Assembly (NCBI RefSeq): GCF_013004695.1
Contig: NZ_JABEMG010000013.1
Span: 1-55,789, forward strand
DNA: 55,789 bases
Source: Promicromonospora citrea
GTDB lineage: Bacteria > Actinomycetota > Actinomycetes > Actinomycetales > Cellulomonadaceae
Direction of reading: 5' to 3'
The translations under genes were made by a program, and so were the position numbers. A model generated the notes under the pieces. That model was not told the origin of the DNA and did not search any database. It saw only the letters and a program-made list of their open reading frames with translations. Below are positions 1-55,789 of this stretch, piece after piece (position 1 is the stretch's first letter; each line of letters begins with the position of its first letter).

Positions 1-1
1 C

Positions 2-568
2 CCCGAGGCCGAGGCCGACGCGTACGCGGTGCTCGGCCTCGCGCTCGACGAGGCGGGGCGCGGCGAGGAGGCGCTCGCGGCGCACGACCGCGCCAGGCAG
101 CTCGCCACGACGCCCACCGACCGGGTGCGCGTCGATGTGCGCCGGGCCGTCGCGGCGTACAACGCGGCGCTGCGCACGAACGCCGCCGGCACCCCCGAAC
201 ATGACCGCGCGGTCGACATCGCGGTGCCCTGCGCCCTCGCCGCCGACGCCGTCCGCTACGGCCTGCGGCCCGGCGAGCTGCGCGAGGCGTGGGCGGCCGA
301 GGCGGCCCGGATCCTCGACGTCGCCCTGCGGACCCTCACGGTCGCCGGCCGCGAGGACGAGGTGCTCGACCTCCTGGAGCACGTCGCCGCGAGCGCCACC
401 CTCGACCCGGTGGTCGCCGAGCCGGGGCCTGGCACCGACCTGCTCGCTGTCGCGCCCCGCGTACGGACCCGCCCGCACGGCCGCAGCGCCCTCGCCTGGG
501 CCCTGGACGCCGCGCAGGAGCGCTACGGCGTCGCCGTCCGGGGCCAGGAGGTGGTCGACGCGTGGTGA
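2..568 (+). CDS. TPR-repeat protein, 3' end only
   Basis: The frame is open from the left edge of the window, so the true start lies upstream and only the last 188 residues are visible. The first visible stretch has the small/large residue spacing of a tetratricopeptide helix pair (AYAVLGLALDEAGRGEEALAAHDRA), followed by further Ala/Leu-rich helices. The stop overlaps the start of the next gene by 4 bp (GTGA), so the two are probably translated together. In the CHAT family, TPR proteins commonly sit next to or are fused with a CHAT protease, so this is probably the sensor or scaffold partner. The upstream domain content cannot be judged. Confidence 0.7.
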   Translation, partial: PEAEADAYAVLGLALDEAGRGEEALAAHDRARQLATTPTDRVRVDVRRAVAAYNAALRTNAAGTPEHDRAVDIAVPCALAADAVRYGLRPGELREAWAAEAARILDVALRTLTVAGREDEVLDLLEHVAASATLDPVVAEPGPGTDLLAVAPRVRTRPHGRSALAWALDAAQERYGVAVRGQEVVDAW

Positions 569-1785
569 CCGGCCAGGACCCGACGGTGCAGGTCAAGTAC
601 GTCGACACCGCCGAGGGCGGCCTCTGGGTGACGTGGCGCTGGCAGGACGCGCTCGACGAGCCCCGGCTGTGGGGCGTCCCGCCGCCCCTGCCGGCGCTCG
701 ACGCGTGGCGCCGCGCCGTCCCCCGCCCGTCCGACGGCGAGCCGGTGCGCGACGCGCTGCGGCGGTCCTGGGCGGTGCTCGGCGACGTCGAGCAGGAGAC
801 GGCGCTCACGGGCGCGCTGACCGCGGCCCTGGTGCCCCCGCGGCTCGGTGCCGAGCTGGAGCACCGCTTCGCGCAGGGTCTGCGCCCGCACGTGCGCGTC
901 CAGGCCTCGCCGGCGCTGGCCGCCGTGCCGTGGGAGGCCCTGCGCATCGACGACAGCGAGCGCCTCGTGCACCGCTGCGACGTGTCGGTGCTGCTGCCCG
1001 CGTCGATCCGCCGGTCGCCCGCCCGCGTCCCGTCGCCCGTGCGGCCCGGCGGACCCGTCGTCGCGACCGTCGACCCCGTCGTGCCCGGCGGCGTCGCCGG
1101 CCTCGAACCGGTGCTGCGCCGCGCGGAGCCCCTGGTCGAGGCCGTGCTCGCGCGGCACGGCGACCGGCTGCGGGGCGCACCGGCCGAGGCACCCGTCCGC
1201 CCCCGCACGAGCCGCACGCAGCTTCGCGAGCACCTCGCCGACGCCGCCCGCTACCTGTACGTCGGGCACGTGACCGCGGGCGCCTACGCCCTGGGCACCG
1301 GCCTGCACCTCACCGACGGCCCGGAGGCCGCCGGCCGTGCCCCGCTCGTGGACGGCGTGCACCGCCCGCTGCTCGCCGCGGACATCGCGCTCGACGGGTG
1401 GACGGCGCCCGCCCGTGTCGCGCTCGTCGGCTGCTCGTCCGGCGCCGACACCGCCTACGCCGACCCGACCGGCCTCGTGGCCGCGTTCACCGCGCGCGGC
1501 GCCGAGCACGTGACCGCGACCCGCTGGACCCTGCCGACGGACACCGGGCTGGAGGTGATCGCGGGTGTCACGGGCATCGACGCCTTCGCCCGGGCGGTCG
1601 TCGCGGTCGACGCGGCGCACGAGGCCGCCGACCCCGTCGCGGCGCTCAACGCGTGGCAGCGCGAGCAGGCCGACGCCTGGGAGCGCACGGGCGAGGCCGC
1701 GTTCTCCCCCATCGTGTGGGCGGCGTTCGGCACGGCGTGGAACGACCGGGGCTTGCCTCTCGAGCCGCTCGAGGTCCCAGGGTGA
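565..1785 (+). CDS. CHAT-domain caspase-like protease
   Basis: A 406-residue protein whose C-terminal half has the CHAT (caspase HetF-associated with TPRs) pattern. A histidine sits in YVGHVTAG (H235) and a cysteine in ALVGCSSG (C290), the expected His-Cys catalytic pair after two strand-like segments. The region near residues 115-150 (ASPALAAVPWEAL) matches the usual CHAT lead-in. The N-terminal 100 residues are not recognised. GTG at 565 gives a 4-bp overlap with the TPR gene; GTG at 562 is also possible. CHAT proteins act as proteases in bacterial death or defence modules such as gasdermin activation and type III-E CRISPR, but no gasdermin-like gene lies downstream. The substrate is unknown. 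Confidence 0.75.
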   Translation: MTGQDPTVQVKYVDTAEGGLWVTWRWQDALDEPRLWGVPPPLPALDAWRRAVPRPSDGEPVRDALRRSWAVLGDVEQETALTGALTAALVPPRLGAELEHRFAQGLRPHVRVQASPALAAVPWEALRIDDSERLVHRCDVSVLLPASIRRSPARVPSPVRPGGPVVATVDPVVPGGVAGLEPVLRRAEPLVEAVLARHGDRLRGAPAEAPVRPRTSRTQLREHLADAARYLYVGHVTAGAYALGTGLHLTDGPEAAGRAPLVDGVHRPLLAADIALDGWTAPARVALVGCSSGADTAYADPTGLVAAFTARGAEHVTATRWTLPTDTGLEVIAGVTGIDAFARAVVAVDAAHEAADPVAALNAWQREQADAWERTGEAAFSPIVWAAFGTAWNDRGLPLEPLEVPG

Positions 1786-1790
1786 GGGGC

Positions 1791-2831
1791 ATGGACACCC
1801 ACGAGAGCACCCAGCACCCCACCCTCTACCCGATCGGCGACGTCGCGCGCCGGACCGGCCTGAGCGTCAGCGCCGTCCGGTTCTACGCCGACGAAGGCGT
1901 CGTCCCGCCCGCCGAGACCACGCCGGCCGGGCACCGGCTGTACGGCGCGGTCGAGATCGCACGGCTGGAGTTCGTCCGCACGCTGCGCGAGCTCGGCTCC
2001 GGGCTGGAGCAGATCCGCCGGCTGCTGACCGGGCAGACCGAGCTGCGCTACCTGCTGGCCGAGCACCTCGACGTCGTCGAGCGGCAGGGCGCGGAGCTGC
2101 GGGCGCGGCGCGCCGCGCTGCGCGCGCTGGTGCGCGAGGAGGACCCGGAGGCGCGGGTCGCGCTGCTGACCCGGCTCGCCGCGCTGCCGGACCACGAGAG
2201 GGAACGGCTGGTCGACGACTTCTGGCGCGAGGTCACCGACGGTCTGCCCGCCGACGTCGCCGACCGTGCCCTGGGCGCGCGCCCGCGCCTCCCCGACGAC
2301 CCGACCGCCGCTCAGCTCGACGCGTGGGTCACGCTCGCCGAGCTGCTCCAGGACACGTCGTTCCGGACCGCGACGCGCAGCTACCTCCGGGAGACCTACG
2401 CGGACGGTCCGGGATCCGTCGTCGCCACGGAGCCGGTCCACGGCGCGATCACGACGCTCGGCGAGGAGGTGATGACGCGGCTCCTGGCCGCGCACGCCAG
2501 CGGGCTGCCCGGTGACGATCCCCACGCCGTCGCGCTGGCCGACCGGGTGGTGCGCCGCACCGCCGAGGCGATCGGCGTCCCCGCCGACGACGCGGTGCGC
2601 GAGCGCGTCGCCACCGGCTACGAGCGGATGGCCGACGTGGTGCGCACGGCGCTGCGGGATCCGGCGTACCAGGCCACGCAGCGGCGGTACCTGGACCTGG
2701 TCGCCGTGATCAACGGAGTGGCGGCTCCCGACGCGGAGCTCGAGGCGGCGGCCGGCCCGGATGCCGCCGGGAGCCTGCGCCTGGCCGAGCTCGGCCCGTG
2801 GCTCGCCCGCGCCGTCCGCGCGGGGGCTTGA
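1791..2831 (+). CDS. MerR-family transcriptional regulator
   Basis: 346 residues. An N-terminal winged-helix MerR domain (residues about 12-80) starts with YPIGDVARRTGLSVSAVRFY and contains the typical GHRLY wing and a conserved Leu/Gln-rich dimerisation helix. A long C-terminal region (about 120-340) is helical and resembles effector-binding halves of larger MerR regulators, but no ligand or metal-binding cysteines are visible. ATG at 1791 follows the GGTGAGG ribosome site that overlaps the CHAT stop. The CHAT pair just upstream may share its transcript, but a direct functional link is not shown. It most likely responds to a small organic molecule. Confidence 0.8.
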   Translation: MDTHESTQHPTLYPIGDVARRTGLSVSAVRFYADEGVVPPAETTPAGHRLYGAVEIARLEFVRTLRELGSGLEQIRRLLTGQTELRYLLAEHLDVVERQGAELRARRAALRALVREEDPEARVALLTRLAALPDHERERLVDDFWREVTDGLPADVADRALGARPRLPDDPTAAQLDAWVTLAELLQDTSFRTATRSYLRETYADGPGSVVATEPVHGAITTLGEEVMTRLLAAHASGLPGDDPHAVALADRVVRRTAEAIGVPADDAVRERVATGYERMADVVRTALRDPAYQATQRRYLDLVAVINGVAAPDAELEAAAGPDAAGSLRLAELGPWLARAVRAGA

Positions 2832-2835
2832 CCGG

Positions 2836-3627
2836 TCAGTCCGCGACGTGCGCGGTGTGGTCGAGCCAGTGCCGCACCAGCGCGGCGTCGCCGTCGACCT
2901 GGAGACCGGCGTCCGCCACCGGCAGGCGCCGGGTGAGGGCGAGCAGGAGCGGACCGGCCGGTCCGGTCACCGTCGCGTCGGCCGGACCGGCCCCGGCCCC
3001 GGCCCGCCACACCGCGCCCGCCGGGCGGCGTTCGACCTGCCAGGCGTCCCCGGTGTCGTCGGCCCGCCACTGCAGCGTCTGCCCCGTGCCCTGGAGCGCG
3101 CTCGCCGACTCGGGCCGCGCCATCGCCCAGGTCAGCGAGACCAGCATCGCGAGGTGGTGGTCGACGAGCGCCGCGGCGACGTCGGCCGCCACCTCGGGCG
3201 CGCGGTCGGCGGCGAGCGCGCCGTCGGCCCCGTGCACCACGGCCTCGTTGAGGACGTTCAGCAGCCAGAAGAGGCTGCCCTCGCGGTCGTCCCCCGCGGC
3301 GTTGAGCACGGGCGCGGCGAGCGCGTCGTCGGCGAAGGCGGTCACGACGCGCTGCGCGGACTCCTCGAACCAGCCCGCCCACGCGCCGGGGTCCGCGGGG
3401 GCCTGAGGGCTCTGCGCGGGCAGGTCGGCGAAGTCCGTGACCCGCCGCTCCATGATCTCGGCGGTCCAGTGCTGCGTGCCGCCGACGTGGGTGACGAGGT
3501 CGGCGACGGTCCAGGCCGGGGTGGTCGGCACGGGCGTCCGCGGTCCGGCGGCCGACGCCGCCTCCGCGAGCCGGCGGGTGTGCTCCGTGATCGCGCGCCG
3601 TGCGCGGTCGGGTGTGAGGTGAGGCAT
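2836..3627 (-). CDS. Mycothiol-dependent maleylpyruvate isomerase-family (DinB-like) protein
   Basis: 263 residues with the MDMPI/DinB-like pattern. It starts with a long helix, continues with TPAWTVADLVTHVGGTQHWTAEIM carrying the metal-binding-type histidine, and has a second histidine helix (LNVLNEAVVHGAD) and the C-terminal MDMPI_C-like domain (VTGPAGPLLLALTRRLP). Members of this family use mycothiol, the actinobacterial thiol, as cofactor or are thiol transferases of unknown substrate. It is read towards the MerR gene, with only 4 bp between the two ends. ATG at 3627 is preceded by GGAGGGAACC. The exact reaction cannot be given. Confidence 0.82.
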   Translation of the reverse strand: MPHLTPDRARRAITEHTRRLAEAASAAGPRTPVPTTPAWTVADLVTHVGGTQHWTAEIMERRVTDFADLPAQSPQAPADPGAWAGWFEESAQRVVTAFADDALAAPVLNAAGDDREGSLFWLLNVLNEAVVHGADGALAADRAPEVAADVAAALVDHHLAMLVSLTWAMARPESASALQGTGQTLQWRADDTGDAWQVERRPAGAVWRAGAGAGPADATVTGPAGPLLLALTRRLPVADAGLQVDGDAALVRHWLDHTAHVAD

Positions 3628-3760
3628 CAGGGTTCCCTCCAGGGGTTCTGGTCTGCCCGTGCCGACCGGGTGGGCGACCGGAACTCATCGGCGGCCGTGA
3701 AAACCCTTCGAGGTCCGGTCCCGGCCCCGCCTAGGGTGCGAGGGACGAGAGGGAGCCCCG

Positions 3761-4357
3761 ATGACCCTGCGCGAACCGAGGAGCATGCCGCGGACCGACG
3801 AGCTCGCGCTGCGCCCGATCACGGCCGACGACGCGGCGCGCGACCACGACGCCGTCATGGAGACGCGCGCGGACCTGCGCCTCTGGGAGCAGTCGGCCTG
3901 GCCGGAGGACGACTTCACCGTCGAGGCCAACCGCGCCGACCTCGTCGGACTGCAGGAGCGGCACGCCGCCGGGCACGCCTTCACCTACACGGTGCTCGAC
4001 CCGGCGAGCCCCGACGCCGCCGACCCGCGCAGCCTCGGCTGCGTCTACGTCTTCCCGACGACCGCGGCGTTCCTCGCGCGCTCCCGTGTCACACCGCTCG
4101 GCGACGACGCCTGGGACGACGTGCAAGCCGTCGTGTACTTCTGGGTCCGGACCTCACGCACGGCCGACGGGCTCGACCGGCGCCTCCTGGAGGCGCTCCG
4201 CGGGTGGTTCGCCGCGGGCTGGGGCCTCGAGCGCACCGTGTTCGTGACCAACGAGCAGCTCACCCAGCAGGTCGGGCTGCTCGACCGCAGCGGGCTGACC
4301 CGGCGGTTCACGCTCGTCGAGCCCGGCAAGGACGGCGCCTACCTCGTGTACGGCTGA
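3761..4357 (+). CDS. GNAT-family N-acetyltransferase
   Basis: 198 residues. Strand-helix order and motifs fit the GNAT fold: ELALRPITADDAARDHDAVM at the start (beta1-alpha1), a central strand with SLGCVYVFP (beta4), a cofactor-side strand VQAVVYFWVR, and a following helix RLLEALRGWFAAGWGLERTVF. The acetyl-CoA pyrophosphate loop is degenerate (RTADGLDRRLL rather than Q/RxxGxG/A), so activity may differ from classic acetyltransferases. A plausible -10 (TAGGGT at 3732-3737) lies upstream, and GAGAGGGAG is the ribosome site. It is convergent with the next gene. Confidence 0.7.
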   Translation: MTLREPRSMPRTDELALRPITADDAARDHDAVMETRADLRLWEQSAWPEDDFTVEANRADLVGLQERHAAGHAFTYTVLDPASPDAADPRSLGCVYVFPTTAAFLARSRVTPLGDDAWDDVQAVVYFWVRTSRTADGLDRRLLEALRGWFAAGWGLERTVFVTNEQLTQQVGLLDRSGLTRRFTLVEPGKDGAYLVYG

Positions 4358-4393
4358 GGCGCCGGACGGCCCCGGGCCGAGGACCGACCCGGC

Positions 4394-4963
4394 TCACTCG
4401 GGCAGCAGCCCCGCGACGAGCGCGTCGATGACGTCGTCGACCGGCAGGTCCGGGTCGATCGGCGTCGTGAGCCGGTCCAGCAGCAGGCCGTCGATCGCGT
4501 AGTGGAACAGCGCGATCTCCCGCCGGCCGCCCGGGAGCCCCGCCTGCTCGTTGAACGCGACGTCGCCGTCGAGACCCGCACGCAGCCAGGGCGCGAGCAC
4601 CGCGGCGAGCTCGGGCCGGCGGGCGGAGTCCAGGCGCAGCTCGAAGAGGGCGCGCGTGACGTCCGGCTCGGCGGTCAGCCGGCGCACGATGTCACGCAGG
4701 TACTCCGCGAACAGCGCGCGGCTCGGCGTCCGCCCGGCGCGGCCGGCGAGGTCCTCCGGGGACGGCGCGAGGCGCTGCCCGATCCGCTCGAACAGCCCGG
4801 AGACGAGGGCGTCCCGGCTGCGGAAGTAGTTCGACGTCGTCCCGGTCGGCACCCCGGCCTCGCCGTCGATCGCGCGGTGGGTCAGCCCGCGGGCACCCTC
4901 CCGGGCGAGCACGGCGATGCCGGCGTCAGCCAGTGCGGCGCGGCGGACGGAGTTGGTGGCCAT
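4394..4963 (-). CDS. TetR-family repressor
   Basis: 189 residues. The N-terminal helix-turn-helix is clear: RRAALADAGIAVLAREGARG, LTHRAIDGEAGVPTGTTSNYF, then RSRDALVSGLFERI. The C-terminal part is the usual helical ligand and dimer domain. ATG at 4963 is chosen over an upstream ATG because the TetR homology starts there and the upstream codons overlap the operator region. It is divergent from the DHFR-like gene across 74 bp that hold two ACTACA/TGTAGT palindromes, so it very probably represses itself and that neighbour. Confidence 0.88.
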   Translation of the reverse strand: MATNSVRRAALADAGIAVLAREGARGLTHRAIDGEAGVPTGTTSNYFRSRDALVSGLFERIGQRLAPSPEDLAGRAGRTPSRALFAEYLRDIVRRLTAEPDVTRALFELRLDSARRPELAAVLAPWLRAGLDGDVAFNEQAGLPGGRREIALFHYAIDGLLLDRLTTPIDPDLPVDDVIDALVAGLLPE

Positions 4964-4985
4964 ACGGACGAGGGTAGCGCGAAGC

Positions 4986-5025
4986 ACTACATCTGTTGTA
5001 GTTTCCAGCCACTGCACCTGTAGTG
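4986..5025. promoter_or_regulatory. Two TetR-type operator palindromes
   Basis: ACTACATCTGTTGTAGT at 4986-5002 has perfect 6-bp arms around a 5-bp centre. CACTGCACCTGTAGTG at 5010-5025 has 7-bp arms with one mismatch. Both carry the same CTACA/TGTAG half-site and lie between the divergent tetR and DHFR-like genes, overlapping where their promoters must be. Confidence 0.75.
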
Positions 5026-5037
5026 ATCGGAGGATCG

Positions 5038-5610
5038 ATGCGCGAGCTCACCTACTACGTCGCCGTCAGCCTGGACGGCTACATCGCCGGGCCGGACGGC
5101 CAGTTCGACGCCTTCCTGGCGGAGGGCGACCACATGGCGCCGATCTGGGCGCGCTACGGCGGCACCGCCCCGACGCGGCTCGCCGAGGCCGTGGGCCTGC
5201 CGCTGGACGACAGCCCGTTCGACACGGTCCTCATGGGCTGGAACACCTACGCCGTCGGCCTGCCGGACCTGCCGAGCCCGTACGAGCACCTGCGCCAGGT
5301 CGTGTTCACGCGCTCGCACGAGGGGCCGGCGGGCAGCGAGGCCGTGACCTTCACGGACGCCGACCCGGTGGAGACCGTGCGCGCGCTCAAGCAGGAGGAC
5401 GGGAAGGGCATCTGGCTGTGCGGGGGCGGGTCGCTGGCCGCGGCGCTCGCGGGCGAGATCGACCGGCTGGCCCTCAAGATCAACCCCGTGGTGCTCGGCG
5501 CCGGCGTCCCGCTGTTCGGCGGGCGCGGCTACGCGCCGCGGCAGTGGAAGCGCGCGGACGTCCAGGCGTTCGGCTCGGGCGTGCTGCTCGCGGAGTACGC
5601 CCGGGCGTGA
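5038..5610 (+). CDS. Dihydrofolate reductase-family protein (RibD C-terminal-like)
   Basis: 190 residues. It starts with the family signature RELTYYVAVSLDGYIAGPDG, has the FDTVLMGWNTYAVGL cofactor-side motif, and later GIWLCGGGSLAAAL (NADPH phosphate loop) and VVLGAGVPLFGG. This subfamily is related to RibD reductases and is not the housekeeping FolA. The substrate is unknown. ATG at 5038 follows GGAGGATCG; a GTG at 5023 is less likely because it lies within the operator. It is probably induced when the divergent TetR releases its operators. Confidence 0.85.
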   Translation: MRELTYYVAVSLDGYIAGPDGQFDAFLAEGDHMAPIWARYGGTAPTRLAEAVGLPLDDSPFDTVLMGWNTYAVGLPDLPSPYEHLRQVVFTRSHEGPAGSEAVTFTDADPVETVRALKQEDGKGIWLCGGGSLAAALAGEIDRLALKINPVVLGAGVPLFGGRGYAPRQWKRADVQAFGSGVLLAEYARA

Positions 5611-5614
5611 GACC

Positions 5615-5637
5615 GGCGGGGGCTCAGCGCCCCCGCC
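5615..5637. terminator. Bidirectional terminator hairpin
   Basis: A perfect 9-bp GC stem (GGCGGGGGC / GCCCCCGCC) with a 5-nt loop lies between the convergent DHFR-like and marR genes. It overlaps the marR stop codon. There is no T-tract, as is common in actinobacteria. Confidence 0.6.
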
Positions 5638-6085
5638 CCACTTCCGGGTCGAGGTCGAGCCGCGACCACACCCGGGCCAGCGCACGGACGTCCTCGTCGT
5701 CGAGGCGGTCGAGGAAGAGGCGGCGGATGTCCGCGTGCTGGCGGCGCCAGGCCCTGCGCATCAGCGACCGCCCGTCCTCGGTGAGCGTCGCGACGTAGCC
5801 GCGCCCGTCCTCCTCGATCCGCCGGCGCTCGATGAGCCCGCGCCGCTCGAGCCGGTCCGCCATCCGCGTGAAGCCGCCGGTCGACATGACGCGCCGCCGG
5901 GCCAGCTCCGACATCCGCATCCCGTCCCGGCCTACCTCCCCCAGCAGGGCGAGCACGCTGTACTCGGCCATGCTCACGCCGAGGGGCGCGAGGCCCTCCT
6001 CGATCTCGCGCCAGATGTGGTCGTGCGCGTAGAGGAAGCCCCGCCAGGCCTCGTCCTCGAGGGCGGTGAGGCGTGGCGTCGTCAT
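5624..6085 (-). CDS. MarR-family transcriptional regulator
   Basis: 153 residues, a normal MarR length. The winged helix-turn-helix is seen as VSMAEYSVLALLGE, MRMSELARRRVMSTGGFTRMADRLERRGLIERR, and the wing EEDGRGYVATLTEDGRSL. It is divergent from the LLM oxidoreductase gene with about 130 bp between them, which include a palindrome at 6125-6149. It is therefore likely to repress the LLM/FMN-reductase pair and itself. The inducer is unknown; MarR ligands are often phenolic compounds. Confidence 0.88.
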   Translation of the reverse strand: MTTPRLTALEDEAWRGFLYAHDHIWREIEEGLAPLGVSMAEYSVLALLGEVGRDGMRMSELARRRVMSTGGFTRMADRLERRGLIERRRIEEDGRGYVATLTEDGRSLMRRAWRRQHADIRRLFLDRLDDEDVRALARVWSRLDLDPEVGRGR

Positions 6086-6124
6086 GCCGGGATCCTATCC
6101 GCGACCCGCTCGCCGCGCGGCGGA

Positions 6125-6149
6125 ATATCTGCCTGCGCAGACAGTTATA
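6125..6149. promoter_or_regulatory. Probable MarR operator
   Basis: ATATCTGCCTGCGCAGACAG lies within this AT-richer patch, with TCTGC/GCAGA arms around a 4-bp centre and TATA-like flanks. Its place midway between the divergent marR and LLM genes and its MarR-like half-site spacing support the call. Confidence 0.5.
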
Positions 6150-6216
6150 CGGAGACGGCGGCACGCCGTCGCACGCACCACCCATCCGGACCGCACACGA
6201 GAGACAGGTAATCGCG

Positions 6217-7311
6217 ATGACCACCGAGACCCGCCCGGAGCGGGACCGCTCGCCGTTCGAGATCGGCTTCATGACCTTCGTGGAGATCACCGAGGACCCG
6301 GCGACGGGCCGGGCCCCCTCCCCTCACCGCCGCGCCCGCGACACCATCGAGCAGGCACGGCTCGCCGACCAGGTGGGCCTCGACCTGTTCGCCGTCGGGG
6401 AGCACCACCGCACCGACTTCGTGGGGTCGGCCCCCGCGATGGTGCTGGCCGCGGCGGCCGAGGCGACGGAGCACATCCGCCTGAGCAGCTCCGTCACCGT
6501 GCTCAGCTCGGACGACCCGGTCCGCGTGTGGGAGCAGTTCGCCACCCTCGACCAGTTCTCCGGCGGGCGCGCCGAGATCATCGCGGGCCGCGGCTCCTAC
6601 ACCGAGTCGTTCCCGCTGTTCGGCTACGACCTGGCCGACTACGCGGACCTGTTCCGCGAGAAGCTGGAGCTGTTGCTGGCCATCCGGGACCGCAACCCCC
6701 TCACCTGGCGCGGCCGGTTCCGCCCGCCGCTCGAGGCCGCCGACATCGGCCCGCGTGCCCTGCAGGACGAGCTGCCGGTCTGGGTCGGCGTCGGCGGCAC
6801 GCTCGCGTCCGCCGTCGCGACCGGGCGGCTCGGCCTGCCGATGGCCATGGCGCTCCTGCTCGGCCCGCTGACCTACCACGAGCAGACGGTCGACATGTAC
6901 CGGGCGGCGGCCGAGCAGGCCGGCCACGACCCGGCCACGCTGCGCACCAGCATCAACGTGCACGGCCACGTCGCGCGCACCAGCCAGGGCGCGCGGGACA
7001 CGATGTACCCGGCGTTCGCCCGCGGGATGATGGAGAACAACCACCAGCGGGGCCGCGGCTTCCAGATGCCGCGCGCCGCGTTCGACGCGCAGACCTCGCC
7101 CGCGGCGGGTCTGGTCGTGGGGAGCCCGCAGGAGGTCGTCGACAAGCTGCTCGCCTACCACGAGGTGTACGGGCTCGACCGGGCCCTGATCCAGGTCGGG
7201 TTCGGCGGCATGGCGCAGAAGGACGTGCTCGAGGCGATCGAGCTGCTCGGCACCGAGGTGGCACCCGTCGTGCGCCGCGAGGTCGCCGGGCGGACGGCGA
7301 GCGTCGCATGA
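6217..7311 (+). CDS. LLM-class flavin-dependent oxidoreductase
   Basis: 364 residues, a bacterial luciferase-like TIM barrel. Visible family blocks are FEIGFMTFVEITEDP, LADQVGLDLFAVGEHH, IRLSSSVTVLSSDDPVRVWEQFATLDQFSGGRAEI, and the late LVVGSPQEVVDKLL. The GEHH block is typical of FMNH2-dependent monooxygenases near the LuxA/alkanal group. The next gene overlaps it by 4 bp and encodes an FMN reductase, which would supply the reduced flavin, so this is a two-component monooxygenase. ATG at 6217 is preceded by GAGACAGGTAATCGCG. It is probably under MarR control. The substrate is not deducible. Confidence 0.88.
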   Translation: MTTETRPERDRSPFEIGFMTFVEITEDPATGRAPSPHRRARDTIEQARLADQVGLDLFAVGEHHRTDFVGSAPAMVLAAAAEATEHIRLSSSVTVLSSDDPVRVWEQFATLDQFSGGRAEIIAGRGSYTESFPLFGYDLADYADLFREKLELLLAIRDRNPLTWRGRFRPPLEAADIGPRALQDELPVWVGVGGTLASAVATGRLGLPMAMALLLGPLTYHEQTVDMYRAAAEQAGHDPATLRTSINVHGHVARTSQGARDTMYPAFARGMMENNHQRGRGFQMPRAAFDAQTSPAAGLVVGSPQEVVDKLLAYHEVYGLDRALIQVGFGGMAQKDVLEAIELLGTEVAPVVRREVAGRTASVA

Positions 7312-7919
7312 GCGCCGTGACCACGGACCGGACGCCGGTGGACGAGGGCCTCGGACCCGTCCTGCGCGTGGTGGTCGTCAACGGCAGCCCCAGCGAGAGG
7401 TCGAAGACGGTGGGGCTCGTGGACGTCGTGCTCGGCACGCTCGAGACGGCGCTCGCACGGCACGGCGTGACCGTCGACGCCCACCGGATCGACGTCTACC
7501 GGCTGGGCCCGGACTTCACGGGTGCCGTCGAGCGCGACGGCGTGGTCCCCGCCGTCGAGGAGGTTCTGCGCCAGGCCGAGCAGGCGGACCTCCTCGTCGC
7601 CGCCACGCCCGTCTTCCGCGGGTCCTACACCGGCCTGTTCAAGCACTTCTTCGACCTGGTGGACCAGTACGCCCTGGCGAACAAGCCCGTGCTGCTGGCC
7701 GCGACCGGCGGCGGGGAGCACCACGCCCTCGTGCTGGAGCACGCGCTGCGCCCGCTGTTCGGCTTCTTCCAGGCGCTCACCGTGCCCGTGGCGGTGTTCG
7801 CGTCGTCCGGCGACTTCGACGGCACGACCCTTCTCACGCCGCGTGTCTACGGCCGCGTCGAGATGGCGGTCGACGACGTCGCGGGCCTGCTCGCCGAGCG
7901 CGCGCGACAGGAGGCGTGA
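7308..7919 (+). CDS. NAD(P)H-dependent FMN reductase
   Basis: 203 residues with a flavodoxin-like fold. The phosphate loop VVVNGSPSERSKT (about residues 22-34) binds FMN, and ATPVFRGSYTGLFKHFFDL is the family's flavin and NADPH motif. It resembles SsuE/MsuE-type reductases that feed LLM monooxygenases. ATG at 7308 overlaps the LLM stop (ATGA), so the enzymes are translated together. A strong hairpin follows immediately and closes the operon. Confidence 0.88.
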   Translation: MSAVTTDRTPVDEGLGPVLRVVVVNGSPSERSKTVGLVDVVLGTLETALARHGVTVDAHRIDVYRLGPDFTGAVERDGVVPAVEEVLRQAEQADLLVAATPVFRGSYTGLFKHFFDLVDQYALANKPVLLAATGGGEHHALVLEHALRPLFGFFQALTVPVAVFASSGDFDGTTLLTPRVYGRVEMAVDDVAGLLAERARQEA

Positions 7920-7921
7920 CG

Positions 7922-7959
7922 GGGTCCCGGTCCGGTGCGGCGGCACCGGACCGGGACCC
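7922..7959 (+). terminator. Strong GC hairpin terminator
   Basis: A perfect 17-bp stem with a 4-nt loop (left arm 7922-7938, right arm 7943-7959) starts 2 bp after the FMN reductase stop. No T-tract follows. Confidence 0.75.
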
Positions 7960-7971
7960 GCCGCACTTCAC

Positions 7972-7999
7972 GTGACATCTCCGGGTGAAGCACTACGCT
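7972..7999 (+). promoter_or_regulatory. Probable sigma-70 type promoter
   Basis: A -35 GTGACA (7972-7977) and -10 TACGCT (7994-7999) are separated by 16 bp, just upstream of the membrane coiled-coil gene. Five of six -35 bases match the consensus. Confidence 0.5.
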
Positions 8000-8037
8000 G
8001 TGGCCCGACCTACACGACGCGCGGCTGGGGCAGGGGT

Positions 8038-8667
8038 ATGGCGGACGGATCTTCCGACTCGAGGACGTCGATCATCGTGGCGCTCATCGTCGCGGCCAGT
8101 ACGGTCCTCGCGGCCGTCATCGGCCTCTTCTCCGGGGCGGTGGAGATCCCGTCGCTCACGGGCAGGCCGGGGTCGTCCGAGCTCGAGCAGACGGTACAGG
8201 CGCTCGAGGGCAAGGTGAACGAGCTCGAGCAGCGCAACGGCGAGCTCGAGGACCAGCTCGCCGAGGCGTCGAGCGTCGGCACCGGGTCCGACACGGCGAG
8301 CACGGCGGACGACGACGTGGAGATCGTCCGGCAGACGGACGGACCGCTCCACCTGGACAACTACTCCTGCATCACGCTCGACAGCACCGCGCCCGACTGG
8401 GACGCCACCGACTACCAGGGCGACTTCTGCCTCAGCAGCGGCTTCGTCGAGGGCGAGAACCTCACGGTGTTCGACGACGAGCCCAGTCACGCGGACTGCG
8501 ACGCCCGCACCCAGCTGACGTCGTCCACGCCGTACGAGGGGCTCCTCGACAAGTACGTGTGCGTCGACTCCGACGGCGGACGCACAGCCCGGGTGCACTT
8601 CACGAAGATCGCGCCCGGCGCGGACAGCACCGAGATCGATGTCGAGGTCCTGGTCTGGAAGGAGTGA
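8038..8667 (+). CDS. Membrane-anchored coiled-coil protein, unknown function
   Basis: 209 residues. One transmembrane helix at about 11-33 (SIIVALIVAASTVLAAVIGL) leads to a leucine-heptad coiled coil at about 47-75 (ELEQTVQALEGKVNELEQ). An extracytoplasmic domain with four cysteines (in NYSCI, GDFCL, ADCDA and YVCVD) follows, and these could form two disulfides. ATG at 8038 follows GGCAGGGGT. Similar coiled coil plus Cys-domain proteins occur in actinobacteria, but I do not recognise a named family. It stands alone behind its own promoter. Confidence 0.7.
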   Translation: MADGSSDSRTSIIVALIVAASTVLAAVIGLFSGAVEIPSLTGRPGSSELEQTVQALEGKVNELEQRNGELEDQLAEASSVGTGSDTASTADDDVEIVRQTDGPLHLDNYSCITLDSTAPDWDATDYQGDFCLSSGFVEGENLTVFDDEPSHADCDARTQLTSSTPYEGLLDKYVCVDSDGGRTARVHFTKIAPGADSTEIDVEVLVWKE

Positions 8668-8744
8668 CCCCCGTGCCGGTGGCGAGTGCCGCGCGCGCGG
8701 GTGACGGTGGGCTGGTACCACCCCACCGAGCACCGGAGGACACC

Positions 8745-8918
8745 ATGGGCATGGACGACAAGATCAAGCACGCCGCCGAGGACGCGGGCGGCAAGCTCAA
8801 GGAGACCACCGGCCGCGCCACGGACGACGAGGAGCTGCAGGCGGAGGGCGAGGCCGACCAGACGAAGGCCAAGCTCAAGAAGGCGGGCGACGACGTCAAG
8901 GACGCCTTCACCGACTGA
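8745..8918 (+). CDS. CsbD-family stress protein
   Basis: 57 residues, the normal length for CsbD-like proteins. The sequence is Lys/Asp/Glu/Ala-rich and hydrophilic, with the typical pattern MDDKIKHAAEDAGGKLKETTG followed by AEGEADQTKAKLKKAGDDVKDAF. CsbD of Bacillus is induced by general stress; the molecular role is unknown. ATG at 8745 has an excellent GGAGGA site 6 bp upstream. Its stop codon lies inside the terminator stem shared with lacI. Confidence 0.9.
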   Translation: MGMDDKIKHAAEDAGGKLKETTGRATDDEELQAEGEADQTKAKLKKAGDDVKDAFTD

Positions 8919-8935
8919 GCCCGCTGCCGGGCTCA
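8916..8935. terminator. Bidirectional terminator containing both stop codons
   Basis: A perfect 8-bp stem TGAGCCCG/CGGGCTCA with loop CTGC. The TGA of csbD opens the left arm and the lacI stop lies in the right arm, so one hairpin serves the two convergent genes. Confidence 0.65.
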
Positions 8936-9931
8936 GCCCCCGCTGCTCTCCCGCACCACGAGCCGGAACGGAGCCACCAGCGTCTCGGGCGGCATGTCCT
9001 CGCCCGCGAGCCGCCGGGCGATGCGCGTGAACGCCGTGTGCGCGATCCACCGCTTGTCCGGCGAGACGCTGGTGAGCGACGGCACCGAGTAGCGGCCGTC
9101 CTCGGCGTCGTCGAAGCCGACCACCGCGAGGTCGTCGGGCACGCGCAGCCCGGCGTCGTGGGCGGCCCGCAGGGCGCCGAGGGCGAGCGAGTCGGAGAAG
9201 CAGAAGACGGCGTCGGGCGGGTCGCCGCCGTCGACCAGGGAGTGCAGGACCGCGGCGCCGTAGCGCCGCCCGAACCCGCCGGTCAGCGGCATGCCGCCGG
9301 CCGGCACCGCGAGCCCCGCCTCCTCGAGCGCCGCCAGGTACCCCGCGGTGCGGAGCTCGACCGTGCCGTTGCCGTCGTCGCGCCAGCCGATCGCGGCGAT
9401 GCGCCGGTGCCCGCGCTCGACGAGGTGCCGCACCGCGACCCGCGCCGCCTCGCGGTTGTCGATGGCGACGTGGTCGAAGCCCGGGACGTCGGTCTCGCCG
9501 AGGAACACCAGGGGGCTGTCGGGCAGGCGCGCCGTGACGTCGTCGGCCCGCAGGGCGATGGGGCTGAGCACGAGCGCGTCGAACAGCCCGCCACGCGCGG
9601 CGCGCGCCAGCAGCGACGTCTCGCGCTCGAGATCGCCGTCGGTCTGGTCGATGACGACCGTGAAGCCCCGCGCCGCGCCCTCCTCGACGAAGTCACGCGT
9701 CAGCTCGGCGAAGTACGGCGTCTCGAGGTCCGGCAGCATGAGGCCGATGAGGCCGGTGCGGCCGACCTTGAGGCTCCGGGCCATCTCGCTGGGCCGGTAG
9801 CCGAGTTGCTCGACGGCCTCGAGCACACGACGCCGGGTCGGCTCCGCGACGTGCACGAACCCGTTCACGACGTTCGACACCGTGCGCACCGAGACGCCTG
9901 CGGCCGCGGCGACCTCGCGCCGCGTCACCAT
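8933..9931 (-). CDS. LacI-family repressor of the rhamnoside operon
   Basis: 332 residues. The N-terminal helix-turn-helix VTRREVAAAAGVSVRTVSNVVNGF and hinge RRRVLEAVEQLGYRPSEMARSL are canonical LacI. The periplasmic-binding-like core has GLIGLMLPDLETPYFAEL, HVAIDNREAARVAVRHLVERGHRRIAAIG and DAVFCFSDSLALGALRAA. GTG at 9931 directly precedes TVTRRE-type homology. It is divergent from a sugar-transport and GH78 operon with two LacI operators in between, so it probably represses that operon until a rhamnose-containing sugar binds. Confidence 0.92.
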   Translation of the reverse strand: MVTRREVAAAAGVSVRTVSNVVNGFVHVAEPTRRRVLEAVEQLGYRPSEMARSLKVGRTGLIGLMLPDLETPYFAELTRDFVEEGAARGFTVVIDQTDGDLERETSLLARAARGGLFDALVLSPIALRADDVTARLPDSPLVFLGETDVPGFDHVAIDNREAARVAVRHLVERGHRRIAAIGWRDDGNGTVELRTAGYLAALEEAGLAVPAGGMPLTGGFGRRYGAAVLHSLVDGGDPPDAVFCFSDSLALGALRAAHDAGLRVPDDLAVVGFDDAEDGRYSVPSLTSVSPDKRWIAHTAFTRIARRLAGEDMPPETLVAPFRLVVRESSGG

Positions 9932-9987
9932 GTGCGGTTCACCTCGAACCCTCCCCTCCCCGAGCGGAGCCTACGACGCCGACGGCT

Positions 9988-10050
9988 CTTGCATCGATTC
10001 AAAGCCACCCCTAGCATGTCGGCGAACCGGCGTTTGCATCGAGGCAAACG
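9988..10050. promoter_or_regulatory. Two LacI-type operators
   Basis: CTTGCATCGATTCAAAG (9988-10004) and CGTTTGCATCGAGGCAAACG (10031-10050) are near-perfect palindromes with the LacI-family central CG and TTTGCATCGA half-site. Centre-to-centre distance is about 44 bp, roughly four helical turns. They flank or overlap the promoter of the transport operon. Confidence 0.85.
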
Positions 10051-10076
10051 TACCCGGTGGCCACAAGGAGGTAGGC

Positions 10077-11408
10077 ATGTTCACAGCACACGGTCACGGC
10101 CGAGGGCTCCGGCGGGGCCTCGCGGTCGGCGCTGCGGCGACGCTCGTCGGGTCGCTCGTCGCGGGGTGCTCCGGCGGTGCGGACAGCGGCGGCGCGGTCG
10201 AGATCAGCTACCTGGTCCCGAACGACGCGACAGGTGTCGAGTCGGCCGAGCGCCTCATCAGCGCGTTCGAGGAGGCGCACCCGGACATCGCCGTCGACCT
10301 GCAGACCCAGCCGGACGGCACGGAGGGTGACAACCTCACCAAGACCAAGCTCGCGACGGGCGAGATGGAGGACGTCTTCGTCTACAACACAGGCTCGCTG
10401 CTCCAGGCGCTCAACCCCGACCAGACGCTGACCGACCTCTCGGACGAGGAGTGGGTCTCGCACGTCTCCGACGACTTCCTCGACACGGTGCGCACCGACC
10501 AGGGTCTGTACGGCGCGCCGACCGGCTCCTCCTTCGGCGGCGGCATCCTCTACAACGTGCCGCTCTACGAGGAGCTCGGCCTCGAGGTGCCGGAGACCTG
10601 GGACGACTTCGTCGCGAACAGCGAGACGATCGCCCGCGAGCGCCCCGACGTCACGCCGGTGCTCCAGGCCTACGGCGAGACGTGGACGGCACAGATGCTG
10701 ATCCTGGCCGCGCACGGATCGGTCGCGCAGGAGGACCCGGGCTGGGCCGAGAGGTTCACCGCGGGCGAGGCGAAGTTCGCGCAGGAGCCCGCGCTCGCGG
10801 GCTTTGAGCACCTGCAGGAGGTGCACGACGCGGGCCTGCTCAACGAGGACTTCGCGTCGCTGACGCACGACCAGGCGCTGCGGCAGCTCGCCGAGGGCGG
10901 CGCCGCGCACTACCCGATGCTCACCAACGCGGCGCCCGCCATCGCGCAGAACAACCCCGACGAGCTGGACGACGTCGGCTTCTTCGCCCTGCCTGCCGCC
11001 GACGCCGAGCACACCGCGGCGACGATCTGGCAGCCGGGCGCCGTCTACATCCCGAGCAGCACGACGGGCGAGGAGCTGGAGGCCGCGAAGACGCTCGTCG
11101 AGTTCATCACCTCCAGCCCCGAGGCGTGCGCGATCGCGCAGGACACCGGCGTCGCGACCGGCCCGTACGTGATCGACACCTGCCCGCTCGAGGACGGGGT
11201 GCCGCGCATGGTCGAGGACCTGCAGACCTACGTCGACGAGGACCGCGCCGAGCCGGCTCTGGAGTTCGTCTCGCCGGTCAAGGGCCCCAACCTGGAGAAC
11301 ATCGCGATCGAGGTGGGCTCGGGCATCCGGTCGGCCGCCGACGGCGCGGCCGCCTACGACGAGGACGTGCGCAAGCAGGCCCAGCAGCTCGGTCTCAGCG
11401 GCTGGTGA
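10077..11408 (+). CDS. Sugar ABC transporter solute-binding lipoprotein
   Basis: 443 residues. A lipoprotein signal peptide with basic N-region and lipobox LVAGC (Cys31 as lipidated residue) is followed by the family-1 extracellular sugar-binding fold: VEISYLVPNDATGVESAERLISAFEEAHPDI, then TGEMEDVFVYNTGSLLQAL and IWQPGAVYIPSS near the ligand cleft. ATG at 10077 has an AAGGAGGT site. Being first in a LacI-controlled operon with two permeases and a GH78 enzyme, it most likely binds a rhamnose-containing oligosaccharide. The operon lacks its own ATPase, so a shared MsiK-type ATPase elsewhere is expected. Confidence 0.9.
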   Translation: MFTAHGHGRGLRRGLAVGAAATLVGSLVAGCSGGADSGGAVEISYLVPNDATGVESAERLISAFEEAHPDIAVDLQTQPDGTEGDNLTKTKLATGEMEDVFVYNTGSLLQALNPDQTLTDLSDEEWVSHVSDDFLDTVRTDQGLYGAPTGSSFGGGILYNVPLYEELGLEVPETWDDFVANSETIARERPDVTPVLQAYGETWTAQMLILAAHGSVAQEDPGWAERFTAGEAKFAQEPALAGFEHLQEVHDAGLLNEDFASLTHDQALRQLAEGGAAHYPMLTNAAPAIAQNNPDELDDVGFFALPAADAEHTAATIWQPGAVYIPSSTTGEELEAAKTLVEFITSSPEACAIAQDTGVATGPYVIDTCPLEDGVPRMVEDLQTYVDEDRAEPALEFVSPVKGPNLENIAIEVGSGIRSAADGAAAYDEDVRKQAQQLGLSGW

Positions 11409-11410
11409 CC

Positions 11411-12331
11411 ATGACGACGCTCTCGCCACCCGGCACGCTCCTGCGCAAGGAGGCCGCCGGCACCACGCGTCGCCGGACCGACTCGAGCTACCCGCTGTGG
11501 TTCGCGGTCCCCGCCGCCGTGCTGTTCCTCGTGTTCTTCGCGGTGCCGACGTTCGCCTCGTTCTGGTTCAGCCTCACACGCTGGACGCTGTTCGACGTCG
11601 AGTTCATCGGGTTCGACAACTTCGTGCAGTTCTTCCGCGAGCCGCAGCTCGTCACGGGGTTCGTGAACACGCTGGTCTACGGCATCCTCACCAGCGGTGC
11701 CAAGGTCGTGCTCGGGCTGGCGCTGGGCGTGTTCCTCACCTCGCCGATCCTCGGCCGCGGCTACCTGCGGGCGATCGTGTTCTTCCCGGTGCTGGTGTCG
11801 ACGATCGGCGTCGGCATCACGTTCAAGGTGCTGCTCGACCCGTTCGACGGCGTCGTGAACCGGGTGCTGGGCTGGTTCGGGGTCGACGGGCCGGGCTGGC
11901 TCACCGACCCCGACCTCGCCCTGCTCACCGTGGCCGCCGTCGACGTCTGGAAGGGTCTCGGCATCGCGACCCTGATCTTCATCGCCGGCATCGTCGCCAT
12001 CCCGCAGGACTACTTCGAGGCCGCCCGGATGGACGGCGCGAGCGGCTGGCAGCAGTTCCGGCACATCACGCTCCCGCTGTCCATGCCCGCGACGGGGACC
12101 GTCGTCATCCTGTCGCTCATCGGCGGTCTGCGGTCCTTCGACCTCATCTGGGCGATGACGAACGGCGGGCCCGGGTTCACGAGCGACGTCATCGGCTCGG
12201 TCATCTACAAGCAGTACCAGGCAGGCTTCTACGGCCTCTCGACGGCGGGCAACGTGGTGCTCTTCGCCGTCGTCGCGGCCGTCATGGTCCCGGTGTCCCT
12301 GGCACTGCGACGACGGGAGCAGGAGCTGTGA
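11411..12331 (+). CDS. Sugar ABC transporter permease (MalF-like)
   Basis: 306 residues with six predicted membrane spans, the first at about 28-50 (LWFAVPAAVLFLVFFAVPTF). The cytoplasmic EAA loop that contacts the ATPase is visible as YFEAARMDGASGWQQFRHITLPL. It starts 2 bp after the binding-protein stop and overlaps the second permease by 4 bp (GTGA). It forms the heterodimeric channel with the next protein. Confidence 0.92.
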   Translation: MTTLSPPGTLLRKEAAGTTRRRTDSSYPLWFAVPAAVLFLVFFAVPTFASFWFSLTRWTLFDVEFIGFDNFVQFFREPQLVTGFVNTLVYGILTSGAKVVLGLALGVFLTSPILGRGYLRAIVFFPVLVSTIGVGITFKVLLDPFDGVVNRVLGWFGVDGPGWLTDPDLALLTVAAVDVWKGLGIATLIFIAGIVAIPQDYFEAARMDGASGWQQFRHITLPLSMPATGTVVILSLIGGLRSFDLIWAMTNGGPGFTSDVIGSVIYKQYQAGFYGLSTAGNVVLFAVVAAVMVPVSLALRRREQEL

Positions 12332-13161
12332 GAACCCTTCGTCTGCGCCGCGCCGCCTACGGCGTGCTGGCGATCGTCGTGAGCGTGGTCGTCTTCCTCG
12401 TCCCGTTCGCGTTCATCGTGCTCACGGCGTCCAAGACGGCGCCCGACGCCTCCCAGCTCGAGTTCTCGCTGCCGCAGGACTGGGCGTTCCTCGACAACCT
12501 GGTCGAGGTCGTCAGCTACCGGGACGGGATCGTGCTGCGCGCGTTCGTCAACTCGGCCGTGCTCACCGTGCTCAGCGTGACCGCGATGGTGCTGCTGGCC
12601 GCGATGGTCGGCTACGTCACGCAGCGGCGCCGGTCGTGGCTCAACCCCGTCGTCGACACCATGGTGCTGGCCGGGCTCATCGTGCCGCCCGCCGTCGTGC
12701 CGACCGTGTGGGTGCTGCAGCGTCTCGAGCTGTTCAAGACCCTCGGCGGACTCGTGCTCATCGAGGTCACGTTCGGCCTCTCGTTCTGCATCCTGCTGTT
12801 CCGGGCGTTCGTCGCGACGATCCCCCGCGAGCTCGACGAGGCCGCGATCCTCGACGGCGCCGGCCCGGTCCGCCTGTTCTGGACGATGATCGTGCCGCTC
12901 CTGCGGCCCGTGATCATCACGGTGGTCGTGGTGCAGGCCGTCGCGGTGTTCAACGACTTCACCGGGCCCCTGTACTTCCTGCCCGGCGACGAGAACGCCA
13001 CCGTGCAGCTCACGCTCTACAACTTCCAGGGCCAGTCGCTGAACCAGTACAACCTCCTGTTCATGGACATCCTGCTCATCACGATCCCGCCGCTCGTGCT
13101 GTACGTGTTCTTCAACCGGCAGATCGTCGCGGGCATGACCAACGGCGCCCTCAAGGGCTGA
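12328..13161 (+). CDS. Sugar ABC transporter permease (MalG-like)
   Basis: 277 residues with six membrane spans (first at about 11-35). The EAA loop is ELDEAAILDGAGPVRLFWTMIVPLLRP, and the C-terminus ends in the MalG-type QIVAGMTNGALKG. GTG at 12328 overlaps the previous stop, indicating coupled translation. It is the channel partner of the preceding permease. Confidence 0.92.
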   Translation: MRTLRLRRAAYGVLAIVVSVVVFLVPFAFIVLTASKTAPDASQLEFSLPQDWAFLDNLVEVVSYRDGIVLRAFVNSAVLTVLSVTAMVLLAAMVGYVTQRRRSWLNPVVDTMVLAGLIVPPAVVPTVWVLQRLELFKTLGGLVLIEVTFGLSFCILLFRAFVATIPRELDEAAILDGAGPVRLFWTMIVPLLRPVIITVVVVQAVAVFNDFTGPLYFLPGDENATVQLTLYNFQGQSLNQYNLLFMDILLITIPPLVLYVFFNRQIVAGMTNGALKG

Positions 13162-13182
13162 CCCCTACCTCCGGAGAAGCCC

Positions 13183-15696
13183 ATGACGCTCGCCACCACC
13201 CTGACGGCCGAGTCGCCGGTCGCCGTCCCCCGCCCGCGCCTGTCCTGGGTCACCGAGACCGAGGCTCCCGGCTGGACGCAGGCGCGCGCCGAGCTCGAGC
13301 TCGACGGCGACCGGCGGGTCACCCTCGAAGGCCGCGAGTCCGTGCTCGTGGCCTGGCCGTTCGCCGACCTCCTCCCCCACTCCCGGCACACGCTGCGCGT
13401 ACGGGTCACGGGGTCGGACGGCGTGCCGGGGCCGTGGAGCGCGCCGCTCGACGTGACGACGACCTTCCTGGCCGACGGCGAGTGGGCCGCCCGGTTCGTC
13501 GAGCTCGCCGTGGCGCGGCGCGACGCCCAGCCGTTCCGCGTGCGGCGCGAGTTCCCGGTCGCCGAGGACCTCGTGCGCGCGACGCTGTTCGGCACGGCGC
13601 TCGGTGTCTACCAGGCACGGCTGAACGGGGCCGCGGTCGACGACCACCTCCTCAAGCCGGGCTGGACCCCGTACCGCGAGCGCCTCGTGCACGAGTCGAC
13701 CGACGTGACGGCGCTCGTGCGGCCGGGGGCGGCGAACGCGCTCGCCGCCGACGTGGCGGGCGGCTGGTTCACCGAGCGGTGGTTCCTGCCCGAGCCGCGG
13801 TACGGCGCGCAGCCGTCCGTGGCGCTGCAGCTCCGCCTGGAGTACGCGGACGGCCGCGTCGAGCACGTCGTGACGGACGGCGACTGGCGCGCGACGGACG
13901 ACGGACCCGTCGTGCGCAGCAGCCTGTACGACGGTGAGACGTACGACGCGCGCGCCGAGACGCCGGGCTGGGACCTGCCCGGCTTCGACGACTCCCGGTG
14001 GCAGCGCGTGCGGTTCGCCGCCGGGGCGCCCGTGCCCGTGGCCCGGACGGCGCCGCCGGTGCGGGTCTCCGAGACCGTGGCCCCTGTCGAGCGGCTGACG
14101 TCGCCGGGCGGGGCACAGCTCGTCGACCTCGGGCAGAACCTCGTGGGGCGGGTGCGCCTGCGGGTGACGGGACCGCGCGGCACCGTCGTCACGCTGCGGC
14201 ACGCGGAGGTGCTGGAGCACGGTGAGCTCGGCGTCCGCCCGCTGCGGGCCGCCGAGGCGACCGACACCTACGTGCTGGCGGGTGACGCGGACGGGGAGGT
14301 GTGGGCGCCGGACACGACGTTCCACGGCTTCCGCTACGTCGAGGTGTCCGGTCTGCCCGCGGATGCGTGGGAGGTCGAGGCCGAGGTGGTGCACAGCGAG
14401 CTGCGGCGCACGGGGTGGTTCACGAGCTCGCACGCCCTGCTGGACCAGCTCCACGAGAACGTGGTGCGGAGCATGCGCGGCAACTTCCTGTCCGTGCCGA
14501 CGGACTGCCCGCAGCGCGACGAGCGCCTGGGCTGGACGGGCGACATCCAGGTCTTCTCTCCCACGGCGGCCTTCCTGTTCGACACGCGGTCGTTCCTCGC
14601 CTCGTGGCTGGAGGACCTCACGATCGAGCAGGACGCCTCGGGCGCCGTGCCGTTCGTGGTGCCGAACGTGCTGGTCGAGGCGTCACGCCCGGCCGCGGCC
14701 TGGGGCGACGCCGCGACCGTCGTGCCGACGGTGCTCCACGAGCGCTACGGCGACGCCGGGGTCCTGGCGACGCAGTACGACAGCATGCGGGCCTGGACCG
14801 AGCACGTGCTGGGGCTGGCGGGCGAGACGCTGCTGTGGGACGAGGGCTTCCAGTTCGGCGACTGGCTCGACCCGGCGGCGCCGCCGGACGATCCGTTCCG
14901 GGCCATGACCGACCCCGGCCTGGTCGCGACGGCGTACCTCGTGCGGTCCTGCGACCTGACGGCGCGCGCGGCCGCCGTCCTCGGCCGGGACGACGAGGCA
15001 CGCCGGTTCGCGGAGACCGCCGACCGCGCCCGGGCCGCGTTCGGCACCGCGTACGTCACCCGCGACGGTGACCTGACGTCGGCCTCGCAGACCGCCTACG
15101 CGCTGGCCCTCCGGTTCGACCTGGTCCGGGACGCGGCGCTGCGCGAGCGCCTGGGCCGGCGGCTGGCGGCTCTCGTGGAGAAGAACGGGTACCGGATCGG
15201 CACGGGGTTCGTGGGCACGCCGATCGTCGCCGACGCCCTGACCGACACGGGGCACCTGGAGACCGCCGCCCGCCTGCTGCTCGAGACCGGCAACCCGTCG
15301 TGGCTGTACCCGGTGACGATGGGCGCCACGACCATCTGGGAGCGCTGGGACTCGATGCTCGAGGACGGCACGATCAACCCGGGCGAGATGACGTCGTTCA
15401 ACCACTACGCGCTGGGCGCCGTCGCCGACTGGCTGCACCGCACCGTCGCGGGCCTCGCCCCCGCGGAGCCCGGGTACCGGACGATCCTCGTCGCGCCCCG
15501 GCCGATCGCCGGGCTCGACCACGCCGAGGCCGCGCTCGACACGCCGTACGGGCGGGCGCGGGTGGCCTGGCGCCGCACGGGGGACGACGTCGTCGTCGAG
15601 GCGGACGTGCCCCCGAACGCGCGGGCGGTGGTGCGGCTGCCCGGTGCACCGCAGGAGACGGTCGGCTCCGGGCGGCACGCCTGGACCCTCGGGTGA
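13183..15696 (+). CDS. Alpha-L-rhamnosidase, glycoside hydrolase family 78
   Basis: 837 residues with no signal peptide, so it is probably cytoplasmic and acts on imported substrate. Order: N-terminal Fn3-like and beta-sandwich domains (about 1-380), the (alpha/alpha)6 catalytic domain (about 400-740) and a C-terminal beta domain. The GH78 active-site block DCPQRDERLGWTGD spans residues 441-454. E447 is the likely general acid, as judged from the family. E720 in TIWERWDS is the likely general base. It releases terminal L-rhamnose from plant glycans or glycosides. It lies 21 bp after the permease with an GGAG site and is the last gene of the LacI-controlled operon. Confidence 0.93.
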   Translation: MTLATTLTAESPVAVPRPRLSWVTETEAPGWTQARAELELDGDRRVTLEGRESVLVAWPFADLLPHSRHTLRVRVTGSDGVPGPWSAPLDVTTTFLADGEWAARFVELAVARRDAQPFRVRREFPVAEDLVRATLFGTALGVYQARLNGAAVDDHLLKPGWTPYRERLVHESTDVTALVRPGAANALAADVAGGWFTERWFLPEPRYGAQPSVALQLRLEYADGRVEHVVTDGDWRATDDGPVVRSSLYDGETYDARAETPGWDLPGFDDSRWQRVRFAAGAPVPVARTAPPVRVSETVAPVERLTSPGGAQLVDLGQNLVGRVRLRVTGPRGTVVTLRHAEVLEHGELGVRPLRAAEATDTYVLAGDADGEVWAPDTTFHGFRYVEVSGLPADAWEVEAEVVHSELRRTGWFTSSHALLDQLHENVVRSMRGNFLSVPTDCPQRDERLGWTGDIQVFSPTAAFLFDTRSFLASWLEDLTIEQDASGAVPFVVPNVLVEASRPAAAWGDAATVVPTVLHERYGDAGVLATQYDSMRAWTEHVLGLAGETLLWDEGFQFGDWLDPAAPPDDPFRAMTDPGLVATAYLVRSCDLTARAAAVLGRDDEARRFAETADRARAAFGTAYVTRDGDLTSASQTAYALALRFDLVRDAALRERLGRRLAALVEKNGYRIGTGFVGTPIVADALTDTGHLETAARLLLETGNPSWLYPVTMGATTIWERWDSMLEDGTINPGEMTSFNHYALGAVADWLHRTVAGLAPAEPGYRTILVAPRPIAGLDHAEAALDTPYGRARVAWRRTGDDVVVEADVPPNARAVVRLPGAPQETVGSGRHAWTLG

Positions 15697-15775
15697 AATA
15701 ACCCCGCGGCCTGCGCGGTTGCCTCTCGCGTGACGGCGCGGGCCCCTCCGCGCGACCGACGACGAGAGGTTCTTC

Positions 15776-16531
15776 GTGCCCGACATCGTGACCAACCCGT
15801 TCGTGATCCCGGCCGGGACCGTCCAGCACGGCGTGACCCGTGTCCGGGCGGTCAGCCAGGGGACGGTGGTGGCCGACGCGGTCCCGCTGCTGGTGTGGGA
15901 GTACTCGTACGCGCCCCGGTACTTCTTCCGGCCCGGCGACCTGCGGGCCCAGCTGCGCCGGTCCGGGCTCGGCGAGCGCTCGCGCGTGCTCGGGCGCAGC
16001 GAGCTGTACGACGTCGTGCTCGGGGACCGCGTCCTGGCCGGCGCCGCGCAGCGGTATCCCGAGGCGCCGACCGAGGGCATGCGGGGCGCGTTCACGCTGA
16101 CCTGGTCAGCGATGGACACCTGGTTCGAGGAGGACGAGGTGATCCACTTCCACGCCCGCAGCCCGTACGTGCGGGTCGACACGCTGCGCTCCTCCCGGCA
16201 CGTGCGCGTGGTGGTCCGGGGCGAGGTGGTCGCCGAGTCGCGCCGTCCGGTCATGCTGACCGAGACCGGGCTGCCCGCGCGGTACTACCTGCCGCGGTCG
16301 GACGTGCGGATGGACCTGCTCACGCCCACCGACGCCGTGAGCTACTGCCCGTACAAGGGCACCGCGCGCTACTGGTCCGTCCGCGTCGGCGACCTCGCGC
16401 TGCACGACGCCGTGTGGGGGTACGAGACGCCGCTGCGTGAGGCGCACGGTGTCGCCGGGCTGGTGTGCTTCTGGCCGGAGCGGAGCCCCGAGCTCGAGGT
16501 GCTCGTGGACGGCGAGCGGATCGGGGTGTAG
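15776..16531 (+). CDS. DUF427-domain protein (two tandem copies)
   Basis: 251 residues with the DUF427 fold repeated. Each half has a RYYLPRSDVRMDLL- or RYFFRPGDLRAQL-type block, and the second half contains the signature TPTDAVSYCPYKGTARYWSV followed by DLALHDAVWGYETPL and CFWPER. The family is widespread in actinobacteria and its biochemical role is not established. GTG at 15776 has GAGAGG upstream. No operon partner is evident; the next gene is convergent and begins right at its stop. Confidence 0.85.
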   Translation: MPDIVTNPFVIPAGTVQHGVTRVRAVSQGTVVADAVPLLVWEYSYAPRYFFRPGDLRAQLRRSGLGERSRVLGRSELYDVVLGDRVLAGAAQRYPEAPTEGMRGAFTLTWSAMDTWFEEDEVIHFHARSPYVRVDTLRSSRHVRVVVRGEVVAESRRPVMLTETGLPARYYLPRSDVRMDLLTPTDAVSYCPYKGTARYWSVRVGDLALHDAVWGYETPLREAHGVAGLVCFWPERSPELEVLVDGERIGV

Positions 16532-17254
16532 TCAGACGTCGGGCCGCAGCTCGAAGTCCCAGGCGATGACCTGCGACCGCCCGGCGTCGGCGGCGGACGA
16601 CGCTTCCGGGACCCAGGACACCAGCTCCCAGATGTCCGGCGGGCCGGGGGGCAGCGGGGTCGGCTCCGGGTCCGGGCACGGCACGTACGGCGGGGCGAAG
16701 AGCTCCTCGCACGCGCGCACCACGAACCCGTGGGGCAGGGCCGCGCGCAGGTAGTCGCTCGTCTCGTGGCTGCCGCCGGGCATGTACCCGACGCGACCGT
16801 CCGGCGTCTGCTGGACCAGCGGGAACAGCGGCGAGCGCGCATAGTAGCCGCGCACGTCGAGCGTGATCAGGTGCCCGCCCGGCCGTATGACGCGCGCCGC
16901 CTCGGCGAAGAACGGCCGCAAATCCGACACGTGGCTCAGCGCCAGCGTGCACGTCACGTGGTCGACGTCACCGTCGGGCAGCGGCAGGGCGGCGAGGTCG
17001 CCCTCCAGGAGGGTCGCCTCCGGGACCGCGCGGCGGGCCAGCCCGAGCATGCCCGGGGAACCGTCGACACCGACGACGTCGTGCCCGCGGTCCAGGAGCT
17101 GCCGGGTCACCGCGCCGCTGCCGCACGCGGCGTCGAGCACCCGGCCCGTCGGAAGCGGGTCGAGCAGCGGGGCCAGCAGGTCGTCACGCATCGGGAAGCA
17201 GCTGTTGCCCTCGACGTCGTAGGTCGCGGACCAGCCGTCGTACCCGTCGCGCAC
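16532..17254 (-). CDS. SAM-dependent methyltransferase, 5' end probably disrupted
   Basis: 240 residues from the only usable in-frame start (GTG 17254). The class I methyltransferase motif I is clear (GRVLDAACGSGAVTRQLLD), with the acidic ribose-binding residue in VVGVDGSPGML and the post-motif DHVTCTLALSHVSDL. The same frame remains convincingly coding upstream to about 17425 (HPLAYLLGLEGVALLRAFAG, then a helical segment) with no ATG or GTG. An ATG at 17434-17436 is out of frame by one base, next to a short G run (C run on the coding strand). The gene may therefore carry a single-base deletion near 17425-17430, or start at a non-standard codon. The substrate is unknown. Confidence 0.75.
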   Translation of the reverse strand: MRDGYDGWSATYDVEGNSCFPMRDDLLAPLLDPLPTGRVLDAACGSGAVTRQLLDRGHDVVGVDGSPGMLGLARRAVPEATLLEGDLAALPLPDGDVDHVTCTLALSHVSDLRPFFAEAARVIRPGGHLITLDVRGYYARSPLFPLVQQTPDGRVGYMPGGSHETSDYLRAALPHGFVVRACEELFAPPYVPCPDPEPTPLPPGPPDIWELVSWVPEASSAADAGRSQVIAWDFELRPDV

Positions 17255-17520
17255 CGAGATGGGGGAGACGTCGACCCCGGGGCCGATCTCGTCCGCACGG
17301 TCGAGCAGGCGGCGGATCTCGGCGATCCGCGCCTCGGTGAACTCGCGGCCGTGCTCGCCGGCGAACGCCCGCAGGAGGGCGACGCCCTCGAGGCCGAGGA
17401 GGTAGGCGAGCGGGTGCTGGTGGATGGGGAGGGCATGGGGGTGATGGTGGTGCGAGGTCGGGGCGGGGTCCAGGGAAAATCCGCCTTGACGGGCCCCGTC
17501 CGGTGCCCGAGGCTGTCGGC

Positions 17521-18125
17521 GTGACCCTGTCCGCCTACCTCGACCTCACCGTCGCCCAGGCGGAGCAGCAGTGGCGGGAGATCGTGACCCGCCCCGACCT
17601 GACCTCGGGGCCGGCCTCGGGACAGGGCCGGGTCAACCACCTGCCGGTCGAGACGCTGCTGGCCGGCGCAGTCCGGCTCGTCGCCAACGTGCGCGCCGGC
17701 GGTGGCGACCGGAAGTTCCCCTCCCCCGTGCCGGAGCTGGCCCGGCTGTTCCGGCGCAAGCCGAACGCCGTCGCGACGGCCTGCGGCCCACCCTCCTGCG
17801 CGCCGGGCACATCAAGCCGTGGCGTGACTCGACGGACGGCGAGCGCACCGACGTCGCCAACGGCGTCGCGGCCTGTCCCACGCACGACGCCGCCTTCGAC
17901 GCCGGGCTGATGACGCTCGAGCTCGCGGACGACCACCTGACGGTCACGATGTCGCACCGGCTCCGTGCGGCCGCCTACCGCGTGCCAGAGACCGCCCGCT
18001 ACTTCACGGGCGAAGGCTTGCGGCGAGAGATCGTGCTCGAGCCGCCCACGGTCGCCCCGTCAGAGAAGTACCTGCGGTGGCACCGCGAGCGCATCTTCAC
18101 CCCTATGCATGCACCCAGCGGGTGA
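17521..18125 (+). pseudogene. HNH endonuclease relic (internal deletion and frameshift)
   Basis: Two pieces of an HNH_2-type nuclease lie in different frames. From GTG 17521 to about 17785 one frame reads LSAYLDLTVAQAEQQWREIV and ends with ELARLFRRKPNAVATA. From about 17790 to 18125 another frame reads the HNH core GHIKPWRDSTDGERTDVANG, ACPTHDAAFDAGLMTL and a C-terminal tail. The part normally lying between them, including the Cys-x-x-Cys zinc knuckle before the AGHIKPW motif, is absent. A deletion with loss of frame best explains this. Intact relatives are predicted restriction-type endonucleases. It sits just outside the defence island. Confidence 0.75.
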
Positions 18126-18176
18126 AAATTAGCGGGGTTACGTTCGCAGCGAGGGATCTTTCCCCAGGAGGTCACC

Positions 18177-19019
18177 ATGAAGCGCACGTCCATGACCCGC
18201 ACCATCAGCGTCGCCGCGGGCGCAGTCCTCGGGCTGTCCGTCCTCGCCGTGCCACCAGCGGCGGCGGAGCCCGACGGGCCGTCGTCGGCCGAGCTGGCCG
18301 CCGCGAGCGCAGCCGTCGACGACACCGGCGTCGACGGCATCGCGTGGCACACCGACGAGACGACCGGCACGGTGGTCGTCCGCACCGACTCCACGGTCAC
18401 CGCGGCGGAGCGCGAGCGGCTCCGGCAGGTCGCGGACACCGTCGAGGTCCGGCCGACTGACGGCGTGTTCGACCTGAGGCTCGCTCCCGGCGACGCGATC
18501 TACGGGCCGGACTACCGCTGCTCGATGGCGTTCAACGTCAGCAACCACAAGGGCAAGCACCTGCTGACCGCAGGCCACTGCGGCGAGGAGGTCGAGACCT
18601 GGTACGCCGACGAGGACGGCGACGTGCTCGTGGGTTCGACCGTCGCCGCGAGCTACCCGAGCAACGACTTCGCCGTCGTCCGGTACGAGAACCAGGCGCG
18701 CGAACGGCCCGGCGGGTTCACCGCGGGCAAGGCCGAGGTCGGGCTGGAGGCCACCCGCGACGGTACGGCCAGCGGCGAGCACTCGGGTGAGGTCACCGCC
18801 ATCAACGTCAGCGTGAAGTACGAGGGCGGCGTGGCGATGCACGGCATGATCGAGGCGGACATCTGCTCCGAGCCGGGCGACTCCGGCGGGGCGCTCTACA
18901 CGGGCAGCACCGCGCTCGGCATCACGTCGGGCGGCAGCGGCGACTGCTCGTCGGGCGGCATCTCGTTCTACCAGCCGATCATCGAGGTGCTCGCGGCGTA
19001 CAACGTCGAGCTGGACTGA
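18177..19019 (+). CDS. Secreted S1-family (chymotrypsin-like) serine protease
   Basis: 280 residues. The signal peptide (about 1-31) has a basic start, the hydrophobic core VAAGAVLGLSVLAV and a cleavage site near PAAAEP. A propeptide-like stretch follows to about 105. The mature domain has the triad His134 (LTAGHCG), Asp164 (SNDFAVV) and Ser236 (EPGDSGGAL), matching streptogrisin or alpha-lytic-type proteases of clan PA. ATG at 18177 has a strong CAGGAGGT site. It is an exported protease and no operon partner is seen. Confidence 0.88.
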   Translation: MKRTSMTRTISVAAGAVLGLSVLAVPPAAAEPDGPSSAELAAASAAVDDTGVDGIAWHTDETTGTVVVRTDSTVTAAERERLRQVADTVEVRPTDGVFDLRLAPGDAIYGPDYRCSMAFNVSNHKGKHLLTAGHCGEEVETWYADEDGDVLVGSTVAASYPSNDFAVVRYENQARERPGGFTAGKAEVGLEATRDGTASGEHSGEVTAINVSVKYEGGVAMHGMIEADICSEPGDSGGALYTGSTALGITSGGSGDCSSGGISFYQPIIEVLAAYNVELD

Positions 19020-19060
19020 GGCCGAGCCGGACGAGCTCGACCCGGTCTGACCTGGTCGGG

Positions 19061-20611
19061 TCAGTGGCTGCCCGCCGACGCAGCGCTCAGGAACTCGTAG
19101 ATGGAGCCGGCGATCGCTCGCCCGAGCGGGATCGGCACCGCGTTGCCGATCTGTCGCGCGATGTCGGTCTTGGACCCGCACCACCAGAAGTCTTCCGGGA
19201 AACCTTGCAGGAGCGCTGCTTCGTAATGAGTGATCGGCCGATCCTCAGTCGGGTGAAGGTAGCGACCCTTCTCCGGCTTGAAGAACTCGGTGCGCACGGT
19301 GACCGAGGGCGCACCGAGACGGAGCCTGCCCATCACGTCACCCGACCCGGAGTCGTGGCGGTCCCACGACTCGGTCGAGAGATAGACGAACTCGGCCTTC
19401 CGCCGCCGCTCACCGTCCTTGACCTGGACCTCGTACGCCTCGGCCTTGTTCCGGCTGAGCCGGCCCTCGAAGGCGTGCGGCTCGAGCGCGCTGCTCGTCA
19501 CCGTGACCGTGCGGGTGCCGAGCAGCCCGCCGTCGACGACCTCGGTGTATCTGCCCGAGAGGTTGAGCTTGCCGTCCGGACCGCGGAACGCTGCAGTCTT
19601 CTCGACGATGAGCTCCTCGCCGTCGCGGAAACGGCACCAGAACCGACCTCGCAGGTTCTTCCGGTTCCCGGAACGAGGGATCGCCCGGTATCGGGCGAGC
19701 GAGATGAGCTCGGGGCTGCGTGTGAAGTGCAGCTCCGTGGTCCTGAACGGACCGCGGAGCTCCTTGCCGACTTCAGGGACCGTCTTCGGCTCGCCCTCAG
19801 GAAGATCGGTCCGGTCGAGGTCCAGTCCTGCTGTCTTCTCGAAGAGACGATCGATGGTCTTCCACGCCTTCTCACCACCCGCCTGCTCGAGTCCCTCGAG
19901 CGTGTCCCGATGGGCGAGTGCGCTCTCCGAGTACTCGCGCCTCGGATAGGTGAACGCACCGGCCGCGACGCCGAGGTCGGTCCTGACGCCGATGACGATG
20001 GCACGCCTCCGCGCCTGGAGCGCCCCGTAGTTGGCAGCGTTCAGGAGGTACTTGCGCGCCCTGACCTGCTCGGAGTCGTCCGGCTTCGTTCCCGGCGCAT
20101 CGCAGAGCACGTAGTCCTTCAGCCCGTCCTTGCCGATCCGGCTCTTGAGGTCGGCAAACTCCGGCGACCGGACGAACCGATCGACGTTCTCGATGACGAA
20201 CACCTTGGGCTGGACGGCGACGACGACGTCGATGAACCGCTGCCAGAGCTGGTTGCGCTCGGCTCCCACCTTGTTGCGGTTCAGCCCCGAGAAGCCCTGG
20301 CACGGCGGACCCCCGACGACGACGTCGACCTCACCCGGCTTCCACGGCGGGGTCCACCCCGTGATGTCCCGCCAGAAGATCTCGGTCGCCTCGTGGTGCA
20401 GGTTACGGCGAGACGACGGTCCGAAGTTCATCGCGTAGGAGGCAGCGGCAGCTGCGTCCCACTCCACCGCACCTACGCTGTGGAACACCGGAGGCGCCGT
20501 GTCCTCGGCGCCCACCGGGCGGAACTGGTGAAAGCCTTCGGTAAGTCCACCGCACCCTGCGAAGAGATCGAGAACCTTGATCGGCTCGAAGGCTCGGGCG
20601 GTGCTCGTCAT
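19061..20611 (-). CDS. DNA (cytosine-5) methyltransferase of the defence island
   Basis: 516 residues. The C5-methyltransferase motifs are in order: I VLDLFAGCGGL (13-23), IV GGPPCQGFS with catalytic Cys104, VI FVIENV (E141), VIII QARRRAIVIG, and X RQIGNAVPIPLG near the C-terminus. The interval between VIII and X is long (about 270 residues) and should hold the target-recognition domain. The ATG at 20611 follows a -10-like TACGAT (reverse strand, 20618-20623) by 6 nt, suggesting a leaderless transcript. It is divergent from the Z1 operon. By context it is the modification enzyme (drmMII-like or Dcm-type) that marks self DNA. The recognition sequence is unknown. Confidence 0.93.
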   Translation of the reverse strand: MTSTARAFEPIKVLDLFAGCGGLTEGFHQFRPVGAEDTAPPVFHSVGAVEWDAAAAASYAMNFGPSSRRNLHHEATEIFWRDITGWTPPWKPGEVDVVVGGPPCQGFSGLNRNKVGAERNQLWQRFIDVVVAVQPKVFVIENVDRFVRSPEFADLKSRIGKDGLKDYVLCDAPGTKPDDSEQVRARKYLLNAANYGALQARRRAIVIGVRTDLGVAAGAFTYPRREYSESALAHRDTLEGLEQAGGEKAWKTIDRLFEKTAGLDLDRTDLPEGEPKTVPEVGKELRGPFRTTELHFTRSPELISLARYRAIPRSGNRKNLRGRFWCRFRDGEELIVEKTAAFRGPDGKLNLSGRYTEVVDGGLLGTRTVTVTSSALEPHAFEGRLSRNKAEAYEVQVKDGERRRKAEFVYLSTESWDRHDSGSGDVMGRLRLGAPSVTVRTEFFKPEKGRYLHPTEDRPITHYEAALLQGFPEDFWWCGSKTDIARQIGNAVPIPLGRAIAGSIYEFLSAASAGSH

Positions 20612-20617
20612 TCGGTC

Positions 20618-20623
20618 ATCGTA
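20618..20623 (-). promoter_or_regulatory. -10 element for leaderless methyltransferase transcript
   Basis: TACGAT on the reverse strand fits the actinobacterial TANNNT -10 and lies 6 nt before the ATG. No ribosome-binding site is seen upstream of that ATG. The rest of the 245-bp divergent spacer to 20856 shows no gene; TATGGT at 20805-20810 is a possible -10 for the opposite operon. Confidence 0.45.
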
Positions 20624-20856
20624 GCCGTGGAGTCCCACACCCGCGCTGCCGGCCCTGGTGTGACGTGCAACGATGCTTTCGACACCGGCACCGCGACGCT
20701 GCAGGTCAGCGACGTGGGACACGTGTGCGCCGGCTGTCGGGTCGCCAGGACGATTCACCCGGATGACATCGGGCCGGCGGTACGCGACGTGTGCCGACCG
20801 CAACTATGGTCGTCCCTGGTGGCAGGCCCGCGACCGACGGATGCTGGGAGTGCGGA

Positions 20857-23406
20857 GTGACCGACGACTCGATCGACATGCCCTACGGGATCTTCTTGTC
20901 GCACCTCGAGTACAAGACCCCCTCGGACGCGTTGAAGGAACTTCTCGTCCTCGGGGTACCGACCTCGACCGTGGAGGCGATCCGGGCTCGCTTCGAGGAG
21001 AGCACGCAGAAGGTCAAGGAGCTCGACGAGCCCTCGGTCGTCGAGCGCAAGGGCCGCCCGGCCTGGTACACAGGGCCGAAGCCGACCGACCGGTACTGGC
21101 CGGCTGTGGAGAAGATCCTCCGCGCCGACGGCTGGGGTGACGGCGCGATCGCGTCGTTGGACGATTCCTCGACACGGATCGTCTCCCTGCTGAACCACCC
21201 GAACGAGAAGACCTTCAGGTCCCGCGGCCTGGTCGTCGGCTACGTGCAGTCCGGCAAGACGACGAGCTACACCTCGGTCGTCGCCAAGGCCGCCGACCGG
21301 GGGTACAGGTTCGTCATCGTCCTGTCCGGCATCCACAACGGTCTGCGCCGTCAGACTCAGAACCGCCTCGTCAAGCAGCTCGTGGATCCCAACCCGTCCC
21401 ACTGGTTCCAGCTCACGAGCGCCGAGCACGACTTCGTGCCGCCGCCCAACCCTGCGGCGTTCTTCGGCAAGGCTTCCGGGTCGCGTGTGCTGTGTGTGGT
21501 GAAGAAGAACGGCACGGTGCTGCGGAAGCTCGCGGCGTGGCTCGAGGCGGCGTCGCAACACCTCGTCGACACGCCCACCCTGATCATCGACGACGAGTCC
21601 GACCAGGCGACGGTGGCGACGGAGAGGATCAACCCGTTGATCCTCCGGATCATGGAGGGTCTCCCCCGCAGCGTGTATCTCGGCTACACGGCGACCCCGT
21701 TCGCCAACCTGCTCATCAATCCGGCGGCTGACGACCTGTACCCCCGCGACTTCGTCGTGAACCTTCCGAAGCCGGTCGGACACTTCGGAACAGAGGTCAT
21801 CTTCGGCCGCGACCCGGTCGAGGGCGAAGAGCCCGAGGACGCTCCGGACGGTTACGACATGGTCCGCATCGTCCCGGACGAGGACGTGAGCAGCGTCCGG
21901 CCGATGAAGAAGGCCGACGTCGACACCTTCTCCCCCACGATCGTCGGATCGCTGCGCGACGCGCTCGAGTACTTCCTCCTCGTGACCGCTGCCCGTCGCG
22001 TGCGAGGGACCGGCAACCCGCACAGCACGATGCTCGTCCACACGAGCGTGAACACAGCGGTCCACCTCAGTTATCGCGAGCCGTTGCGAGCCTTTCTGTC
22101 GAGTCTTCGTGCCGACCTCGCCACCGGCGACGCCGTCGACAGGTTGCGCGACATCTGGGAGGCCGAGACGAAGCGCGTCCCCGCGGACCAGCTCGGCGAG
22201 ACGCCGGTCGTCTTCGACGACCTGCTCACGGAGCTGCCCGATGTCATCCGGGCCTGCCGGGTGGTCATGGACAACTCTCGGAGCGAGGACCGCCTCGACT
22301 ACGAGAACGGCCCGGTCGTGGCCATCGCTGTCGGCGGCAACACGCTGTCCCGCGGCCTGACCCTCGAAGGGCTTTCCGTCAGCTATTTCGTCCGGGCGGT
22401 CTCGGCGTACGACACCCTGCTGCAGATGGGACGGTGGTTCGGCTTCCGCCACGGATACGCGGACCTGCCCCGAGTCTGGATGACCGAGGAGCTGGCCGGA
22501 TGGTTCAGGCATCTCGCCGTGGTAGAGCACGAGATGCGCGACGACATCGACCGCTACATGTCGGAGGACATCACACCGCTGGAGTTCGCCGTACGCCTCC
22601 GCACGCACCCGGCACTGCTCGTCACGGCGCGCGCCAAGATGAAGGACGCCGTGACCGCGTCGGCCGCCTACGGCGGGCAACGCCTCCAGACGCACTACTT
22701 CCGGACGGACCGGGACTGGCTTCTCGGCAACATCGATGCCGCGAAGGGACTCGTGAAAGCCGCTGTTGCCGAGGGCATCGAACCCATCGTCGATCGGGGC
22801 CGCTACGTCTTCCATGGCGTCTCCTACACCGCCGTGCTCGGCTTCCTCACGGAGTACTCGTTCCACGAGGAGTGGGCGGTGGCGACCACGGAGCTGCTGA
22901 CCGACTACATCCAGAAGCGCGTCCGTGCCGCGGACGCGCTCAGGCGATGGAACATCGCGGTCATCGGCAACCCGGCAGGCGGGCCCAAGGACTTCTCCTT
23001 CGGCGAAGGTGTCACGGTCGGCCGCGTCGTACGCGCGCGGCTGAAGACGCACAGGGAGGGATTCGCGGACATCAAGACCCTGATGAGCCGCAAGGACGCC
23101 GTGGTCGACCTGTCCGGCGACCACTCGCGTGCGACCGAGAAGGACCTCATGCGCCTTCGCACCGTCCTCGCGCCGGACACAGGTCTGCTCGCGCTCTATC
23201 CCATCGACAAGGACTCCGAACCCGCGACGGCACACGCCGCCGAGACGCGCGAACCCCTGGCCGCCGAGGAGCACGTGATCGGCGTCGGCCTGGTGTTCCC
23301 GGAGGTGCTGTCCGGCGACGTCGCCGCGCACGGCTACATCCAGGCGGACCTGTCCGGCATCTCGATCGAGGACGAGGACTACAGCGCCCTGGAGGACGAG
23401 GAGTGA
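20857..23406 (+). CDS. Z1-domain superfamily II ATPase/helicase
   Basis: 849 residues. Z1 family blocks are all present: Walker A GYVQSGKTTS (128-137), Walker B LIIDDESD (242-249), GYTATPFAN (276-284), the Z1 hallmark GGNTLSRGLTLEGL (493-506) and QMGRWFGFR (523-531). Z1 proteins are predicted SF2-like motors found in restriction-modification loci with GHKL ATPases and cytosine methylases (known from comparative genomics). GTG at 20857 is chosen for the GGGAG site 6 bp upstream; ATG at 20878 is an alternative. Its stop overlaps the nuclease start by 4 bp. It probably drives DNA translocation or remodelling for the nuclease subunits. Confidence 0.92.
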   Translation: MTDDSIDMPYGIFLSHLEYKTPSDALKELLVLGVPTSTVEAIRARFEESTQKVKELDEPSVVERKGRPAWYTGPKPTDRYWPAVEKILRADGWGDGAIASLDDSSTRIVSLLNHPNEKTFRSRGLVVGYVQSGKTTSYTSVVAKAADRGYRFVIVLSGIHNGLRRQTQNRLVKQLVDPNPSHWFQLTSAEHDFVPPPNPAAFFGKASGSRVLCVVKKNGTVLRKLAAWLEAASQHLVDTPTLIIDDESDQATVATERINPLILRIMEGLPRSVYLGYTATPFANLLINPAADDLYPRDFVVNLPKPVGHFGTEVIFGRDPVEGEEPEDAPDGYDMVRIVPDEDVSSVRPMKKADVDTFSPTIVGSLRDALEYFLLVTAARRVRGTGNPHSTMLVHTSVNTAVHLSYREPLRAFLSSLRADLATGDAVDRLRDIWEAETKRVPADQLGETPVVFDDLLTELPDVIRACRVVMDNSRSEDRLDYENGPVVAIAVGGNTLSRGLTLEGLSVSYFVRAVSAYDTLLQMGRWFGFRHGYADLPRVWMTEELAGWFRHLAVVEHEMRDDIDRYMSEDITPLEFAVRLRTHPALLVTARAKMKDAVTASAAYGGQRLQTHYFRTDRDWLLGNIDAAKGLVKAAVAEGIEPIVDRGRYVFHGVSYTAVLGFLTEYSFHEEWAVATTELLTDYIQKRVRAADALRRWNIAVIGNPAGGPKDFSFGEGVTVGRVVRARLKTHREGFADIKTLMSRKDAVVDLSGDHSRATEKDLMRLRTVLAPDTGLLALYPIDKDSEPATAHAAETREPLAAEEHVIGVGLVFPEVLSGDVAAHGYIQADLSGISIEDEDYSALEDEE

Positions 23407-24425
23407 CCGGCACGTCCCGTACGAGCTTCGAGGCCGAGTGGCAACGTCTGCTCGCTGCTCCTCCCTCCTCCGACACGCGCCTGCGGGTGCACGAGCTCCC
23501 CCGCGAGACGTCGTGGGGCCACGTGTCCCTCGCGGTCGATCAGGACGGCTCCCGACACCTCCTCGTCCCCATTCTTTCCTCCACGAGGGTCCGGTCCGGG
23601 CTCGACGGCCCCGGTCTGGTGCTGCGGAAACGGGTGCTGGAGGACGAGCGGAGCCACACGACGTATGTCGCGCTGTCGTGCGGGCGCCCCGAGCTGTCCT
23701 ACCTGTTCGACGACCTGTGTGCAGACGTCGTGGTCGAGCTCGAGGAGCTCGGGCACCAACCGATGAAGGCCGTCTACCAGGTCGTCGACCGCTGGCGATC
23801 TCTCTTCGACCGGCCGGCCGGCGTACTGTCCGACGAGGCCGCGTCCGGCCTGTACGGCGAGCTACTCGTCCTGCGACGACTGCTCCGTGACGACGCGAGC
23901 GCACATCGGTGCTGGGCGGGTCCGCACGGTGCGCGGCACGACTTCGTCCTCGCGGGCGTCGCCGTCGAGGCCAAGACGACGAGTCATGTGGAGGGTCGCG
24001 TCATCCGTATCCATGGCCTGGACCAGCTGGAACCGCCGGAGAACGCGCAGCTGCTCCTCGCCGTCTTCCGCCTCGCGAGCGCATCGACCGCGAACGCCGT
24101 CACCCTGCGAGAGCTCGCCGAGGAGGTCGTCACGCTGTCCGACGACGAGCCCGCCGTTCACACGCTGCTTTCCGCGGCGGGCTACGTCATCGGGGCGGTC
24201 GAGGGCAACGACGCCCGCGCCTGGACCGTCTCCGACGAACGGTGGTACGCCGTCGACGACACGTTCCCTCGACTCACGCGCGCCGGCCTCACTGCGGCCG
24301 GTGTGCCGGAGACGGTCGTCGACGTGGACTACTCCGTGGACCTGACCGCCGGCGTCCCGGCTGCACTGCCACAGACCGACGTCGCACACCTGCTGAGCTC
24401 AGGAGCACCTACGAATCATGACTGA
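23403..24425 (+). CDS. PD-(D/E)XK nuclease (DUF4420-like)
   Basis: 340 residues. The nuclease core is RHDFVLAGVAVEAKTTS with Asp180 and Glu189-x-Lys191, preceded by a helix with a conserved glutamate (GLYGELLVLRRLL). This is the PD-(D/E)XK arrangement seen in the DUF4420 family, which regularly follows Z1 proteins. GTG 23403 overlaps the Z1 stop (GTGA), and the stop at 24425 runs 8 bp into the next gene. It is the likely DNA-cleaving subunit of the Z1-GHKL part of the island. Confidence 0.88.
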   Translation: MTGTSRTSFEAEWQRLLAAPPSSDTRLRVHELPRETSWGHVSLAVDQDGSRHLLVPILSSTRVRSGLDGPGLVLRKRVLEDERSHTTYVALSCGRPELSYLFDDLCADVVVELEELGHQPMKAVYQVVDRWRSLFDRPAGVLSDEAASGLYGELLVLRRLLRDDASAHRCWAGPHGARHDFVLAGVAVEAKTTSHVEGRVIRIHGLDQLEPPENAQLLLAVFRLASASTANAVTLRELAEEVVTLSDDEPAVHTLLSAAGYVIGAVEGNDARAWTVSDERWYAVDDTFPRLTRAGLTAAGVPETVVDVDYSVDLTAGVPAALPQTDVAHLLSSGAPTNHD

Positions 24426-26349
24426 CACCCCGTTCTCGTTCGCCCCCGCGCGTCCGCGGCCCGCGTGGGAGTCGCAGCAATACCCGCCAGAAGGGGCGTC
24501 AGCCGCCGAAGGCATCCGCAGTCAGCTCGGACGTCCGGCGCTGGACCTTCTCACGGTGCTCGTTCGCGAGGCGGCGCAGAACAGCTGGGACGCTCGCACC
24601 GACGAGGCGGGCGTCGACGTGCACTTCGGCCTCGACCTGTACACCGTCGGAGCCGCTCACGCGAACACCTGGCGCGCCCTCCTGCTCGAGGGCTGTCCTC
24701 GGAACGCCGAGCACTTCCCGCTGCGCACGTCCCTGGGCCGGAACTCGATCCGCGTGCTGGCGGTGTCGGACCGCGGGACCAAGGGTCTGGGCGGCCCCAC
24801 CCGCGCCGATGCCGTGACCGACGGTCCTCGGGACTTCGTCACGTTCGTGCGCAACGTCGGGGAGCCCCGGGACACCCAGCTCGGCGGCGGTACCTACGGC
24901 TTCGGCAAGGGCATCTTCTTCATGCTCTCCCGGGCGCACACGGTGCTGATCCACACCCGCACACGGCACCAGGGACGGCTGCAGACACGCCTGATCGGTT
25001 CGGCCCTCGCCCACAGTTATACCGAGTCCGTCGTCGGCAGGGGCGAGGCGAGGTACACCGGCAGGCACTGGTGGGGCATGGTGAGCGAGGGACTCGTCGA
25101 ACCGCTGGTCGACGCCGAGGCCGACGAGATGGCGGAACGGCTGGGTCTGGCGCCGTTCGGGGCGGACGAGACCGGCACCACGGTGGTGGTCGTCGACCCG
25201 GAGATCGACGAGGACCTGGGGTCACCGGGTGATGTCGGCGACTACCTGGCCGAGACGATCCTGTGGCAGCTCTGGCCCAAGATGCTCCCTCGCGTCGACG
25301 GCAGACCCGCCATGACCTTTCACGTGACGGTCGACGGACAGGACCATCCCGTCCCCGACCCGGCGCTGACGCATCCGGTGCAGATGTTCGTCGAGGCCTA
25401 CCGCCGGATGAACGGGCCCGAGTCCCGGCAGCTCGCCTCCGGACGGCCGAAGCGTCTGCTGGGCGTCCTGGGACTGCATGACACGTTCGTCCTGCCCTGG
25501 ACCCTGACCCGCGCGGCCGAGAGCGCGGGCTTCGACGACACACTCGTCCACCACGTATGCCTCATGCGGTCGGCCGAGCTGGTCGTGACCTACGCGAAAG
25601 GCGTCAAGCCCCAGGCTGAGCTCAAGGGCTACGCGGGCGTCTTCCGCGTCGACCCGTCCATGGACGAGGTCTTCGCCCGGGCCGAACCGCCGACCCACGA
25701 CGCATGGAACGCCGACAGCCTTCCTCCGGACGAGCGTCGGTACGTCAAGGCGGTGACGCGCAGGTTGACGGAAGCGCAGCAGGAGATCAGCGGGCTCAGG
25801 GTCGTCGTCGGATCAGAGGGCAGGGAGATGGCGCTGGGAGCGGCGAGCAACTACTTCTCCGACCTGGTCCGCGGTTCGTCGGGATTCGGCGGCAGGCATG
25901 CCGCGTTCGAGTCGCGGACGCGCGACGACAACGACCCGCGAACCACCGGCAGGACGCTCGCCTCCAGACCGGGCCGGACGCAGGCGCCGGCGCACGCGAT
26001 CGCGGCGCAGACGCTGCCCCGCGTGCGGGTCGAGTACGTCGGCGATCCCTTTCACACCCACCACCACGACAGGCCGGCGCTGGTCCAGGAGTTCAAGCTG
26101 ACCGGCGAGGCGACGGTGCGACTTGATGCCAGGCTGTCGATCGCGACCTCGATCGACGCGACGGGCCGGGACCGTGACGGCACCGACCAACCACAACCGC
26201 TCGGTTGGGTGACCCCCGACGGTACGACGATCCTCGGTCCGTCGGCGCTCGTCCGGAACGACGGCCACGGGACGTGGAGACTGCTCGTCCGCCCCACCGA
26301 GGACACGATGACCGTGGTCGAGATCGAGGCCGAGGCGGTGCGGCCATGA
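24418..26349 (+). CDS. MORC/MutL-like GHKL ATPase
   Basis: 643 residues. The Bergerat ATP fold is plain: N box LVREAAQNSWDAR (E51, N55, D58), G1 DRGTKG (D118, G120), G2 GGGTYGFGKG (156-165), and G3-like DETGTTVVVVDP near residue 250. A transducer-like region and a C-terminal beta-rich part (about 540-643) follow. GHKL ATPases of this type are known in restriction-modification operons and gave rise to eukaryotic MORC proteins; they are thought to clamp or loop DNA. It overlaps both neighbours (8 bp and 4 bp). It is the fourth enzyme activity of this half of the island. Confidence 0.88.
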   Translation: MTDTPFSFAPARPRPAWESQQYPPEGASAAEGIRSQLGRPALDLLTVLVREAAQNSWDARTDEAGVDVHFGLDLYTVGAAHANTWRALLLEGCPRNAEHFPLRTSLGRNSIRVLAVSDRGTKGLGGPTRADAVTDGPRDFVTFVRNVGEPRDTQLGGGTYGFGKGIFFMLSRAHTVLIHTRTRHQGRLQTRLIGSALAHSYTESVVGRGEARYTGRHWWGMVSEGLVEPLVDAEADEMAERLGLAPFGADETGTTVVVVDPEIDEDLGSPGDVGDYLAETILWQLWPKMLPRVDGRPAMTFHVTVDGQDHPVPDPALTHPVQMFVEAYRRMNGPESRQLASGRPKRLLGVLGLHDTFVLPWTLTRAAESAGFDDTLVHHVCLMRSAELVVTYAKGVKPQAELKGYAGVFRVDPSMDEVFARAEPPTHDAWNADSLPPDERRYVKAVTRRLTEAQQEISGLRVVVGSEGREMALGAASNYFSDLVRGSSGFGGRHAAFESRTRDDNDPRTTGRTLASRPGRTQAPAHAIAAQTLPRVRVEYVGDPFHTHHHDRPALVQEFKLTGEATVRLDARLSIATSIDATGRDRDGTDQPQPLGWVTPDGTTILGPSALVRNDGHGTWRLLVRPTEDTMTVVEIEAEAVRP

Positions 26350-27245
26350 CGAGGGTCGCCTACCCGTATCTTCGCCCGCACCAGGCGGCCGTCGAACCGT
26401 CCGCCTGGACCCTCGTGCTCGGTGACGAGCCGGTCGTCCTCCCCGAGGCGCTCGACACCTGGGACTACAACCTGGATCTCCGTCTCCGACGGAGCATCCG
26501 GGTGGATGTCGAGACCATCCGTGCGCAGTGCAGGCTCCCGGAAGAAGCGGTCCTCGACGTGTGCGTCGTCTGGAGGTCCAGTGGCTCCGGGCTGTTCGGC
26601 AGGGCTGCGGCCGAGCACCTCACCGAGCCCGGTGTCGCGGAGCTCGACCTGGAGGTCGTGATCCCGGGGTCGGTGGTCGGCGGAGTGCTCGACATCGACA
26701 CCGTCGTGGTGCTCGCGACGCCGTGCGCAAGGGTCGATCCGCTGGCGCCCTGGCGCGCCGGGTCGATGATCTGGGAGCAGCGCTCGTCGATCCGGCTCCA
26801 GGGCGACGCGTCGCAGTTTCCGATCTCGGTGATCGACTTCGCGGGCACGTCCCTGCCCGAGGGCGCCGCGTGGCACCTCCAGATCAGCGGGTCGCTGGAG
26901 TCGGCCGCCATGGGTTCGCTGCTGTTGCTCGTCAACGCGCGGCACAAGCAGGTTGCGGAGGCGTTCGGCAACGCGGGCAAGCCACGACCGGTCGACCGCC
27001 TGGTCCTGTCAGCCGTGCACGCCGACATCGCACGCGTCATGGTCGAGCACGCTCTGGCGTCCGACGAGTTCGACGACGACGCCGAGTACGACGAGGAGAC
27101 GCTCGGCGCGATGCTCCGGGATGTCTTCGTCCGGGTGTTCGGGCAACGGACGGTGAAGGACGTACGGCTCCGCGCCAAGGACAACCCGTCGCTGGTGGCA
27201 ACGGAGGTTCAGGCCGCGGTGAACATCTTCGGGGGTGACCGATGA
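26346..27245 (+). CDS. Unknown protein of the Z1-GHKL operon
   Basis: 299 residues, not recognised. The N-terminal two thirds look beta-rich with alternating hydrophobics (LDVCVVWRSSGSGLFG, LDLEVVIPGSVVGGVLDIDTVVVLA). The last third is helical and acidic (EFDDDAEYDEETLGAMLRDVF). No catalytic motif, membrane span or signal is seen. ATG overlaps the GHKL stop and its own stop overlaps the next start (both ATGA), so it is made in step with the ATPase and nuclease. It is probably a structural or specificity subunit; that role is only inferred from position. Confidence 0.75.
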   Translation: MTRVAYPYLRPHQAAVEPSAWTLVLGDEPVVLPEALDTWDYNLDLRLRRSIRVDVETIRAQCRLPEEAVLDVCVVWRSSGSGLFGRAAAEHLTEPGVAELDLEVVIPGSVVGGVLDIDTVVVLATPCARVDPLAPWRAGSMIWEQRSSIRLQGDASQFPISVIDFAGTSLPEGAAWHLQISGSLESAAMGSLLLLVNARHKQVAEAFGNAGKPRPVDRLVLSAVHADIARVMVEHALASDEFDDDAEYDEETLGAMLRDVFVRVFGQRTVKDVRLRAKDNPSLVATEVQAAVNIFGGDR

Positions 27246-28015
27246 GTGTCCTCTACCCACGCCTCCTCCGAGGTCGGATCGATGCCCTGTTCGAGGAGTA
27301 CGCCTCGGTCGTCTCGCCGGCGGAGCTGACCGTCCGGGCGTCGGTCCACGACGACGCGGCCGTCTACGTCGCGACGGGTGGGACGCGCGTGCTCCCCGAT
27401 CGACTCGACGACCTGGCCGCGTCGGTCCGTGTCCTCGCCCGGCAGCATGGGTATCCGTACGCAGCCACCCGGACGACGGAGTTCGATGTCGCCCTCGCCC
27501 GGCTCCTGCACGGAACCATGGACATCGCGCCGGCCGAGGCCGCGTCTCGCGAGGTATGGGCATTCCTGTCCCTGGTCCTGATGCCCGACGTCGCCTGGTG
27601 GCGCTACCCCAATCCTCCGGGCGACCGCGTGAAGAACACAGACATCACCCGGCACGTGTTCGGCCGCCTGTGGTGGCGTGCCGAGCTCGTCCACGACACG
27701 ACGCTCGCCGACCCCTACGAGGCCCTCACGGTCCTTGGTGAGGCCGACTTCGACCAGGTCTACGCGCGGCGTGCCCAGATCGGCGCCAGCCCCAAGATCG
27801 TCAGGAACCTCCTGCTCGTGTGGCGGTCCCTGCGGGACTCCGGGGAACTGAACGGTGTCAACGAGCGAGAGGCGTTCCGCTCGATGCTGACGCAGCTGCG
27901 ACGAGTCGTCCCCTTCCTCTCCCTCAACGCCCTGGACGACGACGCACTCGTGGCCGAGCTCGACCGAACCGCCCGGCAGGCGGTCAGCGCGATCCGCGCA
28001 GCCGATCTCGCCTGA
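27242..28015 (+). CDS. Unknown protein, DUF6339-like
   Basis: 257 residues. Starts YPRLLRGRIDALFEEYASV, and has a central tryptophan-rich block (EVWAFLSLVLMPDVAWWRYP then VFGRLWWRAELV) and a C-terminal helical part. This resembles the DUF6339 proteins found in Z1/DISARM-type loci, from memory of that family and without a search. No catalytic residues can be named. It overlaps the previous gene by 4 bp, and Vsr follows after 24 bp. It could be a DNA- or partner-binding adaptor. Confidence 0.7.
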   Translation: MSVLYPRLLRGRIDALFEEYASVVSPAELTVRASVHDDAAVYVATGGTRVLPDRLDDLAASVRVLARQHGYPYAATRTTEFDVALARLLHGTMDIAPAEAASREVWAFLSLVLMPDVAWWRYPNPPGDRVKNTDITRHVFGRLWWRAELVHDTTLADPYEALTVLGEADFDQVYARRAQIGASPKIVRNLLLVWRSLRDSGELNGVNEREAFRSMLTQLRRVVPFLSLNALDDDALVAELDRTARQAVSAIRAADLA

Positions 28016-28039
28016 CCGGAGGACCTGTAGCGTGACGCC

Positions 28040-28477
28040 ATGACCTCGCTGGGCCCTCATCCGGGTGCGTCCACACCGGACGTGAGCCGACGCATGAGCG
28101 TCGCCCGCAGGAAGGACACCAAGCCGGAGCTCGACCTGCGCCGCCTCCTCCATGCCCGCGGCCTCCGGTACCGGGTCACCTACCCTGTGCCCGGCAGGCC
28201 GCGTCGCACCATGGACGTCGCGTTCACCCGCGCCAAGGTCGCGATCTTCCTCGACGGCTGTTTCTGGCACGGGTGTCCCGAGCACGCCACACAGCCCCGG
28301 GCCAACGCCGACTGGTGGCGGCAGAAGCTCCGGGACAACGTCGAACGTGACGCCGACACGACGCGGGTGCTCACCGACCAGGGCTGGACCGTGCTGCGGT
28401 TCTGGGAGCACGAGGAGCCCGCCTCGATCGCGGACGCGATCGAGGCGGTGCTCCGAGAGTCCGTCACGCCGCGGTGA
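28040..28477 (+). CDS. vsr: Very-short-patch-repair (Vsr) endonuclease
   Basis: 145 residues, the normal Vsr length. Signature blocks: MSVARRKDTKPELDLRRLLHARGLRYR, RRTMDVAFTRAKVAIFLDGCFWHGCPEH (catalytic Asp in MDVAF, His in FWHGC), WWRQKLRDNVERD, and GWTVLRFWEHE. Vsr nicks at T:G mismatches that arise when 5-methylcytosine deaminates, which fits the cytosine methylase in this island. In Z1-GHKL loci it has also been proposed to act as a restriction nuclease. It is the last gene of its operon, 3 bp from the end of the oppositely read drmB. Confidence 0.93.
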   Translation: MTSLGPHPGASTPDVSRRMSVARRKDTKPELDLRRLLHARGLRYRVTYPVPGRPRRTMDVAFTRAKVAIFLDGCFWHGCPEHATQPRANADWWRQKLRDNVERDADTTRVLTDQGWTVLRFWEHEEPASIADAIEAVLRESVTPR

Positions 28478-28480
28478 GGG

Positions 28481-30502
28481 TCAGTCGGTCAGGGCAGCGC
28501 TGACCGCTCCTTCCTCGGGTGGGAGAACTTTCCATCCGTGCGCGACGAGGCGCTCCTGGTCGGCGCCGAGCCTGCGCTCGAGATCTACCAACACCTTCTC
28601 GTCCTTCCAGAGCATCGAGACGATCGTCCCGTCGATCTCGGCGCCGATCTCGGGAACGGGGAGGTGCGGGCCGCCTGCAGCCACCAGACGTTCGGCGAAC
28701 TGACGCTCGGCAGGCGTCACGTCCGCCTTGGCGAGAGCTCGAAGCCACTCCGACGGCATCGGGACAACCGTCCCGATGCCGGCCCGACCCAGTCCCAGCT
28801 CCGGCTTCTCCGGCGTGCCGACCACGGACAACCTGTCGAGAAACTGGTTGCGGTGCTCGCACGTCGTCTCCGGCGCGAGGACGCACGCATGGCAAGCAGC
28901 GAGGTTCAGCGCGTCGGCACCGGTGGACCCGGTCTCGGCGCACACCGGATCGTTGGAGCACCAGGCGGCTCGTTCGAACGCGTTGCGGACAACCTGCGCC
29001 AGGTCCTGCGTGGCAGCGAGGGCTGCGAGCCCGCCCAGGCTACCGGCGGAGTCGGAGGACGCCGTGTACAGGAGAATCCCCGCCTGGCCAGGCAACGCGT
29101 ACACTCGCTCGCGGATCGAACCCTGCGGGTAGCCCGCATCGAGGCTGAGCTCCTTGACCAGCATGTGCGCCAAGCTGTGCAGCGCCACGAACCGAGCATT
29201 CACCGGCTCGGTGGCGATCTTCATCGCTGCGTCACGTGCGTCCTGCGCGTAGCGGATCGCCGCTTCGCGCTCTGCGGCGAACGCGCTGCTTTCCCAGGCC
29301 GCGACCACATCCTCGTCGAGTCGGACGAAGATCCCCTCACCCATGACCTCGACAGCAGGAAGCCACCCGGCCTTGTCCGCGGCGAGGGCGGCCGTCCGCG
29401 CCGAACCCGCCTCCGACTCGACCGGGGTGACTCGCGAGAACCCGGACAGCACCCGCACCTCTCGCAGGCGGTTCACCTGTGAGACCTGCGCGACCAGGCC
29501 GCCGAGCGACGGGTGGACACCGACAGCGGTGCACTGGAACGAGTCGCGCCGCGAACCGACGTGGCCCGCCACGAGCGCCTCGTACTCCTGGCTGCGCAGG
29601 GTGTCGTCGTCCGGTGCCTCGTCCGCGTCGAGACCCAACCGCTGCCGAACCACGTCGACCACCGCGTCAGCCGTGATCCCGTCCTGACCACCGATCATGG
29701 CCACGATCGCCGGCCAGGCGGCCGCCTCGCCCATGTTCTCGTACATCGGCTTGAGCGCCGACCAGTGCGTCGTGACGAACTGCGCCGCCGCGCTCGACCA
29801 CGGCGGGATCGAGATGCTGGACCGCTGCACCGGAAACCACACGTTGGATGCACCACGCTGGAAGACCCGCAGGGGTCGGTCACAGTCCGGCTCGTTCGGT
29901 GCGTCTGTGAGCCAGGGCCTGCTCCCGGAGCACTTCCTGATGCCTTGGAGCGCACCCGCTCCGAAGGCACCCTCCATGTTGTACGGGCGCACACCGCAGG
30001 AGCAGGAGACGACGATGGATGCGAGCGACGACGAGCTACCGCTTGTCCACAGGGTCAGACGGTGTTCCGCACCCCCCTGCGCCTCCTGGCCACGGTGGAC
30101 CCACTGGAAGTAGGGAAAGTCCTCGATATGTCCGTTCTCGCAGCAGGCCACGAAGCGGGACGGAGTGAGGTCGCGAGCACACTCCTCGCACCGCGTCTCC
30201 CCCTTCTTGGCGCCGAACTTCCAGAACGGCGCGAGCCGCCGGCAGCCCGAGCAGTAGTGCCACTCCGGGAAGCGGACCGCGGGCACGTCGCCACGTCTCC
30301 TCCCCGTCGGCGGTGCATGGAAGGTGTGAACCCCGAGCGATCGGGCGAGGCGGGGCTCCTCGACCGTCGGAGCGAACTTCGTGTCCCACTCGTCGATCCC
30401 GCAGATCATGAAGCTCGCGTCGGCGGCAGGGAACAGCGAACCGACGCCATACGTCGTCACCAGCTGGCTCTGCCGCGCCTTGGGCTTGTCCGAAACAGCC
30501 AT
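28481..30502 (-). CDS. drmB: DrmB-like protein (DUF1998)
   Basis: 673 residues. A zinc-ribbon region at about 84-125 has paired cysteines (C84/C87, C105/C108, C120/C121) followed by NGHIEDFPY. The DUF1998 block is FVALHSLAHMLVKELSLDAGYP with IRERVYALPGQAGILLYTAS, and a late cysteine cluster follows (CSNDPVC, ACHACVLAPETTCEHRN). DUF1998 proteins pair with a helicase; in DISARM this is DrmB with DrmA, which load on unmodified phage DNA. The start overlaps the drmA stop, as expected for that pair. It is the last gene of its operon. Confidence 0.82.
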   Translation of the reverse strand: MAVSDKPKARQSQLVTTYGVGSLFPAADASFMICGIDEWDTKFAPTVEEPRLARSLGVHTFHAPPTGRRRGDVPAVRFPEWHYCSGCRRLAPFWKFGAKKGETRCEECARDLTPSRFVACCENGHIEDFPYFQWVHRGQEAQGGAEHRLTLWTSGSSSSLASIVVSCSCGVRPYNMEGAFGAGALQGIRKCSGSRPWLTDAPNEPDCDRPLRVFQRGASNVWFPVQRSSISIPPWSSAAAQFVTTHWSALKPMYENMGEAAAWPAIVAMIGGQDGITADAVVDVVRQRLGLDADEAPDDDTLRSQEYEALVAGHVGSRRDSFQCTAVGVHPSLGGLVAQVSQVNRLREVRVLSGFSRVTPVESEAGSARTAALAADKAGWLPAVEVMGEGIFVRLDEDVVAAWESSAFAAEREAAIRYAQDARDAAMKIATEPVNARFVALHSLAHMLVKELSLDAGYPQGSIRERVYALPGQAGILLYTASSDSAGSLGGLAALAATQDLAQVVRNAFERAAWCSNDPVCAETGSTGADALNLAACHACVLAPETTCEHRNQFLDRLSVVGTPEKPELGLGRAGIGTVVPMPSEWLRALAKADVTPAERQFAERLVAAGGPHLPVPEIGAEIDGTIVSMLWKDEKVLVDLERRLGADQERLVAHGWKVLPPEEGAVSAALTD

Positions 30503-33500
30503 CAGTTCGCCTTCCTTCGCGTCACGATCCGCAGTGTGCTCTCTCTGTCGACGTTGCGCAGGCTCGTCAGGGTCGGCCAGGCGGGTTCATCCACGGGGAA
30601 GGTGTCCACGGGCACGGTCTCGGCCGAGGCGCCGAACGGCGCGCCGCCTGCGGGAACCATCAGTGCCTTCTCGTCGCTCATCCAGCCCTCGTACTTCATG
30701 ACGTCGTGGTCCTCGACCGCGTCCGTCCAGCGCTCGACGAGGCCCTCGAGCGCCACGCGGACCTCGGTCTCGCTCCCGGCCTTGACCGAGCGCGCACGGT
30801 TCACGATCACGTCGATCAGACGATCGAACGCGTCCGCCCCGACCGGCGCCGCGACCGACGTGCTCCCGGAAGCCCCCGCGACGGTGTGGCGGGCGAGAAT
30901 CACGAGCAGGCCGTGCAGCGCCCGGTCGAGCGCCCGCGGTGCGAAGGGTGTCGCACCGGTGGCCTCCACCTGCTTGTACAGGGCGCGGTGGTAGCTGGTG
31001 AAGGACTCGTAGTGGGACAGATCTCGCGACTTGGCGGCGTTGAACATCGTGACCACCAGGCCGGGACGGGACCGGCCGACGCGTGAGGTCGCCTGGATGT
31101 ACTCCGAGGTCATCTGCGGCTGCCCCATGACGCTCATCAGGCCGAGCCGGTCGACGTCGACGCCCACCGAGATCATGTTGGTCGCAAGGACCACGTCCGG
31201 GCTGTCTTCGTGGGGGAACGAGGTACCGAGCCGTGCGAGCTCCTCGGGGATCTCGCTCGACTTCTTCCGGGACGTCATCTCGCGCGGGTCACGGATCTGC
31301 CTTACCTCCTGACCTGACCGCGCGGCGACGACCTTCATGCGGTCGGGCACGTCGTCGAGCGACTGGATGTAGGCGGCCCCCAGCACCCGCAGGCTGTTGA
31401 AGTAGCCCAGCATCGTCCAGTATGCGTCGCGCACCTCGTCGGGCGCGTCGAGGTCCTTGCCCGCCTGCAGCAGGGCGGCGTAGACCCGAACCAGCAGCGT
31501 GGCGTGGCTCGTCGACGGCGCCATGACGCCCACGTAGCGCCGCGTCGGTCGCTCGTGTGGCTCAGCGTCGACTGCGAAGAACGAGTCACCGGCGTCCAGG
31601 CCAGGCGGCGGAAACTGCTGCGCCGCGCGGTTGAACACTGCCCTGACCTGTGATGTCGCTCTGCGGATGGTCGCAGTGGAGGCCACTAGTTTCGGCCGAA
31701 CGCCCTCGTCCGACGTGGCCAGGGCATCGATCGCCGTCTCGTAGAGGCCGACCAGGGTGCCGAGGGGGCCGCTGATGAGGTGCAGCTCGTCCTGAATGAT
31801 CAGATCGGGCTTGACATCGTGGAACGCGCCCAGCACAGCGCCCGCCTCACCACGCCAGGCAAGCATCGCGAACTTGTCGACCGTGCCGATCACGAGCGAG
31901 GGCCGTTCGGCGTAGACGTCGGTGTCGACGAGGTGGACGGGCAGCCCGTCATGGAACTCACACGCGGTGGCCGGGCAGTGGACGGTCATCCGGTCACCGT
32001 GCACGTCGGCCTCGTACGCGGCCACCGGAAGGGACGTCCCGCACCAAGGACAGCGCAGGAGTTGTCGGGGGTTGCCCTCATCGGTCGGCTCCTCGCCGTC
32101 CCGCATCTTCTTGAGCGCTTTCGCCGCCTTTTTCACGTCGTTCGGCGTCGCCCCCTGCCCGACCCAGAGGCCGATCGAGAACCTCGGGAGGCCGGGTGCC
32201 TCTCGCCGGCGCCACTCCTCGAGGGCACAGATCAGACCAGCGGCCCGCTCGAACTGCTGGATGGTGAGGAGCCTCAGGGTGTAGCGCATGATCACGCCGA
32301 CACCGGCGCCGATCTCGGGTCCACCACGGAGGCGACGCAGCACCAGCGTGAACGCGATCAGGCCGAGGTACGCCTCCGTCTTGCCACCGCCGGTCGGGAA
32401 CCACAGCAGGTCCGCGACATCCCGGTCCTTGTGACCGGGTTCCGCCAGGCCGACGAGGTTGAGGAGGACGAAGGCCATCTGGAAGGGGCGCCACTGCTCT
32501 TCCTCGTCGGGCGGAGTGTCGAGGCCCTTGCGGACCATCACCTGCCTGACGCGCTGTTGCTGCATCACCTGGTTCATGACCCGGAACGCACGGGCTGCCT
32601 CCGGGTCCCGGTCGAGCAGCTCGATCCCGGCGCGCATTCGCTCGACCGCCCGCCGAGCGTCCGTCAGATGCCGCTCGGCTGTGACGACGTGCCGTGGGTC
32701 GATCTCGGGTATCCCGGACTCCTGCTGCGTGATCCACTGCTCGTAGACGTCGACCAGTCCGACCAGCGCACTCCGGTCGTCGCCCGACCCGAGACTCTTC
32801 ATGCCGAGCGTCGGGACGTCGTTCCGGTCCGCCTTCGCGAGCCGTAGGTCATGGCTCGGGAAGAACGTCGTCTCGAGTCGCCGGACGTGGTCGCTCTCCT
32901 CCCAGACGACCGCGCAGCCGTGACCTACGGCGAGGTGCCGCTCTCGCCGGTACAGGAGCTCGCCGCTTCGCTCGTCCTCGTCCTGGAACGTCAGATCGCG
33001 CGCCGGCCGTCGATCAACGAAGGTACCGCCGGGAGTCGTGACCACGAGGCGCGGTCGGAACCAGCACAGGTGGTCGGCGTATCCCTTGTCGGGTCGCACC
33101 CGCGTGTTGACGAGTGCCAGCGTGATGCTGACCGCGCCGTCACGCTCGGGCCTGACCACAGCGCGCAGGCTGAGCCCTTCGCTGACGGCCCATTCCTGGT
33201 CCGTACGGGGGTGTGCCACGTCCACCGAGAACGTCGCAGGTCCGACGGGGACAACCCTCCACAAGCCGTCGTTCCGCGTGGCAGCGCGCGTCTCGGCCAG
33301 TTCCTCGACATCGGGTGCCGCGACCGCTGCCGCCCCTGCCTTCGTCCGACGCTCCGCTGCACGCCGGGCAAGCTCCTCCTTGGCCTGCGCCTGCTCCTGC
33401 GGGTCCACGACCTCGCGATAGCCATCGGCAGAAACCTCCACCTCCACGACCGGGGTATCCGCCGCGACGGAGAACGTCAGGCCTGTCGTGGACGGGTAGC

Positions 33501-33750
33501 GCATGCGGGCCAGCGCCACAGCCGGGTCGTCCCGAGAATCGGTCGCGGTCCCTGTGTCGGCCTCGTCGTCGTCCCGCACGTCCTCGATCGGTTCGGCCGA
33601 CCGGGGATGCAGGATGCCGACGACGAACCGGGACAACGGAGCCTCGGTCAGGACGTCGTCCGTATCGGTGGCCCCGTACAGATCGGCGACCAGGGCCTCG
33701 ACCAGGGCCTCCCGCGCCGCGTACCAGGCGTCGACCGTCCGATCAGTCAT
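30502..33750 (-). CDS. drmA: DrmA-like superfamily II helicase
   Basis: 1082 residues. The N-terminal 430 residues are not recognised. The helicase has Walker A FPTGGGKTEAYLG (451-463), a zinc-knuckle insert (CPWC 567-570, HCPATAC about 591-597), motif II QDELH (653-657), motif III VASTATI, and C-terminal motifs MISVGVDVDRLGLM and QATSRVGRSRPG. The GGGKTEAYLG plus DELH combination and the drmB neighbour match DISARM DrmA. ATG at 33750 overlaps the upstream UvrD-like gene by 8 bp. Its likely role is an ATP-driven motor that engages incoming DNA with DrmB. Confidence 0.82.
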   Translation of the reverse strand: MTDRTVDAWYAAREALVEALVADLYGATDTDDVLTEAPLSRFVVGILHPRSAEPIEDVRDDDEADTGTATDSRDDPAVALARMRYPSTTGLTFSVAADTPVVEVEVSADGYREVVDPQEQAQAKEELARRAAERRTKAGAAAVAAPDVEELAETRAATRNDGLWRVVPVGPATFSVDVAHPRTDQEWAVSEGLSLRAVVRPERDGAVSITLALVNTRVRPDKGYADHLCWFRPRLVVTTPGGTFVDRRPARDLTFQDEDERSGELLYRRERHLAVGHGCAVVWEESDHVRRLETTFFPSHDLRLAKADRNDVPTLGMKSLGSGDDRSALVGLVDVYEQWITQQESGIPEIDPRHVVTAERHLTDARRAVERMRAGIELLDRDPEAARAFRVMNQVMQQQRVRQVMVRKGLDTPPDEEEQWRPFQMAFVLLNLVGLAEPGHKDRDVADLLWFPTGGGKTEAYLGLIAFTLVLRRLRGGPEIGAGVGVIMRYTLRLLTIQQFERAAGLICALEEWRRREAPGLPRFSIGLWVGQGATPNDVKKAAKALKKMRDGEEPTDEGNPRQLLRCPWCGTSLPVAAYEADVHGDRMTVHCPATACEFHDGLPVHLVDTDVYAERPSLVIGTVDKFAMLAWRGEAGAVLGAFHDVKPDLIIQDELHLISGPLGTLVGLYETAIDALATSDEGVRPKLVASTATIRRATSQVRAVFNRAAQQFPPPGLDAGDSFFAVDAEPHERPTRRYVGVMAPSTSHATLLVRVYAALLQAGKDLDAPDEVRDAYWTMLGYFNSLRVLGAAYIQSLDDVPDRMKVVAARSGQEVRQIRDPREMTSRKKSSEIPEELARLGTSFPHEDSPDVVLATNMISVGVDVDRLGLMSVMGQPQMTSEYIQATSRVGRSRPGLVVTMFNAAKSRDLSHYESFTSYHRALYKQVEATGATPFAPRALDRALHGLLVILARHTVAGASGSTSVAAPVGADAFDRLIDVIVNRARSVKAGSETEVRVALEGLVERWTDAVEDHDVMKYEGWMSDEKALMVPAGGAPFGASAETVPVDTFPVDEPAWPTLTSLRNVDRESTLRIVTRRKAN

Positions 33751-35527
33751 CGTTCTCTCCCGTGTTCTCTCCTAAGCCCCAGCGGACGTCGAGCATCCCT
33801 GCGGTCGTGACGCCCAGCCACAGGCCACGACGGCCGACGTGGGCCGCCGCCTCGCCCGCGACCGTCACGACGTCCTCCACCTTTGCGCCGGACAGCCGTG
33901 GCCACGGCAGGATCCCGTGAGCTCGCTTCTCCGCCGGCCCGATGCGCCGGGCAAGCGCCGTCCCGAACGTCTCAGAGGTCCGTCCGACGACAACGCCGTC
34001 GTGCAGCAGCGTGTATGTCGGCACGTCGAGCGACGACCGCCGCGGGTCGAGGGCCAGTTCGACATCGTCCCCCGACCTCACCTTCGTCGCGAGGTGCTCC
34101 TGGGTGAGCACAGCATCGTCTCCCGGCACGGTCGTCGAGTCCAGGTCGCCCGCCCGGAGCTCGAAGCCGAAGGTCTGCCACTTCTTGTAGCCCCCGACAT
34201 ACCACCGGTCGTCGCCCTGCCGGAACACCCGCCGTGACCGCCCGTCCACACGGACGATCCGGTCGCGTGCACGAGTGAGGGCGACGAATCGGCAACGCCG
34301 ATCCTCCGCGGGATCGACAGACTCCCGGGTGCCGTACGTGGCGAAGTCCACCAGGACGACGTTGTCGAACTCAAGGCCCTTCGCTCGATGCACGGTCGAG
34401 ACGATCAGGCCGTCGTCCTGCTGGTGCACGACCTGCGGGGGCAGGGGCCTGCTACCTGCAAGTCGACGGGCCAGGCGCCCGACGTCGAGCTCGTTGCCGT
34501 GCGAGCCTGCCACTGTCCGCAGCGCCCGCCAGAGGTCCGCTGGATCGTGCCGGACGTCGAGCTGTTCGAGACGCTCGAACAACTCGTCCCGTCGGATGGA
34601 CGCGGGCCGCCAGTCCGCGAGCGCCTCGGCGACCCATCGCGCGACGACACGCTGGTCCGCCCGCCGGCGAAGCCGCACCGCGCTCCCCGCCTCCGCCACC
34701 TCGCGGGCGACGAGCATCGCCTGTCCGTTCGTCTGGGTGAGAAAGGCCGTGGTGCCCTGCCAGCTGCGGGCTACTCGGACGACATCGGGCACAGTCCCCG
34801 CGTGGACGACCTCGGCCTCGAAGTCCTCAAGGGCGTCGCCGCCCGCCACCACCGTGTCACGAAGCCGCGCTGCACCCCTCGCATCGCGGGTGCGGGCACG
34901 ATATTGCCCGGTCAACACTTTCTCCTGGACGTCGCCGTTGGTCGAGGCACGCGCCAACAGGTCGGCCGACGTTGTCCTCGAGCGTTCGTCGAGCTGGAAG
35001 TCGTAGATCGCCTGGGCCAGATCGCCGAGCAAGGTGAAACCCCCATCGCGGTCCAGGAGGTCGAGGATCGTCAGAAGGAAGTCTGCACGCAGTCCGACGA
35101 CGTCCTGGACCTCGTCGACGACGAGATGGCGTACGGCTGCGAGCCGATCCCACCCCTCGTCGCGGAGGACCTTCGTCGCCTCCCCGACGCGGGCGTCGAA
35201 GGACAGCGTTGCCGGGTCGACGTCGCCGACGTCACGGAGGATCTCCAGCGCCAGCGAATCCATCGTCTGCACGGTCACCGGGTCCAGTCCCTTGCGAGCG
35301 AGACGACCGGCTGCCGCATGGACCGCTGCGTTCGAGAAGCTGATCACGAGGATCTCGGTCGTGGGCTCGAGGTCCTCCTCCTCGATGAGGTGCTCGATGA
35401 GTGCTGCGACCACCTCCGTCTTGCCCGAGCCGGGCCCTGCCACGACGACCTGCCGTGTCTCCGGCTCGATCTCGACGGCGGCCCGCTGGCCGGTGTCCAG
35501 GTTCACCATGTCGCTCACCGCTTCCAC
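33743..35527 (-). CDS. UvrD/Rep-like superfamily I helicase
   Basis: 594 residues. Motifs in order: Walker A VVVAGPGSGKTEVV (GPGSGKT 31-37), motif Ia ILVISFSNAAV, motif II LVVDEVQDV (D138, E139), motif III LLGDLAQAIYDF, motif V STVHRAKGLEFDNVVL, and motif VI FVALTRARDRI. The C-terminal 120 residues beyond the helicase are not recognised. The first ATG (35527) overlaps the giant upstream gene by 13 bp; ATG at 35509 would avoid the overlap. It is co-translated with drmA. A stand-alone UvrD-type helicase is not part of textbook DISARM. Confidence 0.88.
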   Translation of the reverse strand: MEAVSDMVNLDTGQRAAVEIEPETRQVVVAGPGSGKTEVVAALIEHLIEEEDLEPTTEILVISFSNAAVHAAAGRLARKGLDPVTVQTMDSLALEILRDVGDVDPATLSFDARVGEATKVLRDEGWDRLAAVRHLVVDEVQDVVGLRADFLLTILDLLDRDGGFTLLGDLAQAIYDFQLDERSRTTSADLLARASTNGDVQEKVLTGQYRARTRDARGAARLRDTVVAGGDALEDFEAEVVHAGTVPDVVRVARSWQGTTAFLTQTNGQAMLVAREVAEAGSAVRLRRRADQRVVARWVAEALADWRPASIRRDELFERLEQLDVRHDPADLWRALRTVAGSHGNELDVGRLARRLAGSRPLPPQVVHQQDDGLIVSTVHRAKGLEFDNVVLVDFATYGTRESVDPAEDRRCRFVALTRARDRIVRVDGRSRRVFRQGDDRWYVGGYKKWQTFGFELRAGDLDSTTVPGDDAVLTQEHLATKVRSGDDVELALDPRRSSLDVPTYTLLHDGVVVGRTSETFGTALARRIGPAEKRAHGILPWPRLSGAKVEDVVTVAGEAAAHVGRRGLWLGVTTAGMLDVRWGLGENTGENDD

Positions 35528-38500
35528 AGGTACTCGAACGTGTTGAAGGCGAGCAGGTCGCCGTACTGCGTGAAGTTATCCCGCACGTTCACGATCAGGA
35601 CCTCCTCCGAGCCACCGTTGCGCGGCCCCCTCAGCCCTCGCCCGATCATCTGCTGGTAGACGTTCGGGCTGAAGGTCGGGCGGGTCACGTAGACCGCCTG
35701 CACCCGAGGGGCATCGAAGCCCTGCGTGAGCACGCCGTAGTTGGTGATGACGCGGATCCTCCCCGCCTTGAACTGCTCGACGTAGTGCCGCCGCGCCGCG
35801 GCGTCGGTGTCCGCGGAGATGGAGACCGCGGGAACGCCGCGGTGCGAGAGCAATGCGGCCAAGGTGCGGGAGTTCTCGACCGAGGAGGCGAACACGAGCA
35901 TCGTCCAGTCAGCGGGCCGGCCGGCTATGTCGTCGACGATGCGAAGCGTGCGATCGTTGTCGTCTCCCAGACGCTCGGTGACGCTCGACGGGAGGCGGGT
36001 CGCTTTCTCGATCTCAGCGATTTCCTGACCGGTCAGCTCCACCTTCGAACCGTCAAGAATCTCCTGTCGGACGCGAGCGAGCACGCCCATGTCCTGGAGC
36101 TCCAGGTAGGGGTTGTCGGGGTCGGCGAAGGCCCCGTCGTCGAGGCGGTTACCGCCGTACCGGTTGACCAGGCGCTCCGTCTCGTACTGCGACCGGCCTC
36201 GGAACGGGGTAGCTGTGAGGCCGATCAACGGCCGACGCTGGCTGACCCTCCGTGTCCTTCCACTCCTGTCGAACCACTCGAGCGCCTTCGTGTACTCGGG
36301 CGCGACCGACGCGTGTGCCTCGTCGATCACGACCACGGAGGGGACCCGCATCCATTCGTACCTTGCGGGTTCCCGTTCCGCGACGCTGCGCACCTTGTCG
36401 ATGCCTGCGACGACGAGCTGGAAGGACGACGGGTCCTCGACGACAGAGTTGCTGCCCCACAGACGCCCGACGTTCATCGGCACCTGCGGACCGACCGCCC
36501 GCCAGATGTGGGTCCACGTCTCGACCGCCTGCTCGCACAGCTCCTCGGTCTGCGCGATCCACACCATCGGCTCGTCGTCAGCGATGTATCCCTCTCGCAG
36601 CCCGTCAACGAGCGCCTGGACCGCCACCCGTGTCTTTCCGGCACCGGTGGGTAGCGCAACCATGCCTCGGTCGCTGCCCGTGCCCAGGAACAGGTCTTTG
36701 ATTCGCTCGGTGACGGTGACCTGGTAGGAGTGCAACGGCTTGAGCATCGCGGGGCCATCGACGGTCTCCTGCGCCGGACGGGTGTTGCTCGTGAACCCGG
36801 CCCACTCCGTGGGGAACCCGAGGTTCTCGACCCAGCGACGCGTTCTGCTGCGCCCGGTCCACTCGCGCGGCGGTTCGAGGCCATGGTCCTGAAGAGCCGC
36901 GAGGATGGACGGCTGCTTGAGCACCCCGACGCCGTGCACGGCGCGAGCCAACGCCGCGATCTCGTGCGGGCCCGCCGTTCCCGCCTGGCCCTCGACGACG
37001 TCCAAGACCTGCTTGGGCAGGCTCCGACGCAACACGTCGACGCCCACGGCGGCAAGCAGCCGATCGTCGTTGGTCGCAGCCTTCTTGATCGTGGCGACGA
37101 GCTTGCGCGACTTCTGCGCGGCCATCTGGTCGAACACGCCCCGGATGTCCGCAGTCGACATGTTCAGGTTGAGCGCAGCGACGACCTGGGTGAGGACCTC
37201 GGCCGGGTCCGACGCGGTCACGTGGACGACCTCGCCTTCCCGCCGCTGCCTGATCGGACGGCCCTTCTGCCCCTCCGGAGTCGCGACGAGACGTTCGATG
37301 CTCCGGCAGGGCTGCACCTGGATCTCGTGGTCCTCGACCGGAACCCAGAGCTTCATCGGCGGGTACAGGTCCAGCAGGTACTCGGGCTCCCCGTCCGGGA
37401 CGACGAGGATCTCCTCCTGCAGAAGGTCCTTACCCGGCCTGGCCCCCCAGACCTCGACAAACTGCTCGCAGTCGGCGCTGTCCGCCAGCAGGAGGGCCGG
37501 GACCTGCGCCTCCACCAACGAGTCATACACCGCCGGGTCGGTGGTCACGCCGATGTTCTCCGGGGCGACCTCCTGGTACCGCCGGCCGACCCGCGCCGTC
37601 AGCGGCATGGGGTCGTCCGGAAGCTTGAACGGGAGCCACCCGTACAGCTTTCCGCGGCGCGCATCGGCGTCGGGACTGCCCGTCCACGTCGCGGCTCGTG
37701 CAGCCAACGTCTTCCAGTCCTCGGGCGACATCTGGTTCTCGTCGTCCGGATCTGTCCTCAGCCGGAGCAGCTTCGCGAACGCGTCGCCGATCTCAACCGT
37801 CGGGAACACCTCTCCATCGATGTCGTCCGAGGCCTGGAACACCTCGCTCGGACGCAGGTGGCCGAAACCCGGCACGTCGAACACTCCGTACCGGTTCAGG
37901 AACCAGACCTCGGGCGGACGGACCGGCAGGCGCCCGTAGCTGCTGTTGCTGCTGTGATGCACCGTCCACGACGAGGGTGTGCCTCGCCGCACGAGGGCAT
38001 CAGTCACGACCGCGCGGGCTTCAGAGGACATCTCAATGAGCGGCTCCAGAGGCCACGGCGGGGCTGACCCCTCCGCGACGATCCGGTCACGCTGGGGCGT
38101 CGAGCCCTTCTGCTTGCTGATGAACCGGTCGGCGACGGCCTTCTCGTAGGCGGCCATCCACGGTTCGTGCGGCGGGTCCGGACGGTACGTCGGTTCGTCG
38201 ACGGCGCCGATCCGGCGCAGGATCCGGACGTCGCTGTCGGTGTGGAAAAGCGGATCGATCAGTCGGTCCTGGTCCCGCCCGACGCCTCGGGCGATGAGCC
38301 GGCCCTCGAGGTAGGCGTCGGCGATACCTCGCCACGAGCCATCGGCGGTCCGGACCCGAATCGCCCTCTCGAGGCTCTCCCCGAAGTCCTCGACGAACAG
38401 CGCGTAGACCGTCTCCTCGTCCTCGATCATGCGCGCGGTCTGCCAGATCCTCTGCCACGTCTGCGCAAGCAGAGCCTTGTCCCTGAGGACCTCGGCAGAA

Positions 38501-40305
38501 CGTGCGTGAGCGAAGTGACCGCGCAGCTCACCGCTGCGGTCGAACACCACGATGCCAAGGACCTGCAGTGCTTTCCTGACCCCGTCCTGAGCCACGAGCT
38601 CCGCATCGACGAACTCGTGGCCCGTGTCGTGGTCGGACTGGCGCACGAAGATCCGACCCTTCTCCGGCTTTCGGAACGTCCCGTTCTCGAGCCGGATCAA
38701 CCGCGCACCGAGCACGCCCTGCACGGCACGCGACCGCCGGCCGGCGTCCACGATGCGCTGGGAATCCTGGAACATCCGGGCAGCGAGCCGGATCGCCGCC
38801 GCGGACGAGCGGACCGACCCGTCCGCGACAAGGTCCTCGAGCCATGTCGCAACCGGTGTCGCCGTCGCTCCGTCGAGGCCACGGCCTGAGGTACCGGACA
38901 ATAGCCGCTCGATCTTCGAGCGTCGCTCGGGACTGGTGTAAGCACCTGGGTGAACCCAACGATCCCTGGGCGCCGCGGGATGGTCTGCCCATTCCTGCAG
39001 CCAGGCACGCTCCACGTCATCGACGAACCCTGTCCAGCGGAGCTCCGCCGGCTTTCGCAGCACACCGGTGCCGTCCGGCACCGACCTGACGGTGCGCAGG
39101 TGCTCGAAGACCGGTTCGTTGATCGTCTCGTCCGCCCAACCACGGTTCTCCCGACCTCGGGCGGGCAACACGTCGAGGATCCGCGCCGGATCCTCCTGCT
39201 CCCCGTAGACCTGGACGGCCTCGCCGACCAACCGTGGCAGGACCGAGGTCAGGATCTCTTCGTTGAACGCCGTCTCCAGGAGTCCGAGCCGGTCATCGCT
39301 GAGCTTCCACGGGGCATTGACAAGACCGGAGAGCGTGGTGCGCTCCCGTGTGGGGAAGTACGCCCAGAACTGGCCCACCCCGCCCACGGGCACCTTGGCT
39401 GCGTACTGCACCGGAACCTCCTCGCGGTCGGCGACCCTGCCTGCCTCCGCGCGTGCCCGTGCGCTCGGCCGGTGCTGCGCCTCGGCCAGACTCCACACCT
39501 CCGACCGGCCCCCGAATTCGATCGTGACCGTGCCGTCTGGGTTGGCGACCCGGCGGACGACGTCGTCCGTGACGTCCTCGTGCCCGATCTCACCTGCACC
39601 GCCGGCGGTCCATGTGGTGAGGTCGTAGAACCGGGCCTCCGTGACGTGTGGGGCGAAGAGGACGAATTCCGGTTGGAAACTCATGATCCGTTGACTCAAG
39701 GCCCGGTGCGCTCCGGAGAGAGGAAGCGCCACTACGGTGCTCGCCCACTCCATCAGCGTCTTGAGGTGCGGATCTGCAGCGGCATGTGCAGCCGGGTCCA
39801 GTACCTGGGCGAGCCGCATCGTCGGGTATCGGGGGGACTCGAAACCGTACTGCCGGAGCGTCGCCTCGGCCCATGCCTTGTCGAAGCCGAAGGACACCGA
39901 TCGGCTGAAGATCCTCGGCCGATCCGTGACGGCTAGCACCGACTTGAAGCCGATACCGAACCTGCCGATGCTCTCGCCGTCCTTACGAGAGAGATCGGAT
40001 GCCAGGAGCGCGTTGACCCCGGCCGCGTCGAAAGGTTCGCCGTCGTTCGCGACGTACAGCGTCTCCGCCGTGAGTCTGACCTCGAGCCTGCTGCCGCCAC
40101 GACGCGCGGCGTCCACGGCGTTCTGCACGGTCTCCTCGAGCTGGCGGTTGTTGTACCCACCCTCGGCGATCCTCAGCTCGTTGTTCGCGTCCTGCTCGAC
40201 ACGGCTCCGATCCTCCCGATAGACCGCGAGACACGTCTCGGTCTGCTCGGCCACGAGCCTCGCGAGTGCGCCCTCGCCCCGCTGCCACTCCTGCATCTTC
40301 CCCAC
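35515..40305 (-). CDS. Giant GHKL-ATPase (sacsin/HSP90-type) plus DEAD helicase
   Basis: 1596 residues with two motor domains. The N-terminus has a Bergerat ATP fold of the sacsin type: RQLEETVQNAVDAAR (E57/E58, N62, D65), VANDGEPF (D88, G89), GESIGRFGIGFKS (110-122). The C-terminus is a full SF2 helicase: ALPTGAGKT (1217-1225), VVIDEAHAS (D1328-H1331), GLTATPFRG, YGVLTQGFDAPRVQAVY and QMIGRGLRG. The roughly 1070 residues between them are unrecognised. GTG at 40305 has GGGAGG close upstream; ATG three codons in is an alternative. It is first of the four-gene right operon, and probably a sensor-motor protein for foreign DNA. Confidence 0.85.
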   Translation of the reverse strand: MGKMQEWQRGEGALARLVAEQTETCLAVYREDRSRVEQDANNELRIAEGGYNNRQLEETVQNAVDAARRGGSRLEVRLTAETLYVANDGEPFDAAGVNALLASDLSRKDGESIGRFGIGFKSVLAVTDRPRIFSRSVSFGFDKAWAEATLRQYGFESPRYPTMRLAQVLDPAAHAAADPHLKTLMEWASTVVALPLSGAHRALSQRIMSFQPEFVLFAPHVTEARFYDLTTWTAGGAGEIGHEDVTDDVVRRVANPDGTVTIEFGGRSEVWSLAEAQHRPSARARAEAGRVADREEVPVQYAAKVPVGGVGQFWAYFPTRERTTLSGLVNAPWKLSDDRLGLLETAFNEEILTSVLPRLVGEAVQVYGEQEDPARILDVLPARGRENRGWADETINEPVFEHLRTVRSVPDGTGVLRKPAELRWTGFVDDVERAWLQEWADHPAAPRDRWVHPGAYTSPERRSKIERLLSGTSGRGLDGATATPVATWLEDLVADGSVRSSAAAIRLAARMFQDSQRIVDAGRRSRAVQGVLGARLIRLENGTFRKPEKGRIFVRQSDHDTGHEFVDAELVAQDGVRKALQVLGIVVFDRSGELRGHFAHARSAEVLRDKALLAQTWQRIWQTARMIEDEETVYALFVEDFGESLERAIRVRTADGSWRGIADAYLEGRLIARGVGRDQDRLIDPLFHTDSDVRILRRIGAVDEPTYRPDPPHEPWMAAYEKAVADRFISKQKGSTPQRDRIVAEGSAPPWPLEPLIEMSSEARAVVTDALVRRGTPSSWTVHHSSNSSYGRLPVRPPEVWFLNRYGVFDVPGFGHLRPSEVFQASDDIDGEVFPTVEIGDAFAKLLRLRTDPDDENQMSPEDWKTLAARAATWTGSPDADARRGKLYGWLPFKLPDDPMPLTARVGRRYQEVAPENIGVTTDPAVYDSLVEAQVPALLLADSADCEQFVEVWGARPGKDLLQEEILVVPDGEPEYLLDLYPPMKLWVPVEDHEIQVQPCRSIERLVATPEGQKGRPIRQRREGEVVHVTASDPAEVLTQVVAALNLNMSTADIRGVFDQMAAQKSRKLVATIKKAATNDDRLLAAVGVDVLRRSLPKQVLDVVEGQAGTAGPHEIAALARAVHGVGVLKQPSILAALQDHGLEPPREWTGRSRTRRWVENLGFPTEWAGFTSNTRPAQETVDGPAMLKPLHSYQVTVTERIKDLFLGTGSDRGMVALPTGAGKTRVAVQALVDGLREGYIADDEPMVWIAQTEELCEQAVETWTHIWRAVGPQVPMNVGRLWGSNSVVEDPSSFQLVVAGIDKVRSVAEREPARYEWMRVPSVVVIDEAHASVAPEYTKALEWFDRSGRTRRVSQRRPLIGLTATPFRGRSQYETERLVNRYGGNRLDDGAFADPDNPYLELQDMGVLARVRQEILDGSKVELTGQEIAEIEKATRLPSSVTERLGDDNDRTLRIVDDIAGRPADWTMLVFASSVENSRTLAALLSHRGVPAVSISADTDAAARRHYVEQFKAGRIRVITNYGVLTQGFDAPRVQAVYVTRPTFSPNVYQQMIGRGLRGPRNGGSEEVLIVNVRDNFTQYGDLLAFNTFEYLWKR

Positions 40306-40591
40306 GGCCTCCCCTTGTCGGTCCTGCTCCGTCCGACCTTCTCAGACGGCGAAGCGGGTACACGTCGGCAGGTGTTCTGGAGGCTCCAGTTCACCCGGGT
40401 GATACGACTTGGCCCGGCCACCACTGCCTTGCGACAGCTTGAGCCGCCGTTGTGCGCCCTGGAATCGACTCTGCCCCGGATTCCGCCGGTGGCGCATCGC
40501 TCGAAATGGTGTCGCGCCGACACCCGATCAGGTCACATGAGCTGCCCGATCGGGTAACCCTTCCATCCGGTCAGGCGCGTCGGGAGACGAC

Positions 40592-40604
40592 TACCCTCGC
40601 CCCT
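40592..40604 (+). promoter_or_regulatory. -10 of a leaderless helicase-kinase promoter
   Basis: TACCCT (40592-40597) fits TANNNT and ends 7 nt before the GTG at 40605, with no ribosome-binding site at usable spacing. The divergent spacer 40306-40604 otherwise shows no gene; it must also hold the promoter of the reverse-strand giant gene, which I could not place. Confidence 0.5.
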
Positions 40605-43454
40605 GTGCCCCAGGTGATCATTCCGTCCGAAATCCCGGCTCTCGACGGCAGCCTGCGTGCCCAGGCGTGGGCCTTCATCGACAAGCTCCGGCGGGATGAC
40701 ACGACACCCGGCCTACACATCGAACCGATGAAACAGGCTGCGGACCGCCGCGCCCGGACAGGGCGGGTCAACGACGGATGGCGCGCGGTCCTGATCAAGC
40801 TCACCGGCTCCGACGACGAGACGCGGTACGTCTACCTGGGAACCTATCCGCACGACAAGGCGATCGAATACGCTCGGAGCGTCATCTTCCAGCGCAACCC
40901 GCGCACGAGCGGCGCCGAGGTGGTTCGCGTCGACCTCGTCACGGATCTGCCGCCGACATCCTCCTCGGAGCCATCGGCAGCTCCTGTCGAGACGGCGCCC
41001 CTCCCCCTCCTGCAGGGGCTCGGCATCACGTTCGAGGACCTCGTCGACCTCGGCGTCGCGCCGTCCACCGCGCACGAGGCACTGTTCGCGACCGACCAGG
41101 ACCGCTTTCTCGAGGTTGCGCTCACAGCTCCATCGGCTTTTCAGACGGATGCACTGCTCTGGCTCGCCGACGGCAGGACGACGGGCGAGGTCCGAGCCGC
41201 CTACCGTGTCCAACCGGTGCAGGGCGGAACCGAGCGGGACACCGATGACGACCTGATCGGTGCCCTGGATCATCCGGCCTCGCGTATGGAGTTCACCTAC
41301 CTCGAGGACGACGAGGATCTTCGAGCCGCGATCGAGGGAAGCTTCGCCCGCTGGCGCGTCTTCCTCCATCCGGAGCAACATAGCTATGTCCACGCACCCA
41401 CATCCGGCGCCTTCAGACTGTCCGGCGGCGCGGGGACGGGCAAGACGGTCGTACTGCTCCATCGGGCCCGCATGCTCCATCGGAGAGACCCAAAGGCCCG
41501 AATCGTCCTCACGACCTTCAACCGGACGTTGGCTGCCACGCTGGTGGCCAACCTGCGGCAGCTCGACAGGGAAGTCCTGACGGCAAGGCGCCCGGGGGAC
41601 CCTGGGATACACGTCGGTACGGTAGACGCGGTGGCTCGGCATCTCTTGTCCCACGCCGCCGACAACAAGCTCGACGTCGGCTCCGCAGCTCGCGCTGTGC
41701 TCGGTGCTTCGCGGACGGACGTGGTACCCGCCACCCCGACCTCAGCCCTGTGGGCAGAGGCGTTGCGCCTGACCGGCGACCGACTTCCCGAAGAGCTGCG
41801 GAACACTGACTTCCTGCAATCCGAATACGCCTACGTGGTGCTTCCGCAGAAAATCTCCACGCGCGACGCCTACCTTCACGGGCGGAGGCAGGGCCGAGGG
41901 GTCCCGCTCGGACGGGCACGACGTGCCGCTCTCTGGGACGTCGTGGAGGCTTACCGCAGGCTGGCCGCGACGGCAGGGACGACCGACTACGACGAGAAGG
42001 CGATGCTGACCGCGGTCGCGCTCGACGAGGTAGCAGCGACAACCGGCCGTCGGGTGGCGGACCACGTGCTCGTCGACGAGGCGCAGGACCTCACGCCGGC
42101 TCGCCTCCTCCTCCTGCGGGCCCTCGTCACTCGCAGGGCGGACGACCTGTTTCTCGCCGAGGACGCCCATCAACGCATCTATGCCCCGCCGATCGTGCTG
42201 GCGCGGTACGGAATCCACGTCGCCGGCCGGTCCCGCCGGCTCCGGCTCAACTACCGAACCACTGCCCAGAACCTCGACTATGCGACGAGAGCTCTCGCAG
42301 GCCACGACTTCGTCGGCCTCGAGGACGACGCGGTAGACGACACCGGCCTGCGATCGGCACGGTCCGGCCCACCGCCGAGCCTTTCCCGCTGCTCCACGAC
42401 CTCCGAGGCGTACGAGACGACGATCGACACGGTCCGACGGTGGCTTGCAGACGGGGTGCTGCCCGAGACGATCGCGGTGCTGGTGCGTACCGGTAACGAG
42501 GCGGCGACGGTACGCCGCGACCTGGAGCGCGCGGGCGTGCCCGCTCAGCTCGTCGGTAGCAAGGACACACCGGGTACCGGCCGGGTCCTGGTGATGACCA
42601 TGCACCGTTCCAAGGGAATGGAGTTCCGTGACGTCGTGGTGCTCGACCTCTCGAGCGTCGAGCGCGCCCTGGAACGCATGCCCGCAGGGGACCGGGCCGA
42701 CGGGCTGCTCCGAGAGCGGTCTCTGTTCTACGTGGCCACGACACGAGCGAGAGACCGGCTGGCAGTCGTCGGCATCGGCGGGTCCGGCGGACTTGCCACC
42801 GGCACCCGCGCGGGCGCAGCAACTCCCCTGGGACAGAGCGGACTCACGGCGGCGGAGGAGCGGGCCGCTCTGGCTCGGGAGGTCCACGACACCGTCGGCC
42901 ACTCTCTCGCTCGGATCGCGCTCCAGGCCTCGGCCCTGGAGGTCGCGTCGGACAGCCCAGCCGTCCGCGAGTTCACCGCGCAGATCAGAGCCGCCGCGCG
43001 ACAGGCGGGCGCTGAGCTCCAAGATCTGCTGGCAACGCTCCGCACCGGCGCCGACGGGCGCACCGATGTGTCGTTCGCCGACCTGACGGAGCTGCTCAAC
43101 GGGCTCAAGGAGCAGGGCGCTCGGATCACGAGCACGGTCGTCGTCGAGGAAGGACACACCGCCGGCCGTACTCTCACGCGCACCTGTTATCGCATCGTGC
43201 AGGAGTCGGTCACCAACGCGATCAGACACGCCCCGGGCTTCCCGGTGGACATCAAGCTGCGCGGCGCTCCCGACTCCGGTGTGACCGTCATCGTCACCAA
43301 CCCCCTGCCCGACGGCCTCGTCAGAGCACCTCGACCGCACTCGGGCATCACCGGCATGGTCGAACGCGCGGAGAGCCTGGGAGGGACGCTTTCAGCACGG
43401 CCGAGCGCCGGTTACTTCGTCGTCGATGCACGACTTCCCTGGGCCATGACCTGA
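40605..43454 (+). CDS. SF1 helicase fused to a NarL/DesK-class histidine kinase
   Basis: 949 residues in one frame. Residues 1-110 (LHIEPMKQAADRRARTGRVN, WRAVLIKL, YVYLGTYPHDKAIEYA) resemble the RelE/ParE-toxin-like domain that begins a known actinobacterial helicase family. The UvrD-type helicase follows: GGAGTGKTVVL (274-284), VLVDEAQDL (488-496), LNYRTTAQNL, MTMHRSKGMEFRDVVVL and YVATTRARDRL (about 706-716). After a short linker comes HisKA_3 with phospho-His761 in AREVHDTVGHSLARIALQAS, and a HATPase with N box CYRIVQESVTNAIRHAPG and late GITGMVERAESLGG. The kinase half has no membrane helix. GTG 40605 is chosen for homology and the leaderless -10. No response regulator lies next to it. 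Confidence 0.9.
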   Translation: MPQVIIPSEIPALDGSLRAQAWAFIDKLRRDDTTPGLHIEPMKQAADRRARTGRVNDGWRAVLIKLTGSDDETRYVYLGTYPHDKAIEYARSVIFQRNPRTSGAEVVRVDLVTDLPPTSSSEPSAAPVETAPLPLLQGLGITFEDLVDLGVAPSTAHEALFATDQDRFLEVALTAPSAFQTDALLWLADGRTTGEVRAAYRVQPVQGGTERDTDDDLIGALDHPASRMEFTYLEDDEDLRAAIEGSFARWRVFLHPEQHSYVHAPTSGAFRLSGGAGTGKTVVLLHRARMLHRRDPKARIVLTTFNRTLAATLVANLRQLDREVLTARRPGDPGIHVGTVDAVARHLLSHAADNKLDVGSAARAVLGASRTDVVPATPTSALWAEALRLTGDRLPEELRNTDFLQSEYAYVVLPQKISTRDAYLHGRRQGRGVPLGRARRAALWDVVEAYRRLAATAGTTDYDEKAMLTAVALDEVAATTGRRVADHVLVDEAQDLTPARLLLLRALVTRRADDLFLAEDAHQRIYAPPIVLARYGIHVAGRSRRLRLNYRTTAQNLDYATRALAGHDFVGLEDDAVDDTGLRSARSGPPPSLSRCSTTSEAYETTIDTVRRWLADGVLPETIAVLVRTGNEAATVRRDLERAGVPAQLVGSKDTPGTGRVLVMTMHRSKGMEFRDVVVLDLSSVERALERMPAGDRADGLLRERSLFYVATTRARDRLAVVGIGGSGGLATGTRAGAATPLGQSGLTAAEERAALAREVHDTVGHSLARIALQASALEVASDSPAVREFTAQIRAAARQAGAELQDLLATLRTGADGRTDVSFADLTELLNGLKEQGARITSTVVVEEGHTAGRTLTRTCYRIVQESVTNAIRHAPGFPVDIKLRGAPDSGVTVIVTNPLPDGLVRAPRPHSGITGMVERAESLGGTLSARPSAGYFVVDARLPWAMT

Positions 43455-43569
43455 CGGTGGCACGTTCACCCGCGCAGCAGGGGTGAAGACCGGCCACACG
43501 GCCGCCACCCACGGCGCCCGGTGCATAGACTCCCGTCGTCCCCACCCGCACGCGCCCCAGGAGCTGACC

Positions 43570-44808
43570 GTGGACGACGAGATCGAGCTGCTCAGCGACG
43601 GAAGCGGGCTGGCGGTGATCGGCGACCGGACGGCGGTCGACCGCTTCCTGGCCTCGCACGGCCTCGTCTCGAAGGATCTCGAGCTGCCCCGTCTCGCGAC
43701 CGCCCTGGGCGCGGGGGCCGCTGCCGCTCAGGTGGGGTCGATCGCGGGCGAGTCCGGACGGTGGGTCAAGCTCACCAAGGAATCGGCGGAGATGGTCCAC
43801 CGCTTCGGGATGACGCCGACGAAGACGCCCGGCGTCCACCACGCGATGGTCGGTCGTCCGGGCAACGTCAAGAGCTGGCTCCAGATCTCGAAAGGGCCAG
43901 GCGCGCTGACGAGCCCCGCCGTCCTCGCTGGGGCAGCGGGGATCATGGCACAGCTCGCCATGCAGCAGGCGATGACCGAGATCCTCGACCACCTCGCGGT
44001 GATCGAGGAGAAGATCGACGACGTCCTGCGGGCGCAGAAGGACTCCGCGCTCAGCGAGATGATCGGCGTGGACCTCCTGATCGACGAGGCGATGACAGTG
44101 CGCGAGACGGTCGGCGCCGTGTCTGAGGTCACCTGGTCGAAAGTGCAGGGAACTGCCCTGACCATCGCTCGTACCGAGGCATACGCTCTGCGCCGTCTTG
44201 ATGCCCTGGCCGAGAAGCTCGAACGAACGCCCGCGATCGCCGACCTTGCCAAGGTCGCGCGAGCCGCAGAACCCGAGGTCCGGGAGTGGCTCGCCGTCCT
44301 CGCCCACTGCGTTCGACTGCAGGACGCGCTCGCGGTGCTCGAGCTCGACCGCGTGCTCGGGTCCGCACCGGACGAGCTCGATCAGCACAGGCTCGGCCTG
44401 CGGACCGCCAGAGGCAAGCGCCTCGACGTCGTCGCTCGGTCGATCGAGCAGGTCATGACGCGCATGGACGACGCCGCCGAGCGAGCCAACGCGAAAGTTC
44501 TGCTGAATCCGACGGCGTCGCCCACGGTCGTGCGGTCGCGAGGCGAGGTCGTCGCGGTCGTGAGCAGCTTCCGCGAGATTCTCGGCGTCGACCAGGACGA
44601 CGAGTCGTTCGAGGCGCGTCGCTGGGTGGAGGCTGCGTCCGACGTGAAGGACCGGGCGCTCGTGACCGGGGCGAAGGGCGTCGAGTCGGCCCGTCGGGTC
44701 GGCGGCGAGGCCCTGGTCCGAGCCCGGACCGCGCGAGCCGGGGTCGCGGGTCGGCTGGCGGAGCAGGCCCGCCGTCTCGCGGACGCCGTCGAACGCACCC
44801 AGGACTGA
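43570..44808 (+). CDS. Conserved actinobacterial protein, unknown function
   Basis: 412 residues. Start block DDEIELLSDGSGLAVIGDRTAVDRFL, then an alanine-rich segment, VKLTKESAEMVHRFG, and a hydrophobic stretch PAVLAGAAGIMAQLAMQQAM at about residues 117-136 that could insert in a membrane. A long helical region follows (EEKIDDVLRAQKDSAL, ALRRLDALAEKLERTP). I recall close relatives in many actinobacteria, all unnamed. GTG 43570 follows CAGGAGCTGACC. The gene is read in the same direction 115 bp after the helicase-kinase, so it may be its partner or effector; that is inference only. Confidence 0.75.
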   Translation: MDDEIELLSDGSGLAVIGDRTAVDRFLASHGLVSKDLELPRLATALGAGAAAAQVGSIAGESGRWVKLTKESAEMVHRFGMTPTKTPGVHHAMVGRPGNVKSWLQISKGPGALTSPAVLAGAAGIMAQLAMQQAMTEILDHLAVIEEKIDDVLRAQKDSALSEMIGVDLLIDEAMTVRETVGAVSEVTWSKVQGTALTIARTEAYALRRLDALAEKLERTPAIADLAKVARAAEPEVREWLAVLAHCVRLQDALAVLELDRVLGSAPDELDQHRLGLRTARGKRLDVVARSIEQVMTRMDDAAERANAKVLLNPTASPTVVRSRGEVVAVVSSFREILGVDQDDESFEARRWVEAASDVKDRALVTGAKGVESARRVGGEALVRARTARAGVAGRLAEQARRLADAVERTQD

Positions 44809-44872
44809 TCGAAGGCGCAGACCTCGCGGGATCAGACCGGTTACCAGAGCCCTGTCGCAACGACCCCGCATC

Positions 44873-45457
44873 TCACCGACAGAGCCCGTCCACCCACGCC
44901 CGCAGGTCGGGCAGACCCGCGGCCTCGGCATCGGCCACGATCCGTGCCGGCGCCCTGCGCCGCCCGGGCGCCAGCCGCTCGGCGGCCTCGAGGAGCTCCG
45001 GTACGGGCCGCACGACCCGCTCCTCGTCGAGCTCGCCGAGCGGCGCGGCGGGCCCGAGCTGCAGCCCGCCGGCGTACGTCAGGGGCACGTCGAGCGGGCC
45101 CCAGCCCTGGGCGAAGAACCACAGGGCGTCCGCCGCGTCGGCGGCCAGGAGCGCGACCTCGCCCTCCGAGCCGATGAACACCACGGGCTGGTCGGCGAGC
45201 TCGCGCCCCTCCCGGACGACCCACGAGCACACGTAGCCGCCCGACCCGTCCTGGCCGAACGGCCGCAGCTGCTCCCCCATCACGTCCGGGTTCCCGGTCC
45301 ACGACCGGAACCAGGACGCCGTCTCGGCCACCGGCTCGAGCTCCGGGTAGGGCTCGAAGTCGACCCCGTACCCGTCGGCATAGTCGTACTCGGCGTCCAT
45401 GAGGGCGCGCAGGGCCGGTGGTGTCCTGGGGTGGGTCAGCGTCGTCTCGTCGGTCAT
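44873..45457 (-). CDS. SMI1/KNR4 (SUKH)-like protein
   Basis: 194 residues, soluble. The central block FGQDGSGGYVCSWVVREG, then PVVFIGSEGEVALLAADAADALWFFAQG, has the SUKH-like pattern of a G/S-rich turn followed by paired strands and a helix. SUKH proteins are often immunity proteins against toxins or sit in accessory regions, but no toxin gene is adjacent. ATG at 45457 is preferred over a longer frame because homology-like sequence starts there. It lies between the unknown protein gene and the LLM oxidoreductase. Confidence 0.5.
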   Translation of the reverse strand: MTDETTLTHPRTPPALRALMDAEYDYADGYGVDFEPYPELEPVAETASWFRSWTGNPDVMGEQLRPFGQDGSGGYVCSWVVREGRELADQPVVFIGSEGEVALLAADAADALWFFAQGWGPLDVPLTYAGGLQLGPAAPLGELDEERVVRPVPELLEAAERLAPGRRRAPARIVADAEAAGLPDLRAWVDGLCR

Positions 45458-45492
45458 GCGGGCGATCGTACGGGCGGCCACCGACACGGCGG

Positions 45493-46392
45493 TCACCCCC
45501 GCTCGCGCGCCACCGCCTCCCGCACGGCGGGCACCACCTCGGCGGCGAACCGCTCGACGGTGGGCAGGTCGTCACCACCGATGAGATAGGCCGTCACGCC
45601 GTGCTCGAGCGCGAGGCCGGTGAGCTGCTCGACCCACTGGTCCACCGGGCCGTCCAGCACGCCGCGGCCGGTCGCGGAGAAGCGCACGTTCATGATGTTG
45701 AGCAGCCGCCGCACGTCCCGCGGAGACCGGCCTGCCGAGACGGCCGCCTCGTCGATCCGCGCGTTGAGGGCGGGGAAGCTCCCCACGCCGTCGGGCAGGT
45801 ACTCCAGGGTGGGCAGCCAGCCGTCGGCCATCTCGCCGGTGAGGGCGAGCATGCGCCTCTTGTACGCGCCGACCCAGATCGGGATGTCGTGCGCGGGCGC
45901 GGGCCCGCGCTTGGCGCCGACCACCTGGTAATAGGTCCCGTCGCGCCGCACGCCCCCGCGCGTCCCGGTGTCCCAGAGGTCGCGGATGATCGTGATCGCC
46001 TCGCGGAGCGCGTCCACGCCCTGCGCGGGCGTGAGCCGCCGTCCGCCCATCGCGGCGATGCCGTCCCAGAACGCGCCGGCCCCGAGGCCGAGGTCCACGC
46101 GGCCACCACTGAGCAGGTCGAGGGACGCGGCGGCGCGCGCCAGCACGGCCGGGGGGCGCAGCGGCAGGCTGAGCACGTTGCCGCTGAGGTGCACCCGCTC
46201 CGTGCGGGCGGCCACGTAGGTGAGCAGGGTCCACGTGTCGAGGAACGCAGGCTGGTAGGGGTGGTCCTGGAAGGTGACCAGGTCGAGCCCGGCACGGTCG
46301 GAGGCGACGGCCAGGTCGATCGCCTGGCGTGCGTCCTGGGCGCTCGGGGTCAGGAACGTACCGAACAGCAGGTCGTGTCCGTAGTCGGTCAT
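45493..46392 (-). CDS. LLM-class flavin/F420-dependent oxidoreductase
   Basis: 299 residues, a luciferase-like TIM barrel. Blocks seen: LLFGTFLTPSAQDARQAIDLA, GLDLVTFQDHPYQPAFLDTW, VHLSGNVLSLPLRPPAVLARAAASLDLLSGGRVDLGLGAGAF and IPIWVGAYKRRML. The D-H-P-Y motif and lengths fit the F420/FMN group of LLM enzymes common in actinobacteria. Its ATG overlaps the stop of the FAD enzyme upstream (ATGA), so the two form an operon, regulated by the divergent TetR. The substrate is unknown. Confidence 0.85.
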   Translation of the reverse strand: MTDYGHDLLFGTFLTPSAQDARQAIDLAVASDRAGLDLVTFQDHPYQPAFLDTWTLLTYVAARTERVHLSGNVLSLPLRPPAVLARAAASLDLLSGGRVDLGLGAGAFWDGIAAMGGRRLTPAQGVDALREAITIIRDLWDTGTRGGVRRDGTYYQVVGAKRGPAPAHDIPIWVGAYKRRMLALTGEMADGWLPTLEYLPDGVGSFPALNARIDEAAVSAGRSPRDVRRLLNIMNVRFSATGRGVLDGPVDQWVEQLTGLALEHGVTAYLIGGDDLPTVERFAAEVVPAVREAVARERG

Positions 46393-48194
46393 GTGGTCGT
46401 CCTCGGGTCGATGGGAAAGTTGTCGCGGAACAGGGCGTCAGGGTCGTAGCGGCGCTTGAGCTCGCGCAGCCGGGCGAGCACCTCCGGCGGGAACGCGTCG
46501 TGCAGGCGCTCGGGCCGCAGGTCGGTGTCGAAGCTGAGATAGAGGCCGTCGAAGTGCTCGGCGAGCCGGTCCCACCGCGCGTCCAGGTCGGCCTGGTCGA
46601 CGCCCATCGCGGTCGCCTGGAAGGCGGGCGTGCGGTGCGCGAAGGCGGTCTCGTCGGCCGGCACGTCGGCGATCGCACCGCCCATGGTGCGCAGCTGGAA
46701 GAAGAACACGCGCCCGCTGCGCAGCAGCTCGGCCGTGTCGTGCGCGGCCTGCGGCGTGATGCCGGGCAGGAACGCCGAGCGCGACACAGGCTCGCCCTGG
46801 CCGTGGTGCCCCTCGGGCCCGACGTCGGGCGCCTGGCCCATGATGTCCTTGTACCGCGCCATGAAGGCCTCCTGCTGCACCAGCACGCCGAGGTCGAGGA
46901 ACGGCTGGAGCCGCTCGACGACGACCTGCGGGTCGGGCGAGTCGACGATCGCGTACAGCTGGATCATCGACTGTCCGCGCTGCGGTCGCCCGGTGACGAG
47001 GAAGACCGTCGTGTCACGCGGGGCCGCCGTGGCGACCTCGCCGAACCGCAGCAGGGACTTCTCGAGGTCGGTGCTGACGAGCCCGAGCTTCGCCCAGCCC
47101 ACCTCTCCGACGTCGTACGCCTCGACCTCGAACGCCGTGGCGACGCCGAAGTTGGCGCCCGCCCCGCGCACCGCCCAGAACAGGTCGGGGTGCTCGTCGG
47201 CGGTCGCACGCACCGGCGTGCCGTCGGCGAGGACCAGCTCGACGGCGCGCAGGCGGTCGATCGTCAGCCCGTGCGCGCGGCCCAGCAGGCCGATGCCGCC
47301 CGCCGTGGCGAGCCCGCCGACGCCCACGCCGCCGTAGTCGCCCGAGCCGAGCGCCCAGCCGTACGGGTCGAGCGCCGCGGCGACCTGCTTCCACGTGGCC
47401 CCCGGACCGATCCGCACGAGCCGCCGCGACGCGTCGAGCACCTCGATGCGGTTCATCCGGCCGACGTCGATCACCACGCCGCCGTCGTTCGTCGAGCGGC
47501 CGCTCACGCCGTGCCCGCCGCTGCGCACGCCGAGCGGCACGTGGGTGTGCGCCCGCGCGAACGCGAGCGCGTCCGCGACCTGCTCGGGCGTCTCGGGCCG
47601 CAGCACGAGGCCGGGCGCGCCGCCCCGCAGGTAGGTCGAGCTCACCGCGAGGTACTCGGGGTCGCCCGGCTCGACCGCGGTCGCGGCCAGGGACGCAGGC
47701 ACGCCGTCGTAGTCGATGCCCGCCCGGCGCAGCGCCCGGGCCGCGGCGGTCCGACGGCGACCGGCCACGGGGCCGACGAGCGCGACGAGGCGCGCGACGT
47801 CCTCGGCGTCGGTCACGGGGACCACCACCGTGCGACCGTCGGCGGCGAGCGCCTCCAGCGCGGCGCGGTCCGCACCGGCGGGTGCGGTCGCCCAGGGCTC
47901 GCCGTCGACCAGGCGGCGGCCGGTGAGCAGGGCCGCGCTCTCGCGCGCCTTCTCGACGACGGACGGGTAGGGCATCTCGTGCTCGGGCGGCGGGCCGAAG
48001 CCCGTGGTGCCGATCGCGATGCGGTCGGTGACGCCCGCCACCCAGACCGCGGCGGTCCACGGGTCGAGTCCCGTGTCGGGCCCGCCGCGCAGCACGACGA
48101 GGTCGAGCCCTCCGGCGTCGGCCTGTCGTGCCAGCTCGGTCGTGCGTGCCGCGTCTGCCGACGCGTCGAGCACGACTCCCAGCGCGAGCTCCAT
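46389..48194 (-). CDS. LLM-like domain fused to FAD-binding (berberine-bridge-type) oxidoreductase
   Basis: 601 residues. About 1-130 is a partial luciferase-like domain (MELALGVVLDASADAARTTELARQADAGGLDLVVL). From about 200 it is a VAO/berberine-bridge FAD enzyme: LVLRPETPEQVADALAFA, VRSGGHGVSGRSTNDGGVVIDV with the histidine used for covalent FAD, LATAGGIGLLGRAHGL and the late LRELKRRYDPDALFRDNF substrate-domain signature. The cysteine of bicovalent enzymes is absent, so one FAD bond is expected. ATG 48194 has GGAGG upstream. It is co-transcribed with the next LLM gene. The N-terminal LLM part looks too short to be an independent barrel. Confidence 0.85.
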   Translation of the reverse strand: MELALGVVLDASADAARTTELARQADAGGLDLVVLRGGPDTGLDPWTAAVWVAGVTDRIAIGTTGFGPPPEHEMPYPSVVEKARESAALLTGRRLVDGEPWATAPAGADRAALEALAADGRTVVVPVTDAEDVARLVALVGPVAGRRRTAAARALRRAGIDYDGVPASLAATAVEPGDPEYLAVSSTYLRGGAPGLVLRPETPEQVADALAFARAHTHVPLGVRSGGHGVSGRSTNDGGVVIDVGRMNRIEVLDASRRLVRIGPGATWKQVAAALDPYGWALGSGDYGGVGVGGLATAGGIGLLGRAHGLTIDRLRAVELVLADGTPVRATADEHPDLFWAVRGAGANFGVATAFEVEAYDVGEVGWAKLGLVSTDLEKSLLRFGEVATAAPRDTTVFLVTGRPQRGQSMIQLYAIVDSPDPQVVVERLQPFLDLGVLVQQEAFMARYKDIMGQAPDVGPEGHHGQGEPVSRSAFLPGITPQAAHDTAELLRSGRVFFFQLRTMGGAIADVPADETAFAHRTPAFQATAMGVDQADLDARWDRLAEHFDGLYLSFDTDLRPERLHDAFPPEVLARLRELKRRYDPDALFRDNFPIDPRTTT

Positions 48195-48237
48195 CGCGCT
48201 GCCTCCTTTGCTTGGTCCAGCTTCGGGACCGCGGAAA

Positions 48238-48285
48238 CGGACCGCGGTCCGAATAGTGTCGACGAGCATAACGGACCGCGGTCCG
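48238..48285. promoter_or_regulatory. Twin perfect TetR operators
   Basis: CGGACCGCGGTCCG occurs twice, at 48238-48251 and 48272-48285; the second extends to the 16-bp palindrome ACGGACCGCGGTCCGT. Centres are 34 bp apart in the 131-bp spacer between the divergent tetR and FAD-oxidoreductase genes, so both promoters would be covered. Confidence 0.88.
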
Positions 48286-48325
48286 TTTCTATTCCGGAGC
48301 GCCCGGGCGTGGTTACGCTCAGGAC

Positions 48326-48937
48326 ATGAGCCCCCTGACGCCGCCGGAGCTGACCGTCCTGGGCAGCCCGCCCAAGGAGCGGTCGGACGCCGCCCGCAAC
48401 CGCACCCGGCTGCTCGACGTCGCCGCGCGGCTCGTCGCGGAGCACGGCGCGCAGAACGTGACGATGGAGCAGGTCGCGGCGGGCGCCGGCGTCGGGAAGG
48501 GCACGGTCTTCCGCCGGTTCGGCGACCGCACGGGCCTCATGCGCGCGCTGCTCGACCACGCGGAGAAGACGTTCCAGCAGGAGTTCCTGGCCGGCCCCGC
48601 GCCGCTCGGCCCGGGGGCCGGCCCGCTCGAGCGTCTGCGGGCGTTCGGCGGCGCGATGATCGACCACCGGCTGCGGTACCGCGACATGTACCTGGCGGCG
48701 GAACAGCCCGCCGAGCGGCGCTACGCCGACGACCCGCCGCGCGCCGTGCACGCGCGCCACGTCGGCACGCTGCTGGGCGCCGCGGGCGCGACGGGCGACC
48801 TCGAGCTGCTCACCCAGAGCCTGCTGGCCTACCTCGACACGCCCTTCCTGCACTACCTCAGCACGGTGCACGGGATGACGCCGGAGCGGCTCGGCGACGG
48901 GTGGGTGAGACTGGTCGACGGCGTGGTGCGCGGCTAG
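48326..48937 (+). CDS. TetR-family repressor
   Basis: 203 residues. HTH: RNRTRLLDVAARLVAEHGAQNVTMEQVAAGAGVGKGTVFRRFGDRTGLM, a textbook TetR domain after a 20-residue N-terminal tail. The C-terminal ligand domain (FGGAMIDHRLRYRDMYLAAEQ) resembles regulators of oxidoreductases. It is divergent from the FAD/LLM operon with two identical palindromes between, so it most likely represses both. Its 3' end overlaps the convergent sigma-factor gene by 4 bp. Confidence 0.9.
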   Translation: MSPLTPPELTVLGSPPKERSDAARNRTRLLDVAARLVAEHGAQNVTMEQVAAGAGVGKGTVFRRFGDRTGLMRALLDHAEKTFQQEFLAGPAPLGPGAGPLERLRAFGGAMIDHRLRYRDMYLAAEQPAERRYADDPPRAVHARHVGTLLGAAGATGDLELLTQSLLAYLDTPFLHYLSTVHGMTPERLGDGWVRLVDGVVRG

Positions 48938-50913
48938 CGCTCCAGGGTCGGCGCGACCACGGCCTCGACGAGCCACTGCCGCGCTCCCCCGTCCTCGAGC
49001 CAGGCCGTGCGGTCGCCGGACAGGCTCGCCCGCACGGACCAGCCCGGGTACCGGGCCAGGTCGGGACCGTCGTACCCGGACGCCGACGGCGTCGCGCGAT
49101 ACAGGTAGGCCGTGCCGGCCTCGCCGTCCGTGCCGGTCCACGTCACCAGGCCGCCCGAGACGCGGAGGTCGTCGACGGCGCCGGGCAACCGGACGATGCT
49201 GTCGCGCCCCTCGCCCCGGACCTGGACGTGCAGGGTGCCCGGACCGCCGTCGGTGGGCAGGAGGGTCCACACGATGACGTCGTGCGACACGGCCAGGTCG
49301 GCGATCTCGACGGACGGGTCGAGCTCGAGCTCGGCCACCAGATCCGCGTCGAGGCCGCCCTCGCCCAGGTCGCGGACCAGCGAGATCGCCGCCCGGCTCG
49401 GGCCGTCCGCCTGGCGCGTCAGGGTCGCGAACACCGCCTCGTCGGCGGCGGCCGCGAGCGCTGTGACGTCGTCGCCGAGCACGGTCGGTGTGCCGTCGCC
49501 GTCGAGCGTCGTGCCGGACAGCCGGTCGCCGTCCGGCCCGTCGGTCCACAGGACGTGCGCCCGGGTCGTGGCGAAGAGCCCGAGCTCTCCGTCGGCGGTC
49601 ACGAGGGGATCCATCAGAGCGGAGGACCCGCCGTCCACGAGCACCATCGTCCGCAGGAAGTCCCGCGGCGACGTGCCCGGTGCCGAGGTCTCGCTCCACA
49701 CCACCCGGTCCCCCGTGACGGTGAGCCCGGTCGGGGTCACCCTGCTGCCCTCGTGCACCGTCAGGCTGGTGCCCGACCTGGAGGCGCCGCCGGACCAGCC
49801 GCCCGTCCGGATCTGCTGGTCGCCGGTCTCCGGGTCGCCGTCGTCGGTCCGCGCGGCGCCGAAGTGGAAGATCTTGCCCGACTCCGACAGCCCGCGAGGG
49901 TCGGGCAGCGGGTTCCTGTCCTCGGCGACCGCGACGCCGTCGTCGCCGACCACGCCGGACGTGACCGCCTCGACCGTGACGTCGAAGCACGTCAGCGGGC
50001 GGCCGGCCGCCGCGTCCACGACGACGGGGTCGTCGAGCACCACGTTGCCGTCCTCGGCCGTCGGGGCGCGCGTCGGCGACGGCGCGGGCGGCTGCTCCGG
50101 GCAGGCCACGGGTGTGCTGCCCTCGTCGGGGACCACGGCGTCGGTGGGGCCGACGTCGAGCAGGGACGTGAGGAGCTGCCCACCCGGCAGCACCACCGGG
50201 CCGACCCACGGCAGCGGGACCGGTCCCCGCGTCAGCACGCCGACCACCAGCAGGACCGCCGCGACGACCGCCCCGGCGGCCTGCCGCGTGCGACGCCGCC
50301 GCAGCGCGGCGCGGCTCCGGTCGAGCACGGCGTGCTCGTCCACGGCCGGGGTCTCGACGGGCTCGGCACCCGCCACCAGCAGGTCGCGCAGCCGGGCGAG
50401 CCCGCGGGAGTTCGCGGCCTTCACCGTGCCGACGGCGATGCCCAGCTCGCGCGCGACCTCGGCCTCCGGCAGGTCCAGCAGGTGCCGCAGGACGACGACC
50501 TTGCGCTGCCGCGACGGGAGCTGCGCCAGACCGCGGACCAGCTCGTCCCGCAGCGCCACGTGTCCCCCGTGGTCCGGCGTCGTGCCGAGGGGCAGCCGGT
50601 CGTCGCCCGGGACCAGCTCGCGCCGTGTGTGCCGCCAGCCGTCGATCCGCAGGTTGACCAGGATCTGGCGGGCGTAGGCCCGCTGCGTCCCGGGCCGCAC
50701 CTTCGCCCAGGTGCGGTAGACCCGCTCGAACGTCGACTGGACCAGCTCCTCCGCCCGGTGCCCGTCCCCGCACAGCAGGTACGCGGTGCGGTGCAGGTAC
50801 GCGGCGGAGTCGCGGACGAACGCGGTGAACTCCGCGTCGCGGTCGCGCGACACCTCGACGCGCACCCCGGGGCCGGCATCGTCGTCCGTCGTCACTCGCT
50901 GCTCCTGACTCAT
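48934..50913 (-). CDS. SigE-type sigma factor with membrane-tethered extracytoplasmic domain
   Basis: 659 residues in one frame. Residues 25-95 are sigma region 2 (FTAFVRDSAAYLHRTAYLLCGDGHRAEELVQSTFERVYRTW, then QRAYARQILVNL). Residues 120-178 are region 4 (GLAQLPSRQRKVVVLRHLLDLPEAEVARELGIAVGTVKAANSRGLARL). An Arg-rich stop-transfer signal (RRRRTRQ) and a membrane helix (211-229) follow, then about 430 residues outside the membrane rich in short strands (LTVTGDRVVWSE, VSGGLVTWTG), which look like a beta-propeller. In most actinobacteria the sigma factor and such a membrane protein are separate genes. ATG 50913 has GAGGAGGG. Confidence 0.85.
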   Translation of the reverse strand: MSQEQRVTTDDDAGPGVRVEVSRDRDAEFTAFVRDSAAYLHRTAYLLCGDGHRAEELVQSTFERVYRTWAKVRPGTQRAYARQILVNLRIDGWRHTRRELVPGDDRLPLGTTPDHGGHVALRDELVRGLAQLPSRQRKVVVLRHLLDLPEAEVARELGIAVGTVKAANSRGLARLRDLLVAGAEPVETPAVDEHAVLDRSRAALRRRRTRQAAGAVVAAVLLVVGVLTRGPVPLPWVGPVVLPGGQLLTSLLDVGPTDAVVPDEGSTPVACPEQPPAPSPTRAPTAEDGNVVLDDPVVVDAAAGRPLTCFDVTVEAVTSGVVGDDGVAVAEDRNPLPDPRGLSESGKIFHFGAARTDDGDPETGDQQIRTGGWSGGASRSGTSLTVHEGSRVTPTGLTVTGDRVVWSETSAPGTSPRDFLRTMVLVDGGSSALMDPLVTADGELGLFATTRAHVLWTDGPDGDRLSGTTLDGDGTPTVLGDDVTALAAAADEAVFATLTRQADGPSRAAISLVRDLGEGGLDADLVAELELDPSVEIADLAVSHDVIVWTLLPTDGGPGTLHVQVRGEGRDSIVRLPGAVDDLRVSGGLVTWTGTDGEAGTAYLYRATPSASGYDGPDLARYPGWSVRASLSGDRTAWLEDGGARQWLVEAVVAPTLER

Positions 50914-50921
50914 GCCCTCCT

Positions 50922-51449
50922 CTACGGCACGGTACGGCCAAAGGTTGCCTCGGGCAGGGCATCCAACCAGGCGGCGATCTCCGCGACCCCGGCCGCCGTC
51001 AGGCCGACGGCGGACTCGACGCGGAACGCGAGCGCGGGACCGGGGTGCTCGCGGTCGATCCAGGCCAGGTCGGCGTCGCTGATGTCGTCGTCGACCCACA
51101 CGAACGGACGCCCCGCTGCCTCCCGGACGAGCGCCCGGGTCTTCCAGCCGATCTCGTCCGCGTCGGGGGCTCCGTAGCGGGGCAGGTCGGCGACCGGCAG
51201 CGTCGGCAGCCCCGCGCGCGGCCCGATGACGACGTTCGCGTCGCCCATCCACGCCGTCGCCCACACGACGTCACAGCCGAGATCGAGCAGCAGCGGGCCG
51301 AGCTCGGGATCGATGAGGTCGAGCTCGGGCCGGGGCGTGCCGGGCGCGGGCGGGCCTGGCCGGGGCTGCGGCAGCATGCCGGGGCCGCCGAACGGCAGCA
51401 GCGTGCCGTCCACGTCGAGGAAGAGGAGGGGGCGAGCGTCGTCGGTCAC
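50922..51449 (-). CDS. HAD-superfamily phosphatase-like protein
   Basis: 175 residues. HAD motif I is LLFLDVDGTLLPFGG at the very start, motif II-like VVWATAWM, and motif IV-like FVWVDDDISDADLAW. It resembles the HAD domain called 'Swiss Army knife RNA repair-like' that is common in actinobacteria. GTG 51449 is the start because the DVDGT motif follows it directly and upstream codons lack a start. It ends 8 bp before the sigma-factor start, so the two may share a transcript. The substrate is unknown. Confidence 0.8.
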   Translation of the reverse strand: MTDDARPLLFLDVDGTLLPFGGPGMLPQPRPGPPAPGTPRPELDLIDPELGPLLLDLGCDVVWATAWMGDANVVIGPRAGLPTLPVADLPRYGAPDADEIGWKTRALVREAAGRPFVWVDDDISDADLAWIDREHPGPALAFRVESAVGLTAAGVAEIAAWLDALPEATFGRTVP

Positions 51450-51495
51450 GGGTGAGACCCTAGCGGCGGGCCGACCGTGTCGTCCCCGACGAGAG

Positions 51496-51569
51496 ATCGC
51501 CTTCGAGGCCGAGGTTGCTCGGCTTTGAGCGCCGTGAAAGCCGAGCAACATCGGTCTCGAAGGCGATCG
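51496..51569. repeat. Long imperfect palindrome (32-nt arms)
   Basis: Arms 51496-51527 and 51538-51569 pair at 30 of 32 positions around a 10-nt loop (GAGCGCCGTG). The hairpin starts 9 bp from the stop of the DUF4190-like gene, so it can serve as its terminator. Its length and near-symmetry are greater than a usual terminator and suggest a repeated intergenic element. Confidence 0.8.
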
Positions 51570-51577
51570 GCGGCCGG

Positions 51578-52252
51578 TCACGTCTGCGACACCTCGACGA
51601 TCTGGAACGTCGCCGCCCGCATCGCCTCGACCTGGTCGCTCTCGACGAAGAGGAACACCTTCTCGTCCTTCGTCTGGCCGGGGGCCAGCTCGTCGACGTA
51701 GACGTAGTCGTCGAGGATCCGGTTGCCGTCGGCGTCGACGGCCTCGATCTGGATGCTGTAGCTGAACGCCTCGTCGGCCGTGTTGGTGACGGTGACCGGG
51801 AGCGCCGACTCGACGATGCCGAACTCGTCCGACTCGGCCTCGAACGCGCCGAGCTCGACGGAGACGTCGGTGGCGAGCAGGTCGTCGGTCGCGGAGCCGT
51901 CGATGCGGTCGAGGTCCGCGTCGAGCTCGTCGACGGCGGTGTCCATGGCGTCGACCGCCGCGACGGTGAACGCCGTCGAGACGGCGAACCCGATGCCGGC
52001 GAGGACGGCGAGGATGATCGCGGCGACCGCCATCCCCCGCCCGGGCCGGCCGTCGCGCGCCTTGACGAGCCCGACGATGCCGAAGACCAGGGCGAGCGCC
52101 CCGAGGAACGCGGCGAACCCGTTGACGAGAGGGATCAGGCAGAGCAGCAGCGCGACGACACCGAGGATCATGCCGGTCAGGGCGAGAGCATTGCCCTTCC
52201 TCGGCATCGGTGCGGGTGCCGGCGCTGCGGGGGCGGGGATCTGCTGGGACAT
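51578..52252 (-). CDS. DUF4190-like membrane protein
   Basis: 224 residues. A proline/alanine-rich N-terminus leads to three hydrophobic helices at about 24-45 (LALTGMILGVVALLLCLIPL), 46-63 and 74-95 (MAVAAIILAVLAGIGFAVST), in the DUF4190 pattern GxxxGxxxLxxGxxGxxxA. An extracytoplasmic domain follows with LPVTVTNTADEAFSYSIQIEAVDADG, like a telomeric-repeat-factor or Fn3-type beta domain. ATG 52252 has GGAG upstream. It is a single-gene unit ending at the long palindrome. Function unknown. The spacer 52253-52473 upstream shows no gene. Confidence 0.75.
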   Translation of the reverse strand: MSQQIPAPAAPAPAPMPRKGNALALTGMILGVVALLLCLIPLVNGFAAFLGALALVFGIVGLVKARDGRPGRGMAVAAIILAVLAGIGFAVSTAFTVAAVDAMDTAVDELDADLDRIDGSATDDLLATDVSVELGAFEAESDEFGIVESALPVTVTNTADEAFSYSIQIEAVDADGNRILDDYVYVDELAPGQTKDEKVFLFVESDQVEAMRAATFQIVEVSQT

Positions 52253-52460
52253 GAGGACTCCAACGATGAGGTCTGGGATGGCCCGGCGCGGCCCTGCGGT
52301 TCTGGGGACCGCGGCGTGTGCGGGCCTGGACCGCGCCGGTGGCACCACCCTCCCCGGAGCGCTGCCCCGCGCACATCGCCCGATCCGGTGCGCACCGCCC
52401 ACCCGATCGGGCCCGGCAAGATCACCCGGTCCGACGACGCGGCGGCACCCGCGCGCGACA

Positions 52461-52473
52461 TAGCCTCACCGAC
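52461..52473 (+). promoter_or_regulatory. -10 of leaderless histidine-kinase promoter
   Basis: TAGCCT (52461-52466) ends 7 nt before ATG 52474, the same spacing as at the helicase-kinase gene, and no ribosome site is present. Confidence 0.5.
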
Positions 52474-53745
52474 ATGTATCCGCCGTACGTCCCGCACCAG
52501 GCGGACACCTCGCCGACCACGTTCCTGCGGAGGATCGCGCCCTCCGTGTGGAGCGTGATCGGCTCGCTGGCCCTCGTGGCCCTGTGCTTCGCGAGCTCGT
52601 GCCTCGCGGTCGTCTATCTCGACATGGCCGGCCGCCCCGCCGGCCTCGACGCGGCCACGGTCACCCCGCTGCCGCTGTCGCTGGTGGGGATGCTCGTCGC
52701 CTTCCTGGTCCCGTGGACCGTCTTCCTCCGGAACGTCGCACCCGTCTCGGTGGTGCTCGCCACCAGCGCCCTGTCGCTCCTGCTCCCGTACGACGCGGTC
52801 ACCCCGCTCGTCTGCCTGCCCGCGGTGTTCGCGCGGCGCTCGACGCGAGCCGTGGCCGGCTGCACGGCCGCGGTGGCCGCCGCCGTCACCGCCGCGACGT
52901 GGCGCCAGCTCTCGCTGGCCGAGGAGTACCGGCTCTTCACGCTCCGGGACCCGGTCACCGGGCAGGTCGACGGCGTGCTGCCCGCTCCCGTCTACGTCGT
53001 GCTCGGTGTGCTCGCCCTGGGGTTCTCGGTCGGCATCGGGTTCTGGCGGCGGGCCGTCGCGGGGCGCCGCGCCGTCGTCACCCTCACCGAGCAGCACTCG
53101 GCGGAGACCGCGGTGCTGCAGGACCGGATCACGCGCCAGACCGAGCGCGACGAGATCGCGCGCGAGGTGCACGACACCGTCGCCCACTCGCTGTCCCAGA
53201 TCGCGCTGCAGGCGTCGGTCCTCGAGACCGCCGCCGGCACATCAACCGAGGTGCGCGACGCCGCGGCCCGCATCCGCGCGTCGGCCCGCCAGGCCGGCAC
53301 CGAGCTGCGCGGGGTGCTCACCACGCTGCGCACGGGCGCGGACGGCCTGACGCCCGTCTCCTTCGACGACCTCGGCGGCCTGCTGCTCTCGCTGCACGAC
53401 CAGGGCGCGCGCATCAACAGCACGGTCCTGGTCTCCGAGGGGCACACGGCCGCGACCGTGCTGACCCGGGCCTGCTACCGGATCGTGCAGGAGTCGGTGA
53501 CCAACGCGCTCAAGCACGCGCCCGGCCTGCCGATCGACATCGTGCTGCGCGGTGCACCCGCCGTCGGCGTCACCCTCACGGTCCGCAACGCGCTGCCCGA
53601 CGGCGGCGCGACGCCCGCGGCCGGCACCCGGTCGGGGATCACGGGCATGACCGAGCGCGCCCAGGCACTCGGCGGCTCGCTGACGGCGGGGCCGGTCGAG
53701 GGCCGCTGGGTCGTCGACGCCCACCTGCCCTGGCATCACGCCTGA
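52474..53745 (+). CDS. NarL/DesK-class membrane sensor histidine kinase
   Basis: 423 residues. Four or five membrane helices occupy about 26-190 (VWSVIGSLALVALCFASSCLAV, LSLVGMLVAFLVPWTVFL, VYVVLGVLALGFSVGIGFW). HisKA_3 with phospho-His233 lies in AREVHDTVAHSLSQIALQAS, and the ATPase has N box CYRIVQESVTNALKHAPG and GITGMTERAQALGG. The response regulator follows 32 bp downstream. Its kinase half is about 67% identical (127 of 188 aligned positions by hand) to the kinase half of the helicase fusion at 40605-43454. The signal it senses is unknown. Confidence 0.92.
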   Translation: MYPPYVPHQADTSPTTFLRRIAPSVWSVIGSLALVALCFASSCLAVVYLDMAGRPAGLDAATVTPLPLSLVGMLVAFLVPWTVFLRNVAPVSVVLATSALSLLLPYDAVTPLVCLPAVFARRSTRAVAGCTAAVAAAVTAATWRQLSLAEEYRLFTLRDPVTGQVDGVLPAPVYVVLGVLALGFSVGIGFWRRAVAGRRAVVTLTEQHSAETAVLQDRITRQTERDEIAREVHDTVAHSLSQIALQASVLETAAGTSTEVRDAAARIRASARQAGTELRGVLTTLRTGADGLTPVSFDDLGGLLLSLHDQGARINSTVLVSEGHTAATVLTRACYRIVQESVTNALKHAPGLPIDIVLRGAPAVGVTLTVRNALPDGGATPAAGTRSGITGMTERAQALGGSLTAGPVEGRWVVDAHLPWHHA

Positions 53746-53777
53746 CCACCGGGGATGTCAGACCCGGCGCCTACCGT

Positions 53778-54434
53778 ATGACCGTGACCAGAGTGCTGAT
53801 CGTCGACGACGACTCCTTCGCCCGCACCATGATCCGCTCGATCCTGACCGCCCAGCAGATCGAGGTGGTCGGCGAGGCGAGCGACGGCGACGAGGTGCCT
53901 GCCGCCGTCGCGGAGCACCGGCCGGACATCGTGCTGGTCGACCTGCAGATGCGGCGTGTCGACGGCGTCGAGGCGATCCGGCGCAACGCCGCGCTGCCCG
54001 GTGCGCCCCGCTTCGTGGCGCTCACGGGCTACGGCACCGAGGACGCCGTCCTGCGGGCGATCCAGGCCGGCGCCGCCGGCTTCCTGTCGAAGGACGACGA
54101 CCCGGCCACGCTCGCGGGCCACCTGCGCGCCGTGGCCGAGGGCGGAGGCGCGCTCGGGCCCGACGCCGCCGCCCTCGTCATCCAGCGCATGACAACGGCG
54201 CCCGAGACCCACGACCGCGTCGCCGAGGCACGTGCCCGCCTCGAGGAGCTCACCGAGCGCGAGCGCACGGTCGCCGCGCACGTCGCGGCCTGGACGAACC
54301 AGCAGATCGGCACCCGGCTGGGCATGTCCGAGAACACCGTCAAGGCGCACGTCACGCGGTCGCTCACGAAGCTGGGCCTGACCAGCCGGGCGGAGCTCGC
54401 CGTGCTCGCCGACCGCGCCGGACTGACTCCGTGA
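53778..54434 (+). CDS. NarL/FixJ-family response regulator
   Basis: 218 residues. Receiver domain 1-120 with acidic DDD (10-12), phospho-acceptor Asp55 in IVLVDLQM, the conserved Thr in VALTGYG and Lys in GFLSKDDD. The LuxR-type HTH is at about 153-210 (LTERERTVAAHVAAWTNQQIGTRLGMSENTVKAHVTRSLTKLGL). Partner of the kinase just upstream, and the only response regulator in the window, so also the best candidate target of the helicase-fused kinase. Confidence 0.92.
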   Translation: MTVTRVLIVDDDSFARTMIRSILTAQQIEVVGEASDGDEVPAAVAEHRPDIVLVDLQMRRVDGVEAIRRNAALPGAPRFVALTGYGTEDAVLRAIQAGAAGFLSKDDDPATLAGHLRAVAEGGGALGPDAAALVIQRMTTAPETHDRVAEARARLEELTERERTVAAHVAAWTNQQIGTRLGMSENTVKAHVTRSLTKLGLTSRAELAVLADRAGLTP

Positions 54435-54469
54435 ACAGCAAGGAATCTTTACCACTTTATTGACGAACA

Positions 54470-54499
54470 TTGTGTAAATAGGGTGCAGGCCCCTATAAA
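54470..54499 (+). promoter_or_regulatory. Promoter of the secreted hydrolase gene
   Basis: -35 TTGTGT (54470-54475) and -10 TATAAA (54494-54499), 18-bp spacing, in the only clearly AT-rich intergenic patch of the region. A TTGACG at 54460-54465 lies just upstream. Confidence 0.6.
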
Positions 54500-54553
54500 G
54501 GTACGGATCGGGTCATCAGGAGTGACCTGACGAACCAGCGGGGGTGCCTGTTC

Positions 54554-55570
54554 ATGAAGCGACACCTGTTACGCATCGTCGGAGCCATCGCGGCGACCAG
54601 CCTGGCCACCATCGGACTCGTGACGTCGCCGGCCCAGCCGTCGCACGCCGCCGGCGAGTCCTACGTCGCCCTCGGCGACTCCTACTCCTCGGGCACCGGG
54701 ACGAGGACGTACATCGACGACGGGACCGACTGCCTGCGCTCGACCTACGCCTACGCCGCCCTGACCGCGGCAGCCAAGGGCTACACACTCAACTTCCGCG
54801 CCTGCTCGGGCGCCGTCGTGGCCGACGTGCAGAACACCCAGCTCAGCGCGCTCAGCTCCAGCACCCGGTTCGTGACCATCTCGGTGGGCGGCAACGACGC
54901 CGGCTTCGCCGACGTGCTCACCGAGTGCGCCCTGCCGGCCTGGGCCAGCGACTGCGCCGGTGCCGTCGCGGGCGCACGCTCCTTCATCAACGGCACCCTG
55001 CCGGGCCGGCTCAACACCCTGTACTCCGGGATCCGGACGAGGGCCCCCAACGCCAAGGTCGTCGTCGTGGGCTACCCGAAGATCTTCATGGGCGAGGACT
55101 GCAACCTCGCGACCTTCTTCAGCCCGGAGGACGAGGCAGCGCTGAACAACGCCGTCGTGCTCATCAACTCGGTCATCGCCTCGGCCGCCTCGGCCAGGGG
55201 CTTCACGTTCGTCAACCCCGTCAGCCGGTTCACCGGGCACGCGGTGTGCGACCCGACGGAGTGGATCAACGGGTTCTCCAACCCCGTCCGCGAGTCCTAC
55301 CACCCCAACCGGCTCGGACACTCCAGCGGCTACCTGCCGCTGGTCAGCGGCGTGCTGACCGGCACGAGCCTGGCGGCGACGCCCGCCGTCCTCGCCGCGG
55401 CGCAGGACGGCTCCGCGAAGCAGGCCGCGCTCCAGCGGACGTACGCCGCGCAGGACCGGCACATCACGCCGAAGCTCTTCCAGCCGCCGACCGAGGAGCG
55501 GCTGCGAGTGCTCGCCAAGGAGAAGGGGGTCGACTACGACGCGTGGGTGAGGGCCGGCTCGCGCGACTGA
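54554..55570 (+). CDS. Secreted SGNH/GDSL-type esterase or lipase
   Basis: 338 residues. Signal peptide about 1-33 (basic start, IVGAIAATSLATIGLV core, cut near SHAAGE). SGNH blocks: VALGDSYSSGTG with Ser43, FRACSGAVV, ISVGGNDAGF (oxyanion Gly/Asn) and RESYHPNRLGH with the catalytic His. Several cysteine pairs suit an exported enzyme. Relatives from Streptomyces are lipases or phospholipases. It has its own promoter and ends in a strong hairpin. Confidence 0.9.
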   Translation: MKRHLLRIVGAIAATSLATIGLVTSPAQPSHAAGESYVALGDSYSSGTGTRTYIDDGTDCLRSTYAYAALTAAAKGYTLNFRACSGAVVADVQNTQLSALSSSTRFVTISVGGNDAGFADVLTECALPAWASDCAGAVAGARSFINGTLPGRLNTLYSGIRTRAPNAKVVVVGYPKIFMGEDCNLATFFSPEDEAALNNAVVLINSVIASAASARGFTFVNPVSRFTGHAVCDPTEWINGFSNPVRESYHPNRLGHSSGYLPLVSGVLTGTSLAATPAVLAAAQDGSAKQAALQRTYAAQDRHITPKLFQPPTEERLRVLAKEKGVDYDAWVRAGSRD

Positions 55571-55577
55571 CCGACCG

Positions 55578-55615
55578 GGCGAGGCGGCTCCTCCTCCGGA
55601 AGGAGCCGCCTCGCC
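55578..55615 (+). terminator. Strong hairpin terminator
   Basis: A perfect 15-bp stem GGCGAGGCGGCTCCT with its complement at 55601-55615 and an 8-nt loop, 8 bp after the SGNH stop. No T-tract follows. Confidence 0.8.
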
Positions 55616-55710
55616 GTCCACCCCCACCGCCACCCCCTCGAGGTAGTCACCTGGCGAGGTAGGGCGGATTCAACTGGTGGTCGCAACACCCCTGATGATC
55701 GGGGTGTTCG

Positions 55711-55789
55711 ATGAAGTCTTGGAGCCGTTTACCCGTGCCCCGGGAGCACCGGCGGGTCTTCTGGTCTGATCTACGTGCTCATGGTCGGA
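55711..55789 (+). CDS. Probable IS30-family transposase, 5' end only
   Basis: Only 26 codons are visible: ATG 55711 opens a frame reading KSWSRLPVPREHRRVFWSDLRAHG that continues off the window. The RRVFW..L spacing looks like the first helix of IS30-type transposase HTH domains. Upstream, AACTGGTGGTCGCAACAC (about 55672-55689) resembles IS30 terminal sequence as I remember it, and AACACCCC/GGGGTGTT (55685-55708) forms an 8-bp hairpin just before the start. The call rests on a short read and needs the downstream sequence. Confidence 0.45.
   Translation, partial: MKSWSRLPVPREHRRVFWSDLRAHGR

Follow-up and report, generated by a model that had tools for sequence, protein, structure and literature searches.

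The switching-on of immune operons during infection is an open field. Histidine kinases are known to receive their input mostly from membrane sensors or from PAS/GAF domains, and Detocs is a two-component-like defence system. The regulators of immune operons named in the consulted part of PMC13373217 either respond to ssDNA or are a protease or a serine kinase; CapK, a GHKL serine kinase activated by ssDNA, acts on the STAS repressor CapS, the pair being located beside immune operons, CapW/BrxR and CapH/CapP are also named, and DISARM is one of the operons regulated. The consulted part of PMC12839542 mentions, near BREX, a fusion of a Schlafen RNase with a minimal histidine kinase and a wHTH domain. 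ArmD of the ARMADA system is reported to be required for the anti-phage activity observed in E. coli and to be inactivated by a Walker A change (PMC12458937, consulted in part), and the word "kinase" is absent from the main text of that paper as far as it was accessible. Within the literature searched, no title or abstract opening names a helicase-histidine kinase fusion.

We analysed a stretch of 55,789 nucleotides from Promicromonospora citrea (hereafter the window) that encodes such a fusion, which recurs in a few soil actinobacteria. The preliminary description had presented the coupling of an SF1 helicase to a NarL-class kinase as undescribed. This novelty has to be narrowed: the helicase resembles ArmD (PMC12458937), and CapK/CapS already provides, with other proteins, an example of kinase control of immune operons upon DNA damage (PMC13373217), both according to the consulted parts of these papers. 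We propose that an ArmD-type RelE-UvrD helicase serves as the input domain of a two-component system, and that this system regulates its own operon and probably also the neighbouring DISARM- or ARMADA-like genes; we assign this reading a probability of about 0.6. It builds on the fusion itself, its conservation, its linkage to response regulators and an operator sequence in common, all of which were observed directly.

The fused protein and its conservation

The fused gene and its parts are located as follows.

40592–40597, + strand: -10-like element TACCCT, 7 nt before the GTG
40605–43454, + strand: fused gene of 949 aa (RelE-like domain, UvrD-type helicase, linker, histidine kinase)
40605–40934, + strand: RelE/ParE-superfamily domain, aa 1–110
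41367–42779, + strand: SF1 helicase core, aa 255–725
42780–42845, + strand: linker, aa 726–747, of low confidence in the structure model and unconserved
42849–43046, + strand: HisKA_3 dimerisation/phosphotransfer helices, aa 749–814, with the H761 codon at 42885–42887
43074–43442, + strand: catalytic/ATP-binding (CA) domain, aa 824–946, with N and G boxes present and Asn in the D box

The single in-frame helicase-kinase fusion noticed earlier is borne out by one open reading frame of 949 aa with 0 internal stops and by Pfam matches over cut-off to UvrD-helicase (residues 255–527, E 4.6e-18), UvrD_C (659–721, E 1.6e-17) and HisKA_3 (752–815, E 1.3e-12, 48.5 bits for a cut-off of 24). The residue number of the phospho-acceptor was also correct, H761 being followed by the acidic D762. 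The domain account held for helicase and kinase and had overlooked the RelE/ParE-superfamily domain at residues 1–110. The helicase core carries GGAGTGKT at 274, VDEAQD at 490, LNYRTT at 548, TMHRSKG at 665 and VATTRARD at 710, which we take to be the named SF1 helicase motifs.

The ATP-binding boxes of the kinase, described as intact, are so for the N and G boxes, which are kept in 40/40 aligned kinases including all six fusions, and not for the D box, the residue of which is Asn in the fused kinase and in 38 of the 40 (the N-, D- and G-box names are presumed for these aligned positions). HATPase_c is matched at 860–899 with 16.7 bits, under the Pfam cut-off of 26.4 bits; alpha/beta elements of the CA domain are visible in the predicted structure. 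HisKA_3 kinases can act as phosphatases, and, together with the D-box Asn and the low HATPase score, this would suit a kinase domain that is mainly a dimerisation or phosphatase module, or that phosphorylates a target other than a regulator, any linkage to regulators being a remnant of its capture. We regard this alternative as quite improbable: the H, N and G boxes are kept in 6/6 fusions, dN/dS is well below 1 (see below), the D-box Asn is the usual state in the alignment, and the native kinases of the window and of genome G011 also score below the HATPase_c cut-off (18.9 and 19.3 bits, respectively).

The preliminary description had left its case to be settled by other genomes, and five of them carry the same helicase-HisKA_3 order. 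When the helicase half was searched at E≤1e-60, 26 matches were obtained in 25 of the 221 genomes of the family, and the top six matches are the fusions, found in 6/221 genomes: that of the window, Myceligenerans pegani (G209), G170, Oerskovia rustica (G215), G025 and Promicromonospora sp. MEB111 (G007). The five other proteins are 56–72% identical to that of the window, with identical domain order. Wider searches (39/396 genomes of the order, 68/394 of the class) gave no further fusion. Within the fetched loci, the helicase half matched 192 frames at E≤1e-4, a redundant count in which many are one gene under several locus numbers; no fusion beyond the six was among them, and none of six additional long frames contained a kinase. 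GTG 40605 is likely the start codon, since the frame opens just 3 codons before its equivalent in four relatives (M. pegani, O. rustica, G170 and MEB111) and since it is preceded, 7 bases 5', by the -10-like TACCCT, a putative leaderless-type promoter element.

In a helicase tree of 45 rows, the fusions form one clade (100/100, present in 100% of 200 bootstrap trees). By a quick tree method, the fused kinase halves also form one clade (SH-aLRT 98), nested in a 9-row clade with the native kinases of the window, G011 and M. pegani. These phylogenies indicate that all fusions probably trace to one old fusion event. A recent capture of the kinase from the paralogue located 9 kb away was rejected on the basis of the separate clade of fused kinases and of the equal GC3 of the two halves (0.816 for the kinase, 0.812 for the helicase).

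Between the window and M. pegani, dN and dS amount to 0.135 and 0.90 for the kinase half and to 0.219 and 1.06 for the helicase half, and dN reaches 1.0 in the linker. The latter has a pLDDT below 50 at residues 727–747 of the predicted structure, and its identity is 15–30% in four of the five pairs compared and 85% between O. rustica and G170. Over five pairs, dN/dS ranges from 0.15 to 0.44 for the kinase and from 0.18 to 0.31 for the helicase, values that are rough because dS is near 1 in four of the five. At the level of codon substitutions, purifying selection is shown for both halves. In 3/5 pairs, the kinase half is the faster-evolving of the two, which counts against the helicase being its input domain. 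The window genome is split into 290 contigs, as might be expected if the fusion were an assembly join, and a decayed fusion without function could also be envisaged; we consider either extremely improbable, given the same domain order in five further genomes, two of which (G025, G170) have the fusion in one contig, and dN/dS values well below 1. An assembly artefact is in fact excluded by these relatives.

Genomic setting

In the window, a DISARM-like run is oriented divergently to the fusion and comprises the following genes.

35515–40305, - strand: sacsin-type ATPase with RadD-like helicase, 1596 aa, divergent, first gene of the run
33743–35527, - strand: UvrD/GajB-like helicase
30502–33750, - strand: DrmA (PADLOC E 6.2e-238)
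28481–30502, - strand: DrmB (PADLOC E 3e-75)

DISARM is defined by DrmA and DrmB together, with a methylase and DrmC/DrmE or DrmD as accessory genes. Both DrmA and DrmB are present in this run; a 5mC methylase gene (19061–20803) is located about 7.7 kb from DrmB, and DrmC, DrmD and DrmE are not among the PADLOC matches listed for the 7 window proteins submitted. GC3 is mostly 0.80–0.90 in the fusion/DISARM-like stretch versus mostly 0.91–0.99 around it. The divergent arrangement is repeated in M. pegani and O. rustica; elsewhere, the fusion is found beside pPIWI-RE (MEB111), in an ARMADA-like island (G025) or near a GmrSD-type gene (G170). We rejected the fusion as an obligate part of a sacsin-DISARM-like system, since the sacsin gene (E≤1e-60) occurs in 17/221 family genomes, 3 with the fusion and 14 without; at none of the 8 loci inspected among these 14 does a fusion precede the sacsin gene.

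Other features were noted around the fusion. The N-terminal part of the sacsin-type ATPase/RadD-like helicase (35515–40305; relatives L272–L280) resembles TmtA. The palindrome TTCACCCGGGTGATA at 40390–40404, in the region that separates the sacsin gene from the fusion, is also found in M. pegani and, in altered form, in O. rustica; it may be a second operator, acting on the DISARM-like genes. Just 3' of the fusion, a gene encoding 441 aa (43483–44808) belongs to no Pfam (E≤0.001) or PADLOC family; its close relative in G021 (L148:17658–19022, E 1e-131) has an unfused ArmD-type helicase about 6 kb away.

By sequence, the helicase half is like the RelE-UvrD helicase ArmD, known from ARMADA type II. 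In G025, in G191 and on a Tsukamurella plasmid, unfused relatives are preceded by a YprA/ArmC-like gene; this gene encodes 2145–2174 aa with DEAD, Helicase_C and MZB domains in G025 and G191, and the order on the plasmid is helicase, methylase, Zn-binding helicase, UvrD. A search with the ArmC of G025 (E≤1e-40) matched G025 only, with no match in the window genome and the four other fusion genomes, so that in 5/6 genomes the fusion is ArmD-like yet not an ARMADA subunit. In the window genome, the fusion does not follow ArmA-ArmB-ArmC in an operon. In G025 (L132:8023–13288), an ordinary ArmD and the ArmD-kinase fusion stand in tandem after ArmC.

Response regulators and a candidate operator

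The window also carries a complete two-component system and two copies of a candidate operator.

52474–53745, + strand: native histidine kinase (61% identity with the fused one)
53784–54434, + strand: native NarL-type response regulator (REC + GerE)
40524–40556, + strand: candidate tandem operator at the fusion, boxes at -81/-59 from the GTG
52380–52413, + strand: same candidate tandem operator at the native kinase, boxes at -94/-71 from ATG 52474

Judging from sequence relatedness, the fused kinase originated in a NarL-type two-component system of the chromosome, an intact copy of which (52474–54434) lies 9 kb away. The N-terminal part of the native kinase has, by eye, a membrane-spanning look. 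A regulator gene is located immediately upstream of the fusion, on the same strand, in 3/6 genomes (MEB111, G170 and O. rustica), and those of O. rustica and MEB111, when tested, were REC + GerE proteins of NarL type. M. pegani and G025 each have an orphan regulator in the island that holds the fusion: that of M. pegani lies between DrmB and Vsr, and that of G025 adjoins an SNF2 helicase/methylase pair at a distance of 29 kb from the fusion, with no related kinase gene alongside. The fusions of the window, M. pegani and G025 have no adjoining regulator, which speaks against our proposal, and the window genome has no orphan regulator of this clade. The likely partner of the fusion in the window is the native regulator 53784–54434, since it is the sole regulator of this clade found there; it is 71% identical to that of O. 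rustica, the next best in the window genome reaching 45%. That it already adjoins its own native kinase is a further point against our proposal. For a fused kinase serving as a dimerisation or phosphatase module, the window and M. pegani, with no adjacent regulator, are favourable cases, and the orphan regulators retained in M. pegani and G025 are contrary ones.

Directly adjacent to 17 unfused loci, some with short flanks, no regulator match was detected (E≤1e-6). A related kinase-regulator pair is present about 4–8 kb away at 3 of the 17 (G191, G196, G003), and linkage alone is thus not unique to the fusion. The regulators of the fusions fall in the matching clade and are not monophyletic on their own (3 changes, quick tree). 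All nine aligned regulators retain the acidic residues, phospho-Asp, Thr and Lys, to which we presume the usual roles in phosphorylation.

The sequences upstream of the fusion and of the native kinase have in common the direct repeat CCGATCGGGTG, with a spacing of 21–23 bp. This tandem operator of the native promoter precedes the fusion or its operon in 5/6 genomes, in one of them weakly, and a single box is found in the sixth. Relative to the start codons, the boxes are at -93/-70 for the native kinase of G011, at -89/-66/-45 for the regulator-fusion pair of G170 and at about -89/-67 in O. rustica, which has a second pair farther upstream. In G025, a box pair precedes the first gene of a lipoprotein-armC-armD-fusion run, presumably an operon. 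Against the helicase as an input domain stand the M. pegani pair, weak (score 18) and far upstream (-181/-158), the one box of MEB111 (-54), and the orphan regulators of M. pegani and G025, with no box before their own genes.

At a score of at least 19/22, 17 distinct strings were found in 2.87 Mb of loci, corresponding to about 10 places because the box is nearly palindromic. Nine of these places are fusion operons or the front of same-clade kinase genes (window, G011, G020, G030), and the tenth is a locus selected by the pattern itself. In controls at this score, 40 shuffled consensuses gave a mean of 0.45 and a maximum of 3 strings, and 20 shuffled with GATC kept gave a mean of 0.85; at a score of at least 18, there were 33 strings, and the controls averaged 4.4 with a maximum of 18. 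This apparent enrichment is strong but not blind, because the consensus comes from these same promoters and many of the loci were selected for their proximity to such genes. The pattern GATCNGGTN{13,15}GATCNGG occurs at 4 places in the genome of the window, two of which are the fusion and native promoters, and has 81 matches over 12 genomes (26 in G011) versus 0 for the backward control; it finds the fusion or its operon in 4/6 fusion genomes, missing G170 and MEB111. Three genomes have the operator within an intergenic region that also borders the DISARM-like run, 166–251 bases before the sacsin gene (the start of which is approximate in O. rustica), making that operon a probable target. A weaker pair (18/22) was noticed at L172:10558, about 110–140 bases before the ArmA-like gene of G025, and suggests that the ARMADA operon is controlled by the same regulator. 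The phosphorelay output put forward in the preliminary description receives support from the linked NarL-type regulators and the common operator.

In the window, G170 and O. rustica, the position of the operator resembles that at the native kinase gene, and unfused ArmD defends without a kinase (PMC12458937, consulted part). Both facts would fit pure autoregulation, in which the kinase-regulator pair tunes the level of a potentially toxic RelE-helicase in response to a general input, such as ATP, stress or a cross-signal from the native kinase, and the helicase defends independently of the kinase. We find this unlikely, for it leaves unexplained why the kinase is fused, not merely neighbouring, in 6/6 genomes.

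If the helicase is instead the input domain, as the preliminary description supposed, it would load onto phage or damaged DNA, and its conformational cycle would free the kinase dimer via the flexible linker. H761 would then autophosphorylate and hand the phosphate to the regulator, which would bind the CCGATCGGGTG repeats and alter expression of the fusion, by positive or negative feedback, and probably also that of the divergent or adjacent defence operon. We advance more tentatively, at slightly less than even odds, that the phosphorylation state of a NarL-type regulator is set directly by an SF1 motor as it acts on damaged or invading DNA, so that the whole defence island, other operons included, is turned up or down.

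Comparison with known systems

An anti-phage-type helicase thus appears wired into a classical phosphorelay, with a candidate partner and a candidate operator now defined, and the fusion makes direct signalling by defence enzymes testable in environmental actinobacteria. If the proposal is true, a defence enzyme would report its own DNA encounters to gene control, and the inputs of histidine kinases would be widened to a nucleic-acid motor.

The fusion has in common with ArmD an N-terminal RelE-like domain on a GajB-like UvrD helicase, and differs from it by an additional C-terminal histidine kinase. As far as the consulted part of PMC13373217 goes, CapK/CapS works like the fusion system, as a kinase-substrate pair next to immune operons, whereas the fusion combines a HisKA_3 histidine kinase carried by a helicase with a REC-LuxR regulator. 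The Schlafen fusion likewise joins a kinase-type domain to a defence nucleic-acid protein, but neither a helicase of this type nor a NarL-type regulator is found there, according to the consulted part of PMC12839542. With the DesK/NarL-class (HisKA_3) systems, finally, the fusion shares the kinase core, the regulator clade and the operator, and it is the N-terminal sensor part that the helicase replaces.
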